In this document: piece by piece, positions 1 to 64,000 of the stretch
Numbering within the stretch: position 1 is the stretch's first letter
Layout of the letters: the number at the start of each line of letters is the position of its first letter
NCBI RefSeq assembly: GCF_014640635.1
Contig: NZ_BMHI01000005.1
Coordinates: 1-64,000 of the forward strand
Reading direction: 5' to 3'
DNA length: 64,000 bases
Source of the DNA: Flexivirga endophytica
GTDB taxonomy: Bacteria; Actinomycetota; Actinomycetes; Actinomycetales; Dermatophilaceae
The notes under the pieces: model-generated
Seen by the model: only the letters and a program-made list of their open reading frames with translations
The model's database searches: none
Told to the model about the DNA's origin: nothing
Position numbers and translations under genes: made by a program

Positions 1-95
1 CTTGTGCGCCGCTCCTCCTCCGGCCGGCCTCGCGGGCTCGGCCGGCCGGCATCGTCGCGGACGCGGTATGAAGGGCGGGCGCGGCATTGCCCCAT

Positions 96-155
96 TGACG
101 CACTTGACGCCGAGTGACGCATTTGCAAATGCGTCACTCGGCGTCAGCTGCGTCA
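96..155. terminator. Long perfect palindrome at the 3' end of the first gene
   Basis: Positions 105-146 form a perfect 42-nt palindrome with 21-bp arms and no loop (centre TTTGCAAA). TGACGCA at 96-102 and TGCGTCA at 149-155 extend it after a 2-nt mismatch. The outer right arm runs into the stop codon of the minus-strand gene at 153-875. RNA from that gene would form a very stable hairpin, so it probably acts as a terminator or RNA stabiliser. There is no T-tract. A role as a protein-binding site is possible. Confidence 0.6.
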
Positions 156-875
156 CCCGGCGGTCAGGCTGCGCGCCGGCCCGGACCGGAGGATGCCCAG
201 TCCGACGAGGCCGACCCACACCATGGTGATCAGCCCGACGAGCGCGTCGGCGCCCCAGCCGTTCACGGCGTAGAAGTCCGTGGCGTCCATACCGAAGTAC
301 ATCGACGGTATGGCGAGCACGTTGATCACCGCGACGGAGACGCAGCCACGAACCGCCCATCGCGGCACGAGTCGCGACAACCCCGATGCGCCCGCCGCAC
401 TGGCGAATCCGGCCAGGAACATCGCGATCCACAGATGCGCGATCGGTCCGTGCGCGAGGGCCATCGCCGCGGCCAGCGGTCCGTCGGTGGTGGGGTCGAG
501 CGACGCGTGTGGCTGCCACAGCGGCGTGCCGGCCTCCAATGAAGTGGCGAAGAGGATGACAGCGACATACGTGAACAGTGACACCAGCGCGAGCTGACCC
601 GGCAGACTCCGCCGGCCGTGACCGTCGACCGGCAACAGCCTGCCGAAGGCGACTCCGAAGACACTCAACAGCGCGAGCATGATCAGGGTCAACAGGCTGC
701 GGGTGAGTACGTTCGACGCCGGCGGCGGCCCGGAGTAGACGAAGTAGAGCGCGATGAGAGCGACCGTCGTCACGCCTGCGCCGAGCGCTGCCCAGCCGGC
801 GACGCGTGCATCACCACGGTCGATGTGGGTGCGGGAAGTGGTTGTCGGATCATCAATGACGGCAGAGGTTTTCAC
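153..875 (-). CDS. Six-helix integral membrane protein of unknown function
   Basis: The 240-residue product has a polar N-terminus of about 25 residues and then six hydrophobic segments that can be read by eye: near residues 27-45, 62-82, 95-113, 140-166, 172-193 and 205-228. No catalytic motif was recognised; it resembles uncharacterised actinobacterial membrane proteins of the DUF4386 type, but that is only an impression. It is transcribed away from the histidine kinase/response regulator pair beginning at 1042, with 166 bp between the starts. Such a pair often controls its divergent neighbour, so it may be a target of that two-component system. The transcript ends in the palindrome at 96-155. 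Confidence 0.7.
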   Translation of the reverse strand: MKTSAVIDDPTTTSRTHIDRGDARVAGWAALGAGVTTVALIALYFVYSGPPPASNVLTRSLLTLIMLALLSVFGVAFGRLLPVDGHGRRSLPGQLALVSLFTYVAVILFATSLEAGTPLWQPHASLDPTTDGPLAAAMALAHGPIAHLWIAMFLAGFASAAGASGLSRLVPRWAVRGCVSVAVINVLAIPSMYFGMDATDFYAVNGWGADALVGLITMVWVGLVGLGILRSGPARSLTAG

Positions 876-1041
876 AGCGACTCCTGGACCTGATGCGTTG
901 AGGTGTTCATGGCAGCAACGATGGCTGTGGCGCCATGTCGGTCACATCTGCCGTTCGGGCGGAGAGCGTCGGCGAAAGACCGATCGTGAATACGACTTTC
1001 GTTGACTGCGGCCGACCGGGTCGGACATCTAGGCTGACGAC

Positions 1042-2202
1042 GTGCAGCATCGCCCGGTCATCTCGTCCGCCGTCGATGACGAGCGTGAGCCGCCGAGCGT
1101 CTCCCTCCTACTCGTGCTCGCGTCCTTCGCCGGCGGCCTCGCCAACCTCTTCCTCGTGCTGCAGCAGCGTCCCGGCGGGTCCTGGCTCCCGCTCGACGTG
1201 GCGGTCGGTGCGCTCGCCTGCATGGCGCTGGTGCTCCGACACCGCAGGCCGACGACGGTCGCCCTGACGCTCGCCACCGCCAGCGCGTTCGCAGCCACTG
1301 CCGGAATCGCCAATTACGTTGCGCTGTTTGCGGTTGCGCGCACGAAGCGGCTCGAGATCGCCTTCCTGGTCGCGCTCGCCGACATCGTCGCAGGCCTGGT
1401 CTTCTGGCTCGTGCATCCGGGCAACGCGTCGGTCAGCCTGACCGTGATGGTCAACACCGCGATCTCGCTCGCGGTCGTCGCGTGGGGCGCGCTGCAGCAG
1501 ACGCAGCAGGACCTCGTGGCGGTCTACCGGGACCGCGCGGCGCGGATCGAGCGCGAACGGGCGATGCGCGCGGAGCAGATCCAGATGGCCGAACGCGCGC
1601 GGATCGCACGGGACATGCACGACTCCGTCGCCCACCACATCTCGCTGATCGCCCTGTATGCCGGAGGGCTCGAGGTCGCCGGCGCGAGTGCGCAGGACGT
1701 CGGCCCGACCGCAGGCACGATCCGGACGACCGCCACCCGTGCCCTGGACGAACTCCGCGGGGTGATCGGCATGCTGCGTGACGGCACGCTCGCCATACCG
1801 CAGGAGAACGGGCCCGAGCGGTCCGTCGGCGGACTGGTCGACGAGGCGCGAAGGGCGGGGCAGCTCGTGGTCGCCAATCTCGGGTCGGGCGCGACGCCGG
1901 ACTCGGGTTCCGGTGCCGAGGCCGTCTACCGCATCGTGCAGGAGGGGCTGACCAATGCCCGCAAGCACGCGTCCGGAGCGCTGGTGACGGTGAGTGTGCA
2001 CCAGGAGGGAGCCGAAGCGGTGGTGTCGATCACCAATCCGGTGGAGGCAGGCGCACCGCTCATGCCCGGCAGCGGTGCCGGGCTGGTCGGCCTGACCGAG
2101 CGCGTCGCTGCTGCCGGAGGCGTCGTCGAGCACGAGATCGTGGGACGCGGGAACGGCGGCGTCGGCGAGTTCCTGTTGCGGGGAAGGGTGCCACTGCGAT
2201 GA
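1042..2202 (+). CDS. Sensor histidine kinase, NarL/HisKA_3 family
   Basis: A 386-residue sensor kinase starting at GTG 1042. The N-terminal half has about five membrane segments (residues ~20-165) with little extracellular sequence, the layout of sensors that read signals in or at the membrane. A coiled linker leads to the HisKA_3 motif ARIARDMHDSVAHHIS, with the phospho-acceptor His at residue 193. The HATPase_c domain follows, with an N-box (VQEGLTNARKHA) and a G-box (GSGAGLVGLTERV). Its stop overlaps the start of the response regulator (ATGA), so the two are translationally coupled. The ligand is unknown. Confidence 0.93.
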   Translation: MQHRPVISSAVDDEREPPSVSLLLVLASFAGGLANLFLVLQQRPGGSWLPLDVAVGALACMALVLRHRRPTTVALTLATASAFAATAGIANYVALFAVARTKRLEIAFLVALADIVAGLVFWLVHPGNASVSLTVMVNTAISLAVVAWGALQQTQQDLVAVYRDRAARIERERAMRAEQIQMAERARIARDMHDSVAHHISLIALYAGGLEVAGASAQDVGPTAGTIRTTATRALDELRGVIGMLRDGTLAIPQENGPERSVGGLVDEARRAGQLVVANLGSGATPDSGSGAEAVYRIVQEGLTNARKHASGALVTVSVHQEGAEAVVSITNPVEAGAPLMPGSGAGLVGLTERVAAAGGVVEHEIVGRGNGGVGEFLLRGRVPLR

Positions 2203-2876
2203 GCCCGCACACACCGGATCCGACCTCGGTGCTGCTCGTCGACGACGACGCGATGGTCCGGGCCGGTTTGACCATGGTGCTGTCGGCGGATCCGACGATC
2301 GCGATCGCTGCGGAAGCGGCCGGTGGAGCGGAGGCCGTCGTGGCGGCGATCCAGCACCGGCCCGACGTGGTGCTGATGGACCTGCAGATGCCGCAGATGG
2401 ACGGTGTCGAAGCGACCCGCCGCCTCCACGCGGCGGTGCCCTCGTCCGCAGTCCTGATGCTCACGACGTTCCACCTCGACACGCACGTGCTCGACGCGCT
2501 GCAGGCGGGCGCAAGCGGCTATCTGCTGAAAGACGTTGCGCCGCAAGAGCTTTGCCACGCCATACATCTCGCCGCGTCGGGTGAGTCGGCGTTCTCCGCC
2601 ACGATCACCAGGCAACTGGTGGCTCGGCATACGGCCTCGTCCCAGGTGGGCACCGCAGGGTCAGCGGCGCAGCGTGCGCTCGCCGCACTCACCGACCGGG
2701 AGCGTGCGGTCGCCGACGCCGTCGCGGAAGGGGCCTCGAACGCCACCATCGCCAGGGCGCTCTTCATGAGCGAGGGCACGGTCAAGACACACATCTCCCG
2801 TGCGTTGGCCAAGACCGGCCTCGACAACCGGGTTCAACTGGCGCTCACGGTCTTCCGCGCGCAGCAGAGTCACTGA
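2199..2876 (+). CDS. Response regulator, NarL/FixJ family (REC-LuxR)
   Basis: A 225-residue regulator. The receiver domain (about 1-125) has the acidic pair in LLVDDDAMVRAG, the phospho-acceptor Asp at residue 61 in VVLMDLQMP, and the conserved Lys in GYLLKDV. The C-terminal LuxR helix-turn-helix (about 160-222) reads LTDRERAVADAVAEGASN and SEGTVKTHISRALAK. ATG 2199 overlaps the kinase stop codon. It is the cognate regulator of the kinase at 1042-2202, and the divergent membrane protein gene is a plausible target. A strong hairpin follows the gene. Confidence 0.95.
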   Translation: MSPHTPDPTSVLLVDDDAMVRAGLTMVLSADPTIAIAAEAAGGAEAVVAAIQHRPDVVLMDLQMPQMDGVEATRRLHAAVPSSAVLMLTTFHLDTHVLDALQAGASGYLLKDVAPQELCHAIHLAASGESAFSATITRQLVARHTASSQVGTAGSAAQRALAALTDRERAVADAVAEGASNATIARALFMSEGTVKTHISRALAKTGLDNRVQLALTVFRAQQSH

Positions 2877-2894
2877 CTCGACTCCTCGCGATAA

Positions 2895-2938
2895 CGGGCC
2901 GTGCATCCGGTGAACCTGCTCACCGGATGCACGGCCCG
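2895..2938. terminator. Bidirectional terminator hairpin
   Basis: A perfect 19-bp stem (2895-2913 with 2920-2938) closes a 6-nt loop, ACCTGC. It lies between the convergent response regulator (ends 2876) and cyclic-nucleotide-binding gene (ends 2989). Its symmetry would end transcription from both sides. Confidence 0.85.
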
Positions 2939-2988
2939 ATATCGGTCGTCGTCTCGTGTCTTATTGCCTCCGCCAGGGCGGCTGCTGC

Positions 2989-3411
2989 CTACTTCTGAGC
3001 GGCCTCGACCTTGCGCAACCGTGCGACCAGCGTCTTCAGGAGTGCGGCGGCGATGTCGCCGTCATTGCGGACCAGCGGCATGAAGGCCATGGGGGAGAGT
3101 GCGAAGGTCTCCACGCCCTCCGGACCGGCGGTGATGGTCGCCGACCGGGGAGCGCCGTCGATCATGGACAACTCTCCGACGTAGTCACCGACACCGATCT
3201 GGCCGCGGTCCTCGCCGCCGACGACGACGTTCGCGGAACCCTGCAGGACGACCCGCAGGCCGCTGTCCTTGGAGCCCTCGGTGATCACGTTGGATCCCGG
3301 ACCGCTGCGGAAGTTGGACCCGCTCTCGGCGATCTGGGCGATCGCGGCCGGGCTCAGACCGGTGAACAGGTCGATGCCCGCGAGGATCTGCTTCAACTGA
3401 GCGCTTGACAT
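2989..3411 (-). CDS. Stand-alone cyclic nucleotide-binding domain protein
   Basis: The 140-residue product is essentially one CRP-type cNMP-binding beta-roll with its C-terminal helix and no DNA-binding domain. The phosphate-binding cassette is clear, GDYVGELSMIDGAPRSATI, with the conserved Glu and the Arg of PRSAT that contacts the cyclic phosphate, so it should bind cAMP or cGMP. ATG 3411 has an AAGGGG ribosome site 8 nt upstream. It is divergent from three tandem adenylate cyclase genes (3553-12910), which makes it a likely local cAMP receptor or sink. With no output domain, it may act through protein-protein contacts. Its partner is not visible. Confidence 0.88.
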   Translation of the reverse strand: MSSAQLKQILAGIDLFTGLSPAAIAQIAESGSNFRSGPGSNVITEGSKDSGLRVVLQGSANVVVGGEDRGQIGVGDYVGELSMIDGAPRSATITAGPEGVETFALSPMAFMPLVRNDGDIAAALLKTLVARLRKVEAAQK

Positions 3412-3552
3412 GGATGAACCCCTTGAGAAATGAAAGATTTACGCCCGTGCGGTGACCGAGCCAACTTAGCAGCGCGGGCCCGCCCGCGCCGGTGAGATTC
3501 CGCGAGCGAGATCGAACCGGCATTCGTCAGTCCTCCGGGGTAAGTTCGGCTC

Positions 3553-6500
3553 GTGACGACGTGTGCTCGGTGTGGTGCGGAGCTGGCCGAGGGTGCTCGG
3601 TTCTGTTCCTCCTGCGGGGCCGCGGCGGCCCAGGGCGCACTGCAGGCGCCGGTCCGCAAGCACGTGGTCATCCTCTTCTGCGACATCGTCGGATCGACGA
3701 GTCTGGGTGAGTTCGCCGATCCGGAGGCGCTCCGTGAGCGTCTGTCTCGATACTTCGACGCTGTCTCGCGGGTCATCTGGGAATACGGCGGCACCGTCGA
3801 GAAGTTCATCGGCGACGCGGTCATGGCGGTCTTCGGGGTGCCCAGCACACGCGAGGACGACGCGATCCGGGCGGTGCGCGCAGCGTCCGCCATACACCTG
3901 GCTGTTGCTGACCTGTCGACCACGTTCCAGGCCGAGATCGGCCAGCAGGTGCACGTGCGCATCGGCGTCAACTCCGGTGAGGTCTTCGTGACCCACCAGC
4001 CGGACGGGCAGTTCTCGGTCACCGGCGACGCGGTCAACACGGCGCAGCGTCTGGAGTCCGCTGCCGGCACCGATGAGACGTATGTCGGTGACACCGTGGC
4101 CGAGCTGGTGCGTGACGAGATCGTGCTCGACGACGTGGGAGAGGTCCTGCACAAGGGCCGCAGTGCTCCGCAGCGTGTCTTCCAGGTCGCCGCAGACCAG
4201 GAACGCGTGCTGACCGTCCGCGAGCCCGCCTTCGTCGGTCGCGAGGTCGAGCTCGCCGACCTGACCGTCCTCGCCGACCGTTCGGCGGCTCGCAGGCAAG
4301 GCTGGCTGCTCACGTATGTCGGGGACCCCGGCATCGGCAAGTCTCGGCTCGTGCGTCAGTTCGTGACGGCACGGCGGGACCGCTTGCAAGTCATCGCCGG
4401 TGGCTGCGACGCCATGAGCACCGGGGCGTTCGCTCCGCTCGCGGGATGGCTGAGCAACCTTGCCGACGACTGGCCGACGTATGTCGAGCAGTTGTTGGGG
4501 TCCGAAGCCGGGCCGGTGCTGCAGCGGCTGCGGTCCGCGGTCGGCCTTTCCGAGGCCCAGACATCCACCGAGGACGTCGTGTGGGCCGCCCATGCGGTGC
4601 TCAGCGCGGTGTGCGAGTCCTCACCGGTTGCATCTGTCTGGGACGACCTGCACTGGGGGACCGCTGCCCAGCTGGATTTCATCGGCCGGCTCGCTGCCGC
4701 GTGCCGGGCATTGCCGGTGCTGACCATCTGCCTGGCACGTCCGGAGCTGTTCGACATCGACACGTCCTGGGGTGGCGGGCGCAAGGCGCGGGTCGAGGAC
4801 GTCGAGCCGTTGGACTACAACGAGATGCTCGCGGTGGCTGCCGAACGAATCGCTTTGCAGCCGGGCGGGATCGACCTGACCGCGGAGGACCTCGTCGACC
4901 GGGCGGACGGCAACCCGCAGGTGGTCCAGCTGCTGGCCCAGTCCGCGGCGGCAGGCGGTGCCCTCCCTGCGTCGGTCACCCAGCTCTACGAAGCTGCCCT
5001 CGACCGGTTGAACGCGGATGAGCGCTCGATGGTGGAGGCCGCCGCCGTCTACGGCCGACGTTTTCCGGCGGCGCCGGTCGGCGCCGTCGCGGAGGTGTCG
5101 GACCCGGCGACGGTGCTCGACCGCCTGCGCGACCGCAACGTGCTCGAGGTCGCATCCGACGGAGATTACCGTTTCGCGCAAACCGTCTTCATGCAGACCG
5201 CCTACCGCACGATGTCCAAACGCACTCGCATCACACGCCATTCGGCGTTGGCGGACTGGGTGGACAACCATCGGGACGGGCTGCACCTCGACGCGGTGGC
5301 GCTGATCGCGTCGCACCGGCAACGGGCGTTCGACCTGCTGGAGGAGATCGAGGGCTCCCCCTCCGAGCGCACCGCGCTCCGGAGGATGGCGGCTGATGCG
5401 GCCCTGGAGTCACTGCTGGCGATGCAGCTGCGCGGTGACCCGGGACTACCGGACGCGGTCGAGCGATTGCTCGATGTCCTCCCCGCGGGCGACGCTCGTC
5501 ACTTCGAGGTCGCGCATGCAGGCTGGTATCTCCGCAACAGGGTCGATCCCGAGCGATGGATCGGCTGGTTGGACCGGCTCGACGTCGCGATGGAGGCGGA
5601 CTCCACCTGGCAGCTCATCCGTCGTGCTCCACGCAATCTAGCGGCGGTGCGTAGCGGAGATGTGAGCTTGGACCAGACGCGCGCCGAATGCCTGCAGATC
5701 CTGGGCCGACTCGACACTATGGGCGAGGTCGAGCCGCTCGCGGTCGACGTCGTGTCCATCCTGTTGGCCCAGGCGGAAGCCGATCTCGGAAACTTCGCGG
5801 CCTGCCACCGAGTCTGCGTGGATGGGATCGCCCGCGCACAGCATGGCGGACGCACCTTCATCGAGCGGATGTGGCGCAATTTCGATATTCAGGCGGCATA
5901 CATCGGGCTGACCCCGCTGCCCGAGGTCATCGCGGATGCGCGGACGTTGCAGACGATGGTGTCCGGACAACGACAGCAGTGGTGTACCACCACGTCGGTC
6001 CTCGCGGGCGCGCTGGCGGGAGTTGGTGATCTCGATGGTGCCCGCACGCTGTGGGAGGAAGTGGCGGTCAGGCATGCCGAGGAGTCGGCGTCGGAACAAG
6101 CCTTCAACCTGCAGCACTACCCGCACCTGTTACTCGCGGACGGCCGTCCGGGCGACTCCGCGCGCTATCTGGCGAAGCTGGCATCCGACGCCGGGCTACC
6201 GAGTTTCGCCGCGAGCCTGTTGGGGTTGGGAGCCCGGGATGCCATCTTCGCCGGCGACCTCGCGTTCGCCGTCGAGTGTTGTCGCAAGCTGGTGATGGTC
6301 GAGTTGCCGCCGACGCTGGCGTTCCTGGAGGACGTCAACGAAGCCTTCATGGTTGCGGTGCAGTGCGCGCTGCGCGGTGATCGGGTCGGCGCGCTCCACC
6401 AGATCGAGCTCAACGCCCGGGTCGACCGGCCAGAGGAGAGCCCGGTCAGCGCCGCCTACATGCACGCCATGATCGCGATCGTCGAGCGCCTGCTCGGCGA

Positions 6501-6630
6501 CGAGGCTGCCTCGAGTGCTGCAGCGAACAGTGCCCGGGACGCGCTGATCGCCAAGGGCGCGACCGCGCTCGTGCCGCAGGTCGACAGGTGGGTCGCGAAT
6601 GCCGACAAGTTGCGTGAGATCGCAGCGTGA
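3553..6630 (+). CDS. Zinc-ribbon class III adenylate cyclase with STAND ATPase and helical repeats (paralogue 1)
   Basis: A 1,025-residue multidomain protein starting at GTG 3553. Residues 1-24 form a four-Cys zinc ribbon (CARC...CSSC). The class III cyclase domain (about 36-185) has both metal Asp residues (LFCDIVGS and GDAVMAVFG), the purine-selecting Lys (EKFIGD) and the D-x2-N-x3-R set (GDAVNTAQR), which points to an active adenylate cyclase. An AAA_16/STAND ATPase follows, with Walker A GDPGIGKS at 257-264 and Walker B SVWDDLHW. The C-terminal ~450 residues look like TPR-type helical repeats. This layout is known in actinobacteria. It is first of three tandem paralogues and divergent from the cNMP-binding gene. 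Confidence 0.92.
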   Translation: MTTCARCGAELAEGARFCSSCGAAAAQGALQAPVRKHVVILFCDIVGSTSLGEFADPEALRERLSRYFDAVSRVIWEYGGTVEKFIGDAVMAVFGVPSTREDDAIRAVRAASAIHLAVADLSTTFQAEIGQQVHVRIGVNSGEVFVTHQPDGQFSVTGDAVNTAQRLESAAGTDETYVGDTVAELVRDEIVLDDVGEVLHKGRSAPQRVFQVAADQERVLTVREPAFVGREVELADLTVLADRSAARRQGWLLTYVGDPGIGKSRLVRQFVTARRDRLQVIAGGCDAMSTGAFAPLAGWLSNLADDWPTYVEQLLGSEAGPVLQRLRSAVGLSEAQTSTEDVVWAAHAVLSAVCESSPVASVWDDLHWGTAAQLDFIGRLAAACRALPVLTICLARPELFDIDTSWGGGRKARVEDVEPLDYNEMLAVAAERIALQPGGIDLTAEDLVDRADGNPQVVQLLAQSAAAGGALPASVTQLYEAALDRLNADERSMVEAAAVYGRRFPAAPVGAVAEVSDPATVLDRLRDRNVLEVASDGDYRFAQTVFMQTAYRTMSKRTRITRHSALADWVDNHRDGLHLDAVALIASHRQRAFDLLEEIEGSPSERTALRRMAADAALESLLAMQLRGDPGLPDAVERLLDVLPAGDARHFEVAHAGWYLRNRVDPERWIGWLDRLDVAMEADSTWQLIRRAPRNLAAVRSGDVSLDQTRAECLQILGRLDTMGEVEPLAVDVVSILLAQAEADLGNFAACHRVCVDGIARAQHGGRTFIERMWRNFDIQAAYIGLTPLPEVIADARTLQTMVSGQRQQWCTTTSVLAGALAGVGDLDGARTLWEEVAVRHAEESASEQAFNLQHYPHLLLADGRPGDSARYLAKLASDAGLPSFAASLLGLGARDAIFAGDLAFAVECCRKLVMVELPPTLAFLEDVNEAFMVAVQCALRGDRVGALHQIELNARVDRPEESPVSAAYMHAMIAIVERLLGDEAASSAAANSARDALIAKGATALVPQVDRWVANADKLREIAA

Positions 6631-6654
6631 CAACAGGGGAAAGGGTGTGCTCAC

Positions 6655-9600
6655 GTGACAACGTGTGCTCGGTGTGGGGCGGAACTGCCGGCGGAGGCTC
6701 GCTTCTGCCTGTCGTGCGGTGCGGCGGTGGCGCGGGGCGGACTCCAAACGCCGGTGCGCAAGCACGTCGTGATCCTCTTCTGCGACATCGTCGGGTCGAC
6801 GACGCTCGGTGAGGCCGCCGATCCCGAGGCGCTGCGGGACCGACTGGCGCGCTACTTCGATGCGGTCTCGAAGGCGATCTGGGTGCAGGGCGGCACGGTG
6901 GAGAAGTTCATCGGTGACGCGGTCATGGCGGTCTTCGGGGTGCCGAGCACTCGGGAGGACGACGCGGCTCGCGCGGTCAGGGCCGCGAGCGGCATACATG
7001 ATGCGGTTGCGAAGCTGTCGCGGCAGTTCGAGCAGGAGATCGGTGTCGGGCTGCACGTGCGCATCGGCGTCAACGCCGGCGAGGTCTTCGTCACGCATCA
7101 GCCGGACGGGCAGTTCTCGGTCACCGGTGACGCGGTCAACACCGCCCAGCGGTTGGAGGCAGCGGCCGGCACCGGCGAGACATATGTCGGTGACACGGTC
7201 GCCGAGTTGCTACGCGACGAAATGGTGCTCGACGAGGTCGGCGAGATCCTGCACAAGGGAAAGACGGTGCCGCAGCAGGTTTTTCGTGTCGCTGCGGATC
7301 AGGACCGGGTCCGTGAAGAGCGCGAGCCGTCATTCGTCGGCAGGGTCGGTGAACTGGCGGATCTGACCGCGCTCGCGGACCGCTCCGCCGCACGTGAGGA
7401 GGGGTGGCTGCTGACCTACGTCGGCGACCCCGGCATCGGCAAGTCCCGACTCGTCCGCGAGTTCACGGCGGGGCGCGGTGACGGCTTGCGCGTCGTGACC
7501 GGGGGAGCCGACGCCATGAATGCCGGTGCGTTCGCACCTCTTTCGAGCTGGCTGAGCAGTCTCGACGTCGACTGGGAGGCGTATGTCGAGCAGCTTCTCG
7601 GTGACGAGTCGGCCGCGGTCTTGCAGCGCCTGCGGTCGGCCGTCGGTCGTTCCGACGCGCAGACCTCGGTCGAGGACGTGGTGTGGGCGGTGCAGACTCT
7701 GCTGGCTGCGCTGTGTGAGACGTCGCCGGTGGCGTCCGTGTGGGACGACCTGCACTGGGCGACCGAGGCGCAGCTGGACTTCATCGGCCGGACGGCGGCC
7801 GCGAGCCGTGGCCTTCCGGTGCTGACGATCTGCCTCGCTCGCCCCGAACTCTTCGACATCGACTCCCGGTGGGGTGGCGGGCGCAAGTCCCGGGTCGAGG
7901 ACGTCACACCGTTGGACGAGGAAGATCTGCTCGCCATCGCCGCGGAGCGGATCGCGTTGCAGACCAAGGAGATCGACGTCACCGCCGAAGATCTCGTCAC
8001 GCGTGCCGACGGCAACCCGCAAGTGGTCCAGCTGCTCGCGCAGTCCGCCGCCGCTGGTGAGGGGTTGCCGGCGTCGGTGACTCAGCTCTACGAGGCGGCA
8101 CTCGACCGGCTTACCGCTGACGAGCGTTCCCTGGTCGAGGTCGCGGCCGTCTACGGACGACGCTTCCCGCTCGCACCGGTAGCTGCCACTGCCGGCATCG
8201 ACGAGCCGGCCGAGGCTGTCGCCCGTCTGCGCGGCCGCAACGTGCTCGAGGTCGCCGGCGACGGCGACTTCCGCTTCGCCCAGGCGGCTTTCATGCAGAC
8301 GGCTTACCGGACGATGCCGAAACGCACTCGCATCACTCGGCATTCGGCGCTCGCGGACTGGATCCGCGAACATCAGGGCGGCATCCTGGGCGACCCGGTC
8401 GCGTTGGTCGCTTCGCACCGTCGGCGTGCTTACGAGTTGTTGCAGGAGATCGACGGCCCGGCTGATGAGCGGCAGTTGTTGCAGTCGTCGGCCTGCGAGG
8501 CCGCGATCGAGTTGCTCAGGGCGCAACAGTTGCGCGGCGACCCGGGTATGCGGGACACCATGGACAGAGTCCTGGACCTCCTTCCGTCCGGAGCCCCGGG
8601 GCACTTCGAGATCGCCTATGCCGTGGTTCTTGCCCGCAACAGCGGGGCGACGGTCGAGCGCTGGCAGGGTTGGATCGACCGCCTTGATGCCGCGATGGCG
8701 CAGGACGAGGACTGGCAGGTCGTGCGATCCGTTCCCCGCAATATCGTGGGCATCCGCCGCGGCGGTCTCACGTTGCTGGAAGCCCGGGAAGAGGCATCAA
8801 TCATGGTGGATCGGCTCAGGAGGATCGGACCGGTCGATGTCTTCGCGATGGAGCTCGCGGCGGTCTACCTGAGCCAAGTCGAGGCGGACCTCGGGAACCT
8901 GCGTGCATGTCACGAAGTCTGCCTGGAGCGAGCACGAGCGGCCGCTGATGAAGATCGGCCGGTTCAAGAACGGGTGTGGCTCAACTTCGACCTGCAGATC
9001 ACCTACAGCGCCAGCACTTCACTGACCGAGGTCGTCGAAGATGCCGCACGACTGCAGGAAGTTGTCGCCGGCCAGCGCGGAATGTGGGGGACCACGACGG
9101 CGGTGCTCGCAGCGGCACTCGCGAGCAGTGGACGATTCGAGGAAGCCCGGCAGCAGTGGGCGTTGCACGAAAAAGCATTCGACGGGGTGGATCGTGCGGA
9201 GACGCTCTACGACCTGCAGCACTACCAACGGACTCTTGCTGCGGAAGGTCGACTTGCCGACGCCGCTGATTTCGCGTCGCAACTCGCCCATCGGGCGAAC
9301 GACGCAACGGTCGTGAGCTACGCGGCGTCACTACATGCGGCAGCTGCACGATGGGCGCTGTTCGCCGGCGCCCTGGCAGCTACACGAACACACGTCGACA
9401 ATGCGTTGACGCTGGAGTTACCCGACTCGTTCGACTGGCTCCGTGCCGACGCGCAGGCATTCACAGTCGCGATCGAGAACGCGCTCGACGGTGACCGCGC
9501 AGGTGCCTTTGAGCAGATCGAGATCGGCTCGCGGATGGACCGGCCGGAGGAGAGCCTGGACGCAGCTGGCATCGTGCACACCTTCACCGCCATCGTCGAG

Positions 9601-9738
9601 CACCTCCTCGGCGACGAAACGGCCAGTCGCGCAGCAGCCGCGGCGGCGAAGGACGCCTTCGAGCGCAAGGGCGCGGTGGCGCTGCGTGACCAGGTCGACA
9701 CCTGGGTGGGCAACGCCGAAAAGCTCCGTGCCGGCTGA
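6655..9738 (+). CDS. Zinc-ribbon class III adenylate cyclase with STAND ATPase and helical repeats (paralogue 2)
   Basis: A 1,027-residue close paralogue of the preceding gene, starting 24 bp after its stop at GTG 6655 with a GGGGAAAGGG ribosome site. The order is the same: four-Cys zinc ribbon, cyclase with both metal Asp residues, substrate Lys and GDAVNTAQR, Walker A GDPGIGKS at 257-264, Walker B SVWDDLHW, then helical repeats. Similarity is highest through the ATPase and falls in the repeat region. That pattern suggests a shared catalytic output with divergent sensing. It is probably co-transcribed with paralogue 1. Confidence 0.92.
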   Translation: MTTCARCGAELPAEARFCLSCGAAVARGGLQTPVRKHVVILFCDIVGSTTLGEAADPEALRDRLARYFDAVSKAIWVQGGTVEKFIGDAVMAVFGVPSTREDDAARAVRAASGIHDAVAKLSRQFEQEIGVGLHVRIGVNAGEVFVTHQPDGQFSVTGDAVNTAQRLEAAAGTGETYVGDTVAELLRDEMVLDEVGEILHKGKTVPQQVFRVAADQDRVREEREPSFVGRVGELADLTALADRSAAREEGWLLTYVGDPGIGKSRLVREFTAGRGDGLRVVTGGADAMNAGAFAPLSSWLSSLDVDWEAYVEQLLGDESAAVLQRLRSAVGRSDAQTSVEDVVWAVQTLLAALCETSPVASVWDDLHWATEAQLDFIGRTAAASRGLPVLTICLARPELFDIDSRWGGGRKSRVEDVTPLDEEDLLAIAAERIALQTKEIDVTAEDLVTRADGNPQVVQLLAQSAAAGEGLPASVTQLYEAALDRLTADERSLVEVAAVYGRRFPLAPVAATAGIDEPAEAVARLRGRNVLEVAGDGDFRFAQAAFMQTAYRTMPKRTRITRHSALADWIREHQGGILGDPVALVASHRRRAYELLQEIDGPADERQLLQSSACEAAIELLRAQQLRGDPGMRDTMDRVLDLLPSGAPGHFEIAYAVVLARNSGATVERWQGWIDRLDAAMAQDEDWQVVRSVPRNIVGIRRGGLTLLEAREEASIMVDRLRRIGPVDVFAMELAAVYLSQVEADLGNLRACHEVCLERARAAADEDRPVQERVWLNFDLQITYSASTSLTEVVEDAARLQEVVAGQRGMWGTTTAVLAAALASSGRFEEARQQWALHEKAFDGVDRAETLYDLQHYQRTLAAEGRLADAADFASQLAHRANDATVVSYAASLHAAAARWALFAGALAATRTHVDNALTLELPDSFDWLRADAQAFTVAIENALDGDRAGAFEQIEIGSRMDRPEESLDAAGIVHTFTAIVEHLLGDETASRAAAAAAKDAFERKGAVALRDQVDTWVGNAEKLRAG

Positions 9739-9799
9739 TCGTGTTCCCAACAGCCGGGCGCGAGCGACATACACCGGACACCTGGAAGAATGGCCGATC

Positions 9800-12700
9800 G
9801 TGATCACCTGTTGGCGTTGCGGATTCGAGTCGCCCGCTGGGACGAAGTTCTGTCCCAACTGCGGCGCTGCCCTCGCACAGGGCGGTCTGCAGGCGCCGGT
9901 GCGCAAGCACGTGGTGATCCTCTTCGTCGACATCGTCGGCTCCACCAGCCTGGGCGAGTCGCTCGACCCCGAAGCGCTGCGGGCGAGCCTGTCGCGTTAT
10001 TTCGACGCCATCTCACGCATCGTCTGGAAGTACGGCGGGACCGTCGAGAAGTTCATCGGCGACGCCGTCATGGCCGTTTTCGGCGTCCCCGCCACGCGTG
10101 AGGACGATGCGCTGCGCGCCGTGTCGGCGGCCACCGACATACACGAGGCGATGCGGGACCTGTCCAAGCGGATGCAGGCCCGGCTCGGGCAACGACTGCG
10201 AGTGCGGGTCGGCATCAACTCCGGTGAGGTCTTCGTGACCCACCAGCCCGACGGGCAGTTCTCGGTCACCGGCGACGCGGTCAACGTCGCGGCGCGGTTG
10301 GAAGCTGCGGCCGGCCCGGACGAGACGTATGTCGGAGACACCGTCGCAGCCCTCGTCGGCACCCAGGTCCCGCTGGACTTCGTCGCGCCGATCACCCACC
10401 GCGGCAAGACCGAGCCGCAGGACGTCTACAAGGTCGCCGACCGGGACGCCCGGTCCGGCGACATCCGGCGCAGCCCGTTCGTCGGCCGCGAGGTCGAGCT
10501 GCGGGACCTCGGCGGCATCGCCGATCGGTCCCGGCGACTCGGGCAGGGCTGGTTCGTCACGTATGTCGGCGAACCCGGCATCGGCAAGAACCGCATGGTC
10601 GCCCACCTGCTCGACGAACGCGACGGATTGCGGGTGCTGCGCGGCACCGCCCAACCACTGGGCACCGACGGCAACTACGGCCCGCTCAACAAACTGCTGT
10701 CCAGCATCGGGGAGGACTGGACGCAGACGGTCACCTCGATGTTCGACGAGCGGACCGCCACCGCAATCATCCGGCGGTTGGAGTCGGCGACCGCGCGCTC
10801 GGAGGAGACGACGTCGACAGACGACATCGTGTGGGCGGTCCGCAAGGTGATCTCCCGGCTCGCGCTCGGCGGCCCGATCGCGGTGTGGTGGAAGGACATC
10901 CACTGGGCGAGCGAGCCGATGCTCGACCTGATCGAGCAGCTGGTCGAGCCGCTGCTGACCTACCCAGTGGTGACGATCTGCACGACCCGGCCCGAGCTGT
11001 TCGAGCGACGGCCGATGTGGGGTGGCGGTCAGCAGTCCCGCGTCGAGCCGGTCGACCCGCTCGAGCCGGCCGAGCTGCGCGAAATGGCCGCCGAGCGGAT
11101 GTCCGACCTCGAAGCAGCCGCTGCCGACTCCGGCCGGTCGGTCGAGGTCACGCTCGACGCCCTCATCCGTCGCAGCGACGGCAATCCACAGGTGTTCGAG
11201 GTGCTGCTCGAGTGCATGTGCGACGGCGAGGAACTGCCCGTGTCGGTGCACACGCTCTTCGAGGCGACGCTGGACCGGCTCACCCCGATGGAGCGCGCGT
11301 TCTGCGAGGTCGGGTCGATCCTGGGGCGGGAGTTCTACGCCGAGGCAGTTGGGCCGGTCCGCACGGCACAGCCCGATCCGGACGACGACGGCAACGACGT
11401 CGCCCACCGGTTGCGGCAGCTGAACATCCTCGAACTCGGGGACCAGGACAACTCAGGCTTCACTCGCTACCAGTTCGCGCAGTCGATGCTGATGGAGACG
11501 GCATATCGCACGCAGGCGCGCCAGGTCCGCTCCGAGCGCCACCTGCGGGCAGCCGACTGGATCGCCGCGCATGCCGAGGAGCTGCAAGGCTCCCAGCGCC
11601 GGGCCATCGCCGAGCACGTGCGGAAGGCGTATGACGAGATCGCGCTCGTCTCCTCCGACCCGTCCCTCATCGCGAACGTGCGTGATCGTGCGGCGCGCGT
11701 GTCGTTCGAGGCCGCCGAAGAGCTCGACCTGCGCGGCGAGCCGGGCGCCCGGGCGGCATACCTCGCACTCATCCCGCTGTATGCCGATGGCGATCCGCGA
11801 CTGCACGACGTCGCGCACCGCGCGTTCACACGCTCCGACCACACCAACTTCCAGGAGGTCGAGGAGGTCGTCCAGCTCTTCGACAAGAAGTTCGACGAGG
11901 CGCCGGCGTGGCTGGTGCACCGGGAGGGGATGCTGCTCACCGGACGGTTGAACTCGGCGGCGACCACCCCGTTGGAGGGCATCGGAGTCGCCACCGAACT
12001 CATCGGCGACGCAACAGGTTTCGACATACCCTCAATTGCCCTGGACGTCGGTTGGGCGCGCATGCTCGCCTACGGTCTCGCCGGTCGTATGACGGAGGGA
12101 CTCGGCGAGGTCAGCAGGCTCAGCGCGGTTGCGGAGGAGCTCGAGGACCGGCCGGTGCGGCGGCGGCTCACCTTCGCGCGGGTCGAATACGGGATGTGGA
12201 GCGACGAGCCGGCGGCGATGGTCCTGGAGGACGTCAACCAGGCGATCAGTTCGGGCGCCGCACAGCACGAGCGCATCCTCAGCCTGCTGCCGCTGCGCGT
12301 GTGGCTGCGAGCCATGCTGGGCGATCGGCCAGGCGCGACCGAGGACTGGGAGCGGGTGGAGGAGCTGTCCAGCGGCCCGGACTACCTGGCCCGCGAGACC
12401 GACCGGTGGGCGATGGCGCTCTACAGCTTCGGGGATGCTCGCCAGGCCGCCGATGCGTTGCTGGAGACGCTGCCGCGGATCGGGCACATCGCACAGCTGG
12501 ACAACAGCATGTGGATCGTCCGGATGTTGTTGCGCACCGGTGATCTCGACGCGGCGCTGGAGGTGTTCGACGGGGACGTGGAGGCGCCGACGATGGAGGA
12601 CGACGGCTACGCGCCGGGACTGCGCGAGTCCGTGGCCGCGCAGCTCCTCGCGGCGACCGGCAACGGCGAGCTGGCCCTGCAGCGCGTGCGCGAGGCGCGC

Positions 12701-12910
12701 GAGGCAACCGCGGGTATGTCGATGCCGATCACGCTCGCCGAGCAGGCCGTGGACGAAGCCGTCACCCTGCTGCTGCTCGGTGACCGCTCGGGTGCCGACG
12801 ACGCCGCCGAGCGCGCCCGACGGGCCTACCGGCGCAAGGGTGCCGACATCATGGCCGACCACGTCGATGACTGGCTGAACGCCGCCGAGAAACTACGCGG
12901 AAGGGATTGA
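9800..12910 (+). CDS. Zinc-ribbon class III adenylate cyclase with variant STAND ATPase (paralogue 3)
   Basis: A 1,036-residue third paralogue. I place the start at GTG 9800, where the zinc ribbon begins (CWRC...CPNC), 61 bp after paralogue 2; the frame is open further upstream, but that sequence overlaps paralogue 2 and has no homologous counterpart. The cyclase keeps the metal Asp residues, EKFIGD Lys and GDAVNVAAR. The ATPase differs: Walker A is GEPGIGKN, with Asn 264 in place of Ser/Thr, and Walker B is AVWWKDIHW rather than WDDLHW. Nucleotide hydrolysis may be weakened. It is more diverged than the other two throughout. Confidence 0.9.
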   Translation: MITCWRCGFESPAGTKFCPNCGAALAQGGLQAPVRKHVVILFVDIVGSTSLGESLDPEALRASLSRYFDAISRIVWKYGGTVEKFIGDAVMAVFGVPATREDDALRAVSAATDIHEAMRDLSKRMQARLGQRLRVRVGINSGEVFVTHQPDGQFSVTGDAVNVAARLEAAAGPDETYVGDTVAALVGTQVPLDFVAPITHRGKTEPQDVYKVADRDARSGDIRRSPFVGREVELRDLGGIADRSRRLGQGWFVTYVGEPGIGKNRMVAHLLDERDGLRVLRGTAQPLGTDGNYGPLNKLLSSIGEDWTQTVTSMFDERTATAIIRRLESATARSEETTSTDDIVWAVRKVISRLALGGPIAVWWKDIHWASEPMLDLIEQLVEPLLTYPVVTICTTRPELFERRPMWGGGQQSRVEPVDPLEPAELREMAAERMSDLEAAAADSGRSVEVTLDALIRRSDGNPQVFEVLLECMCDGEELPVSVHTLFEATLDRLTPMERAFCEVGSILGREFYAEAVGPVRTAQPDPDDDGNDVAHRLRQLNILELGDQDNSGFTRYQFAQSMLMETAYRTQARQVRSERHLRAADWIAAHAEELQGSQRRAIAEHVRKAYDEIALVSSDPSLIANVRDRAARVSFEAAEELDLRGEPGARAAYLALIPLYADGDPRLHDVAHRAFTRSDHTNFQEVEEVVQLFDKKFDEAPAWLVHREGMLLTGRLNSAATTPLEGIGVATELIGDATGFDIPSIALDVGWARMLAYGLAGRMTEGLGEVSRLSAVAEELEDRPVRRRLTFARVEYGMWSDEPAAMVLEDVNQAISSGAAQHERILSLLPLRVWLRAMLGDRPGATEDWERVEELSSGPDYLARETDRWAMALYSFGDARQAADALLETLPRIGHIAQLDNSMWIVRMLLRTGDLDAALEVFDGDVEAPTMEDDGYAPGLRESVAAQLLAATGNGELALQRVREAREATAGMSMPITLAEQAVDEAVTLLLLGDRSGADDAAERARRAYRRKGADIMADHVDDWLNAAEKLRGRD

Positions 12911-12912
12911 CC

Positions 12913-13317
12913 ATGCGCACCGAGACCCACCAATTCCACACCGGCGCAACGGAAGTGGTCCTCGACATCACCCGTGAGTGCGAGGAGTTCGCGGCTGCCG
13001 GGCCGGACGGTCTGCTACACGTCTTCGTGCCGCACGCGACGGCCGGCATCGCGATCATCGAGACCGGAGCGGGCAGCGACGACGACCTGCTCGCGGCGCT
13101 GGGCGACCTGCTGCCCGCCGACGACCGCTGGCGACACGCACACGGCAGCCGCGGACACGGCCGGTCGCACGTGATGCCGGCGATCGTTCCGCCATACGCG
13201 ACGGTGCCGGTGATCGACGGCAACCTGGTGCTGGGCACCTGGCAGAGCGTCTGCCTGGTGGACCTCAACGTCGACAATCCGGACCGATCCGTCCGGTTCT
13301 CGCTGATCCCCGGTTGA
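12913..13317 (+). CDS. YjbQ family protein (UPF0047)
   Basis: A 134-residue single-domain protein starting at ATG 12913, 2 bp after paralogue 3. Family marks are present: [11 protein letters not shown], the His-rich [10 protein letters not shown], and [13 protein letters not shown]. Family members have been reported to show weak thiamine-phosphate synthase activity; the physiological role is not settled. It may be read through from the cyclase genes, although a functional link is not evident. Length matches the family. Confidence 0.9.
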
Positions 13318-13354
13318 CCGACGCCGTGCGACGACCCCGCGGTCGCGTGAAAAG

Positions 13355-14224
13355 ATGCCAGGCGTGACGGCAACTCTCCTGGACGGCAAAGCCACCCTCG
13401 CGACCATCAAGACCGAATTGCGGGCCCGCGTCGCGGCGCTCGCCGAGCGCGGGATCGTGCCCGGCCTCGGCACCGTGCTGGTGGGTGACGACCCCGCATC
13501 CCGCTGGTATGTCGGCGCCAAGCACAAGGACTGCGCGAGCATCGGCATCAACTCGATCCGGCGGGACCTGCCGGCGACGGCGTCCCAGGCCGAGGTCGAG
13601 GCCGTGATCGACGAGCTCAACGCCGACCCCGAGTGCACCGGCTTCCTGGTGCAGCAGCCGACCGGGCTGGACGAGTTCGCCTTGCTGTCAAGGGTTTCCC
13701 CGGACAAGGACGTCGACGGCCTGCACCCGGTCAACCTCGGCAAGCTGGTGCTGGGGGAGACCGGCCCGTTGCCGTGCACCCCGATCGGCGTCATCGAGTT
13801 GTTGCGCCGGTATGACGTGAACCTGCGCGGCGCCGAGGTCGTCGTCGTCGGCCGCGGGTTGACCGTCGGCCGCCCGCTCGGCCTGCTGCTGACCCGTCGC
13901 AGTGAGAACTCCACGGCCACCCTGTGCCACACGGGGACCCGGGATCTGGCAGCGCACACGCGTACCGCCGATGTGATCATCGCCGCCGCCGGGGTGCCCG
14001 GTCTGATCACCGCAGACATGGTCAAGCCGGGCGCCGCGGTGCTCGATGTCGGTGTCTCACGGGTCGACGGCAAGATCGCCGGTGACGTGGCGCCCGACGT
14101 TGCGGACGTCGCCGGCCACCTCACCCCGAACCCGGGTGGCGTGGGTCCGATGACCCGGGCGATGTTGCTCACGAACGTCGTCGCCGCAGCCGAACGGCAG
14201 GCAGCGCTCGCGGAACGGGCGTGA
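13355..14224 (+). CDS. folD: Bifunctional methylenetetrahydrofolate dehydrogenase/cyclohydrolase
   Basis: A 289-residue FolD, a cytosolic enzyme that interconverts 5,10-methylene-, methenyl- and 10-formyl-tetrahydrofolate. The catalytic Lys region (YVGAKHKDC), the [10 protein letters not shown] segment, the NADP-binding [15 protein letters not shown] and the C-terminal [12 protein letters not shown] all fit. The usual QLPLP segment is instead VQQPTGLDE, two residues shorter than the common form. ATG 13355 is used here; GTG 13364 is an alternative. The stop overlaps the start of the DUF3017 gene, an arrangement seen in other actinobacteria. Confidence 0.95.
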
Positions 14225-14496
14225 ACAAATTCCGCCTCGGGCCACTGTGGTGGTTCGTCATCCTCGGCACCGCGCTCGCGCTGGTCGTGCTCTCGACCGG
14301 GCCGGTGCGTGGCGGCGGCTACCTGCTGGCCCTGGTGCTGGCCGTCGCCGGCCTGGGCCGGATCGCCTTGCCGGAGAGTCTGATCGGCGCTCTCGTCATA
14401 CGATCCAGAGCGGTCGACGGAGCAGCGTTCCTGGTGCTCGCAGCTGCCGTCGGGTTCATCTTCAGCGTCGTGAAGCTCAGCCCGCTGACCGGCTGA
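14221..14496 (+). CDS. DUF3017 small membrane protein
   Basis: A 91-residue protein starting at GTG 14221 inside the folD stop codon. It has three hydrophobic segments, near residues 10-26, 30-47 and 66-84. DUF3017 proteins follow folD in many actinobacteria, and that position is the main evidence together with length and hydrophobicity. Function is unknown. The downstream region is occupied by a tandem repeat. Confidence 0.8.
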
Positions 14497-14530
14497 TGCC
14501 GAGTGTGGTCGCCGTTGGGTGGGGCGGCGT

Positions 14531-14872
14531 CCCGAAGTGCCGACGGTCGGTCTGTGGGGACGGGTTGGAGGCTGGAGGGTGTCCCGAAGTGCCGACGGTC
14601 GGTCTGTGGGGACGGGTTGGGGGCTGGAGGGTGTCCCGAAGTGCCGACGGTCGGTCGGTGGGGACGGGTTGGGGGCTGGGGGTGTCCCGAAGTGCCGACG
14701 GTCGGTCGGTGGGGACGGGTTGGGGGCTGGGGGGTGTCCCGAAGTGCCGACGGTCGGTCGGTGGGGACGGGTTGGGGGCTGGGGGGTGTCCCGAAGTGCC
14801 GACGGTCGGTCGGTGGGGACGGGTTGGGGGCTGGAGGGTGTCCCGAAGTGCCGACGGTCGATCTGGCGGGAC
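14531..14872. repeat. Tandem array of seven ~52-bp units (array A)
   Basis: The segment CCCGAAGTGCCGACGGTCGG starts at 14531, 14583, 14635, 14686, 14738, 14790 and 14842 (mostly TCGG-ended; the last copy ends in TCGA), so the period is 52 bp with one 51. The rest of each unit is G-rich (TGGGGACGGGTTGGGGGCTG). All three forward frames stay open because 52 is not a multiple of 3 and the unit lacks stops; I do not regard any as coding. Aligned with the array at 52672-52954, roughly 60 percent of positions match, including GTGT-CC, CGGT and CGGGTT blocks, so both belong to one repeat family. It fills most of the 14497-14970 gap; the rest is unremarkable apart from the hairpin at 14916-14951. Confidence 0.9.
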
Positions 14873-14915
14873 GAAGCGGAGTCCCCGACATGAGGCGGAG
14901 CCCCCCCGACATACG

Positions 14916-14951
14916 GAAGCGGGCGCCGGTCATGTGACCGGCGCCCGCTTC
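14916..14951. terminator. Terminator hairpin for mdh
   Basis: A 17-bp perfect stem (14916-14932 with 14935-14951) closes a 2-nt loop, just beyond the mdh stop codon on the minus strand. It separates mdh from array A. Confidence 0.8.
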
Positions 14952-14970
14952 GTTGTCAGCGAACGGAACC

Positions 14971-17359
<2,389 letters not shown>

Positions 17360-17375
17360 GCCACGACAGCATCGG

Positions 17376-17413
17376 CGACGCCGGCAGGGAGCACATGCTC
17401 CCTGCCGGCGTCG
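17376..17413. terminator. Terminator hairpin after isocitrate dehydrogenase
   Basis: An 18-bp GC-rich stem (17376-17393 with 17396-17413) with a 2-nt loop starts 17 bp after the stop codon. Confidence 0.8.
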
Positions 17414-17503
17414 TCATGTGCGGCCGCGCCACTTGGCCGGTGCGGCATTCCCGGGTAGTGGTTGATGACGCGCGTTCGGCGGTGAACCGGCAATACTGGC
17501 GAC

Positions 17504-18303
17504 ATGACCGACAAGCGTGAGGTCCGCAGCTGGCTGACTGACATGGACGGCGTCCTGGTGCACGAGGAGCACGCCATACCGGGTGCTGCCGAGTTCCTGG
17601 TCGGCTGCAGACGCTGGGACTGCGGTTCCTCGTCCTCACGAACAACTCGATCTACACGCCGCGTGACCTGCGAGCTCGCCTGAGCGCCAGCGGTATCGAC
17701 ATACCGGAGAGCGCGATCTGGACCTCGGCGCTCGCCACCGCCCAGTTCCTGGACGACCAGCGGCCGAACGGCTCGGCGTATGTCGTCGGCGAGTCCGGGC
17801 TGACCACTGCGCTGCACGACATCGGCTACATCATGACTTCGCGCGACCCCGACTACGTCGTGCTGGGGGAGACCCGCACCTACTCGTTCGAAGCCATCAC
17901 CCGTGCCATCCGGTTGGTCGCGGGCGGAGCGCGTTTCATCGCCACCAACCCCGACCCGAGCGGACCGTCGGCCGAAGGTCTGATGCCGGCGACCGGTGCC
18001 ATCGCCGCGCTCATCACCCGTGCGACCGGTGTCGAGCCCTACTACGTCGGCAAGCCCAACCCGCTGATGATGCGCAGCGCGCTCAACCGGATCGAGGCGC
18101 ACTCCGAGACGACGGTCATGATCGGTGACCGGATGGACACCGACATCGTCAGCGGGCTCGAGGCCGGACTGCGCACGATCCTGGTCCTGACCGGCTCGAC
18201 GAAGCCCGAGCAGGTCGCTCGACACCCGTTCGTGCCGACCCGCGTCGTGGAGTCGATCGCCGACGTCGTGCCGCTCGTGGACGACTTCGCACCCGAGGAC
18301 TGA
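17504..18303 (+). pseudogene. HAD-IIA phosphatase (NagD-like), interrupted by a frameshift
   Basis: ATG 17504 opens a HAD phosphatase: [19 protein letters not shown] carries the nucleophile Asp 13 and acid/base Asp 15. After EFLVG the frame fails, ending in a stop near 17680. Homology resumes in the +2 frame at about 17605 with [20 protein letters not shown] and continues to 18303, including VGKPNPLMM and [11 protein letters not shown]. Loss of one base, probably a C, around 17603-17607 explains it. No slippery heptamer or stimulatory structure is obvious, so programmed frameshifting is unlikely. It is either a recent pseudogene or a sequencing error. Intact, it would be a cytosolic sugar- or nucleotide-phosphate phosphatase of about 266 residues. 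Confidence 0.85.
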
Positions 18304-18349
18304 GTCCGAGCCCGAGTCCGAGCCTGAGTCCGGGCCTGAGTGCGGGCCC
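18302..18349. repeat. Four 12-bp tandem repeats
   Basis: Four units of GAGTCCGAGCCC-type sequence (variants end CCT, GGGCCT and GGGCCC) begin in the stop codon of the broken HAD gene. The remainder of the 18304-18665 gap is a GC-rich stretch to about 18480 with nothing recognisable, then an A+T-richer leader described separately. Confidence 0.75.
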
Positions 18350-18517
18350 GCGGCCGGGAGGTCCACGCCCGAACAGCACCTGAATCGTCGCCAGGCTGGG
18401 TGTGGTGTCTCTGTGACCCCAGGGGCCGCAGGACGTGCGTCCAGTCACGCTGATGACACGCCATTGCAGGGTGCCCTACCACCACGTACCTGACGTTTGG
18501 TGACTTATTTCACCGAT

Positions 18518-18552
18518 GTGCAATACAGGCGACCAGTACACCTGTCTTGCAC
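18518..18552. promoter_or_regulatory. Inverted repeat in the leader of the first polysaccharide glycosyltransferase
   Basis: GTGCAATACAGG (18518-18529) is mirrored by CCTGTCTTGCAC (18541-18552): 12-bp arms with one mismatch around an 11-bp centre. It lies about 115 bp upstream of ATG 18666 in a conspicuously A+T-rich stretch (about 18490-18650). It could be an operator or an RNA hairpin. Closer to the gene, CCTCC/GGAGG and CTCTC/GAGAG pairs could fold over the ribosome site GGGGAG. Confidence 0.45.
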
Positions 18553-18665
18553 GATTCTTTGTCGGCTGCAATTCACCAGCAATATCTAAGCATCGTCCCC
18601 TGGTTGACCTTTACTATCTCTTTACCTCCACAAAATGGAGGCTTTACCCTCTCAGGGGAGAGCTA

Positions 18666-19925
18666 ATGCCGCATGTCTTCATGCCCGAGCCGAGCGCAGA
18701 TCTGGCGACACCACAGCGCCCGGTTCCGCTGTCACTGACCGCCGGCGACGGTCGACGAGCGGCACGGACGAGCCCTCGTATCGCCATCGCCCACGACTAC
18801 CTGACCCAGATGGGCGGCGCCGAGCGTGTGGTGCTGTCCCTGGCGAAGGCGTTCCCGGAAGCACCGATTTACACCACGCTGTACGACCCCGACACGACGT
18901 TCCCTGAGTTCGCGGATCTCGACGTCCGGGTGTCGGCGCTGGACCGACTGACACCGGCGCGCAAGCACTACCGGGCAGCCTTGCCGCTGCTGCCGTTGGC
19001 CGCGCGCTCCATCCATATCGACGCGGACATCGTCGTCGCGTCGTCCTCCGGCTGGGCGCACGGCTTCACCACTGACGCGAAACGACTCGTCTACTGCCAC
19101 ACGCCGGCACGCTGGCTCTACGTCACCGAGGACTTCCTGGGCGACCGGCCGAGTCCGGTGGCCGCAGGAGCGCTCCGCATGCTCGGTCCCACTCTGCGAC
19201 GCTGGGACCGCCGTGCCGCAGCCCGGGCCGACCGCTACCTCGCCAACTCCGCGGTCGCAGCCCGTCGGGTGCGCGAGTGCTACGACATCGACGCCAGCGT
19301 CGTGGCGCCGCCATACCGCGTGGATGTGAAGGGCGACCGGGTCCAACCGGCTGCGCTGCGCGACCGCGGTTGGACCGATTTCCATCTCGTCGTGTCGCGG
19401 CTGCTGCCCTACAAGCACGTCGACCAGGTGCTCGCCGCGTGGCGCAACCTCCCGAACGAGCATCTGGTCGTCGTCGGCACCGGTCCCTTGGCGGACCAAC
19501 TGCGCAGGCAGGCTCCGCCGAACGTCGCCCTCCTCGAAGGCGTGCCCGACGCCGAGCTGCGCTGGCTCTATGCAAACGCCGAAGCGTTGATCGGGGCGAG
19601 CTACGAGGACTTCGGCCTGACGGTGATCGAGGCTGCTGCATTCGGCACGCCGGCGCTGGCGTTGCGCTCGGGCGGCTACCTGGAGACGGTGGTGGACGGG
19701 CGGACCGGTCTGTTCTTCGACGAGCCGACGGCAGTTGCGATCGCAGACGCCGTACGCCGCCTGCGGGCTCATCCGCTGTCACGGCTGCGGGTCACCGACC
19801 ACGCCGCGAAGTTCAGTGAGGCCAGCTTCGTCGCGCAGATCCGTGCGGCAGTTGACGACCTGGCCGACGAGGGCCGGGAGGCCGACTCGGTGCAACCGAG
19901 TACGCCGGCACTGCCCAGCGCCTAG
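18666..19925 (+). CDS. Glycosyltransferase, GT4 family
   Basis: A 419-residue GT-B glycosyltransferase at the left edge of the polysaccharide locus. The N-terminal fold begins after ~35 residues with IAIAHDYLTQMGGAERVVL. The C-terminal domain has VVSRLLPYKHVDQVL and the donor-binding ASYEDFGLTVIEAAAFGTP, with the E-x7-E motif. ATG 18666 has GGGGAG 5 nt upstream. The first ~35 residues are extra compared with typical family members. An earlier in-frame ATG (18516) would put the inverted repeat inside the gene and is not preferred. The sugar donor cannot be told from sequence. Confidence 0.9.
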   Translation: MPHVFMPEPSADLATPQRPVPLSLTAGDGRRAARTSPRIAIAHDYLTQMGGAERVVLSLAKAFPEAPIYTTLYDPDTTFPEFADLDVRVSALDRLTPARKHYRAALPLLPLAARSIHIDADIVVASSSGWAHGFTTDAKRLVYCHTPARWLYVTEDFLGDRPSPVAAGALRMLGPTLRRWDRRAAARADRYLANSAVAARRVRECYDIDASVVAPPYRVDVKGDRVQPAALRDRGWTDFHLVVSRLLPYKHVDQVLAAWRNLPNEHLVVVGTGPLADQLRRQAPPNVALLEGVPDAELRWLYANAEALIGASYEDFGLTVIEAAAFGTPALALRSGGYLETVVDGRTGLFFDEPTAVAIADAVRRLRAHPLSRLRVTDHAAKFSEASFVAQIRAAVDDLADEGREADSVQPSTPALPSA

Positions 19926-19943
19926 GACAACGAAGGTAGGACG

Positions 19944-19985
19944 ACGAAAGGCCGCCCGTGGTGATCACCACGGGCGGCCTTTCGT
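19944..19985. terminator. Perfect 42-nt palindromic bidirectional terminator
   Basis: A gapless palindrome with 21-bp arms centred on TGATCA lies between the convergent genes at 18666-19925 and 20009-20653. Each strand begins ACGAAAGG and ends CCTTTCGT, giving a short A/T flank suited to termination both ways. Confidence 0.85.
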
Positions 19986-20008
19986 TGGCGTCAGGCGATG
20001 CGGACGAC

Positions 20009-20653
20009 TCAGCCGGCGGACGTCGGCGCCGGGGCTTGTGTGCTGGCCGGAGCCGGGGCCTGGGTGGAGGTGGCGGGCGCCGAAGTGGTGCTGCTCGGGG
20101 CGGCGGTGGACGATGTCGAGGACGGCGTCGAATCCGTGGCCTTCTTGGCCACGGCCGTGCTGGCGCCCGGGGCCGTGCAGTTGCCGTTGCCGTCACGGCC
20201 ACACTGCTGGTTCGGTGCCGGGATTAGCGCACTCCACGCCTTCGGCCCGTCCAGCGTGAAGCTGTACTGGAAGTGCACGTACTGCGCACTGCTGGTACTG
20301 CCGAACAGGCGGTACTGGCTGTCACACGATCCCGCGGGGATGGTGATGGGGAAGCTCGGTCCGGTGAGCGCCTTGCCGCTGTTGCTCTCCGCCGCCCAGA
20401 TGTAGATGCTGCCACCGGCGGTGGTGCACGTGTTGGCGGGGTCGGAACAGATCAGCAGGTAGTAGCTCTGCGTCTGCGGTGTGGATCCGCCGGGGCACTT
20501 GCAGCTCGCGCCGTTCAGCGTGAAGGTCGGGACACACGGTGGCGATGCGGCTGCTTTGGGGGCGGCACCGAGGGCGACGGCGGCGGGAACCGCCCACGCT
20601 GCACCCTTCGCCACTGTGCGCCGGGAAAGGCCGCCGGGCTCGTTGCTTTCCAT
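20009..20653 (-). CDS. Cysteine-containing secreted protein with Tat-type signal
   Basis: A 214-residue exported protein. ATG 20653 is preferred because AGGA lies 5 nt upstream and the signal follows directly: twin arginine in GLSRRTVAKGAAWAVP and a hydrophobic stretch to about residue 35 (PKAAAS). The mature part has eight cysteines, including a CKC pair. The last ~60 residues are low-complexity Ser/Thr/Ala/Pro (SSTSSTAAPSS, TQAPAPAS), resembling a cell-wall-spanning or glycosylated tail. No family was recognised. It borders the polysaccharide locus and may be an envelope protein; the MauE-thioredoxin protein at 29046-30059 is a possible disulfide partner. Confidence 0.75.
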   Translation of the reverse strand: MESNEPGGLSRRTVAKGAAWAVPAAVALGAAPKAAASPPCVPTFTLNGASCKCPGGSTPQTQSYYLLICSDPANTCTTAGGSIYIWAAESNSGKALTGPSFPITIPAGSCDSQYRLFGSTSSAQYVHFQYSFTLDGPKAWSALIPAPNQQCGRDGNGNCTAPGASTAVAKKATDSTPSSTSSTAAPSSTTSAPATSTQAPAPASTQAPAPTSAG

Positions 20654-20880
20654 GTTTCCTGCCCCCACTTGTGTGCTGGGTGAATGCGACTGGTTGCCGC
20701 AGGGTCAAGCATGACTGTGAGGTGCGGCCGTCGCCGCAAATGCACGTCACGATGTTCCCAGTATGACTGTTTGCGCGGGGCTGCACGTCCCAATAGCAGA
20801 TATTAGGGTGTAGTGGTGAAGTCGGCAATAAACAGCTGCTTCAAGTTGCAAAAAAGGATGACCCGGGCAAGAAACCGACG

Positions 20881-21996
20881 TCACTGAACGGGCAACTTCT
20901 CCAGCAATCGCTCGAACTCACCGGCGCGCTGCTGCCACGTGGGTATCTCGGCTGCATTCGCGGAACCCGTCGCCTCGTGGGTCAGCACCTCAGCCACGGC
21001 TGCCGGGAAACGTGCAGCCTCGGCGACGATGGTCCCGGCCAGCTCGCGGAAGCCGGCCACTGACGTGCTGACCACCGGCCGGCCCGCAGCGGCGTACTCA
21101 TATGCCTTGATCGGGTCCAGGCTCTCGGTGAACGGCGTGACCACGTGCGGTACGACGAGTGCGTCGGCGTGCTGCAGGTAGGCCGGCACGAACGACGCAG
21201 GGCGCGCACCCAGACGTATGGCGCCGGACGCGTCGAGCCGCGCCCGATCCTCGCCGGTGAGGGCGTCCGGCCCGACCAGCACGAGCTCGTCGCCGGCAGT
21301 GCGGAGCAGGTCCGCGGTCGCGCAGCACACATCGATGTCGAGCCGGTCGCTGTGCAGGGTCCCGACATACAGGGCGACGCGGCCGGTGGGCAGATCATCG
21401 GGACGCGGATGCGGTCGGGCGTAGAGATGGAGGTCGACGGCGTTCGGGATCAGCGCGACCGGACGAGTTGCGGACTTGGACTGCTGCAGCGCGGGGGAGC
21501 ACACGATGACCTCGGCACACGCGTCGAGCAACAGCGCTTCTTGCGCGCGCAGCCGAGCGAGTTCGCTCGCCGGTCGCCGCGCGAGCAGCCAGTCGTCAGT
21601 GATGTCGTAGATCGCCGGCCAGTCGACCCGGGCGAGAAGCTCCGCGCCACGCGGGTCGTTGACCCACAGCAGCGGGTCGGCCAACCCCAGACGGTCGGCT
21701 GCGGTCACGACGGATCGCGCCCACCGCTCGTCCTGCCCGGAATCGAACCTGCGCGGCAACCACTTGGTCTGCTCCAGCACCGTGATCCCCGGCTCGCTCA
21801 TCAGCGGCCGCAGTCCGCGGGCGGCTCGTGGCCGATGGCGCTGTCGCGCCGCGTGCAGCGGGTCGACCGAGGGTTCGACATACAGGACGTCCCCGATGAC
21901 GCCGTTCGCGCGCAACCGGGTGAGGAGGTGCTGGTTGCGGCGCCATACCTCGTCCCACCGCTCGAGCGAGATGAAGACGACGGGTCTCGCCCTCAC
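20881..21996 (-). CDS. Glycosyltransferase, GT-B fold
   Basis: The 371-residue product starts at GTG 21996 and overlaps the upstream gene by 4 bp. VVFISLERWDEVWRRNQHLL at the N-terminus and SLDPIKAYEYAAAGRPVVST in the donor-binding part resemble GT1/GT4-like transferases of polysaccharide clusters. VALYVGTLHSDRLDID is the inter-domain start of the second Rossmann fold. It is the last gene of a four-gene minus-strand operon (26314 to 20881). Acceptor and donor are unknown. Confidence 0.87.
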   Translation of the reverse strand: MRARPVVFISLERWDEVWRRNQHLLTRLRANGVIGDVLYVEPSVDPLHAARQRHRPRAARGLRPLMSEPGITVLEQTKWLPRRFDSGQDERWARSVVTAADRLGLADPLLWVNDPRGAELLARVDWPAIYDITDDWLLARRPASELARLRAQEALLLDACAEVIVCSPALQQSKSATRPVALIPNAVDLHLYARPHPRPDDLPTGRVALYVGTLHSDRLDIDVCCATADLLRTAGDELVLVGPDALTGEDRARLDASGAIRLGARPASFVPAYLQHADALVVPHVVTPFTESLDPIKAYEYAAAGRPVVSTSVAGFRELAGTIVAEAARFPAAVAEVLTHEATGSANAAEIPTWQQRAGEFERLLEKLPVQ

Positions 21997-23015
21997 AGGA
22001 CGCTCCGATAGACCTGCGAGGTCAGCTCGACCTGCCGCTCGAGGGTGAAGCTGCGTTGTTGCGCTTCGTGCAGGGACGAGCCGACCCGGTCGCGTCGGGA
22101 GGGGTCGGCTGCGAGCTCGGCCAGTATCCGAGCGCCGGAGGCAATGTCGCCCGGCGCGAAAAGCGACTCCGGCGTGACGGATCCGACCGTCTCGACATGT
22201 CCGCCGGCCCCGCTAGCGACCACGGGTAAGCCGCACGCCATCGCCTCAACCACGCTGAGCCCGTAGGCCTCAGCCGGGCACGGTGCGAGGAGCACACCGG
22301 CAGAACGCATCAGCACACGGGCGTCCGCGACTCGTCCGAGCAGACTGGTGCGGTCGGCAATCCCCAACGCGGCGAGTTGTTGCTCGATGCGAGGACGCAG
22401 TGCGCCGTCACCGGCGATGTGCAACCGCCAGCCCTCGTCGAGCAGTCCGGACGCGGCTGCGATCTCGACTCCCTCGGACGTTGCCTTCTCCGGCTCCATC
22501 CGCTGCGCGATGAGGATCACCGGCGCACGGTCCGGCGCCGGCACGAGTCGCTCCGTGGACACGCCGGCATGGATCACCGTGCAAGGTCCCTCGATGAACG
22601 CGGCCGCATAACCGCTCACCGCGGTCTCTGCCGCGATCGCTCGGGACACCGTGTGGCGCAACGCTTCTCGCCGCAGTCTCGTGGCACCACGGGACTGCGG
22701 TGTATGGCGCGTGGCGACCACCGGCGTGCGGGACAGACGTGTCCCCAGATATGCCGCGAGGTCGGCGGCCGTGAGGTGCGAATGGATGACCTGTGTGCCG
22801 GACCTGCGCACCGCGAGGACAGCGTCCCATACCGTGCGTGCAGGCGTGAATCCCACGCCGTACGAGGTCAATTCGGTCTGCATTCGCTCCGGGGCGCCGC
22901 CGACGACGCTCACCTCCAGTCCGGCGCGTGCCTGCGCGGTCGCGAGCGTGCGGATGTGGGCCTCGACCCCGGCGTAGCGGTCGGAGGCCGTGACGTGGGT
23001 GACCGAGATCGTCAT
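21993..23015 (-). CDS. Glycosyltransferase, GT4 family
   Basis: A 340-residue GT4 enzyme. The Gly-rich N-terminus (VTHVTASDRYAGVEAHIRTL) binds the acceptor, and CPAEAYGLSVVEAMACGLPV carries the donor-phosphate E-x7-E motif. VILIAQRMEPEKATSEGVE contains the conserved Arg/Lys region. ATGA-type overlaps of 4 bp with both neighbours show tight coupling in the minus-strand operon. It is presumed to add one sugar to the lipid-linked repeat on the cytosolic face. Confidence 0.9.
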   Translation of the reverse strand: MTISVTHVTASDRYAGVEAHIRTLATAQARAGLEVSVVGGAPERMQTELTSYGVGFTPARTVWDAVLAVRRSGTQVIHSHLTAADLAAYLGTRLSRTPVVATRHTPQSRGATRLRREALRHTVSRAIAAETAVSGYAAAFIEGPCTVIHAGVSTERLVPAPDRAPVILIAQRMEPEKATSEGVEIAAASGLLDEGWRLHIAGDGALRPRIEQQLAALGIADRTSLLGRVADARVLMRSAGVLLAPCPAEAYGLSVVEAMACGLPVVASGAGGHVETVGSVTPESLFAPGDIASGARILAELAADPSRRDRVGSSLHEAQQRSFTLERQVELTSQVYRSVL

Positions 23016-24334
23016 ACGTTCGCGGCCTGGCGGTCGTCGGCGATGTCGACCGCTGTGCCGCGCGCGTCATCGACGACCTTCTCGTGTCCACCGAGCGCGA
23101 TGCCGGCGATGAGCAGCGGCAACGATGCGGTCACCGACAGCCAGAAGATGTCCAGCTGCCCCTGCACCGCCCGGTCGACGAGCACCGCGAGGGCGAGCGT
23201 GCCGTAGGTGGACTTGAGACGAGCAGTCACGACGATCGAGCCGATCAGGAAGAGCAGGAAGGCCGCCAGACCGATCAGTCCGGTGGTGCTCAGGACCTCC
23301 AGCTCAGCGTTGGGTGGTTGGAAGTTCACATCGAATCGCGAGGAGTACCACCAGCGTTGGCCGGCGCCGAAGAGTGGGTCGTCGCGCCATACATTGATCG
23401 CGTCGGTGAACCATTCGACACGCTGATGGGCCGAGTTGTGGCTGTTGTCCGACCGCAACTGCTCCCGCAGGGTCAGCACCGAGACGATGATGGCGGGCAC
23501 CGCCACCAACGGCAGCAGTGCCGACCGTCGGTGCTCACCACGGCGCAGCATCGCGACCAGGATTGCGGCCGCGAGGCCGACGATGGCCTGGCGCGACTGG
23601 GTCATCCCGATCGCGACGCCGAAGAGGACGAGAAGCGGGGTCGCAAGTCGCCCGAGTCGCATCCACGGCGGATGTACCGCGCAGACGACCGCGATGAAGC
23701 CGATGGTGGTGCCGAGATAGTTCTTTCCGCCGCTGAAGAACAGGTCGGGGTCGACGGGGCCGAAGTGTCCCTTGGCATACCGCAGTAGACCGTCGACGAC
23801 GACGATCACAGCCATCGCGGTCGCGCACAGCAACAGCAGCAGCAACCCCGCGCGGGCGAAGCCGCGGCGGCCGATGGTCCATCCGACGATGAGTGCCCCC
23901 ATCACCAGCACGACCTCGTGCGGCCATTCGACGAGGTTGTCGCGGTAGGGATTCGCCGCGAGGGAGAGCGCAAACGCCGCGAAGTATGCCGCAGCCAGCC
24001 ACAGCAGCGTGCGCAACGTGTGGCTGAACGGCCGTGGCGCGAGCAGGAGGGCCGGCACGAACGCCAGGGCGAGCGCGAGGTCGGCGAACGTGACGCCGTT
24101 GGAGCCGACCCCGCTTGCGCGGTAGGCGACCAACATGACCGGCAGCAGCAGGATCGGCAGGAGCGCCGGCTCCAGGGCCGACAGCCCGGTCAGCGCGGCC
24201 AGACCGGCGACCGCGAGCGCGATGTGAGGGTGATGTGGCAGCAGGTAGCCGATCGTCACCGTCATGACGATGACGAGTGCGACGAACATTCCGGTGCGCA
24301 GCCGGTCCGCGAGCTGACGGGAGGGGGCCATCAT
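23012..24334 (-). CDS. O-antigen ligase/polymerase family membrane protein (Wzy-like)
   Basis: A 440-residue polytopic protein with about 11-12 hydrophobic segments. A large polar loop near residues 290-350 contains SAHQRVEWFTDAINVWRDDP and LFGAGQRWWYSSRF, the His/Arg- and Gly-containing pattern of the Wzy_C/O-antigen ligase family. It most likely polymerises flipped repeat units outside the membrane. It sits between glycosyltransferase genes with a 4-bp overlap downstream and 12 bp upstream. Two adjacent ATG codons (24334, 24331) are equally plausible starts. Confidence 0.85.
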   Translation of the reverse strand: MMAPSRQLADRLRTGMFVALVIVMTVTIGYLLPHHPHIALAVAGLAALTGLSALEPALLPILLLPVMLVAYRASGVGSNGVTFADLALALAFVPALLLAPRPFSHTLRTLLWLAAAYFAAFALSLAANPYRDNLVEWPHEVVLVMGALIVGWTIGRRGFARAGLLLLLLCATAMAVIVVVDGLLRYAKGHFGPVDPDLFFSGGKNYLGTTIGFIAVVCAVHPPWMRLGRLATPLLVLFGVAIGMTQSRQAIVGLAAAILVAMLRRGEHRRSALLPLVAVPAIIVSVLTLREQLRSDNSHNSAHQRVEWFTDAINVWRDDPLFGAGQRWWYSSRFDVNFQPPNAELEVLSTTGLIGLAAFLLFLIGSIVVTARLKSTYGTLALAVLVDRAVQGQLDIFWLSVTASLPLLIAGIALGGHEKVVDDARGTAVDIADDRQAANV

Positions 24335-24346
24335 CGCGGTCGCCCC

Positions 24347-26314
24347 CTACTCCGTGTGCTCTGCCGCAGTAGCAGCACGCACGTGTTCATCTCGAACAGC
24401 GACCGGGCCGCGCAGGTAACGGCGCATCCGGCGCCGCGACTCGACCCCGCTGTCACCTCGGAGTATGACAGAGCGCAGCCCTGCTCCCATGATGATTGCG
24501 GATCGTGCGACCGCCCATCCCGCGCGCCCGTAATGCTTGCGATGGAACGTCTCCTGGGCTGCGTGGAAGTGCGCGTCCCGCACCTCGGTGTCGCTGCTCG
24601 TCGCCGCGCCGATGTGGGTCGCCCGCACTTCGGGTATGACGGCGTGGCGCCAGCCGAGCATGACCGCTCGTTTCGCCCAGTCGGTCTCCTCGGCATACAG
24701 GAAGAACCGCTCGTCGAAGCCGCCGACCTGTGCCAGAGCTTCGGCGCGCAGCAGGAGGACGGAGCCGATCACATATTCGTCGGCGGGCCGGTGCAACCGG
24801 TCGAGGCCGAGAGCCTCGCGCCATACGCCGGCCGGGCTGGGGATTGGCCACCCCACCCGGGACGTGTGCCCGTCGGCGTCGACCTGGGCGGGGCCGACGG
24901 AGGCGAGGTCCGGCTCGGCCAGCAGCCTGGCCTGCAGTCGGTCGATTTGGGCGTCGGTGACCACCGCGTCCGGGTTGAGCAACAGCACGTCACCAGCCGG
25001 ATCTCCTTGCGCCAGACCGATATTGACGCCTGCTCCGAACCCTCCGTTGCGCCCTGCGTCGAGGTAACGCACTCCGGCCGCGCGGCAGACCTCCGCAACG
25101 TCCGCCCGCGAGCTGTTGTCGACGACCAGGACCCGGTCGGGACGCAACGGCTGCAGACACCGTGCGAGGTATGCCGGTGCGCCATACGCGACGATCACGA
25201 TCTGTACCGGGCGCGGCATCGGCAGGGCCGCGTGGGTCACGGTCCGGTAGAGGTCGATGTACTGCCCGGCGATGGATCGCCAGTCGAACTGCTCCGCACG
25301 CCGCAGCCCTGTGGCCCGCAGCGCGGGTCGACTTTCGCCCACCGCCTCGCGGAGTGCGTCCGCCAGCGCCGTCGGGTTGCCCTCGGGCACGACGCGGCCG
25401 GCCCCGCCGACCACGTCCGGCAGCGCTCCGGAGTCACTGGCCACGACGGGCGTGCCACAGGCCATGGCCTCGACGGCGACCCGACCGAACTGCTCCACCC
25501 AACTGTTGGTGGTGAGCGACGGAACCGCGAGCACATCGATAGCCCGGTAGAAGTCGGCAAGGTCTCCACCGTCGAGCGCCCCGAGCAACTGGACCCGTTC
25601 ACCGAGCTGTCGGTCGGCGATCGCGCCGCGCAGCTCCGCGTCGGCCGACCCCGCCCCGGCGACACGGAGAGTGAGTTCAGGGGCCCGCTCGATGGCGTCG
25701 AGCAGGACGAAGACGCCCTTACGGCGTTCGATGCGGCCGGCGTAACCGACAACAGTCGTGGTCACCTCGGCGCCGGGATCGGCGTGCGGTCGGAAGACCG
25801 ACCGGTCGACGCCGAGTCCGATGGTCACAGGCCTGCCGGGAAAGCCCTTGCGGCAACAGATTTCGCCGGCAACGTCGTTGCACACCTGCAATCCGGCGGC
25901 ACCGCGTAACGCGGCGCGCTCGAGCCGGCGGAACGGCGCGGGGTAGCGCTTCTCGATGTTCTGCGCAGAGTAGAGCGTGTATGGCGCGCGCTGCCGCGCG
26001 AGTTTGCGCAGCAACAGGATCTCCGCGGTGGCCAGTGCGAACGGCTCCTCGTGGATGTCGATGACGTCGACGGGCGCACGCAACGCAGCCCACACCGGAC
26101 GCGGGTCGTAGAGGAATAAAGCGGGGTGGGTTCCAAGTGTCCGGACCCCGGTCACCGGCTCGTCGAGCACTGGATCGAGATCGACTGTGCGACCGGCTGT
26201 GTTCCAGCGTTTCGCGGTGAAAAGGTCTATGTCCACGCCCGATTCGCGGATCCGTTGCTCGCGTTGCCGCCACGACCGGACCACTGCGCTGTGTGAGAAG
26301 CGTAGAACGCGCAC
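24347..26314 (-). CDS. Fused glycosyltransferase: GT4 domain plus GT2 domain
   Basis: A 655-residue fusion. Residues 1 to about 360 are GT4, with VVGYAGRIERRKGVFVLLDA and WVEQFGRVAVEAMACGTPVV. From about 368 a GT2 domain begins (VQIVIVAYGAPAYLARCL), with VLLLNPDAVV as the metal motif region and GFDERFFLYAEETDWAKRA typical of rhamnosyltransferase-like GT2. Two consecutive sugar additions by one polypeptide are likely. GTG 26314 has GGAGGAG 9 nt upstream. It is the first gene of the minus-strand operon and divergent from the autokinase at 26415, with a 100-bp shared promoter region. Confidence 0.92.
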   Translation of the reverse strand: MRVLRFSHSAVVRSWRQREQRIRESGVDIDLFTAKRWNTAGRTVDLDPVLDEPVTGVRTLGTHPALFLYDPRPVWAALRAPVDVIDIHEEPFALATAEILLLRKLARQRAPYTLYSAQNIEKRYPAPFRRLERAALRGAAGLQVCNDVAGEICCRKGFPGRPVTIGLGVDRSVFRPHADPGAEVTTTVVGYAGRIERRKGVFVLLDAIERAPELTLRVAGAGSADAELRGAIADRQLGERVQLLGALDGGDLADFYRAIDVLAVPSLTTNSWVEQFGRVAVEAMACGTPVVASDSGALPDVVGGAGRVVPEGNPTALADALREAVGESRPALRATGLRRAEQFDWRSIAGQYIDLYRTVTHAALPMPRPVQIVIVAYGAPAYLARCLQPLRPDRVLVVDNSSRADVAEVCRAAGVRYLDAGRNGGFGAGVNIGLAQGDPAGDVLLLNPDAVVTDAQIDRLQARLLAEPDLASVGPAQVDADGHTSRVGWPIPSPAGVWREALGLDRLHRPADEYVIGSVLLLRAEALAQVGGFDERFFLYAEETDWAKRAVMLGWRHAVIPEVRATHIGAATSSDTEVRDAHFHAAQETFHRKHYGRAGWAVARSAIIMGAGLRSVILRGDSGVESRRRMRRYLRGPVAVRDEHVRAATAAEHTE

Positions 26315-26414
26315 TCGACTACACTCCTCCAGAACGACGGGACAGCAGGATATCCGCCGCGTAACGTTGAGATCAGGGGCTCCGGCCCGCCCATGAGTTC
26401 AGGGAGATCGGCGC

Positions 26415-27875
26415 GTGACAGTTCGGGAGTTCCTCACCATATTGCGTCGCCAATGGCTGACCCTGGTCATCTGCATCCTGGTCGTCGTCGGTGTCACCGC
26501 GGGAGTCACCCTGCTCCAGGCGAAGGTCTACACTGCGACAGCATCCGTCTATCTGCAGACCGGCGTCGTCACGAAGAGCGACGCCGGCAGCGTCGTGATC
26601 AACGCGAACGACCTCGACACCTATATCGCTGTGCTGCACTCGCCGGAGGTCGTCAAGCCACTGCGCAAACGGGCCGGGCTGCCGGCCGGTTATCCGATCG
26701 ATGTCGCGGCGTCCGCCAACTCGAAGGCGAACATCCTCACCGTTGTCGTCAAGGACGCCGACCCGGCCCGTGCAGCGCGCATCGCGAATGCCGTCGGGCC
26801 GCAACTCGCCAAGAGCGCAGCGACGTTCTCCACCCTGCTCCAGGTGAGCGGGCAGGAGGTCACCTCGATCCCGGTGTCGCCGGCGACCACCCCGAACGAG
26901 CCGTCCTCCCCGAACCTCGAGCGCAACCTGGTCCTTGCCCTGCTGACCGGGCTGCTGCTCGGCGTGGGCGTCACCCTGATCCGCAACACCGTGGACACCA
27001 AGGTGCGCGACGAGGCCGACCTGCACGCCGCGGCCGACGCCCCGGTGCTGGCGGACCTGCCGGTCGAGAAGCAACTCGCCACAGACGGAGTGCTCCGGGA
27101 CTGGTCCGCGGACAGCTCCCACCACAGCTACCTGGAGGCGGTGCGGCGATTGCGCACCGGCCTGATGTTCGTCGATGTCACGACCAGTGGTCACACCTTC
27201 GTGATCACGTCAGCGGCGCCGGGCGAGGGGAAGACGACGACCTGCGCCAACCTGGCGCGGGCACTGGCCGAGGCCGGCTCGCGCACTCTGTTGATCGACG
27301 GTGACCTGCGACGGCCGAGCATCGCCAGAATGCTCGGTCTGGAGGGCAGCGTCGGACTGACGACGGTGTTGCTCGGCGGTGCGAGACTCGAGGACGCCAT
27401 CCAGCCGTTCGGCGACATCGAGCTCGATGTGCTCACGTCCGGCGAGGTCCCGCCCAACCCGAGTGAACTCATCGGCTCCGATCGGATGGCGACGCTCATG
27501 GCGAACCTGCAGGCTCGTTACGATTTCGTGTTGATCGACAGCCCCCCGGTGCTGCCCGTCGTGGACGCGATGCTGCTGCACAAGCTGGCATCGGGTCTGG
27601 TCATGGTCGTCGCAGCAGGACGCACCCGCAAACGGGACCTGCTGCAGGCGGCGAAGTTCTTCCACAACTCCGATGTCGAGATCAGTGGTTTCGTCCTGAA
27701 TCTCGCCGGTCGTCGCCGCGCAGGAACGAGCTACTACCGCTACACGTATCAGCCGGAGAAGGGTGCGATCGCCACGCCCCGTGTCGCGGAGGGCCCGGCG
27801 ACTCGCCGTGGTGCAGCGGACAGTAGGAAGGCCGTCAGCAGGAAGAGATCGCACCGACAGCTCAGTCGGCGATGA
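26415..27875 (+). CDS. Polysaccharide chain-length regulator fused to BY-type tyrosine kinase
   Basis: The 486-residue product begins with a Wzz domain: a membrane segment at about 15-35, a periplasmic-type part and a second membrane segment at about 172-190. A CpsD/CapB-type bacterial tyrosine kinase follows, with Walker A APGEGKTTT near 268-276, Walker A' LLIDGDLRRPS and Walker B VLIDSPP. Near the C-terminus, YYRYTYQP is a tyrosine cluster suited to autophosphorylation. It should control export and chain length in the Wzx/Wzy pathway. The start is GTG 26415. Its 3' end overlaps the convergent PqqD-like gene by 14 bp. Confidence 0.93.
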   Translation: MTVREFLTILRRQWLTLVICILVVVGVTAGVTLLQAKVYTATASVYLQTGVVTKSDAGSVVINANDLDTYIAVLHSPEVVKPLRKRAGLPAGYPIDVAASANSKANILTVVVKDADPARAARIANAVGPQLAKSAATFSTLLQVSGQEVTSIPVSPATTPNEPSSPNLERNLVLALLTGLLLGVGVTLIRNTVDTKVRDEADLHAAADAPVLADLPVEKQLATDGVLRDWSADSSHHSYLEAVRRLRTGLMFVDVTTSGHTFVITSAAPGEGKTTTCANLARALAEAGSRTLLIDGDLRRPSIARMLGLEGSVGLTTVLLGGARLEDAIQPFGDIELDVLTSGEVPPNPSELIGSDRMATLMANLQARYDFVLIDSPPVLPVVDAMLLHKLASGLVMVVAAGRTRKRDLLQAAKFFHNSDVEISGFVLNLAGRRRAGTSYYRYTYQPEKGAIATPRVAEGPATRRGAADSRKAVSRKRSHRQLSRR

Positions 27876-28119
27876 GCAGCCCGTCCTGACACAGCGAGCT
27901 CAGGAAGACACGCACCTCGTCGGCGACATCGCGGTCGGGGACCCCGGCTCGCGCGGCCACCCGTCGCACGATGTCCTCTTCCGAAGACCCGTTCACGCAG
28001 TCCCAGATGATCGTGGCATTGCCTTGCAGGACAACGACATTGCCCAGTAGCTGGGCGATGAAGACCCGGTCGTCCCGCCGAGCCACGGCAACCTGCGCGG
28101 ACTGGCGGAAGCAGCTCAT
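27862..28119 (-). CDS. PqqD-family small protein (RiPP recognition element-like)
   Basis: An 85-residue protein with the PqqD pattern: a beta-rich N-half (FIAQLLGNVVVLQGNATIIWD), then helices containing EEDIVRRVAARAG and a C-terminal FLSSLCQDGLLI. Such proteins bind leader peptides for modification enzymes, or occur with nucleotidyltransferases in envelope clusters. Its start overlaps the stop of the nucleotidyltransferase gene (ATGA), so the two form a pair. No radical-SAM enzyme, HPr-kinase-like gene or precursor peptide was recognised nearby. Confidence 0.82.
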   Translation of the reverse strand: MSCFRQSAQVAVARRDDRVFIAQLLGNVVVLQGNATIIWDCVNGSSEEDIVRRVAARAGVPDRDVADEVRVFLSSLCQDGLLIAD

Positions 28120-28988
28120 GATCTGCCCCTGCGGCTGGTGATCTCACGCGTCGCCAGCGACAGGCGGCGCATGAACTCCCGGACCATGTCGGCACGAGAC
28201 GGCTCCCGACCCCTCAAGGTGCGCAGGTGATCGCGGTTGACCTGCAACGAGCGGACGGCGAGCGACGCCTTGGACCGGATTCCGGGCGATGCCTTGATGC
28301 GTGCGCGCCATTCGGTGGTCCGAGCGGCGTCGGGGCTCGAATTCACTTTCCAGAGCAGGTAGTCCGGGCGATGCCGGAAATCCTCCAGTCCGCCGACGGC
28401 TGCGGCGAAGGCGACCTCGGCCTTCATGGTCCCGACGAGATCGCGGATCCGCCGCTGAGTCGTGACGTCAGCGGTCCGCCATACATGCTCGACGTCCAGC
28501 CGGGAGCGATGGTCGCCGTGCGAACGAGCCGCATGCAGCAACACGATCAGTGCCTGCGCGTCGAGGCTGGGGACCGCGCAGTCGACCTGGGCGATCGGCG
28601 TCTGGCTCCGGCAACCCCAGAACGCGTCGAACGCCTCGTCCGGGGGCAGACCCACGCCAGGGATCAGGCGATGCAGATCGAGATGGCCGAGGGTTTCGTG
28701 GTGCCAGTTCTCCGCGTGCTCGAAGGGGGAGCCGGTGGAGAAGTGCCCAGTCTGCTGCCAGCCGTGTTCACTCAGCGCTGCCCGCAGGGTGGCGATGTGC
28801 GGAGGCCGGACGAGCAGATCGACGTCCATGCTGACCCGGCCGGGGTGGCGCAACTCCGGATCGAGGGCGAGGCCTTTGATGTGCAGCGCGTCGATCCGTC
28901 GGCTGTCGCACAGCAGTTGAACGACGCCGTGGGCGAGTTCGATGCGCACCTGTGCCACCTCGTGCTCGGCCCACTCCGTTTGCGTCAT
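28116..28988 (-). CDS. Nucleotidyltransferase family protein (NTP_transf_5-like)
   Basis: A 290-residue protein starting at ATG 28988; the frame is open much further upstream, but that part overlaps the MauE-type gene on the other strand and is not coding-like. ALHIKGLALD followed by VSMDVDLLVRPPH is the signature of this uncharacterised nucleotidyltransferase group, with the D-x-D metal pair. HLDLHRLIPG supplies a further Asp. The family accompanies PqqD-like proteins in lasso-peptide and exopolysaccharide/exosortase clusters. Its substrate is unknown; a peptide or a polysaccharide-linked protein are both possible. Confidence 0.83.
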   Translation of the reverse strand: MTQTEWAEHEVAQVRIELAHGVVQLLCDSRRIDALHIKGLALDPELRHPGRVSMDVDLLVRPPHIATLRAALSEHGWQQTGHFSTGSPFEHAENWHHETLGHLDLHRLIPGVGLPPDEAFDAFWGCRSQTPIAQVDCAVPSLDAQALIVLLHAARSHGDHRSRLDVEHVWRTADVTTQRRIRDLVGTMKAEVAFAAAVGGLEDFRHRPDYLLWKVNSSPDAARTTEWRARIKASPGIRSKASLAVRSLQVNRDHLRTLRGREPSRADMVREFMRRLSLATREITSRRGRS

Positions 28989-29045
28989 CGCGCCGATTGT
29001 CGCAGAAGGTCGGCATGGTGCTGTTGACGTCCGTAGCCTTTGTTC

Positions 29046-30059
29046 GTGACCACACCGCTCGTCCTGCCGTCGCTGCTGCTCGCACTGGTGCTGACCGTCA
29101 GCGCGGTGTTCAAGCTGCGCGACGCGGTGACCTCGACCGACGCCTTCGTCTCGTTGCGATTGCCCGATCGACTGCGTGCGTTGAAGGTGCCCGTTCTGTT
29201 GCCGTACGCCGAGTTGTTGCTCGCCGTCGCATTGGTCGTCGTCCCGGAGCCCGGCTACGTGGTGGTGACCGTCGTGACGGTGTTGCTCTTCGTCGCATAC
29301 CTCGCCGTCATCGTGCGAGCGCTCGGTTTCGAGGAGCGGGTTGAGTGCGGCTGTTTCGGTCGTCTCGGCCTGGGCGACGTCGATCGGCGTACCGCGGTGC
29401 GCAACGGTGTGCTGGTGCTGGTGGCGTTGGTCGCCCTCGGCGACGCCGTGGCAGGTCACAGCGTCATTGAGCGGCTGGTCGATTTCGGTGTCACCGAATG
29501 GGGTTGGCTGATCGGAGTGGCGGTCGCGATCGTCCTCACCTGGCTGGTCGTGGGTCGGCGGAGTGAGGCCGCGAACGCGACGCCGACGACCTCGGAGCCG
29601 GCTCAGGGGGACGATCAGCTCGACTACGAGCGCCGGCCGATCCCGTATGGCGCCCTGCTCGACCGGACGACCGGAGAGTCCGTCCCGCTGTTCGCGGTCG
29701 GTGGCGGCAGGCCGGCGCTGCTCGTCTTCGTCAATCTGTGGTGCGGTCCGTGCGTGCGGACGATGGAGATGTTGCCTTCCTGGGCCGGCAGACACTCGGC
29801 GATCCGGACCATCGCCATACCGCCCGGGACAGGATTCGACGAACTTCCTGACCTCGGCCCGCACGTGTCCTGGATGGAGGACCCAGCGGCCACCGTGGCA
29901 CGCACCTTCGCCGTGACGTACCCGTCGGCGGTGCTGTTCGGCGTCGACGGAATGTTGGCGGGTGGGCCGGAGAGCGGTTTCGACGGCATCAGCAACTTTT
30001 TGGACGAGATCTCCGAGCAGTTGGCCGAAGCGGGCGTGCCGGCAAGTGGAGCACCGTGA
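29046..30059 (+). CDS. MauE/DoxX-like membrane protein fused to thioredoxin domain
   Basis: A 337-residue protein starting at GTG 29046. The N-terminal ~180 residues have four to five membrane segments and the MauE features FKLRDAV and ECGCFGRL. The C-terminal part is a thioredoxin fold with active site LWCGPCVRT and a cis-Pro region TYPSAVLFG. MauE supports disulfide formation in methylamine dehydrogenase, so a role in thiol oxidation or reduction of exported proteins is likely. It begins a plus-strand operon with GT4, acyltransferase and flippase genes and is divergent from the PqqD/nucleotidyltransferase pair. Confidence 0.87.
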   Translation: MTTPLVLPSLLLALVLTVSAVFKLRDAVTSTDAFVSLRLPDRLRALKVPVLLPYAELLLAVALVVVPEPGYVVVTVVTVLLFVAYLAVIVRALGFEERVECGCFGRLGLGDVDRRTAVRNGVLVLVALVALGDAVAGHSVIERLVDFGVTEWGWLIGVAVAIVLTWLVVGRRSEAANATPTTSEPAQGDDQLDYERRPIPYGALLDRTTGESVPLFAVGGGRPALLVFVNLWCGPCVRTMEMLPSWAGRHSAIRTIAIPPGTGFDELPDLGPHVSWMEDPAATVARTFAVTYPSAVLFGVDGMLAGGPESGFDGISNFLDEISEQLAEAGVPASGAP

Positions 30060-31189
30060 TTATTCACCTGCCTACGGCGCTACACCATTTCTCGCCATCA
30101 AACGGCTCGGCGGTGATGACAGTCATCGATGGGCTGGCCCGTGCTGGCGATGAGCGTCATGCGGTGCTGGTTGCCCGCGCGACCTCTGCCGATCGTTACG
30201 ACTCCGCCGATGTGATTGAGTACGCCGCCGGTCCATACCTGGATCGCCACGGTCGCACCAAGGATGCGCTGCTCTCGCGTGCCGGTGCCGGCAAGCCGGG
30301 GATCATCGCCTCGTATGGCGACGTTGCGCATGCCATCCCGGACGGTGACCACGTGCTGTTGGCGCACAATGCGCCCTTCTGCGGTGGACGATTTCTGCCC
30401 GGGATGGAATTGCTCTACGCGCACAATCTGATCGTTCCGCATCACAATTGGATCGCGGCACGGCGTGCGGTGGCCGGCTACTCGGGCATCATCGCGGTGA
30501 GCGACTGGCTGGCGAATGCCACCCAGCATGCACTCGGTCCCCGGTCCCGGACTCCGATACACGTGGTGCGCAACGGCGTCGACACCTCGACCTTCACGGT
30601 TCCGGACCGGCCGGAGCATGACCGGGTCAGAGTGCTCTTCTTCGGGCGAGTGGTGCCGGCGAAAGGCCCGGACCTCCTGTTGTCCGCACTGTCCCGGCTG
30701 GGTCGGGATGACATCGAGACGCACATCGTCGGCAGCAGCGGCTTCTCGCCATACGGGCCGCTGACCCGGTATGAACGAGCGCTGCGCCAGATTGTGCCGG
30801 CAGTCCCCGGACCGGTGACATTCCAGCCTTTCGTCGATCGCCGTGCGATCGTCCCCGTGCTGCAGGAAGCTGACATCATCGTTCTGCCGTCCCGTTGGCT
30901 AGAACCGCTCGGGCTCGTTGTGCTCGAGGCGATGGCCGTGGGCGCGACCGTCATCGTCGCCGAGACCGGAGGCATGCTCGAAGCAGGTGGCGACGCAGTC
31001 CTCAGCTTCAAGCGCGGGAGTCGCCGCGCGCTCGCAGACGTGCTGGATGCCGTGGTTGGTGACCGTGCACTCAGACAGCGCCTCGGCGCGGCAGCCCGGG
31101 CGCGCGCAGAGAGGTTCGACTGGGCATTACAAGCGAAGGCCCTCGATCGGGTGCTGGGAACGGTGCAGGCAACACCGGCGCCGGCATGA
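30056..31189 (+). CDS. Glycosyltransferase, GT4 family
   Basis: A 377-residue GT4 enzyme whose GTG start (30056) overlaps the preceding stop. VRVLFFGRVVPAKGPDLLLS opens the donor-binding domain, and SRWLEPLGLVVLEAMAVG has the E-x7-E motif. GIIAVSDWLANATQ and VVRNGVDTSTF are further family marks. It ends in an ATGA overlap with the acyltransferase. It is presumed to work on the polysaccharide repeat unit. Confidence 0.92.
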   Translation: MIIHLPTALHHFSPSNGSAVMTVIDGLARAGDERHAVLVARATSADRYDSADVIEYAAGPYLDRHGRTKDALLSRAGAGKPGIIASYGDVAHAIPDGDHVLLAHNAPFCGGRFLPGMELLYAHNLIVPHHNWIAARRAVAGYSGIIAVSDWLANATQHALGPRSRTPIHVVRNGVDTSTFTVPDRPEHDRVRVLFFGRVVPAKGPDLLLSALSRLGRDDIETHIVGSSGFSPYGPLTRYERALRQIVPAVPGPVTFQPFVDRRAIVPVLQEADIIVLPSRWLEPLGLVVLEAMAVGATVIVAETGGMLEAGGDAVLSFKRGSRRALADVLDAVVGDRALRQRLGAAARARAERFDWALQAKALDRVLGTVQATPAPA

Positions 31190-32292
31190 GCCCTGCCTCT
31201 GAGGGTGGACGCAATCCTTCGTGGTCGGCAGTGCGGTCCCGGGAAGGCCGTGACACAGAACGTGTGCGGCCCCTGCATTGGCCCGGACTCGACGGCTTGC
31301 GAGGTGTCGCTGCGGTCGCGGTCGTCCTCTTCCACGCCGGCTTCGGTCCAGCGGTCAACGGCTACGCGGGCGTCGATGTCTTCTTTGCGCTCAGTGGCTT
31401 CCTGATCACCTCGCTGTTGTTGCGCGAGCGAGCTCGTTCCGGGGCGATTGCGTTGGGACGCTTCTACATTCGGCGACTACTCCGCCTGTACCCCGCACTG
31501 CTCGCCACCTGCCTCTTCGTGGTTCTCGTAGCCGCAGCCACGCACAAGCTGGACCGGGAGGTCGGCCCGGCAGTGGCTGCGCTCCTGTATGTCGCCAACT
31601 GGTGGATCTACCTGGGCAAGCCCGCGCCGCTGTTGGACCACACCTGGACGCTTTCGATCGAGGAACATTTCTACGCGATCTGGCCTGTCGCGCTGACGTT
31701 GTTGCTCGGTCGCGAACGACGCCGTCGAGTGATCGGTTGGGTGGTCGCCGGGGTCGTGTGCTTGTTGATCGCACTGCCGTGGCCGAGCGGGATAGACAGC
31801 GTTCGAGAGTCTTACCTGCGCGGTGTCCCGATTGTTTGGGGAGCCCTGCTCGCGATGGTGCTGCAGCGCTGGCAGCTGCCGCGTCGTTTGGGCTCAGTGC
31901 TGCTCTGGGGCGGGTCGGCACTGCTGCTGGTTCTGCTGTTGACACCTACCCGACTCGGGACCGACTTCGTGACGGGTCCAGTGGGTGCGGCGGGGCTGCT
32001 GTCAGTGCTGCTCGTGGCGACAATCGTCAGCTCGCCCGGTGGGCGTGGCGGTGCATGGGGGAGCGCTCCATTGGGCTGGCTCGGCCGACGGTCGTACGGC
32101 CTGTACCTCTACCACTTCCCGCTCCTCAGTCTCTTCGCTCACCAGCTGAGTGTCGGCCCGTCGTGGTTACGTCGACTCATTGCTCTACCAATGGTGTTGC
32201 TGGTGACAGCAGTGTCTTACCGTGTGCTGGAGTCGCCGTTCCTCAAGCTGAAGGACAAGCGGTTCTCGAGCGCACGTCGGGAGGTCGCGTGA
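31186..32292 (+). CDS. Acyltransferase 3 family membrane protein (OafA/YrhL-like)
   Basis: A 368-residue polytopic acyltransferase with about ten membrane segments. Family motifs include LDGLRGVAAVAVVLFH with its conserved His, YAGVDVFFALSGFLIT, FYIRRLLRLYPAL with Arg residues, and HTWTLSIEEHFYAIWP. It probably adds O-acetyl or similar groups to polysaccharide sugars at the membrane. It overlaps the preceding glycosyltransferase by 4 bp. The 32293-32385 gap before the flippase shows nothing notable. Confidence 0.93.
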   Translation: MSPASEGGRNPSWSAVRSREGRDTERVRPLHWPGLDGLRGVAAVAVVLFHAGFGPAVNGYAGVDVFFALSGFLITSLLLRERARSGAIALGRFYIRRLLRLYPALLATCLFVVLVAAATHKLDREVGPAVAALLYVANWWIYLGKPAPLLDHTWTLSIEEHFYAIWPVALTLLLGRERRRRVIGWVVAGVVCLLIALPWPSGIDSVRESYLRGVPIVWGALLAMVLQRWQLPRRLGSVLLWGGSALLLVLLLTPTRLGTDFVTGPVGAAGLLSVLLVATIVSSPGGRGGAWGSAPLGWLGRRSYGLYLYHFPLLSLFAHQLSVGPSWLRRLIALPMVLLVTAVSYRVLESPFLKLKDKRFSSARREVA

Positions 32293-32385
32293 AACTGAGG
32301 TACGTCCGTGCGCTCACCCCCGATGATCATGTCTCCTTGAGCGCGTGCAGACGCAATCTCGACAGCCGTCCACGGGTGGGCGGCC

Positions 32386-33996
32386 GTGGTAAGAACGCGA
32401 GTGAGTGACACGTCGGGCCGCCGTGCGTCGGCCCCGGATGAGGAACCAGATGCCGGCCGCGAAACGCTCAGCCGCCGGGACCTGCAAGATCGCGCGATTC
32501 GCGGTGCCAGTTGGACCATGATCCACACGGTCACCGGTGTGCCGGTGGCCTTCTTCGTGAACTTGCTTCTGGCTCATGCCCTTGGCGTCGTCCACTACGG
32601 TCGACTCGCGTTCCTGATGACGCTCATGGATGTCGCGACCGGAATCGTCGCGCTCGGCGTCACGACGGGCACAATTCAATTCGGTGCAAAGGCGCACGCT
32701 GCCGGACGCCGCGACGAAGTGCGGCTGCTGTTGTCGAAGGCGCAGGGCTTTCGTCTTTTGGTAGCCGCGCCGTTGCTCACGGTCGTGGTGGTCCTCGTTG
32801 CACATGTGTCGACCCCGATGCTGCTTCTGGCGTTGGTATTCGGCGTGTGGATGCCCGGCTTCCTGGACGGCGCCACCACCTGCCTGGGCATCGAGAACAA
32901 GACGGCCTGGGGCGCCAAGATTGGCATGCTGGTAAATCTGATCATGCAGGCCGGGGTTGCCATAAGCGTGCTCATCACGCACCAGGCGGACGTCGTGTGG
33001 GTGACCCGGCTCATTCTCGGTGCTGTCGGGGTCGGACTTGCCCTTCTGGTCATCGACCCGGGCTACCGGTCCGCCGTACTTCGCCCGAGCATTCCGAAAG
33101 GAATGCCCGCAGGTTTCTGGCGCTTCGCGATACCAACGGCCCTCGCCGGTGTGGTTGCCACCCTGGTCCTCTCGCGCACCGAGGTCTTCTTCCTCGCATG
33201 GCTCGGCGATGCCGCTGCGGTCGGATACTTCGCGCTCGCCTTCGGTCTGGCGTCGCACATCTTCGCCCCCGCGCAGGCGCTCGTCGGGCCGCTCATGCCG
33301 GCCATCTCCGGGCTACGCGAGGTCGATGTCGACTCGGTGAAGGATGCCTTCTGGCGCACTATCCGCACGTCATCGCTGATGGTCGCAGCGCTCTGCGTGG
33401 TCGGTGTCCCGGCTTTCGCCCTGCTGATCCCGGTCCTTTATGGGGACGCCTTCAGCGTCTCCGCGCCGATGTTCGTCGCACTCAGCATCTCCGCGGGTCT
33501 GCTGATCGCGGCTGGACCGGTTTCCGCATTCGTCATGGGTCGTCTCGCGGCCAGGGCGATGCTGATGATCAATCTGGTGGCGCTTGCCATCGACGCAGGT
33601 TTGGCCGCGTCGCTCATCCCCGTCATCGGTGCGTGGGGCGCGGTGCTCGCGAATATGTCGGGCGCGGTCACGTTGCTGACTCTGTTGGTGCGAGCCGAAC
33701 TACGGGCGATGGCTATTTCCTGGCGTGACCTGCTGGGGGAGGTGCGATCACTGGTCGTTGCGCTCCCGATATGTGTGCTTGTGTGGTGGGCAGCAGGGCA
33801 CCTCGGGCTGCCAGCTGTGGTCGAAGCAGTCATTGCGGGACTGGTCGGCACTGCGGCGTGGGTCATCGTCGTCCGGCTCGTACACGGTGGGGTCACCGAA
33901 AGCGATGCACGGGCCCTCGAGCGTGTCGTGCCGCCGCGCGGCCGGGCGCTTGTCGCGCGGCTGCTGGCGTCGGTCGTGACCAAGAGGAAGACATGA
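32386..33996 (+). CDS. Polysaccharide flippase (Wzx/MVF superfamily)
   Basis: A 536-residue protein with about 14 hydrophobic segments and a short charged N-terminus. The order of helices, with IQFGAKAHAAGRRDEVRLLL between early segments and SRTEVFFLAWLGDAAAVGYF mid-protein, fits Wzx-type exporters. It would move lipid-linked repeat units across the membrane for the Wzy-like protein at 23012-24334. Starts at GTG 32386 or GTG 32401 are both possible, and neither has a convincing ribosome site. Confidence 0.88.
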   Translation: MVRTRVSDTSGRRASAPDEEPDAGRETLSRRDLQDRAIRGASWTMIHTVTGVPVAFFVNLLLAHALGVVHYGRLAFLMTLMDVATGIVALGVTTGTIQFGAKAHAAGRRDEVRLLLSKAQGFRLLVAAPLLTVVVVLVAHVSTPMLLLALVFGVWMPGFLDGATTCLGIENKTAWGAKIGMLVNLIMQAGVAISVLITHQADVVWVTRLILGAVGVGLALLVIDPGYRSAVLRPSIPKGMPAGFWRFAIPTALAGVVATLVLSRTEVFFLAWLGDAAAVGYFALAFGLASHIFAPAQALVGPLMPAISGLREVDVDSVKDAFWRTIRTSSLMVAALCVVGVPAFALLIPVLYGDAFSVSAPMFVALSISAGLLIAAGPVSAFVMGRLAARAMLMINLVALAIDAGLAASLIPVIGAWGAVLANMSGAVTLLTLLVRAELRAMAISWRDLLGEVRSLVVALPICVLVWWAAGHLGLPAVVEAVIAGLVGTAAWVIVVRLVHGGVTESDARALERVVPPRGRALVARLLASVVTKRKT

Positions 33997-34144
33997 TCGA
34001 TAGACGGTCATGCCTTCGCAAGACCCTGGACTCGGTGGCGTGGGGCCGTCGGTGGACTCTGTTGCAGATGGCAGTTCGACTCGCTGTCTGGCAGAAACCG
34101 CTGGGAGATCGGGTTCTGACGGTGAGATTTGCGATACTTCCGGC

Positions 34145-35143
34145 ATGACAACTGGTGCCGGGACTACTGCGGCTGTCGTCATCGCCACGTATAACCGCAG
34201 CGCCTACCTGCGCGAGTGTCTTCGGCACGTGGCTGTTCAGGATCTCCGGCCTGCTCAGATCGTCGTGGTTGATTCGTCCGAGGGGAACGAGACAGCTCGG
34301 GTCGTTGCGGAGGTCCCTGAAGTCACGTACCTGCGGAACCTCCGTGGTCGAGGCAGCACGGGTACGGCAAAGAAGATGGGCTTGGAAGCCACGAACGCAG
34401 AGGTGGTGGCGTTCCTCGACGACGACGCCTATCCCGAGCCGTCGTGGCTGCGCGAGCTGATGAGCCGCTACGTCGATGAAACTGTCGCTGCAGTTGGGGG
34501 CCGTGCTAGCAATGGCATCGACGGTGAGGAGGCTGTGGGAATCGACGCCATTGGCCGACTTCTTCCTGATGGGACGCTGACCGGCTATTTCGCCTCCGAC
34601 CCCGGCCGAGACATCGACGTCGACCACCTGCTCGGAGCAAACATGTCACTCCGCCGAAACGTGGTCGACGCGCTCGGTGGTCTACAGGACTACTACCCGG
34701 GAACGTGCCTTCGCGAGGAGACCGACATGCTCCTGCGTATGCGTTCCGCGGGCCATCGCGTCGTCTACACCCCCGACGCCTTGGTCCGGCATGTTGCAGG
34801 CACCTATGCCAAGGGACGGCGGTTTGACCTCCGGTACGACTTCTACGGCGCCCGTAACCATGTCGTCCTTCTTGAGCGCAGCCTGGGGTTTCGCGACCCC
34901 CACCTTCGCGCTTACCTCGGAGGGGTGCCTCGCGGGGTCGCGCAACTGGTCGGAGCAGCAGTGGCGGCGGCCGCGGGCCGGGGCTCAGGGACCCGCGGGC
35001 GGACTCGTGCGGCGGTCGGGAGGTTGGCGCGGGCCGGTGTCCTCGCCAGTGGGACTGTGGTTGGCATCGGTGTGGCTGCCCGGCTTCGGCTGCTCGACTC
35101 AGGTGACGGTCGTCGGCGCCGTGAGAGGAAATCGGCGCAGTGA
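34145..35143 (+). CDS. Glycosyltransferase, GT2 family
   Basis: A 332-residue GT2 enzyme starting at ATG 34145. TAAVVIATYNRSAYLRECL is the nucleotide-binding start, VAFLDDDAYPEPSWL has the D-x-D metal motif, and LREETDMLLRM is the catalytic ED segment. The frame is open upstream to 34010, but that part lacks GT2 similarity. The C-terminus is basic. A 17-bp sequence (35121-35137) is repeated at 35140-35156, spanning the stop region. Its neighbours lie on alternating strands. Confidence 0.9.
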   Translation: MTTGAGTTAAVVIATYNRSAYLRECLRHVAVQDLRPAQIVVVDSSEGNETARVVAEVPEVTYLRNLRGRGSTGTAKKMGLEATNAEVVAFLDDDAYPEPSWLRELMSRYVDETVAAVGGRASNGIDGEEAVGIDAIGRLLPDGTLTGYFASDPGRDIDVDHLLGANMSLRRNVVDALGGLQDYYPGTCLREETDMLLRMRSAGHRVVYTPDALVRHVAGTYAKGRRFDLRYDFYGARNHVVLLERSLGFRDPHLRAYLGGVPRGVAQLVGAAVAAAAGRGSGTRGRTRAAVGRLARAGVLASGTVVGIGVAARLRLLDSGDGRRRRERKSAQ

Positions 35144-35174
35144 GAGGAAATCGGCGATCTGAACTCTCAGTACT

Positions 35175-35852
35175 TCAGGTCGCAGCAGGTCTCGCGACCA
35201 CCGCAAACTGGAGCCATTGGTATTCGCCGAAGAGTGGTGCGAGTCGGCGGACTTTACTCCAGCGACCTGTGTACCACTGGTTGTTGATGCCCTGTACCCG
35301 CTCGACCCGGTAACCGGAGCCTTCGAACATCTCGACCATCGTTGCCTTTGTGAAGAAGCGCAGATGCGTGTGGTCGAGAGTTCCCGCGTCTGTGTAGTCC
35401 CAGCGACGCCGCGCCAAAACACGAGCGATGACCGGCAGGTAGAGGATGCTCGGCAGGCTCGCGACGATGACACCCTTCGGCGCCAGGTGCGCCTTCGCCG
35501 CCGCAAGGGCTGACCATGGGTCGACCATGTGCTCCAGCACGTCGTTGAAGACGATGCAGTCGAACCGCTCGTCCGACGGCAGTGCGTCCGGGAAGAATCC
35601 CGAGACAACGTCGTCGAAGCCGGCCTCTCTAGCCTGGTCCGCCGCCGCGTCCATCGGCTCGACACCGACGAGGCGCAGCTCCGTGCCGAAGCGTCGACGC
35701 AGCAGCCCCCCGAAACCACCGCCACCACAGCCCACATCGAGTACGGAGGTCACGCCATCGGGGACAAACGGCACAATTTCGGCTCGGTCTCCCACGTCGT
35801 AGAGAGACTGCCGCGGACCGGGCGGCGGGGGTGTGGTGGCAGGAAGCTGCAT
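35175..35852 (-). CDS. Class I SAM-dependent methyltransferase
   Basis: A 225-residue methyltransferase. Motif I is VLDVGCGGGGFGGLL, the acidic residue ending beta-2 lies in LVGVEPMD, and FDCIVFNDVLEHMVDPW is the motif typical of the Methyltransf_11/23 group. Lying among glycosyltransferases, it may methylate a sugar of the polysaccharide, though that is inference. It converges with the GT2 gene at 34145-35143, 31 bp apart. Confidence 0.9.
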   Translation of the reverse strand: MQLPATTPPPPGPRQSLYDVGDRAEIVPFVPDGVTSVLDVGCGGGGFGGLLRRRFGTELRLVGVEPMDAAADQAREAGFDDVVSGFFPDALPSDERFDCIVFNDVLEHMVDPWSALAAAKAHLAPKGVIVASLPSILYLPVIARVLARRRWDYTDAGTLDHTHLRFFTKATMVEMFEGSGYRVERVQGINNQWYTGRWSKVRRLAPLFGEYQWLQFAVVARPAAT

Positions 35853-35933
35853 TTGGCGATCGTAGCCAAGCGGGCCGGCCCGTGGCTCCCAGTTGCCAGG
35901 CGCAGCGGCTGAGGTGCCACTAGCATTCGCCCC

Positions 35934-36851
35934 ATGGTGTTGGTGTCAGTAGTGGTCCCGGTATATAACCCGGGCGGCTTCCTGAACCGCGCCATCGACT
36001 CCGTGCTCGCACAGACGATGGACGACCTCGAATGTGTGGTTGTCGACGACGGCTCGAGCGACGACCTGGCGTGGGTTGCTGAGCACGCCGACCGTCGCCT
36101 GCGCTATCTGCGCCAGGAAAACCATGGTGTCTCTATCGCCCGCAACGTCGGGGTCCTGAACGCGCGAGGGCGGATCATTGCGTTCCTCGATCAGGACGAC
36201 GAATGGCTACCGGCCAAGCTGGATCGCCAGCTCCAGCGACTTGAGAGCGTCCGGAACGCGTCCTTCTGCTACACCGGCTTCGACTGGGTGCGCGGTGAGC
36301 ATGCCGAGCACGCAGACCCGCAGCAGGTGACGTACCGCGGCCTGCTGACCGATCAACACGTCTGCCTCAGCAGCGTGATCATGAAGCGGTCTGCGTACCT
36401 CTCTGTCGGTGGTCACGACCCGCTCCTACGGATCATGCAGGATTACGACCTCTTCCTCCGCCTGTGTCGTCTCGGTGAACCCGTTGGCGTCGAGGACTCG
36501 CTGGTCCGCTACCACCTGCACGATGCCAACGTGTCAGCCGACTATCGGGCTGCGGCGAAGGAGCGCTTTCGGCTCATCCAGGCACACCGAGACGCCGCCG
36601 AGCGCGACGCTGACCAGTCCACCGTCGCCGCGTGTGATGCGGGACTCCGGCGCACCCGGGAGTTGTACGGGTCGCAAGCCCTGGATGCCGCCCGAGCCGC
36701 TCACCACCAGTCCGATCTGCGGGAGACAGTTGCGCACTTGTATGCCGCGTGCCGCCTCACTCGAGGCGCGATCATCGCGTCGCTGCGTCCGGCGATCGGC
36801 TCTCGACTCAAGAGATTCGGGCGCCAGGATCACTTCCGGGCTGAGCGGTAG
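35934..36851 (+). CDS. Glycosyltransferase, GT2 family
   Basis: A 305-residue GT2 enzyme. SVVVPVYNPGGFLNRAIDSV and VVVDDGSSDD begin the fold, IAFLDQDDEWLP is the metal motif, and LLRIMQDYDLFLRL the acceptor-side segment. The last ~80 residues are helical and basic. The 3' end overlaps the convergent GT4 gene (36830-37882) by 22 bp, a sign of tight packing between modules. Confidence 0.9.
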   Translation: MVLVSVVVPVYNPGGFLNRAIDSVLAQTMDDLECVVVDDGSSDDLAWVAEHADRRLRYLRQENHGVSIARNVGVLNARGRIIAFLDQDDEWLPAKLDRQLQRLESVRNASFCYTGFDWVRGEHAEHADPQQVTYRGLLTDQHVCLSSVIMKRSAYLSVGGHDPLLRIMQDYDLFLRLCRLGEPVGVEDSLVRYHLHDANVSADYRAAAKERFRLIQAHRDAAERDADQSTVAACDAGLRRTRELYGSQALDAARAAHHQSDLRETVAHLYAACRLTRGAIIASLRPAIGSRLKRFGRQDHFRAER

Positions 36852-37882
36852 AGGTGGTCGTAGGCGTCGATGACGTGCTCCATCGAGAACTCGTGACTGC
36901 GGGTGAATGCACGACGCTGTAGGTCCGCACGGTGCTCACTGTCGGCGAGGACCCGGACCAGCGCATCGCCGAGGTCGTCAAGGTCGGCGAGGACGCCGGC
37001 GTCACCGTTGTCGAGCACGTAACGTGCACCGACGTTCGGAGTCGCGACGACCGGTGTGCCGGACGCCATCGCCTCGGCATACGGGATGCCGAATCCTTCG
37101 TAATCGGAGGGCAGGCAGAAGACCCAGGCCGCCGAATACGCCTGTGCCAACTCGAGATCCGTGAGTCGGCCCAGGACTCGAACGCCCTCGGGCAGGTCTG
37201 CTGGAGCGTCCTGGGCAACCATGAGCAGCTCGGCGTCCGGCACACGGGGTCGGACCCGGTCGGTGAAGATCCGCGCCAATTTCGACCCGCGCTTACGGTT
37301 GTGCCACGTGCCGACGAAGAGCACCGTCGGATGATCGGTCTTGGGAGCAGCGTCGGGGTTGAACCGTTGCGTGTCGACGCCGTTCGGTATGACGTCACGG
37401 ACCCATGGCGTCCAGCGGCGCGTGCCGGGGGAGACCAGGACCGTGCGGTCCGCGACCAGCGTCGCGAGAACCTCGCTCAGCCCGAGCGCGGTCATGCGCA
37501 GCTTCTCCTTGGCGCCCGGGATGTGCAGTGCTTCTTCGAAACAGCTGCCGTGCATGGTGCGCACATGGAGTGGACAGCGACGGCGCCACAGCCAGTAGTC
37601 GTCGCCGTGGGCGTGCAAGACGTCGAATCCACTGAAATCCAACGACTTCAGAGATCGCGCGAAGCGGAAGGTCCGAAAGGGACCGCTCAGCTCGACGTGG
37701 TGGTGTGCGTAGCGCGCTCCCTCGACCGGTGGGCAATTGCTGAACATCGTCACGCGATGTCCGCGGTCCGTCAGGGCATTCGCCAGAGCATGTGCCTGGT
37801 AGCCGACGCCGATCTTGCTACCGCTCGGCAGGTAGTTGGACACCATCGCGATCCGCAGCGGATCGACGGTGGATTCAGTCAT
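36830..37882 (-). CDS. Glycosyltransferase, GT4 family
   Basis: A 350-residue GT4 enzyme. [20 protein letters not shown] opens the acceptor domain, [13 protein letters not shown] the donor domain, and [19 protein letters not shown] carries the E-x7-E motif. Its start overlaps the end of the epimerase-family gene by 8 bp, so the two form a minus-strand pair. Confidence 0.91.
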
Positions 37883-38819
37883 CGATGTCTGCCCGGAAGT
37901 GCTCGATGGTGCGGCGCAGACCCTCTTCCAGCGGTGTGACCGGCTCCCAGCCGAGCGCTTCCTTCGCGAGTGTGATGTCCGGGCGGCGCCGGGTCGGGTC
38001 GTCCTGGGGGAGCGGCCGGTGCTCGATCGGTGACGTGCTGCCGGTCAGTTTCACGACGAGTTCGGCGAGCTCGAGCATGGTGAACTCGCCGGTGTTGCCC
38101 AGGTTGACCGGGCCGGTGAACGACGGGTCGGAGTCGATCAGCGTCAGCAGGCCGTCGATCATGTCGTCGACGTAGCAGAAGGAGCGCGTCTGCAGGCCGT
38201 CGCCGTAGATCGTGATCGGCTCCCCGCGCAGGGCCAGCATGATGAAGTTGGAGACGACCCGCCCGTCGTCCGGGCGCATGCGCGGGCCGTACGTGTTGAA
38301 GAGGCGAGCGACCTTGATCGGCAGGTTGTGCTGGCGGCGGTAGTCGAAGAAGAGGGTCTCCGCGCAGCGCTTGCCCTCGTCGTAGCACGAGCGGATCCCG
38401 ACCGGGTTGACGTTCCCCCAATAGTCCTCGGTCTGTGGGTGGACGTCCGGGTCGCCATACACCTCGGACGTTGAGGTGAGCAGGATCTTAGCGCCGGTGC
38501 GCTTGGCCAGGCCGAGCATGTTGATCGACCCGTGCACGCTCGTCTTGGTGGTCTGCACCGGATCACGTTGGTAATAAACCGGGCTCGCGGGGCACGCGAG
38601 GTGGAAGATCTCGTCCACCTCGACATACAAGGGGAATGTCACGTCGTGTCGAATCAGCTCGAACGCCGGGTTGGCGAGCAGGTGATGCACATTGGAGCGC
38701 ATCCCGGAATAGAAGTTGTCGGCGACCAGAACCTCGTCGCCACGGTCGAGCAGGCGCTCCACCAGATGGGATCCGATGAATCCGGCGCCGCCGGTGACCA
38801 GCACTCGTCGATCGGTCAC
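37875..38819 (-). CDS. UDP-glucuronate decarboxylase (UDP-xylose synthase), extended SDR family
   Basis: A 314-residue SDR enzyme. [15 protein letters not shown] binds [39 protein letters not shown] and [14 protein letters not shown], with the catalytic Tyr and Lys in YDEGK, match UXS enzymes closely. [20 protein letters not shown] is also typical. It converts UDP-glucuronate to UDP-xylose via a 4-keto intermediate, predicting xylose or a derivative in the polysaccharide. No UDP-glucose dehydrogenase is in this window. The start is GTG 38819. Confidence 0.92.
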
Positions 38820-38988
38820 GACACGCTCACCCTTCGTCGAACAATCAAGTTGCCGTTGCAGCCCGCTTCATCGAACCACGGCCCGCAACATATCGCTGAA
38901 ACACCATGAAACACGTTGCTGCCTGTCAGACTCCGCAGAAGAAGTCCTTGTGGGACGGGTCAGGCGTGAGCAAGGGGAGCAAGCCCGA

Positions 38989-40089
38989 ATGACGAAGCGG
39001 ATCTGGTTGGCTCCCAGTGCATTCTTCCCCGCACGCGGCGGGGTGGAGGAGTTGACCCTGCAACTTGCGCGTGAATACCAACGGCGCGGGCACGAGGTGT
39101 CGGTCATCGTGCACCGCCACCCCGAGGGCCTGCCCGAGCACGACGAGGTCGAGGGAGTGCGGGTCGCGCGCGTTCCGTTCGACCTGCCGGGGCGCCGACC
39201 CGCACTGATCGCCGGCTACCCGATCTCGATGGGACGGCAGCTGGGCGTGCTGCGCCGACTCGGGCCGGCCCCCGACGTCATTCATGTGCAGTGCGCCGCC
39301 AACCAGGTCGCGACGCTCACGACATACGCCACGCTGCGCCGGGTTCCGCTGGTCATTACCACCCAGGGCGAAGTCACGATGGACGCTGCGCAGGTCTACC
39401 AACGCAGCTCGCAGATGCGTGCGGTGCTGCGTGCGGGTGCACGACGCGCTGACGCGCTGACCGCGTGCTCGCGCCATGCCGGCGACGATGCCGCGACAGT
39501 GGCGCCGCGCTTCTCCGGTTGCGAAGTCGTCCCCAACGGGGTCGACGTGAGCCAATGGACAGTGACCGCTCTACCGGGGTCCCCGGTGTATGCCGCATGG
39601 GGTCGTCACGTGCCGCAGAAGGGACTTGACCTGCTCATCAGCGCGTTCGCGCTGGTGCGCAAGACCGTGCCGGACGCGGTCCTGCGGATCGGCGGTGATG
39701 GACCGGAGTCACCACACCTTCGCGAAATCGCCGGTCCAGGAGTGGAATTCACCGGTGCGTTGGATCGGAAAGGCGTGCAACGGTTGCTCGAAGGATGCCG
39801 GGTCGCTGTCGTGCCGAGTCGTCTCGAGCCGTTCGGGATCGTGGCACTCGAAGCGATGGCTGCGGGCCGCTCGGTCGTGTGGAGCACCAACGGCGGGCTC
39901 GCCGACGCGACCGGTGGCATCGGCTGGGGCGTCGACCCGACCGACGTCGAAGCGCTCGCCGGCGCGATGATCGAAGCGAACGCTCGGCCGGTCGCCCCGG
40001 ACCAGGTGCGTGCGCACGCCGAGACGATGTCCTGGCGGGCGATCGCTGAGCGATACCTCGCCATCTACGACCGGGTCGGTCGTGGTTGA
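38989..40089 (+). CDS. Glycosyltransferase, GT4 family
   Basis: A 366-residue GT4 enzyme. ATG 38989 has an excellent AAGGGGAG site 9 nt upstream. FFPARGGVEELTLQLAREY is the Gly-rich acceptor loop, AWGRHVPQKGLDLLISAF the donor-domain start, and SRLEPFGIVALEAMAAGRS the E-x7-E motif. It is divergent from the UDP-xylose synthase gene and followed by another GT4 with an 8-bp overlap. Confidence 0.92.
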   Translation: MTKRIWLAPSAFFPARGGVEELTLQLAREYQRRGHEVSVIVHRHPEGLPEHDEVEGVRVARVPFDLPGRRPALIAGYPISMGRQLGVLRRLGPAPDVIHVQCAANQVATLTTYATLRRVPLVITTQGEVTMDAAQVYQRSSQMRAVLRAGARRADALTACSRHAGDDAATVAPRFSGCEVVPNGVDVSQWTVTALPGSPVYAAWGRHVPQKGLDLLISAFALVRKTVPDAVLRIGGDGPESPHLREIAGPGVEFTGALDRKGVQRLLEGCRVAVVPSRLEPFGIVALEAMAAGRSVVWSTNGGLADATGGIGWGVDPTDVEALAGAMIEANARPVAPDQVRAHAETMSWRAIAERYLAIYDRVGRG

Positions 40090-41284
40090 CGGACGCAGGC
40101 CACGGGTCCTGCTGGTCAACCACACGGCCCGGCTCGGCGGCAACGAGCTCGGCGTTGCCCGCCTCATCCCACTGCTGGCCGACGAATTCGACGTGCAGGC
40201 CTTGCTTTTCGAAGACGGCGACCTAGGCCGAGTGTTGCGTGAGCAAGGCGTCGAGGTGCACGTCCGTCCGATGCGATCGGACATCGTGCGGATCGATCGT
40301 CATTCAGCGGCGGGCATGCGCGCCGCTGCTCGGGTCGGGCCGGCGACGGCGTCATACGCAGCGAGATTGCTGCCGTGGTTGCGCAACCAACACGTCGACC
40401 TGCTGTGGGCGAACACCTTCAAGGCGATGGCGATCGCCACCCCGGCGGCGAAGCTGCTGAGGATCCCGGCGCTGTGGCACCTGCACGATCGGGTGGCTGC
40501 GGAATACCTCCCGAGGCGCATCGTCGGCCCGATGCGCGCGGCGTTCCGGCACGTGCCGGCCGCGGTCGTCGCGAACTCACGGGCCACCGCTGATACGGCA
40601 GGTTGCGGATCGGCGCCGACGGTCGTCTATCCGGGACTCGTGCCGGAGAAGATCCGTGTGCGATCCGAGCTGCCTGATGGCCCGCCGGTGATCGGCATGA
40701 TCGGCCGTATCAGTCCGACCAAGGGACAGCTGGTGCTGATCCGCGCGCTGCCGGACGTCTTGCGCCGGCATCCGACGGCTCGCGTACGGATCGTCGGTGG
40801 TGCGCTCTTCGGGGAGAAGTCGTACGAGGCCGAGGCGCGCGCCGAGGCTGAACGCCTCGGAGTCGATCACGCCATCACCTGGGTCGGCCACCAGCCGGAC
40901 ACCCGCGCTGAGCTGGACCTGCTGACGGTTGCGGTGCACGCGGCGACCGTGCCCGAACCCTTCGGTCAGGTCATCACCGAGGCCATGGCCCGATGCGTGC
41001 CGATCGTGGCGACCCGCGGCGGAGGAGCGACCGAAATTGTTGAGCCATCGCCAGATTCACGTCGAGGGCAACTCGTTGAACCTGGCGGCGTAGCGGAGCT
41101 GCGCGACGCGTTGTTGCGCGTTCTCAGGGACCCTATGGCCGCACAGCGCTTGGCCACTCGCGTCCAGCCTGAGGTGGTCGATACCTATTCGATCGCTCGG
41201 TCCGCCGAGAGCATGCGCCTCGTATGGCGGGCGATCTCCTGTTCCGCGAGGCCGCCGCGCATCTGCCGGCCCATCGGAAGATAG
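40082..41284 (+). CDS. Glycosyltransferase, GT4 family
   Basis: A 400-residue GT4 enzyme starting at GTG 40082, inside the end of the preceding gene. VLLVNHTARLGGNELGVARL is the acceptor loop, VIGMIGRISPTKGQLVLIRA the donor-domain start, and EPFGQVITEAMARCVPIVAT the donor-binding motif. A TAG stop lies at 41282. The C-terminal ~25 residues are basic. Confidence 0.9.
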   Translation: MVDGRRPRVLLVNHTARLGGNELGVARLIPLLADEFDVQALLFEDGDLGRVLREQGVEVHVRPMRSDIVRIDRHSAAGMRAAARVGPATASYAARLLPWLRNQHVDLLWANTFKAMAIATPAAKLLRIPALWHLHDRVAAEYLPRRIVGPMRAAFRHVPAAVVANSRATADTAGCGSAPTVVYPGLVPEKIRVRSELPDGPPVIGMIGRISPTKGQLVLIRALPDVLRRHPTARVRIVGGALFGEKSYEAEARAEAERLGVDHAITWVGHQPDTRAELDLLTVAVHAATVPEPFGQVITEAMARCVPIVATRGGGATEIVEPSPDSRRGQLVEPGGVAELRDALLRVLRDPMAAQRLATRVQPEVVDTYSIARSAESMRLVWRAISCSARPPRICRPIGR

Positions 41285-41291
41285 GAGAGCG

Positions 41292-42281
41292 TTGAAAATC
41301 TTACTAATTGCCATCGGATACCGGGGATATGCAGATTCATACGTGCGTTCCCTAACGCAGAGCGGCCATCGAGTTCACGTCTACGTTGGGCTCAATCAGT
41401 ATGATGCTGTGACGCGTCTCAGAAGGGTCGTGCATGTTCGAATACCGAATATTGCTGGCGCGAGACGCCATTACATGTGGTCTGAACAAGTTGCCCTACG
41501 AAAGTGGATCGGGCGACAGAAAGACAGCTTCGATCTCGGGTTGTTCGTAAATTCACACAGTATTGTAAATGACGAAATACTCGATGCCGTACGCGAAAAA
41601 TGTAGGATGGTTGGGCTCCGGATGCTGGACGAAATTGAGACATTGCCAACCTCGGGGTTGTCCTTTGGGGCATTCGACTGCGTGGCAACGTTCAATGCGA
41701 GACAGGTCGCAGCGCTCGGCCGCCTAGTCGGATCGGATGTCGCATACGTGCCGCAGGGGTATGCGCCGATTCGCGTTTCGGAGAGTCCGAATTGGTCTGA
41801 TTGCCCTCTCATCCTTGGTGCTGCATATCCGAGTCGACGGGGCGCCGCGTCTGCCCTCGGGAAAGCCGGACTGAGCGTTGAACTCGTGGGCCGCACGTGG
41901 CCGCAATGGACAGAGCCTTCGTCGAACGTTCGCTTGCGCGGCGATGTCTCTCTGCCGGAGTCCGTCGCGATCTCGGCTCGCGGCCGGATCTGTGTCAACG
42001 GTCATCGAAGCGGGAATTCAGGAGTTAGTCCACGTGTCTTTGAAATTGGCGGAGCGGGGGGATTGATAGTCACCGATAACGAGAGGGCATCGGACTTTTT
42101 TGAGCCAGGGGAGGAGATGCTGCTCTGGTCGGACGCGGAGGAACTCGTGGCGCACGTCTGCCGCTCTATTCACGAACCTGAGAGGGCGAAAGCGATTGCC
42201 AAAAAAGGGCACGCGCGAGTTATTGCGGAACATTCATTGGATCGGCGCTTCGGGGATTTGTTTAAGGCGTGGGGTCTCTAG
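41292..42281 (+). CDS. CgeB-like glycosyltransferase (Glyco_trans_1_2 type), probably acquired
   Basis: The 329-residue product starts at TTG 41292 with AGGAGAG immediately upstream. GVSPRVFEIGGAGGLIVTDN and FEPGEEMLLWSDAEELVAHV are the marks of CgeB-type transferases. The DNA differs clearly from its neighbours: lower GC and frequent AAA, ATT, AAT and even TTA/CTA codons (the protein begins KILLIAIGY with TTA CTA), so recent transfer is likely. The gap after it, 42282-42401, is also A+T-rich and holds nothing recognisable. Confidence 0.82.
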   Translation: MKILLIAIGYRGYADSYVRSLTQSGHRVHVYVGLNQYDAVTRLRRVVHVRIPNIAGARRHYMWSEQVALRKWIGRQKDSFDLGLFVNSHSIVNDEILDAVREKCRMVGLRMLDEIETLPTSGLSFGAFDCVATFNARQVAALGRLVGSDVAYVPQGYAPIRVSESPNWSDCPLILGAAYPSRRGAASALGKAGLSVELVGRTWPQWTEPSSNVRLRGDVSLPESVAISARGRICVNGHRSGNSGVSPRVFEIGGAGGLIVTDNERASDFFEPGEEMLLWSDAEELVAHVCRSIHEPERAKAIAKKGHARVIAEHSLDRRFGDLFKAWGL

Positions 42282-42401
42282 TTTGACGGATAACCGGTGA
42301 ATATCTCGCCAGGAGCGGCCGCCATATGGTGAACGATGCGAAGGTCGCATTTGAGGTATTTTGCGGCTGTTCATCCTCATTCAATGACTGAGTCATCGTC
42401 T

Positions 42402-43373
42402 TTATTCAAGGTCGTGGTTTGGTGGCAGTGCGTTGCGGAGGTTGAACCAGAATTTCTCGAGAGAATTCGTTTCAGCGACGTAGCGACGTGCGGCACGGCC
42501 CAGGGACCGCCGCAACTCTTCATCCACGGACAGTTCTCGCAGCGCCTCCGAGAGGGCTGCCGAATCATCTGGCGGGACTACTAAACCAGTCACGCGATCT
42601 GTGATGTAGTCGCGGGTGCCGTTGGCGGAAGTGGCGACCACAGGTTTGCCGGCCGCCATTGCATCGAGCAGCACGAGCGGCCCGGACGGAAGCTCGGTGT
42701 CACGCATGATTACTGCGACGATCTTCGCGCCGCGGCAGAGCGCTCTACCGTCTTCGGGGCTCGGCATTGTCGGCCGCACGCGGATCCGATCCAGAAGGTT
42801 GGTCGGGATATCGAGAGAGCGTCCTGGCGCTAGGATCGCCGGCACCGGCACCGTTTCGAGGGCACGTACGAGCGTCGGCCAGTCTCGATGTGCCCAACCC
42901 GCTGAATAGACGTAATCACCCTCGTCGGGACTCTCCGGGAGCACTTCGGGAAGCACTGGCCACGGGATGAATCGTGTCCGATCCAGCGGCACTTGGAACC
43001 GGCGCTGCAACATCGCGGCGTCACCACTACGGATGATCAAGAACCGATCGATAAGTCGGAGCAACGGCCTGCGAATCAGCGTTGGTAGGTCTCGGCGCGG
43101 GGCGAGAAAATCGAAGACGAAGACCTTCGACCTCGGTGACACCATCTTGACGATGCCAGCGAGCACGGCTGCCTCGATCCCTATCGTGCACAGAACAACA
43201 GCATCGGATTGGCGCGCAGATCGTGCGAGTCGCAGGGCGTCCGGCAGGATCCGAAGCCGTGATCGAGACCGCGACATGCCCCACGTCATTGATCGCTTCA
43301 CGATCTGTCCGTCGAAATCGCTTGGTGGGTCACCGAATGGCCACGTCCACGAAACAGACAACACAGTCGCCAT
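42402..43373 (-). CDS. Glycosyltransferase, GT4-like
   Basis: A 323-residue GT-B protein starting at ATG 43373 (GTG 43376 is the alternative), overlapping the stop of the S10 peptidase gene. SGPLVLLDAMAAGKPVVATS is the donor-binding region and DYVYSAGWAHRDWPTLVRAL the start of the second Rossmann fold. The N-terminal half is unusually rich in Arg/Leu helices. It marks the right end of the polysaccharide locus. Confidence 0.82.
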   Translation of the reverse strand: MATVLSVSWTWPFGDPPSDFDGQIVKRSMTWGMSRSRSRLRILPDALRLARSARQSDAVVLCTIGIEAAVLAGIVKMVSPRSKVFVFDFLAPRRDLPTLIRRPLLRLIDRFLIIRSGDAAMLQRRFQVPLDRTRFIPWPVLPEVLPESPDEGDYVYSAGWAHRDWPTLVRALETVPVPAILAPGRSLDIPTNLLDRIRVRPTMPSPEDGRALCRGAKIVAVIMRDTELPSGPLVLLDAMAAGKPVVATSANGTRDYITDRVTGLVVPPDDSAALSEALRELSVDEELRRSLGRAARRYVAETNSLEKFWFNLRNALPPNHDLE

Positions 43374-44890
43374 CACGCCTGCTCCGCGGTCGACGATTCA
43401 CGTTGTGCGTGTCCGCTGTGCCGAAGCACGAACTCGGCCAGGTCCGCGCTCTGCTGCACGCGCGTGGGCTGGTGCACGTAGGTCATGTGGCCGGACTCGT
43501 AGAAGTGGTGCTCGAGGCGGGGGAGCAGGGCCGGCGCGAGGCGCGCGACGTCGTCCATCGCGCAGAAGTACGGCGTCGCGCCGTCGTAGTAGCCATATGC
43601 GAAATGCACTGAAAGATGAGGGTTTTGGCGCATCGCCCGGGCGAGGCGGTCGATCACGTAGACCGCGGAGTTCTCGAATTCCTTGAAGCTCCAGTCTCGC
43701 CCGACGTCCTCGCTGATTGCGTGGAAGACCTGCTCGCTGGTCACGCCCAGTTCAGCGCCGAGATAGTGCTGGAAGGTCGCCGAATACGGTCCGGTGATGG
43801 CGTCCATCGCTGGGTCGGCGTCCATGTTCTCGGCGATCCGGCTCGCGGCCAGGCCGGTGAAGCGGGAGTCGAGACGACCCACCGTCATACCTCGCTCGCG
43901 CAACAACTCGCCGAAGAAGCGCCAGTGTTCGATCCGCAGGTCCGCCCGGTCGACGTAGTCCTCGCTCAAGCCGGTCAGCCCCGCCAGGCGGGTGACCGCT
44001 TCGGCTCGTTCGGCGTCGGTGAGCCGGTTGCCGCGCGACAACGCCCAGGGGTAGTCACGCGCGGCATACTCCTCGGCTTCGTCGAGCACCTCGCGCAGCG
44101 GCCGGTCGCCGTGTTGGCCGTGGAAATGAGCGGTCGCCGCGTAGAACGGCAGGTAGAGCGCATGGGCCCGGTCGTTGCCGTGCTCGAAGTTGGCCGTGCC
44201 GAAGTCGAGCACGCTGCTGATCATCATGAGGCCGTTGAGATACATCCCCAGCTTCTCCTGCAGGTGCTGCGCCATTGCGGCCGCGCGGGTCGTGCCGTAG
44301 GACTCGCCGGCGACGAATTTCGGTGACAGCCAACGGTTCTCACGGGTCACCCAGGTGCGGATCACCTCGCCGACCGACTCGATGTCCGCAGTGAATCCAT
44401 GGAAGTCCTTCGGTTTGCCGCCACTCACCACTCGCGACAGTCCGGTCGAGACCGGGTCGATGAAGACCAGGTCGCTCGTGGCGAGCAACGTCTCCGGGTT
44501 GTCCACCAGGTCGTATGGCGGCGGCAGCAGATCTCCGGCATCGCCCATCTCCACCCGGCGTGGGCCGAGCAGCCCCATGTGCAACCACAGGCTCGAGCTG
44601 CCCGGGCCACCGTTGAACGCGAACGTCACCGGACGCTCCCGCGGATCCGCGTCGTCGAGGGTGTATGCCGTGACGGCGACCTCCGCCACCGGTTTGCGGC
44701 CGCGCCACACGTCGTCCTTCAACTCGTCGGCACGCAGCACAACGGTGCCGGACTCGCTCGTGTAACGGATCGGACCGGTCGCCGTGGTCAACGTGTGGGA
44801 CCGGCGCACCAAGGTGTCGCTCGGATCGGGCGCCGACTCGGGTGCGGTCTCGGGGCCGGTGGACGTCGGTGTTGTCGGCTCATCGTTCAC
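43373..44890 (-). CDS. Peptidase S10 family (serine carboxypeptidase-like)
   Basis: A 505-residue alpha/beta-hydrolase peptidase. FAFNGGPGSSSLWLHMGLLG forms the oxyanion region, FVAGESYGTTRAAAM holds the nucleophile Ser, YGYYDGATPYF the Asp and FYESGHMTYVH the His. No convincing signal peptide is visible, so it may be cytosolic. GTG 44890 is chosen because upstream residues do not fit the family. It appears unrelated to the polysaccharide genes except by the 1-3 bp overlap downstream. Confidence 0.92.
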   Translation of the reverse strand: MNDEPTTPTSTGPETAPESAPDPSDTLVRRSHTLTTATGPIRYTSESGTVVLRADELKDDVWRGRKPVAEVAVTAYTLDDADPRERPVTFAFNGGPGSSSLWLHMGLLGPRRVEMGDAGDLLPPPYDLVDNPETLLATSDLVFIDPVSTGLSRVVSGGKPKDFHGFTADIESVGEVIRTWVTRENRWLSPKFVAGESYGTTRAAAMAQHLQEKLGMYLNGLMMISSVLDFGTANFEHGNDRAHALYLPFYAATAHFHGQHGDRPLREVLDEAEEYAARDYPWALSRGNRLTDAERAEAVTRLAGLTGLSEDYVDRADLRIEHWRFFGELLRERGMTVGRLDSRFTGLAASRIAENMDADPAMDAITGPYSATFQHYLGAELGVTSEQVFHAISEDVGRDWSFKEFENSAVYVIDRLARAMRQNPHLSVHFAYGYYDGATPYFCAMDDVARLAPALLPRLEHHFYESGHMTYVHQPTRVQQSADLAEFVLRHSGHAQRESSTAEQA

Positions 44891-44980
44891 CAGCCTGATG
44901 TTAACCAGCCACTGCAAGAACTGGTCGGCACGGTTGACTCGCTCATATCATCGTGGTCCGGGGAGAGAACGAGGCATGGT

Positions 44981-46471
44981 ATGCGCTCTGGTGCACTGGC
45001 CCGACGGTCATGGTTGCGACTGATTGCGGTGCTGCCTGCCGCAGCCATGGTCGTCGCGTTACCCATGGCACCCGCGCAGGCAACAGGGTCATCGGGGCCC
45101 CCGGGCGCCAGCAGCTGCGTTCCGGGCCAGACCGGGTGGCGTGCTCCGGCGCAGCAGCGCTACATCATCACCTCACCCTTCGGGGATCGTGACAACCCGA
45201 TCTCGCACCGCTACCAGCTGCACGCGGGCGTCGATCTCGCTATGCAACCGGGTCCCGGACCCGTCGTCGCCGCCAACGCCGGCACCGTGCTGCGCGCCGG
45301 ACCCTACGGCGGTCTGGGCAACGAGGTCACGCTGCAGCACGCCGCCGGCATACAGACCCTCTACGGGCACATGGCCCACATCGCCGACAACATCAAACCC
45401 GGCACCAAGGTCTATGCGGGTCAGGTGCTCGGGCAGGAAGGGTCCACGGGTGCGAGCACCGGACCACACCTGCACTTCGAGGTCCACCAGGACGGGAAGC
45501 CGATCAACCCCGTGCCGTTCATGGCCCAGCGGGGTGCACCGCTGACCGGTGCCGCGCCGAAGGCGATGGTGGCCAATGTCGCTCTGCCATCAGCGGATTC
45601 ACCGCGGAAAAACAGCATCAACCAGTCCGCGTTGTCCGTGCCGGACAGCCTGATGAACCTCTATCTGCGGGCCGGTCAGAAGTATGAGGTGCCCTGGCCT
45701 CTGCTCGCCGGGGTCGGTATGGAGGAGACCGCGCACGGACGCAACAACCACACCTCGTCGGCAGGCGCGGTCGGGGTGATGCAGTTCATGCCGGGCACCT
45801 TCGCGCGCTACGGCGTCGACGGAAACGGCGATGGACGTGTCGACATACGCAACGACGCCGACAGCGTCTACTCGGCCGCCAACGCACTGCGCGCGTGGGG
45901 AGCGACCGAGGGCGCCGCGGGGGTCCGGCAGGCGCTGTTCAGCTACAACCACGCGCAGTGGTACGTCAACGACGTGCTCCACTACGCGGGTGCGTATGCC
46001 GAAGGGTCGGGCGGCATCGCGTGCGCGGACGCGCCCCAGCCGGCCGGCACGGCGCAGGCCGCCGGTGCCGTGCGCTGGGCCGACAGCAAGGTCGGCCACA
46101 AGTTCCGCTTCGGCGCCGACGGGCCGGACGCCTGGGACAGTTCGTCGTTCGTGCAGGCGGCATACGCACAGGTCGGGGTCCGGCTGCCGCGGACCGCCCA
46201 GGAGCAACGCGCGTGGTTGGCCTCCGGACACGGCACACGGGTCCGGCCCGGTGACGCACGGCCCGGTGACCTGATCTTCGAGGACAGTTATCTCGGTCCG
46301 AACCACATCGGCTTCGTGATGCTCGTGACCGACCCGCAGTCGCAGCGTGGCGTCGCGGCACGCAACCCGCAACTGCAGGTGACACACCTGAGCTATGCCG
46401 ATGCCCAGCACAGCAAGCACATCTTCGAGGTATGGCGATTGACGCAGCCTCCGGTGGGATCCGGCCACTGA
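44981..46471 (+). CDS. Secreted cell-wall hydrolase: M23 peptidase, SLT-type and degenerate NlpC/P60 domains
   Basis: A 496-residue exported protein. Residues 1-37 are a signal peptide (RRSWLRL...AAAMVVALPMAPAQA). Next is an M23/LytM endopeptidase domain with its metal ligands in HAGVDLA (His 81, Asp 85) and GPHLHFEV. From about 220 a lysozyme-like transglycosylase domain has the Glu in GVGMEETAHG and SAGAVGVMQFMPGTFARYG. The C-terminal NlpC/P60-like domain reads AWDSSSFVQAAY, where the catalytic Cys of DCSG is replaced by Ser 387; His 442 remains. It should cut peptidoglycan stems and glycans, with the last domain probably binding only. Confidence 0.92.
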   Translation: MRSGALARRSWLRLIAVLPAAAMVVALPMAPAQATGSSGPPGASSCVPGQTGWRAPAQQRYIITSPFGDRDNPISHRYQLHAGVDLAMQPGPGPVVAANAGTVLRAGPYGGLGNEVTLQHAAGIQTLYGHMAHIADNIKPGTKVYAGQVLGQEGSTGASTGPHLHFEVHQDGKPINPVPFMAQRGAPLTGAAPKAMVANVALPSADSPRKNSINQSALSVPDSLMNLYLRAGQKYEVPWPLLAGVGMEETAHGRNNHTSSAGAVGVMQFMPGTFARYGVDGNGDGRVDIRNDADSVYSAANALRAWGATEGAAGVRQALFSYNHAQWYVNDVLHYAGAYAEGSGGIACADAPQPAGTAQAAGAVRWADSKVGHKFRFGADGPDAWDSSSFVQAAYAQVGVRLPRTAQEQRAWLASGHGTRVRPGDARPGDLIFEDSYLGPNHIGFVMLVTDPQSQRGVAARNPQLQVTHLSYADAQHSKHIFEVWRLTQPPVGSGH

Positions 46472-46506
46472 CGAAGCAGCAGCACCACGCCGTATGGCGC
46501 TGAGGC

Positions 46507-47301
46507 TCAGCTCGAGGCCGAGGGTGCGTCGTCCCGCGCGGCGATGATCAGGTTGACGCGCTGCTTGCTGATCTCCCGCCGGGCCGGCTCGTCGAGCTCG
46601 GCGTCCGTGACCAAGGTGTCGATCTTGTCCAGCGTTGCGATCGTCGACAGCCCGATGGTGCCCCACTTGCTGTGGTCGGCCACCACCACGACGTGCTTCG
46701 CCGAGCGGATCAGCGCGCGATTGGTCTGTGCTTCCTGCAGATTGGGCGTCGTCAGGCCGGCATCGATGTCGATACCGTGCACCCCGAGGATGAGAGTGTC
46801 GACGTGCACGGTCGCGAGCATCTCGTTGGCGACCGGACCGACGAGCGCGTCCGACGGAGTCCGGACGCCCCCGGTCAACACCACCAGCCGGTCCTTGTCC
46901 TCGGGGTCGAAGAGGAGCTCGGCGACGGGCGGCGAGTTGGTCACGACCGTCAGGCGTTTGATGTGGCGCAGTTCCTGGGCGACGGCATACGCGGTGGTCC
47001 CGGCCGACACAGCGACCGACGACCCGGGCGAGATCAACTCCGCAGTGGTGCGGGCGATCTCGGACTTCTGCTGCGGGTGCATCTCGGACTTGGCGGTGAA
47101 GCCCGGCTCGTCCGCACTGCGATCGGCGCGCGTGGCACCGCCGTGGACCTTGCGCACGAGGCCCTTGCCGGCCAGTGTCTCGATGTCGCGCCGGATGGTC
47201 ATGTCGCTGACGTTCAGCTCGGCGACGAGCTCGGACACCCGGATCCCGCCGTGCTCCTCCACGGCTCGCGCGATCAGCTCCTGCCGTTGACGCGCGAGCA
47301 T
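46507..47301 (-). CDS. DeoR-family transcriptional regulator
   Basis: A 264-residue regulator. The N-terminal DeoR helix-turn-helix (ELVAELNVSDMTIRRDIETL) is followed by VRKVHGGA and a C-terminal sugar-phosphate sensing domain with SAGTTAYAVAQEL and VTNSPPVAELL. ATG 47301 has GGAGGG upstream. No sugar kinase or transporter lies beside it, so its targets are probably elsewhere, apart from likely autoregulation through the phased repeats at 47326-47355. Confidence 0.93.
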   Translation of the reverse strand: MLARQRQELIARAVEEHGGIRVSELVAELNVSDMTIRRDIETLAGKGLVRKVHGGATRADRSADEPGFTAKSEMHPQQKSEIARTTAELISPGSSVAVSAGTTAYAVAQELRHIKRLTVVTNSPPVAELLFDPEDKDRLVVLTGGVRTPSDALVGPVANEMLATVHVDTLILGVHGIDIDAGLTTPNLQEAQTNRALIRSAKHVVVVADHSKWGTIGLSTIATLDKIDTLVTDAELDEPARREISKQRVNLIIAARDDAPSASS

Positions 47302-47325
47302 GGTGGCCCTCCTTCGATGCACCGG

Positions 47326-47355
47326 GTTTCCAAACGATACTAAACACGTTCAAAC
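47326..47355. promoter_or_regulatory. Three 10-bp phased repeats upstream of the DeoR-type gene
   Basis: On the plus strand, consecutive decamers end CAAAC, TAAAC (offset by GATAC/ACGTT) and CAAAC, giving CAAAC/TAAAC/CAAAC at 47331, 47341 and 47351. In the transcription direction these read as three GTTTG/GTTTA words one helical turn apart, 25-54 bp before the start codon. DeoR-type operators are often such T-rich direct repeats; autoregulation is inferred. Confidence 0.4.
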
Positions 47356-47466
47356 AAAGCGCCTTCTGTGCAGTCGGAGGTGGGCGACGGCTGAATCGTT
47401 CGTGTCGGAGTGAGAGACTGGCCCGCGATCCGGTTCGAGTGCACAGAAAGAGAGCACGTACCTTCC

Positions 47467-48531
47467 ATGAGCGAAACGTCGCCCAGCAGCGGGCCCAGCA
47501 GTCGTGCTTCACGGATGACGCCACGGATCCTGTCCGGTATGCAGCCCACGCACGACTCGCTGCATCTGGGCAATTACCTTGGCGCACAGGTCAACTGGGT
47601 CCGCATGCAGCGAGACTTCGACGCGTTCTTCTGCGTCGTCGACCAGCACGCGCTGACCGTCAACCCCGAGCCCGAGCAGCTGCGACAGCGCACCCGGGTG
47701 ACGGCGGCGCAGTACCTCGCCGGAGGCATCGACCCCGAGGTCTCGACGGTCTTCGTGCAGTCCCAGGTCCCCGAGCACTCCCAGCTCGCATGGGTGCTCA
47801 ACTGCATCACCGGGTATGGCGAGGCCGCTCGGATGACGCAGTTCAAGGACAAGTCGTCCAAGCGCGGCACCGAAGGCACCAACGTCGGCCTGTTCACCTA
47901 TCCGATGCTGATGGCGGCCGACATCCTGCTCTACGAGGCGACGTCGGTGCCGGTGGGCGAGGACCAGCGCCAGCACCTGGAGTTGACCCGTGACCTCGCG
48001 CAGCGCTTCAACGCCCGCTACGGCGACACGTTCGTCATACCCGACGGCCACATCCCCGAGGGCACGGCGAAGATCATGTCGCTGCAGGAGCCGACGGCGA
48101 AGATGAGCAAGTCGGCGGACAATCAGAACGGCAACCTGATGATGCTCGACGAGGTGAAGGCCAACACCAAGAAGATCAAGTCGGCGGTCACCGACACCGA
48201 CAACGAGGTCCGCTACGACATCGAGGCCAAGCCCGGCATCGCCAACCTGCTGCGCATCCACTCCGCACTGTCCAACGACTCGATCGAGGCACTGGTCGAG
48301 CGTTATGCGGGGGAGAACAAGTACGGCGCCCTCAAGACCGACGTCGCCGCTCTCGTCGCCGACGTGCAGGCGCCGTTCAAGGCTCGGGTCGAGGAGCTGC
48401 TCGCCGACCCCGCCGAGCTGGACCGCATCCTGGCCAAGGGTGCTGAACGTGCTCGCTCCGTCGCCAGCGTCGTGCTCGAAAGGGCCTATGCCGCAGTCGG
48501 ATTCATCCCGCTGGCGGACACCGCCCGATGA
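47467..48531 (+). CDS. trpS: Tryptophanyl-tRNA synthetase
   Basis: A 354-residue class I synthetase that charges tRNA-Trp. The HIGH-type motif is [11 protein letters not shown], the KMSKS motif is [11 protein letters not shown], and [20 protein letters not shown] is the typical Trp pocket region. ATG 47467 is used; the open frame further upstream has no family match and about 15 N-terminal residues here are already extra. The stop overlaps the next gene (ATGA). Confidence 0.97.
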
Positions 48532-49043
48532 AGACGATCGGCGTTTCCATTCCGATCCCGCAGCCCTACGCGGACGAGTTACAGGATGCACGCGAGCAGG
48601 CCGACGACCCGTTGGCCCATGCCGTGCCGCCGCACGTCACGCTCATGCCGCCGACTCCCGTCGAGCCGGCCGCCGAGGACGCGTTGCGTTCCCACCTGGC
48701 GGCCGTCGCGGAGTCGGTCGCGCCCTTCCGTATGACGCTGCGCGGCACCGGCACCTTCCGGCCGATCTCACCGGTGGTGTTCGTGGCGGTCGCCGAAGGC
48801 ATCGCAAGTTGCGAGCAGCTCGAGCTCGCCGTGCGCTCCGGCCCGGTCGAGCGCGAGCTGGCGTTTCCCTACCACCCGCACGTCACGATCGCCCACGGCG
48901 TCCCCGAGGCGGCGCTGGACGACGCGTTCGCCGCACTGTCGTCATACGAGCGCAGTTTCGAGGTTGCGGGCTTCGATCTCTACGAGCACGGAGCCGATCA
49001 GGTATGGCGCTCCGTGTCCACCTGGCCGCTCGCAAATGCTTAG
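48528..49043 (+). CDS. 2H phosphoesterase / 2'-5' RNA ligase family protein
   Basis: A 171-residue protein with two H-x-T/S-x motifs, PPHVTLMPP and HPHVTIAHG, which define the 2H phosphoesterase fold. The substrate may be a cyclic phosphate RNA end or nucleotide, but activity cannot be assigned. It is translationally coupled to trpS, an arrangement seen in related actinobacteria. Length is normal for the family. Confidence 0.9.
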
Positions 49044-49058
49044 GTGAACCTTATTTCG
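49040..49058 (+). promoter_or_regulatory. Possible DtxR/IdeR-like half-site upstream of sdhC
   Basis: TTAGGTGAACCTTATTTCG, overlapping the TAG stop of the preceding gene, matches the left half of the IdeR/DtxR box (TTAGGTTAGGCTAACCTAA) well but the right half poorly. It lies 35-53 bp before sdhC. Iron control of succinate dehydrogenase is known in some actinobacteria, usually indirect. I rate this as suggestive only. Confidence 0.25.
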
Positions 49059-49092
49059 ATGTCAAGGTACTTTGCGGCGTAACCTGAAGCCC

Positions 49093-49821
49093 GTGGCTAC
49101 CTCAACCGTCTCCAAGCCGCCTCGAGTCCGCACCGGCAAACAGGGAAGCACGATCTTCCTCAAAACGCTGATGGCTGTGACCGGCGTGATCTTCGTGCTC
49201 TACGTGATTGCCCACATGTACGGCAATCTCTACAAGCTCTTCGACGGCCATGCGGCCTTCAACGAGTACTCCGAGCACCTGCGCACCATCGGCGAACCGA
49301 TGCTCCCGCGACACGGGCTCCTCACCATCATCGAGGTCGTGCTCGGCATCAGCGTCGTGCTGCACGTCTACAGCGCCGTCGTCCTCTGGAAGCGGGCCAA
49401 GGCTGCTCGCCCGCAGCGGTACGCCGTGAAGAAATCGATCGCCCGCTCGTTCTCGAGCCGGTGGATGCGCTGGGGCGGCGCCTTCCTGCTGCTCTTCGTG
49501 ATCTGGCACCTGCTTGAGTTCACCAACCCCAAGATCAACGTGGGTGACGGCGGCAACGGCGCGGCGATCAAGCACGACCCATACATGCTGGTCGTGCACA
49601 GCTTCAACGTGTGGTGGCTGACACTGATCTACGTGCTGGCGATGATCGCCCTCGGCATGCACCTGCGGCACGGCATCTGGAGTGCCGCGCAGACGCTGGG
49701 CTTCACCTCCACCGTCCGCGCCCGCACCATCGCCAACATCGTCGCCGTCGTGGTCGCGCTGGTCGTCGCCGTCGGCTTCGTCATCCCGCCGCTCGCCATC
49801 GCCTTCGGCGGAATCAAGTAA
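49093..49821 (+). CDS. sdhC: Succinate dehydrogenase cytochrome b subunit (SdhC, five-helix type)
   Basis: A 242-residue membrane anchor with five helices near residues 23-43, 73-97, 120-140, 167-190 and 212-234. Conserved His residues for two haems occur in [24 protein letters not shown] and VVHSFNVWW. This single large cytochrome is typical of menaquinone-linked type B complexes. GTG 49093 is chosen; upstream in-frame codons lie in the promoter. It is the first gene of sdhCAB. Confidence 0.94.
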
Positions 49822-49831
49822 GGACTGCCAG

Positions 49832-51810
<1,979 letters not shown>

Positions 51811-51811
<1 letters not shown>

Positions 51812-52545
51812 TGAACCTGACACTGAAGATCTGGCGCCAGTCCGGGCCCGACGCCCAAGGCGAACTGGTGACCTACCCGGTCAACGACGTCTCCGAGGAC
51901 ATGTCCTTCCTGGAGATGCTCGACGTGCTCAACGAGGACCTCACCGCCAAGGACGAGGAGCCGGTCGCGTTCGACTCCGACTGTCGCGAAGGCATCTGCG
52001 GCATGTGCTCGCTGATGATCAACGGCGAGGCGCACGGGCCGGAGGTCACCACGACCTGCCAGCTGCACATGCGCTCGTTCAGCGACGGCGAGACGATCAC
52101 CATCGAGCCGTGGCGCGCGCAGGCGTTCCCACTCGTGAAGGACCTGATCGTCGACCGTTCGGCGTTCGACCGGATCATTCAGGCCGGCGGCTACATCTCG
52201 GTCAAGACCGGTGCCGCGGTCGAGGCCAACAACCTGCAGGTGCAGAAGCACAAGGCGGACCGCGCCTTCGACACCGCGACCTGCATCGGCTGCGGTGCGT
52301 GCGTCGCCGCGTGCCCGAACGCCTCCGGCATGCTCTTCCTCGGAGCCAAGATCACCCACCTCGGTGAGCTGCCGCAGGGCCAGGCGGAGCGCGACTCGCG
52401 GGTCGTGAAGATGATCAACCAGCACGACGCGGAGGACTTCGGCGGCTGCCAGAACCTCGGCGAGTGCTCGGCGGCGTGCCCCAAGGAGATCCCGCTGAAC
52501 GTCATCAGCCAGCTCAACCGGGACTTCATCAAAGCCAAGAGCTGA
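51811..52545 (+). CDS. sdhB: Succinate dehydrogenase iron-sulfur subunit
   Basis: A 244-residue electron-transfer subunit. [19 protein letters not shown] with the later Cys in TTTCQLH binds the [2Fe-2S] cluster. [16 protein letters not shown] and [12 protein letters not shown] provide ligands of the 4Fe and 3Fe clusters. ATG 51811 overlaps the sdhA stop by one base (TAATG). It is the last gene of the operon, followed by a clear terminator. Confidence 0.97.
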
Positions 52546-52605
52546 GTCATCGAGCCGCGCCCGCATCGCGCGGCTGAAGGTGCGGCGGCTGTCGTCCCAC
52601 AGGAT

Positions 52606-52633
52606 GGGCCGGTTGGGATCTCCCAGCCGGCCC
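52606..52633 (+). terminator. Terminator of sdhCAB
   Basis: GGGCCGGTTGGGA pairs with TCCCAGCCGGCCC through a 13-bp stem (one G-U) and a 2-nt loop, followed by the pyrimidine tract TTCCTTCTGT. Confidence 0.88.
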
Positions 52634-52671
52634 TTCCTTCTGTATGGAGCCTGTCCTGAGGCATACCCGCG

Positions 52672-52954
52672 TGTACCTGAGTCTCCCCGGTGTCGGGGTG
52701 CGTGCGGGTTTGGTGGCTCTGGGTGTACCTGAGTCTCCCCGGTGTCGGGGTGCGTGCGGGTTTGCTGGCTCTGGTGTACCTGAGTCTCCCCGGTGTCGGG
52801 GTGCGTGCGGGTTTGGTGGCTCTGGGTGTACCTGAGTCTCCCCAGTGTCGAGAACGGCCCGCGTGCGCCAGGCCCGCCGGTCGCTTTTCGACACAGGGGA
52901 GAGGCATGACCGGTCGTACTACCGGTCAGCGCGCACCCACCGACACCGGGGAGA
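52672..52954. repeat. Phased repeat array B: four direct then two inverted 14-bp cores
   Basis: The core TCTCCCCRGTGTCG occurs at 52682, 52734, 52785 and 52837, then in inverted form (CGACACMGGGGAGA) at 52889 and 52941. Spacing is 52 bp throughout (51 once), so each core is separated by 38 bp (37 once), including across the orientation switch. The first spacers are nearly identical (GGGTGCGTGCGGGTTTGG...); the last two are unrelated sequences. The array lies between the sdhB terminator and the stop codon of the AbiEi/DUF559-like gene at 52962. With the terminator it accounts for the 52546-52961 gap. Confidence 0.92.
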
Positions 52955-52961
52955 GTTGTGT

Positions 52962-53900
52962 TCAGGCCGACTCAACGTCGAACCCACCGCGGTCGGGGAA
53001 ATGGAGCCGCCAATCGTCGTGTACCGGGCCTAGCTTGGCCCCACGCTCACCGAGGATGTCGTGCACACGCCGGACAGTCCTCCCTGGGATGGTCCAGATG
53101 TCTGACGCGATCAGGATGATGAACCGCCACCCAAGGCCCTCGAAGTACTCGCGCCGGCCGATGTCCGCGCCCCAATTGGCTTTTCGCTCGATATGTTGGC
53201 GCCCGTCATACTCGACTGCGACTTTGATCGCCTTGTAGCCCATGTCCATGCGCCGAAGGAGGGCCCCTTCCGCGGTGTAGAAACGCAGGTTGACGGTGGG
53301 CTCCGGGAGACCGGCCAGCACGATCAGCATCCTCGAGCGAGATTCCTGGGCGGAATCGACGTCGGCTCGGACGAATTCACTTGCCTGGCGTGCTCGTCCG
53401 ACACCGTTCGAGTGCGCTTGCCGAGCGAATGCCGCCAGTTCGGAGGGAGTGACCGAAGTTCGGCGGACCAGCGAGTCGCCGGCGACGACGAGGTCCACGA
53501 GGTCAGTAGTCGCCCCGAGATCGGTGAAGGTCTGGGCCGGAGCCGTCACCCTCACTCCGCGGCGCGTCCAGAGCAGCGGCGCCGTGCGGTAGCGGTGCAC
53601 TCGGATGCCGGGTAGCTCGCATCGCAACCGATGGGGAACAGCCAGATGTATGTCGGGTGTGTCCGGTGCGATGCCACCACACCAGGTGACAGCACTCTGG
53701 TGGCTGAGGCCATAGGCTCCCGGAACCATCTCGAGCGCGGCGAGCGCCCGGGTCTCGAAGTCCAGGTCATGCTCGGCGGACACGTAGCAGTCGCGGTGTA
53801 CGCGGCGAAAACGTTTGCCGGTCATTTCCCGTCGGCTCAGGCCCTGCTTCCGTCCGGATGCACTGCGGAACGGAACTCGTGGATCGAAAGTCTCGGACAT
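52962..53900 (-). CDS. AbiEi-like N-terminus with DUF559/Vsr-like nuclease-fold domain
   Basis: A 312-residue protein of a family found in several copies in actinobacteria. The N-terminal winged-helix part reads GLSRREMTGKRFRRVHRDCY, as in AbiEi-type antitoxin proteins. The C-terminal ~110 residues look like the Vsr/DUF559 endonuclease fold: Glu in AQESRSRMLIV, Asp in RRMDMGYKAI, and VAVEYDGRQHIERK. No AbiEii-like toxin gene is adjacent, so a classical toxin-antitoxin pair is unlikely. It is bracketed closely by repeat arrays B and C, its stop codon lying 7 bp from a core. GGGGAG abuts ATG 53900. DNA binding or cleavage at these repeats is my inference. Confidence 0.78.
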   Translation of the reverse strand: MSETFDPRVPFRSASGRKQGLSRREMTGKRFRRVHRDCYVSAEHDLDFETRALAALEMVPGAYGLSHQSAVTWCGGIAPDTPDIHLAVPHRLRCELPGIRVHRYRTAPLLWTRRGVRVTAPAQTFTDLGATTDLVDLVVAGDSLVRRTSVTPSELAAFARQAHSNGVGRARQASEFVRADVDSAQESRSRMLIVLAGLPEPTVNLRFYTAEGALLRRMDMGYKAIKVAVEYDGRQHIERKANWGADIGRREYFEGLGWRFIILIASDIWTIPGRTVRRVHDILGERGAKLGPVHDDWRLHFPDRGGFDVESA

Positions 53901-53981
53901 CTCCCCAAGGTTGGCGGGTGATCGTCATACGGCGCAGAAGTTGTCCACAGGTGCTGCCGGGTTGTCGGTGACCTGTCGGCT

Positions 53982-54315
53982 TACACGAGTCTCCCCAGTG
54001 TCGAGGCATGCACTTGTTCTGCTGGACCGGGCGTACACGAGTCTCCCCAGGGTCGAGATGTGTCGGTATTCGTTGCGCGGACCGTTCGTGCGCTGACACT
54101 GGGGAGGCGCGTGAGCGGCTGACAGGGCGCGGGCCGTGCAGGACCCGACACTGGGGAGAGGTATGACCGGTATGGCGGTGCCGGGCCGTGCAGGACCCGA
54201 CACTGGGGAGAGGTATGACCGGTATGGCGGTGCCGGGCCGTGCAGGACCCGACACTGGGGAGAGGTATGACCGGTACGGCGGTGCCGGGCCGTGCAGGAC
54301 CCGACACTGGGGAGA
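53982..54315. repeat. Phased repeat array C: two direct then five inverted 14-bp cores
   Basis: Direct cores (TCTCCCCAGTGTCG, TCTCCCCAGGGTCG) start at 53990 and 54042; inverted cores (mostly CGACACTGGGGAGA) start at 54094, 54146, 54198, 54250 and 54302. Every step is exactly 52 bp, leaving 38-bp spacers, including across the switch in orientation. The first three spacers differ from one another; the last three are almost identical (GGTATGACCGGTATGGCGG...). It lies between the start of the AbiEi/DUF559-like gene and the GH84 terminator and explains most of the 53901-54370 gap. Confidence 0.93.
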
Positions 54316-54326
54316 CCCATGTACAA

Positions 54327-54353
54327 GGCCGGTCGGGAGATTTCCGACCGGCC
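54327..54353. terminator. Terminator hairpin after the GH84 gene
   Basis: GGCCGGTCGG and CCGACCGGCC form a 10-bp stem around a 7-nt loop, 18 bp beyond the GH84 stop on the minus strand and directly next to array C. Confidence 0.75.
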
Positions 54354-54370
54354 CTGTTCCTGTATGGCGC

Positions 54371-57145
54371 CTACCGTGCGACCAGCTCGTTGATCACCGG
54401 CGCGTCGGAGCCTGGAGTGAAGAGCATCCGCACTCCCGTCACCTGCCAACTCGGGTCCACGTCACCGCGGGCGTATGACGCACCCGCCGCCAGCGTGCCG
54501 ACCGTCGACCAGGTGCCGTCGTGCTGCACCTGCAGCTCCCCGGCACCGCTGCCGACGACCGAAACCTCCTGCAACGACACGGGATCGTCATACGTCCGCC
54601 CGATGAACGACCCGTCGACCGGTTTCGACGCCGCTTGGTACGCCGTCGTCAGCTCGGCATCGAAGGCATCGGCAGCGCCGGTGCCGTTGGTGGCAGGCAG
54701 GTTCGAGGACACCGGCGTGCTCGCGGCGACTGCGAAGTCACGGATCTTGACCCACTTGCCGCCCGGGTTGAGCGCCGTCGCCCGCAGCCGCACGTAGCGC
54801 GCCTGCACCGGGGTGTCGAAGGTATGACGCACCACCGGCTGGGTGTCGAATTCGCCTGCGGTCGTCCAGTTCTGGCCGTCGGTCGAGTACTCCAGTGCCG
54901 CGTGGTAGATCATGTCGCCGGTCTGGGTGTCGCTGTCGGACTGGCGGACCACCACGTTGCCGACCGTTCGCACCGAGCCGAGGTCGACCGCGACGTTGCT
55001 GCCGACCGACGGCGCGGCGTTGGACCAGTAGTAGGTCGACAGGTCGTCGTCCGTCATACGACCGATCTTGTAGCTGGAGTACGTCCCCATCGAGGTGCTG
55101 GGTGTGCTCGGATACGTCGCGGTGTCAAGGGGTTTCGCGCCGAGCCAGGCGATGAACTCCTGGTTCGCCTTCTTGGTGAACGCCTCGAACGCTCCGTCAC
55201 CGACCGACGGCACGATCTGGTCCGGCTCGGGCTGACCGTCGGATCCCTGGTCCGGCACGGTCGGCTTCTTCGCATCGTTGATCGCGTGCTGCGCGGCGAA
55301 GTACTCGCGTGCCGCCTTCGCGCCGTCCCCGGCGTCGAGGGCATCGAGCATCGCGATCTGGTGCTGCAACGCGGTCGCCCACTTCGCAGCAGCGTTGATC
55401 CACGGCCCGGCGTCACCGGTGAAGCCGGGCTGCGCCATACCGCTGAGACTTTCCGGCAGCGCGACGATCGCGGTGAGCCGCCTGGTCAGCGCGGCGGCGC
55501 CGGTCGCATCGCCGTCCGAACGCGCCTGCCAGAACGCCGCGATGTCCTTGCTCAGAGCGGGCGCCTTCTGCGTGCTCGGCCGGTAGGGCCATTCCTGGTT
55601 GAGATCTGCGAAGGTTCGCAGCGCTTCGCGAGTGCCGGCATCGGGCCCGGCCAGCTCGTCCAGCACCGCCGACATCGAGGCATCGGCGTCGTACTTCGGA
55701 CCGTTCCAGGTGTAGTCGCCGTAGTTGGCCAGCGCCGGCATCGACGCATACGGCTCGATCATCGGGTTGGAGGTGAACCCGTCGATGTACTTGTAGAGGT
55801 CGGGCGCGCGCCCGGTCAGCGGGTTGAGGAAGAGACGCCCCCGCTTGCCGTCGTTCACCGGGAAGTTGTCCCAGATGTAGAGGTGGTCGGTGTTGTATGA
55901 CGTGCTCGCGCGCTGCACCGACTCCGCCGTGATCGTGTCCGAGAAGACACCCTCGCCGGTCCACTGCACCAGCACGTCGTCGTTGAGCCGCTTGCCGAAC
56001 TCGCCCTTGTAGGGATCCGGGCCGGACCCGTTGTAGTTGGTCGGAACGGTCTGCAGCGGCGCCAGGTGGTTCGGCTCGACATACTCCTTCTGGATGCGGT
56101 TCAGATAGTCCGCCTGCGCGTCGGCGAGCCAGTGCCAGTCACCGTTGTCGGGATATTTCTCCTTGTCCGCGGCGCAGTGGAACTCCAGCGGGATGTCGTC
56201 CAGTGCGATGTAGAACGACCGGACGCCGAGCGCGCGCAACTGGTCGAACTTCTTGATCGTCGCGTCGAAGTCGGTCTGCGACGAGTAGCAGATGTCGTTG
56301 CCGGGGGACAGTGCGAAGGTGAAGTCGACGTGGTTGTCGTTCGCCGTCTTGACCAGTTCCTTCATCCGGTCCAGGGCGGCACCGCTGTATGGCGTGCGCC
56401 ATTTCGCGCGCAGCAACTGGTCGTCCTTCGGCGTGTAGATGTAGGTGTTCATCTTGTGCTTGCCGTAGAACGCCATCTGGTCCAGGCGTGCCTGGTGCGA
56501 CCACGGGATGCCGTAGAAGCCCTCGATCGCGCCGCGGATCGACATCAGCGGCCAGTCGCGGATGGTGACGCCGGGCACCTGCTTGTGCGTGACCAGCTGT
56601 CGGAGCGTCTGTGCCGCGTAATACGTGCCACGCTGGTCGACACCGTTGAGCACGACGGTCGGGGTGTCGTCATACAACCCGCTGGCCAGGACGTAGCCGT
56701 CCGCTTTCAGGCCGGTGGCGTCCTTCGTGCCGAGCTCGGTTGCGACGTCGTCGATCGCCGGGTTGCTCGCGACCGTGCCGAGGTAGATGCGCTTGCCGCC
56801 GCCGCTCGCGGTCGGCGAGACGACCGGCTGTCCGCCGGCGCGGGTGACGATCTGCTTGACGAGATCGACCGTCGGGGCGTCCGGGTCCTCACCCGTGACG
56901 ATGAGGACCCTGCCGCTGAGCGGCACCTGTGCGCCGGAGGCATGCATCTCCTGCGGGGCGGGGAAAACGGTCGGAAGAGTGTTTTGTGTTGTTGCTGTGG
57001 GGGTTTCGCTGGATGCGTGGGCGGACGCGACTTCGGCGCCGGTCATGCCGAACGCGACCGCCGTGACGGTGCCGAGCGCGGCGACCTTCCGGCGGGCGGT
57101 ATGACGGTGGGCGAGCGGGGCGGGACGGGGGATGAGTGGGGTCAC
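54371..57145 (-). CDS. Secreted beta-N-acetylglucosaminidase, GH84, with C-terminal F5/8-type domains
   Basis: A 924-residue exported enzyme. The signal region spans residues 1 to ~45 (RRKVAALGTVTAVAFGMTG...ASAHA). A GH20b-like N-domain is followed by the GH84 barrel, IRGAIEGFYGIPWSHQARLD, with the catalytic pair Asp 316-Asp 317 in YIALDDIPLEF. From about residue 700, two beta-sandwich segments resemble F5/8 type C (CBM32) carbohydrate-binding domains (VAVDLGSVRTVGNVVVRQSD). It should release GlcNAc from glycans outside the cell. GTG 57145 has GAAGGAA 8 nt upstream. A DasR-like operator lies 35-50 bp before the start. Confidence 0.93.
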   Translation of the reverse strand: MTPLIPRPAPLAHRHTARRKVAALGTVTAVAFGMTGAEVASAHASSETPTATTQNTLPTVFPAPQEMHASGAQVPLSGRVLIVTGEDPDAPTVDLVKQIVTRAGGQPVVSPTASGGGKRIYLGTVASNPAIDDVATELGTKDATGLKADGYVLASGLYDDTPTVVLNGVDQRGTYYAAQTLRQLVTHKQVPGVTIRDWPLMSIRGAIEGFYGIPWSHQARLDQMAFYGKHKMNTYIYTPKDDQLLRAKWRTPYSGAALDRMKELVKTANDNHVDFTFALSPGNDICYSSQTDFDATIKKFDQLRALGVRSFYIALDDIPLEFHCAADKEKYPDNGDWHWLADAQADYLNRIQKEYVEPNHLAPLQTVPTNYNGSGPDPYKGEFGKRLNDDVLVQWTGEGVFSDTITAESVQRASTSYNTDHLYIWDNFPVNDGKRGRLFLNPLTGRAPDLYKYIDGFTSNPMIEPYASMPALANYGDYTWNGPKYDADASMSAVLDELAGPDAGTREALRTFADLNQEWPYRPSTQKAPALSKDIAAFWQARSDGDATGAAALTRRLTAIVALPESLSGMAQPGFTGDAGPWINAAAKWATALQHQIAMLDALDAGDGAKAAREYFAAQHAINDAKKPTVPDQGSDGQPEPDQIVPSVGDGAFEAFTKKANQEFIAWLGAKPLDTATYPSTPSTSMGTYSSYKIGRMTDDDLSTYYWSNAAPSVGSNVAVDLGSVRTVGNVVVRQSDSDTQTGDMIYHAALEYSTDGQNWTTAGEFDTQPVVRHTFDTPVQARYVRLRATALNPGGKWVKIRDFAVAASTPVSSNLPATNGTGAADAFDAELTTAYQAASKPVDGSFIGRTYDDPVSLQEVSVVGSGAGELQVQHDGTWSTVGTLAAGASYARGDVDPSWQVTGVRMLFTPGSDAPVINELVAR

Positions 57146-57179
57146 CGTGACGTTCCTTCCTCAGGCAGTGGTCCAGGGG

Positions 57180-57195
57180 AGAGGTCTAGACCAGT
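57180..57195 (-). promoter_or_regulatory. DasR-responsive element (dre-like operator)
   Basis: Read on the minus strand the sequence is ACTGGTCTAGACCTCT, which matches the Streptomyces dre consensus ACTGGTCTAGACCACT at 15 of 16 positions. It lies just upstream of the GH84 gene, where a GlcNAc-responsive repressor would act. A partial half-site (AGTGGTCC) occurs about 15 bp nearer the gene. The adjacent GntR/HutC gene is a candidate to bind it. Confidence 0.75.
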
Positions 57196-57252
57196 TGTCC
57201 GTCGAACGCTAGCGAAGTTCGGGACGCCGTAGTGCCCCGCGCGCGATGCGGT

Positions 57253-57972
57253 TCAGGGCGTGAGTGGGAACCACAGCTCGCACCGGTCGGCGGGGAGCAC
57301 CGCCTCGGCATACTCGACCGGTTGCGCCGCGAGCCGCGCCCGCCTGGTGAGTCGGAAGACCGGCCGGCTGGGAGGAACCTGCAGCGCCTGCGCTTCGTCG
57401 GCGTCGGGCAGATCCGCGCGCACCGACTCCTCGCCGGCGTCCGGCTGCCGCCCCTCACGTGCCAGATGGTCGTAGAGACTGCCGGTCAGCTGCCGGGCCT
57501 CGTCGATCGTCAGCAGGTCCGCTCGCAGCCAGGTGCACTCCAGCGCCAGCGGGGTGCCGTTCGCGTGACGCAACCGGCGCACGCAGATCACCCCGTGTTC
57601 GCTGCCGAGGAAGTCCCGCACCGCCGGTGGCGGTTCCACCTCGGCGCTCACCTGCAGGATGGTGGTCTGCGGGTCGAGATGGTGGGCACGCAGCGCGGCC
57701 GCGAAGGAGCCGAGCTGGATCCGCAACGACACCGGCTCGGGGGCGCGAACGGAGCCGGAACCGTGCACGGTTCGGACCAGTCCCGCATTGACGAGCTCGG
57801 CCAGCGCCCGCCGGATCGTCATTCGTGCGACGCCCCACTCCTGAGCGAGCTCGCGTTCGGACGGCAGCGCCTGACCGGGCGTCAACTCCTCGACCTGCAC
57901 TCGGAGGGCAGCGCTGATGCGGGCATATTTCGAACCGTCCTGGAGGTCGCTCACCGGGTCATGATCGCCCAT
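57253..57972 (-). CDS. GntR-family regulator, HutC subfamily (DasR/NagR-like)
   Basis: A 239-residue regulator. The winged helix (PGQALPSERELAQEWGVARM, then TIRRALAELVNAGLV and VHGSGSVRA) is followed by a UTRA effector domain (about 90-235) ending PVEYAEAVLPADRCELWFPL, as in GlcN6P/GlcNAc6P-sensing members. It is the gene immediately upstream of the GH84 glycosidase on the same strand, and a dre-like site lies between them. It is therefore probably the GlcNAc-phosphate-responsive controller; whether it is the main DasR of the organism cannot be told. Confidence 0.9.
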   Translation of the reverse strand: MGDHDPVSDLQDGSKYARISAALRVQVEELTPGQALPSERELAQEWGVARMTIRRALAELVNAGLVRTVHGSGSVRAPEPVSLRIQLGSFAAALRAHHLDPQTTILQVSAEVEPPPAVRDFLGSEHGVICVRRLRHANGTPLALECTWLRADLLTIDEARQLTGSLYDHLAREGRQPDAGEESVRADLPDADEAQALQVPPSRPVFRLTRRARLAAQPVEYAEAVLPADRCELWFPLTP

Positions 57973-58002
57973 CGGCGCCGCGGAGCGCCGTGCTGCACCC
58001 GA

Positions 58003-59100
58003 TCAGGCGACGCGGCGAGCGTATGACGCAGCGGTCACTGCGCCATACCGGCCGACCAACTCGTCGACGGCGGTCGCCCAGCCGCGGTGCTCGATCTTGG
58101 TGCGCGCGCTGCGGCCCATCCGCGCGCGCATCTCCGGGTCGGCGAGCAGCCCACCGACGGATTCCCGCAGTGCGCCGCACCGGTTCGGGTCGAAGAGCAG
58201 TCCGGTGACGCCCGGCCGCACGATGTCGAGCGGGCCGCCTGCCGCGGCCGCGACGACCGGCACGCCGGAGGCCATCGCCTCCTGCAGTGTCTGCCCGAAC
58301 ATCGCGCTGCGCCCGGGGTGCACGAACATGTCGAAGGCCGCATGGGTGCCGGCCAATTCCATGCCCTGCCGGTGACCGAGGAACGACGCCCGGGGGAGCA
58401 GCTGCTCCAGGCGCCCGCGATCGGGCCCGTCACCGACGACCGCGAGCGAGACGCCGGGCAGGTCCGCGAGCTCGGTCAGTCGGTGCAACTCCTTGTCCTG
58501 GGTCAGTCTGCCGACATACCCGACGATCGTCTCGCCGTGCGGCGCCAGGCACTGGCGCAGCTCGCGGGTCAGCTCGCTGTTGCGGCGGTTCGGGTGGTAG
58601 ACGGTTGTGTCGACTCCGCGCGCCCAGTGGCCGACGCGGGGGACGCCGCTGTCGATCAGCAGCTGCTTCGCGGCCGAGCTCGGCGCCAGCGTCATACCGG
58701 CGACCGACAACGCGCGCGACAGCGACTTGGCCGACGGGTGTGCGAGGCGACCCGACACGTCGGTCTGGAAGACCGCGACGCTCGGAATGTTCAGGTGATC
58801 CGCGGCATTCAGCCCGCGGGTGCCGAGGCCCTGCGGCGACGCGACGTGCACGACGTCGGGGGCGAAGGCGGTCAGGTGCCGCTCCAGCTCCGCGGTCCGG
58901 CCGCGCAGCCGCAGCCCGCCGACGGTGACACCGCGCACCGTCTGCACCGGGAATCCGCGGTATGTCGCCGGCGCAGGACCCGGGCACAGCACGATGGCCT
59001 GGTGGCCCGTCGCGGCAAGGCGGTCCAGCACCTGGCAGACGGTGGTGGTCACGCCGTTGAAAGTCGGGATGAAGGATTCGGTCACGATCGCAACTCTCAC
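58003..59100 (-). CDS. GT4 mannosyltransferase-like protein (MgtA/PimB-type)
   Basis: A 365-residue GT4 enzyme starting at GTG 59100. RVAIVTESFIPTFNGVTTTV is characteristic of actinobacterial GDP-mannose-dependent alpha-mannosyltransferases of lipoglycan synthesis. VGYVGRLTQDKELHRLTELA and GRSAMFGQTLQEAMASGVPV complete the donor site. It is divergent from a mannose-1-phosphate guanylyltransferase gene, which supports GDP-mannose as donor. The acceptor is unknown. Confidence 0.88.
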   Translation of the reverse strand: MRVAIVTESFIPTFNGVTTTVCQVLDRLAATGHQAIVLCPGPAPATYRGFPVQTVRGVTVGGLRLRGRTAELERHLTAFAPDVVHVASPQGLGTRGLNAADHLNIPSVAVFQTDVSGRLAHPSAKSLSRALSVAGMTLAPSSAAKQLLIDSGVPRVGHWARGVDTTVYHPNRRNSELTRELRQCLAPHGETIVGYVGRLTQDKELHRLTELADLPGVSLAVVGDGPDRGRLEQLLPRASFLGHRQGMELAGTHAAFDMFVHPGRSAMFGQTLQEAMASGVPVVAAAAGGPLDIVRPGVTGLLFDPNRCGALRESVGGLLADPEMRARMGRSARTKIEHRGWATAVDELVGRYGAVTAASYARRVA

Positions 59101-59241
59101 GTCTCATACCGTCCTCGCCCCAGGTGGCCGGCACGTGAACGGCGAGTGTCCGGGCCCGTGAACTCGAATCAACAAGCGCGCAGAGGGGGCCAGTTTCAGC
59201 CTCCTGAAGGATCGGCGCCGAACGTGCATTAGCTTGTTGCC

Positions 59242-60342
59242 ATGTCGACGCAGGAGAGCGGGCCCATCGACGGGTTCTGGACCGTCATTCCGGCCGGCGG
59301 TTCGGGGACCCGGTTGTGGCCGTTGTCGCGCTCCGGATCGCCGAAGTTCTTGCACGACCTCACCGGGTCGGGTTGGTCCCTGTTGCAGGGCACCGTTGAT
59401 CGGCTCGCACCGCTGTCCGAGGACCGGCTGTTGATCGCGACCGGCCTGCGCCACGCGCCCGAGGTTCGCCAGCAGCTGCCCGAACTCGGCATCGACTCCC
59501 TGCTGGTCGAGCCGTCCCCGCGTGAGTCGATGCCCGCGATCGGGCTGGCGGCCGCAATCATCGAGCAGCGCGATCATGACGCGATCATCGGGTCGTTCGC
59601 CGCCGACCACGTCATCCGCGACGACGAGTCGTTCCGTGCCAGCGTCCGCGAGGCCGTCGCGGTCGCCCGCACCGGCCAACTCGTCACCATCGGCATCGAA
59701 CCCAAAGGGCCGGCAACGGGATTCGGCTACATCAAGCTGGGCGCGACGCTCGACGTCGAAGGTGCGCCGACTGCGCACGGCGTCGACTCGTTCGTGGAGA
59801 AGCCGGACGTCGACACCGCGCGTGCCTATCTCGCCAGCGGCGAATACCGTTGGAACGCAGGCATGTTCGTCTTCCGCGCGAGCATGTTGCTCGACATGCT
59901 CGATCACTACCAACCGGGTCTGGCCAGCGACCTGCGCGCCATCGCCGACAACCCGTTGCGACTGACCGAGCTGTGGCCGCGGCTGACCGAGATCGCCATC
60001 GACAAGGCCCTCGCCGAGCCGGCTGCAGCGGACGGTCGCGTCGCCGTCATACCCGGTCATTTCGACTGGGACGACGTGGGTGACTTCGACTCGCTCGGGT
60101 CGCTGCTCACCGAATCGATCGACGGCGTCAAGGTGCTCGGCGATGCCAGGGACGTCGTGGCCGAGGACACCACCGGCGTCATCGCGCCGCGGTCCGGCCG
60201 GGTCGTCGTGACGCTCGGCGTGAAGGACATCATCGTGGTCGACACCCCCGACGCACTGCTGGTCACCAATCGCGAGCGCGCGCAGGACGTCAAGAGCGTC
60301 GTGCAACGCCTGAAGTCCGGCGGCCGCGGCGAGCTCATCTGA
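59242..60342 (+). CDS. manC: Mannose-1-phosphate guanylyltransferase
   Basis: A 366-residue nucleotidyltransferase that makes GDP-mannose from GTP and mannose-1-phosphate. VIPAGGSGTRLWPLSRSGSP is the pyrophosphorylase signature with the catalytic Lys in PKFLHDL. FAADHVIRDDESF and FVEKPDVDTA are typical of the family. No isomerase domain is fused. Its stop overlaps the pyrD start. GDP-mannose would feed the divergent mannosyltransferase and possibly the polysaccharide locus. Confidence 0.93.
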   Translation: MSTQESGPIDGFWTVIPAGGSGTRLWPLSRSGSPKFLHDLTGSGWSLLQGTVDRLAPLSEDRLLIATGLRHAPEVRQQLPELGIDSLLVEPSPRESMPAIGLAAAIIEQRDHDAIIGSFAADHVIRDDESFRASVREAVAVARTGQLVTIGIEPKGPATGFGYIKLGATLDVEGAPTAHGVDSFVEKPDVDTARAYLASGEYRWNAGMFVFRASMLLDMLDHYQPGLASDLRAIADNPLRLTELWPRLTEIAIDKALAEPAAADGRVAVIPGHFDWDDVGDFDSLGSLLTESIDGVKVLGDARDVVAEDTTGVIAPRSGRVVVTLGVKDIIVVDTPDALLVTNRERAQDVKSVVQRLKSGGRGELI

Positions 60343-61391
60343 TGGGCCTGCCCAGTTGGGCGCTCGACGCCGGCTACCGCTCCGCGGTCCGACCCGTCCT
60401 CTTCCGGGTGGGCGGCGGCGACGCCGAAGCCGCGCATCACCTCACCCTGCGTCGTATGGCGCAACTGGGTGAGCACCCTTCCGCCATACGAGCGCTCGGG
60501 CTGGGTATGCCGCAACCGGCCAACCCTGTTGAGGTCGCAGGGATCACCTTCCCTGGGCGTGTCGGCCTCGCGGCCGGCGTCGACAAGGACGGCGTGGGCG
60601 TGAAGGTCTGGAAACACTTGGGGTTCGGGCACATCGAGCTCGGCACCGTGACCGCACAGGCCCAGCCCGGCAACCCGCACCCACGACTCTTCCGGTTGCG
60701 CGGCAGCGACGCGATCATCAACCGGATGGGCTTCAACAACAACGGCGCCCGGGCGCTCGCCGACCGCCTCGCGGCGGCGGGCCCCATCGGCATACCGATC
60801 GGCGTCAGCATCGGCAAGACCAAGGTCACGCCCGTCGAGGACGCGATTGGTGACTACCTGACCAGTCTCGCGCTGCTCGACGCGCACGCCGACTACTTCG
60901 CCGTCAACGTGTCCAGCCCGAACACCCCTGGCCTGCGGTCGCTTCAGGACAAGGAGCCGCTGGCGGAGTTGCTCGCCGAGCTCGTGACCGCGACCGCGGC
61001 CCGTTCCCGCACGCCGATCTTCGTCAAGATCGCGCCCGACCTGACCGACGGCGCGCTCGACGACGTGCTCGAGGTGGCACAACGGGCCGACGCCAGCGGC
61101 GTCATCGCCACCAACACCACCCTGTCCCGGGACGGCATCGCCGACGCTGACCTGCCGCTCGCGGACGAGGCCGGTGGATTGAGCGGCGCACCGCTGACCC
61201 GCCGCGCCCGGCACGTGGTGCGGCGGATCGCGCAGCGCTCGCCGTTGCCGGTCATCGGTGTCGGGGGAGTGATGACCGCCGACGACGGCCGCGCCCTGAT
61301 CGATGCCGGCGCCTCGCTGGTGCAGGTCTACAGCGGTTTCATCTACCGCGGCCCGGCACTGGTCGCCGAGCTGAACCGCGCCCTCGCCTGA
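60342..61391 (+). CDS. pyrD: Dihydroorotate dehydrogenase (quinone), class 2
   Basis: A 349-residue FMN enzyme of pyrimidine synthesis. The N-terminal helical extension (about 1-55) is the membrane-association part of class 2 enzymes. VGLAAGVDKDG, NRMGFNNNGA, FAVNVSSPNTPGLRSLQ (catalytic Ser in the class 2 loop) and IGVGGVMTADDGRALIDAG are family motifs. ATG 60342 overlaps the manC stop. The gene ends 11 bp before the left repeat copy at 61403. Confidence 0.96.
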   Translation: MGLPSWALDAGYRSAVRPVLFRVGGGDAEAAHHLTLRRMAQLGEHPSAIRALGLGMPQPANPVEVAGITFPGRVGLAAGVDKDGVGVKVWKHLGFGHIELGTVTAQAQPGNPHPRLFRLRGSDAIINRMGFNNNGARALADRLAAAGPIGIPIGVSIGKTKVTPVEDAIGDYLTSLALLDAHADYFAVNVSSPNTPGLRSLQDKEPLAELLAELVTATAARSRTPIFVKIAPDLTDGALDDVLEVAQRADASGVIATNTTLSRDGIADADLPLADEAGGLSGAPLTRRARHVVRRIAQRSPLPVIGVGGVMTADDGRALIDAGASLVQVYSGFIYRGPALVAELNRALA

Positions 61392-61402
61392 CCGTGCCTT
61401 CT

Positions 61403-61490
61403 GATCGAGCGGCATACCCCTGGATCGACCGGCATACCGAAATCGCACATATCGGGCTGCCGCTCAATCATTTGGTATGCCGCTCGATCA
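61403..61490. repeat. 88-bp palindromic repeat, left copy (3' side of the second DUF559-like gene)
   Basis: Two direct copies of GATCGASCGGCATACC, 20 bp apart, are followed by an inverted copy (ATTTGGTATGCCGCTCGATC), so the element can fold into a long hairpin. It matches the right copy at 62606-62693 at 84 of 88 positions. The last seven codons and stop of the minus-strand gene (VIERHTK) lie inside it. Confidence 0.93.
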
Positions 61491-62553
61491 CGGAAATGTG
61501 CCGAGACTTCCGAGGCAGCGCGCCATCCGGCACCGGCCAGTCGATGCCACGGACCGGCCGGACGCCGAGGTCACCCAGCACGGCGGCGAAACGCCCGGAG
61601 TCCAATGCTTCACCCCAGTCCCAGTGGCCGACCTCGCGAACGTCCGGGTGCCGTCGCAAGCGGTCGTCCCGGCGCTTGGCGCGCCATACTGCCTCTTCAG
61701 CCGCATCGCCCGTCTGGCCTTCGGTGACGCGAAACTTCATCCGGCCGTCTGCCTCGCCGACGATGCCGAGTTGCGGCCAGAAGAAGTCGACCCGCCCGAT
61801 GAAACCCGACGCGTCGTAGAACTTCACCTGCAGCTCCGGCATCGGCAGCCCGAGTTGGAACATCCTGGTTCGACTGAGGGACTCGAGCGGAGACTCGGCC
61901 TTCCCATCCGCCAGCAATGTAACGAGCTCGGCCATCCGGCAGCCCCGAGATCGACTCGGCAACGCCCGGATCTGCGCGAGAAGTGCGGATTGTTCGACGA
62001 GGTCGAGGTGCAGCGCCGAATCACACGTCGCCAGCGCCGACTCCAGACTCTCGTAGCGGGCACGGTCGATGATCGTCCGGTCCAGGCCGGAAACCGAGAG
62101 GCCACCTACGTCCACAGCATCTGGCACCATCGCAGTCCGTCGGCGTCGCGCTTGGGGCGACCGGCCCGTGGCGTCGGGTGGTCGGGCGAACTCGACCAAC
62201 TCTGACTGAGGGCCGATCACCGGCAGACGCCATACGGCATTCGCGGTGCCATGGACGTAGATTCGAGGTGTCGTGGCAGCAGCCTGCATGGCAAGCGCCA
62301 TCAGAACGAGGCGGTCGCTGTGGTCCAGTGCGGCAGGGTCGCAGGTGGCGAAAGCGCGCTGCCGCAGCCGCGTCCACGGTGCGGCAGAAGGCGCGCCGAC
62401 CAAGCGAAGACGTTCGGCGGAGGTGGCGGCGAGTTGTCCGCGTAGGCGGCGGACACGATCGGCGCAGGCTTGGAGGTGCTCGCGACGCGCCACCCGGGCC
62501 GCTTCAGCGCTGTCGACAGATGGGCCGGGCTGTGTGGAGTGAGCGACTGACAT
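61468..62553 (-). CDS. DUF559/Vsr-like nuclease-fold protein, AbiEi-like family, second locus
   Basis: A 361-residue protein distantly similar in layout to the product of 52962-53900. A helical, Arg-rich N-terminus is followed by a middle domain (GLDRTIIDRARYESLESAL), then the nuclease-like region with ESLSRTRMF, FIGRVDFFWPQLG and IVGEADGRMKF, matching Glu, Asp and Glu-x-Asp positions of the Vsr/DUF559 fold. ATG 62553 is chosen because codons further upstream run toward the repeat. The gene is bracketed by 88-bp repeat copies, and its 3' end lies within the left one. Catalytic activity is unproven; no toxin partner adjoins it. Confidence 0.75.
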   Translation of the reverse strand: MSVAHSTQPGPSVDSAEAARVARREHLQACADRVRRLRGQLAATSAERLRLVGAPSAAPWTRLRQRAFATCDPAALDHSDRLVLMALAMQAAATTPRIYVHGTANAVWRLPVIGPQSELVEFARPPDATGRSPQARRRRTAMVPDAVDVGGLSVSGLDRTIIDRARYESLESALATCDSALHLDLVEQSALLAQIRALPSRSRGCRMAELVTLLADGKAESPLESLSRTRMFQLGLPMPELQVKFYDASGFIGRVDFFWPQLGIVGEADGRMKFRVTEGQTGDAAEEAVWRAKRRDDRLRRHPDVREVGHWDWGEALDSGRFAAVLGDLGVRPVRGIDWPVPDGALPRKSRHISVIERHTK

Positions 62554-62605
62554 CCACGAAAGCCTGCCGCAGCGGGACCGAGCAGACGGGTTGTCCACAG
62601 CCGCA

Positions 62606-62693
62606 GATCGACCGGCATACCCCCGGATCGACCGGCATACCGAAATCGCACATATCGGGCTGCCGCTCAATCATTTGGTATGCCGGTCAATCA
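62606..62693. repeat. 88-bp palindromic repeat, right copy (5' side of the second DUF559-like gene)
   Basis: Same structure as the left copy: GATCGACCGGCATACC at 62606 and 62626, inverted partner beginning ATTTGGTATGCC at 62673. It is in direct orientation relative to the left copy and starts about 50 bp upstream of the gene's ATG, so it may carry the promoter or operator. Confidence 0.93.
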
Positions 62694-62728
62694 AGGGCAG
62701 TCGGCCGTCATACCGCTAATCTGACCGG

Positions 62729-63199
62729 ATGCTGCATCGGGTCAAGCGGATTCGGGATCTGTTCATACCCGGCGTCTTCGGACTCCTCGTCCTCATCACT
62801 CTGGTCTGCGTGCTCGCGAGTTGCGCGAGCAGCTCCGGCGGTAGCGCGGGCGGGCAGGGCGGCGGCACACCGGCGGTGACGAGTAGCGTCGGGGCGGGCG
62901 GCCGGGACCACCCGAACGACGGAATGCTCACCGTCACCGTCGCGCAGTTGCCGGACGAGGCACGCACGACGATCGCACTGATCAAGGAGGGCGGGCCGTT
63001 CCCGTACCACCAGGACGGCACGGTCTTCCAGAACCGCGAGCGCCTGCTGCCGCGGGAGTCCTCGGGTTACTACCACGAATACACCGTGAAGACACCGGGA
63101 TCGCCCGACAGGGGAGCGCGCCGGATCATCCGGGCGCGCGACGGCACGCTCTACTACACGGCCGATCACTACGAGAGTTTCAAGAGGATCATCCAGTGA
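62729..63199 (+). CDS. Guanyl-specific ribonuclease, RNase Sa/barnase family, membrane- or lipid-anchored
   Basis: A 156-residue protein. Residues ~12-32 are hydrophobic and end LVCVLASCASSS, a lipobox-like LASC, so it is exported and possibly lipid-anchored. A Gly/Ser linker leads to the N1/T1/Sa-type RNase domain (about 85-156): catalytic Glu in YYHEYTVKTPG, Arg in ARRIIRARDG and His in YYTADHYESF. The downstream gene encodes barstar, its usual inhibitor, overlapping by 4 bp. A role in competition or defence outside the cell is likely. Confidence 0.9.
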   Translation: MLHRVKRIRDLFIPGVFGLLVLITLVCVLASCASSSGGSAGGQGGGTPAVTSSVGAGGRDHPNDGMLTVTVAQLPDEARTTIALIKEGGPFPYHQDGTVFQNRERLLPRESSGYYHEYTVKTPGSPDRGARRIIRARDGTLYYTADHYESFKRIIQ

Positions 63200-63606
63200 C
63201 TACACCAGCTGACCTCATCGCCACGGGCTCGTCGGGCCTGCACCCGACCGAAGATCTCGCGGGCGCTCGCGCGGCCGGCGCGGGCGCTGGATGGCGGGTC
63301 GTCGAGCTCGACACCTCGGCCGGGCACGACAAGCCCTACTTCCTGGATGTATGCCGGGCAGCGTTCGACCTGCCGGACTGGTTCGGCGCCAATTGGGACG
63401 CTCTCGCCGACAGCCTCAGCGACGTCGCGTCCAGTCCGGGCACGCTCGTGCTGTGGCGCGGGGCCGGCGGTCTCGAGCCCACGGTCCGGGAGACGGCGGC
63501 GGAGATCTTCGCCGAGCGAGCGGACCGCACCGGCGGCGCGATCGGGCCGTTCCTGGTGCTGGTCGGCGGCACTGAGGACGCCGGACGTACCATGAACGAC
63601 TTGTGA
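63196..63606 (+). CDS. Barstar-family ribonuclease inhibitor
   Basis: A 136-residue cytosolic immunity protein starting at GTG 63196. DLPDWFGANWDALADSLSDV is the barstar signature helix and loop that plug the RNase active site. It is translationally coupled to the RNase gene before it. The N-terminal ~35 residues are longer than in barstar itself. Confidence 0.92.
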   Translation: MTTPADLIATGSSGLHPTEDLAGARAAGAGAGWRVVELDTSAGHDKPYFLDVCRAAFDLPDWFGANWDALADSLSDVASSPGTLVLWRGAGGLEPTVRETAAEIFAERADRTGGAIGPFLVLVGGTEDAGRTMNDL

Positions 63607-64000
63607 GTGAACTTGCTTCTTCGTGCACGGCTGTAGACCCTGCCGCGGCCGTCGTCGCCGAGATCGAGCGACTGCTCCCGCAGCTGATCACCTGGCGCCG
63701 GGATCTGCACGCCCACCCGGAGATCGCCCGCCGCGAGACCCGCACGACGGCGTTCCTGCGGGACACGCTCACCGCGGCCGGCATCGCCGTCACCGCGCTG
63801 CCCGGCACCGGACTGATCGCCGACCTCGGGGCCACCGATCCCACGCGGCGGATCGCGCTGCGCGCGGACCTGGACGCGCTGCCCGTGCCGGAACGCAGCG
63901 GGCTGCCGTTCCGGTCGACGGTCGAGGGGCTGTGCCACGCCTGCGGTCACGACGTGCACACCACCGTCGTGCTGGGAGTCGCGTTGGCGCTGAAGACGAT
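63603..64000 (+). CDS. M20 family amidohydrolase, N-terminal part (runs off the window)
   Basis: GTG 63603 overlaps the barstar stop and the frame stays open to the end of the window, giving 132 residues. WRRDLHAHPEIARRETRT, IALRADLDALPVPERSG and LCHACGHDVHTTVVLG are the metal-binding motifs of M20D amidohydrolases (hippurate/N-acyl-amino-acid hydrolase type). The C-terminal part, including the dimerisation domain, is not visible. Confidence 0.93.
   Translation, partial: MSELASSCTAVDPAAAVVAEIERLLPQLITWRRDLHAHPEIARRETRTTAFLRDTLTAAGIAVTALPGTGLIADLGATDPTRRIALRADLDALPVPERSGLPFRSTVEGLCHACGHDVHTTVVLGVALALKT

Follow-up and report, generated by a model that had tools for sequence, protein, structure and literature searches.

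A PqqD-like protein and its nucleotidyltransferase partner in a Flexivirga endophytica polysaccharide locus look like half of a system that reads a sequence common to many export signals

Introduction

In Flexivirga endophytica, a gene encoding a putative PqqD-like (RRE-type) leader-binding protein lies beside a nucleotidyltransferase gene among genes for polysaccharide synthesis, which raises the question of what a leader-reading pair would act on in such a setting. The window analyzed here is a 64,000-nucleotide stretch of contig NZ_BMHI01000005.1, and the original prediction, drawn from its sequence, had proposed an undescribed modification of a protein or peptide linked to the polysaccharide, involving the pair and a divergent MauE-thioredoxin protein. 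We consider it probable (about 0.7) that the pair forms one of the enzyme modules of a system in which a leader guides the modification of exported proteins; the full scheme is given below.

The PqqD/NTP_transf_5 Pair

The PqqD-like protein (85 aa; 27862..28119, minus strand) matches PF05402 with 37.8 bits (cut-off 23.4 bits), and the NTP_transf_5 nucleotidyltransferase (290 aa; 28116..28988, minus strand) matches PF14907 with 48.5 bits (cut-off 31.2 bits). The ATG of the former and the stop codon of the latter share positions 28116-28119 in an ATGA overlap, read from the sequence, and the translational coupling proposed earlier is therefore plausible. The PqqD gene also runs 14 bp into a convergent Wzc-like gene, and the NTP_transf_5 and MauE genes are divergent with a spacing of ~50 bp. 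In a profile search against PDB chains, the PqqD family profile (A5) found TbiB1 as its best match (E 4.7e-9) and also matched TfuB1, PbaB1 (9x90), LppB (9x8z), and PqqD. With RRE chains among its PDB matches and a PF05402 score above the cut-off, the family is, judged by its sequence, of the leader-reading RRE type, and the suggestion of a leader recognizer stands at that level. In the nucleotidyltransferase, KG, a DxD motif (D42xD44), and one more Asp are invariant across 18 sequences (alignment A4), and the profile match and DxD motif together place the protein in NTP_transf_5; its profile, searched by sequence against the PDB, matched a lincosamide nucleotidyltransferase at E 0.08.

PqqD and NTP_transf_5 are a conserved pair. 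Homologs of the nucleotidyltransferase were found in 94 of 186 host-family genomes (E<=1e-5), and the neighborhood comparison that had been suggested for such pairs placed a same-strand PqqD gene within 400 bp in 39 of 41 NTP_transf_5 placements (40 loci). Both domains share one open frame in 5 of these 39 placements, and an NTP-PqqD fusion is also encoded elsewhere in the Flexivirga endophytica genome.

The Polysaccharide Locus

The surrounding genes include, on the minus strand and assigned by profile matches, two glycosyltransferases (20881-21996 and 21993-23015), a Wzy_C/ligase (23012-24334), and a GT4-GT2 fusion (24347-26314). On the plus strand lie a Wzz/BY-kinase (Wzc-like) protein (26415..27875; TIGR01007, 162.1 bits, cut-off 108.05), a glycosyltransferase (30056-31189) and an acyltransferase (31186-32292), each with a profile match, and a flippase-like protein (32386-33996) whose Pfam matches all fall below their cut-offs. 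The four minus-strand genes together with Wzc keep the same five-cluster order in the relatives L035, L036, and L038.

A scan of 29 window proteins (~15-52 kb, part of the genes) found no macrolactam synthetase, B2 peptidase, radical SAM, or signal-peptidase family, no exosortase, and no SpI-like leader peptidase or MsbA-like exporter. The reported absence of radical-SAM and B2 peptidase proteins thus holds across this set, and a lasso or radical-SAM cluster was rejected, as no such enzyme occurs in it. The reported lack of an HPr-kinase is correct for the window, where no HprK-like gene was seen, but not for the genome, which carries an HprK-like-PqqD fusion on another contig (C2), away from the window.

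A Shared Leader and Its Clients

No precursor had been noticed in the earlier reading, yet the window contains a candidate client, an exported protein of 214 aa (20009..20653, minus strand) with a leader match of 62.2 bits (E 2.0e-16). Its leader, SRRTVAKGAAWAVP...AAS, follows the pattern RRxxxKGAAWxxP...S, and the leader segment (20543..20623, minus strand), which begins with the RR at residue 11 and ends with Ser37, holds WxxP at residues 20-23 and the Ser at a fixed distance. The protein further contains a Cys-rich region with a CKxPG motif, followed by a Ser/Thr/Pro/Ala-rich tail. Neither Pfam nor NCBIfam matched it at E<=0.1, its profile found no match in a sequence search of the PDB, and its beta-rich fold model (pLDDT 64) has no PDB match at E<=0.001. 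Across 10 clients scanned, DUF6801 in a single protein was the one Pfam domain above cut-off, no NCBIfam family scored above its cut-off, and the leaders sit on diverse mature parts.

The client signals look Tat-type (RRx[VLI]xK), with GAAWxxPx[VI] within the hydrophobic part and, 17 residues past the Trp, a Ser close to where signal peptidase is expected to cut. Set against the usual marks of a Tat substrate (twin-arginine motif, hydrophobic segment, AxA-type site), the motif is present in the alignment of the leaders, and the clients are putative Tat substrates. A W/YxxPx[hydrophobic] motif and a Ser/Thr at one spacing were present in 126 of 129 distinct leaders, a set collected with a model that itself favors W, P, and S. 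Expressed as W/YxxPx[LVIFAM] with S/T at +26, the pattern occurs in 77 of 78 host-family leaders and 49 of 51 elsewhere, and a motif search made without requiring P or S returned P in 93% and S in 89% of 151 sequences, noise included. In the sole control, a weak one of 14 other Tat-like signals, Ser stood at +26 in six, with about four resembling degenerate leaders by eye, and the fixed Ser may be a feature of generic Tat signals. The conserved Ser at the signal-peptidase site could alternatively be used in processing.

The HprK-Like Kinase

A PqqD gene lies within 1 kb of the HprK-like gene in 56 of 80 named loci, and in 46 the two share an open frame. The HprK-like model (pLDDT 91) has PEPCK as its best Foldseek match (E 2.6e-4, TM 0.44 of query) and also matches HPr kinase (E 1.1e-3), with modest TM-scores, and a sequence search of the PDB with the family profile gave P-loop matches at E>=0.004. 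H73, K96, D113, and E114 are invariant in 15 HprK-like sequences and are comparable to the His-Lys-Asp-Asp motif described for lasso kinases in the portion of PMC9266682 considered here. The computed model thus has an HprK/PEPCK fold with a P-loop and catalytic-type residues. Its best named relative is HprK-related kinase A (TIGR04352), but the match, which spans the P-loop region and appeared in one of the two proteins compared, reaches 34.1 bits, far below the cut-off of 200; PF07475 scored 12.6 bits in one of four proteins, under its cut-off of 33.3. Since the genome's own HprK-PqqD fusion lies in a separate locus with no client in the 18.9 kb covered, the kinase may have other roles.

Co-occurrence Across Genomes

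The leader was detected in 99 of the 186 host-family genomes, 98 of which carry the HprK-like gene. It is present in 91 of the 94 NTP_transf_5-positive genomes and absent from 84 of the 92 negative ones; the exceptions include 12 genomes with HprK-like but no leader and 8 with a leader but no NTP_transf_5. Stratified over 14 genera (119 genomes), the link to the leader persists for both NTP_transf_5 (p=2.6e-15) and HprK-like (p=3.2e-14). When the comparison is restricted to the 136 Wzc-positive genomes, 90 of the 91 that have NTP_transf_5 carry the leader, as do 6 of the 45 that lack it, and this control rejects the idea that a polysaccharide locus alone explains the co-occurrence. In a class-wide sample of 325 genomes, the leader was found in 13, HprK-like in 17, and NTP_transf_5 in 16, and both enzymes accompany the leader in 11 of the 13 (7 of 9 outside the host's own family). 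The leader is absent from six HprK-like and five NTP_transf_5 genomes of this sample, G411 (41 bits) and G421 (34 bits) have a leader but neither enzyme, and the NTP_transf_5 match of G262 is partial only (43 bits).

Clients were recognized by pattern in 43 of 80 loci found through kinase similarity alone, leaving 37 without one, and clients adjoin HprK-like/PqqD genes in other families too. A compact client-PqqD-HprK-PqqD-Wzc-NTP locus is known from Arthrobacter or Pseudarthrobacter. Of 150 leader genes listed, 46 have an HprK-like, NTP_transf_5, or MauE gene no more than 5 kb away (expected, ~0.3% per target), although the leader model was seeded from loci of this kind, and 104 lie more than 5 kb from all machinery genes examined. 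The gene pairing, the leader with its spacing, the co-occurrence, and the fold of the kinase are what the computation shows.

The MauE-Thioredoxin Protein

The MauE-thioredoxin membrane protein (339 aa; 29040..30059, plus strand) matches PF07291 with 63.8 bits (cut-off 27 bits), so that all three genes named in the original prediction are real. It has a C-terminal CGPC motif (CxxC), but the thioredoxin domain received no Pfam call; a thioredoxin-like domain in the genome's second MauE protein scored 15.3 bits, under the cut-off of 27. The gene overlaps the next glycosyltransferase gene by 4 bp (30056-30059), and its true start may be a GTG at 29046. In 95 MauE-thioredoxin placements examined, a leader-bearing client gene lies within 3 kb in 19, an HprK-like gene in 17, and NTP_transf_5 in one, which is this window. 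MauE therefore associates loosely with clients, rather than with the pair, and the idea that PqqD, NTP_transf_5, and MauE-thioredoxin form a fixed, co-conserved trio was rejected.

Comparison With Known Systems

The closest parallels, described in the portions of two reports considered here, are the LPP RiPPs of Bacillota (PMC13381572) and paeninodin/pseudomycoidin tailoring (PMC9266682). The former share a discrete RRE, an HprK-like kinase, an NTP transferase, a polysaccharide-locus context, a [Y/W]xxPx[V/I] leader with a Ser 17-18 residues past the aromatic residue and close to where cleavage occurs, and variable C-termini. The RRE motif has been published as [Y/W]xxPx[L/V/I/F/A], and the LPP Ser, 18 residues past a Tyr, is phosphorylated by the HprK-like kinase (PMC13381572). 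The LPP combination of RRE, HprK-like kinase, NTP transferase, and [Y/W]xxP leader with a downstream Ser has counterparts here, with the kinase on the other contig. In contrast to LPP precursors of 35-200 aa, however, the clients in these Actinomycetes are exported proteins that often exceed this size; a genome encodes several of them, in many cases unlinked, and their leader forms part of a Tat-type signal. Kinase and NTP_transf_5 have separate, partly fused PqqD domains, and the SpI-like peptidase and MsbA-like exporter are absent from the 29 window proteins scanned.

Paeninodin and pseudomycoidin tailoring (PadeK, PsmK, PsmN) likewise combines a precursor-Ser kinase, a nucleotidyltransferase-like partner, and a PqqD-type B1 protein, and PsmN is reported to put hexoses on phospho-Ser (PMC9266682). 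There the Ser is at the C-terminus of a peptide made with a lasso cyclase and B2 peptidase, whereas here it lies on the N-terminal side of the mature part of proteins, and neither enzyme was seen among the 29 window proteins. A survey of titles and the openings of abstracts, with subscription papers and preprints outside its scope, recognized no paper describing the present system. In exosortase/PEP-CTERM sorting, exported proteins also share a tag and co-occur with polysaccharide loci, but the tag here is N-terminal and the scanned window proteins include no exosortase.

Alternative Explanations

The leader might instead be a mere lineage-specific Tat signal, with PqqD and NTP_transf_5 acting on a small peptide or on the polysaccharide and the co-occurrence arising from ancestry or polysaccharide loci. 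The many leader genes away from the machinery, an RR motif and AxA region that suit an ordinary signal peptide, and the Ser at +26 in some other Tat-like signals speak for this explanation, which we nonetheless regard as unlikely: the co-variation persists inside genera and among Wzc-positive genomes, WxxPx[VI] fits the published RRE motif with a fixed Ser spacing, and clients adjoin HprK-like/PqqD genes outside the host family as well.

It is more doubtful still that the kinase-like and NTP-like proteins linked to PqqD serve as chaperones for export or in quality control, reading the leader and keeping hold of clients until these have folded, without covalent change. Leader recognition is compatible with such a role and the Tat pathway exports folded proteins, but catalytic-type residues are invariant in both the HprK-like and NTP_transf_5 alignments, and the near-invariant residue beyond the binding motif is a Ser, the residue phosphorylated in LPPs (PMC13381572, in part). 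As for a genuine lasso or LPP RiPP cluster whose true product is a small peptide still unspotted, the RRE, NTP_transf_5, and HprK-like parts are indeed common to the lasso and LPP clusters described in these sources, but the long, diverse, and exported nature of the leader-bearing proteins and the enzymes missing from the scanned window proteins make this scarcely credible.

A Model for Leader-Guided Modification

The best reading is an actinobacterial relative of the lasso and LPP modules whose action in trans would extend to many exported proteins with Tat-type signals; unlike in the phosphorylated-peptide pathways, the substrate appears to be the whole exported protein, and the fixed Ser beside the shared leader sequence is probably what the system marks. 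PqqD domains would bind the client's WxxP segment before export and deliver it to a pair of enzymes, both of which have a PqqD of their own. The PqqD-fused HprK-like kinase of contig C2 would phosphorylate the fixed Ser, NTP_transf_5 would then add a nucleotide or sugar to it, and the tagged, folded client would exit through Tat; MauE-thioredoxin probably tends the client's cysteines, and the tag may be used to attach the client to the polysaccharide or to sort the two together. The NTP_transf_5 reaction is the weakest step, because deletion of LppN changed nothing detectable in the portion of the LPP work considered (PMC13381572). Of the original prediction, the RRE type, the PqqD/NTP_transf_5 pairing, and a protein-modification role inside a polysaccharide locus agree with what was found, but the missing precursor and the trio as a unit do not.

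Significance

Polysaccharide loci repeatedly carry PqqD, NTP_transf_5, and HprK-like genes for which no client is known. The leader offers a concrete, testable client set in soil Actinomycetes, pinpoints a defined residue, and ties the recognition of RiPP leaders to surface polysaccharides and the export of proteins. The system would bear on the role of LPPs and paeninodins too, since their biological role is stated to be unknown (PMC13381572, in part). A bolder and tentative possibility, which we would not call likely, is a secretome-wide tagging in many Actinomycetes, in which surface proteins exported by Tat, though unrelated in their mature domains, would be read in the cytoplasm through an RRE-type leader in the signal peptide, one fixed Ser would be phosphorylated by the HprK-like kinase-RRE, and NTP_transf_5-RRE would join a sugar or nucleotide by which the protein would be anchored to the cell's polysaccharide. 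If true, RiPP-style leader guidance would serve general protein export, not natural-product synthesis.

The PqqD and NTP_transf_5 pair and its polysaccharide locus

The original prediction described a trio of PqqD, NTP_transf_5 (NTP) and MauE-thioredoxin (MauE-Trx) genes within a polysaccharide locus, and its positions agree with PqqD at 27862-28119(-), NTP at 28116-28988(-) and MauE at 29040-30059(+), each scoring above its Pfam cut-off; towards its C-terminus MauE carries the motif CGPC. The polysaccharide setting is borne out by the surrounding ~26 kb (18.5-45 kb of the window), which encode several glycosyltransferases, a Wzy_C/ligase, an acyltransferase and Wzz/BY-kinase, as well as a flippase-like protein scoring below cut-off. 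A serine carboxypeptidase-like protein (PF00450, 32.4 bits) is encoded at the border of this locus, at 43373-44917(-).

An NTP homolog is present in 94 of 186 family genomes (E<=1e-5). The predicted pairing was recovered in 39 of 41 sampled NTP placements (40 loci, the window among them), where PqqD lies on the same strand within 400 bp, sharing one open frame with NTP in five; L059 and L073 are the placements without PqqD, and a Wzc-like gene occurs within 10 kb in 29 of the 41. The second NTP_transf_5 of the window genome (4.72 Mb, 13 contigs) is a 513-aa fusion with a C-terminal PqqD on contig C1 (L054, 9032-10570(-); PF14907 39.9 bits, PF05402 42.5 bits), and similar fusions are found at L055-L058. 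A fixed trio does not hold, since MauE-Trx lies within 3 kb of NTP in only one of 95 placements entered, the window itself, and MauE-Trx is thereby ruled out as a constant partner of NTP. Within the same distance, MauE-Trx is found near a gene for an HprK-like protein in 17 of the 95 and near a client gene, encoding an exported leader-bearing protein, in 19. On C1, two leader-bearing clients are followed by a convergent second MauE-Trx with a CGAC motif (L130, 5703-8237), with no NTP nearby among the matches listed.

A third PqqD, on contig C4 (342560-342742(+), L001/L072), matches PF05402 better than any other protein of the genome (63 bits). Its surroundings differ from those above, and the 20 kb examined there contain no match to NTP, HprK-like or client.

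A candidate leader-bearing client in the window

Across the loci searched, a small exported protein recurs beside HprK-like, PqqD or MauE genes. The original prediction had found no precursor in the window, but 20009-20653(-), where the row of glycosyltransferase genes ends, encodes a 214-aa candidate of this kind. Behind its leader, MESNEPGGLSRRTVAKGAAWAVPAAVALGAAPKAAAS, come a Cys-rich region containing CKxPG, the motif by which the 14 proteins of alignment A2 were picked, and then a Ser/Thr/Pro/Ala-rich tail. In G036, G170, G171, G038 and G039 (L074-L078 with L035, L036, L038, L047 and L060) MauE comes first, followed by client, HprK-like, glycosyltransferases, Wzc, PqqD and NTP. The stretch that begins with the first glycosyltransferase and ends with Wzc comprises five clusters, of which G036, G170 and G171 share every one with the window, and G038 and G039 just some. 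From this order, the window probably keeps its client in the common place, with the kinase lost from there and MauE on the other side.

Leader model A1, built from 19 leaders, matches up to 16 proteins per genome and seven in the window genome, two of which are the C1 clients ahead of the second MauE-Trx. Together with an RR...W pattern it gathered 78 distinct family leaders, in which Pro lies at +12 from the first Arg in all 78 and position +26 is Ser in 76 and Thr in one; adding 51 leaders from named loci gave 129, of which 126 carry W/YxxPx[LVIFAM] plus S/T at +26, although A1 itself prefers the W, P and S counted here. The exceptions are L268 (a three-residue insert ahead of Trp, with Ser still 17 after it by eye), L264 (Ser 18 after Trp by eye) and one leader in L145 (Gln). 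A motif search requiring neither Pro nor Ser returned 93% Pro and 89% Ser among 151 matches, visible noise counted in. As a weak control, 14 other Tat-like signals from the same loci have Pro at +12 in four and Ser at +26 in six, about four of which look like degenerate leaders. The Tat-type route is judged from the motif alone.

The leader is the mark of a protein class. Among the 126 clients that extend 60 residues or more beyond the Ser, blastp sorts the mature parts into 57 clusters (36 singletons). Near the HprK-like gene of Demequina loci L263, L271, L260 and L252 lie two to five clients whose post-leader sequences differ. G262 and G275, of family f33 in the class sample and outside the window's family, have 12 and 13 leader-bearing matches, which suggests enlarged client sets.

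The HprK-like kinase

In relatives, a P-loop protein, frequently with its own PqqD, is encoded near PqqD/NTP. Its resemblance to HprK-related kinase A is weak: of two proteins scanned, one reached 34.1 bits, where the cut-off is 200. Modelled with AlphaFold (pLDDT 91), the copy of the window genome matches two PDB proteins that share a fold, PEP carboxykinase (E 2.6e-4) and HPr kinase (E 1.1e-3), with modest TM-scores; an alignment of 15 sequences has an invariant His, Lys, Asp and Glu. This copy, whose closest named match is from Flexivirga (62% identity), is a single 388-aa ORF on contig C2 (L096, 8843-10009(-)) with a C-terminal PqqD that scores just 12.5 bits with Pfam versus 25.8 bits with the family profile. 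It adjoins a Wzc-like protein and a low-molecular-weight phosphatase (6572-8290(-) and 8222-8806(+)), with a ClpC-like gene, assigned by eye, on the opposite side and no client in the stretch of L096 examined.

Co-occurrence across genomes

Counted with one genome per species and not tree-aware, the leader (E<1e-6) is found in 99, HprK-like in 110 (G099 at just 34 bits) and MauE-Trx in 106 of the 186 family genomes. HprK-like is present in 98 of the 99 leader genomes, the exception, G034, being 83% complete; the leader is present in 91 of 94 NTP genomes and absent from 84 of 92 NTP-negative ones. Against this stand 12 family genomes with HprK-like and no leader, and eight with the leader and no NTP. 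Stratified by genus (CMH, 14 genera, 119 genomes), the leader is associated with NTP (p=2.6e-15), HprK-like (3.2e-14) and MauE (1.3e-7). Genus g46 has six genomes with leader and NTP and six with neither, and g43 six and five. Wzc-like proteins occur in 136 of the 186, and among these, 90 of the 91 genomes that have NTP carry the leader, as do 6 of the 45 that lack NTP.

Across the class sample (325 genomes), the leader was found in 13, HprK-like in 17 and NTP in 16, with all three in 11 (the NTP match of G262 being partial) and, outside the window's own family, in seven of nine leader genomes. Here the counterexamples are six HprK-like and five NTP genomes missing the leader, and G411 and G421 with the leader alone. 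Named HprK-like loci, the best 80 of 159 relatives picked by kinase similarity alone, came from Arthrobacter, Kocuria, Microbacterium, Rathayibacter, Demequina, Nocardioides and other genera, and a few (e.g., Intrasporangium, Terrabacter, Janibacter) are the same as family loci. These 80 include PqqD in 63, Wzc in 52, NTP in 35 and MauE in 5; a client was recognised by pattern in 43 and was absent from the examined stretch in 37.

Relation to LPP and lasso systems

The LPP RiPPs of Bacillota combine a precursor, an RRE, an HprK-like kinase, an NTP transferase, a SpI-like peptidase and an MsbA-like exporter in capsule loci; their kinase phosphorylates Ser3, the final residue of the leader motif YxxPxVLxHQxIxFETxxS, 18 after Tyr in that numbering, and lasso RREs recognise [Y/W]xxPx[L/V/I/F/A] (PMC13381572). 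The window-type leader, WxxPx[VI]...S, has its Ser 17 residues past Trp and shares the LPP grammar. The PqqD profile matches PDB chains of LppB and PbaB1 (E about 3e-4) and TbiB1 (4.7e-9).

Unlike in those systems, the leader here doubles as a twin-arginine-type signal, and the clients are long, several per genome and mostly away from the machinery (104 of 150 listed leader genes are not next to it within 5 kb, the near-gene count not being independent of leader-model seeding). The kinase and NTP each have a separate PqqD domain, sometimes fused, and a scan of 29 window proteins turned up no SpI-like peptidase, MsbA-like exporter, cyclase or B2 peptidase. LPP and paeninodins are, moreover, described as confined to Bacillota (PMC13381572). 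On these grounds we infer a new variation on the HprK-RRE-NTP theme, which would act in trans on exported proteins and stand outside the LPP and lasso families.

By analogy, from the LPP leader grammar, the RRE profile matches and the PsmN precedent, PqqD would bind the WxxP of the client leader, the HprK-like kinase would phosphorylate its fixed Ser, NTP_transf_5 would then extend the mark on that Ser, and the marked client would be exported. PsmN is presumably a PF14907 member. This nucleotidyltransferase-like protein is reported to put hexoses on the phospho-Ser of pseudomycoidin (PMC9266682). Of the steps proposed here, the one assigned to NTP is the most tentative, because removal of LppN produced no detectable change in the LPP expression system (PMC13381572). 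That the mark ties clients to the polysaccharide is a speculation which the gene context invites. In Arthrobacter/Pseudarthrobacter (L197, L199, L200, L202, L204, L206, L207 and L209-L212), client, PqqD, HprK, PqqD, Wzc and NTP form a compact single-strand locus, which offers a handy experimental model.
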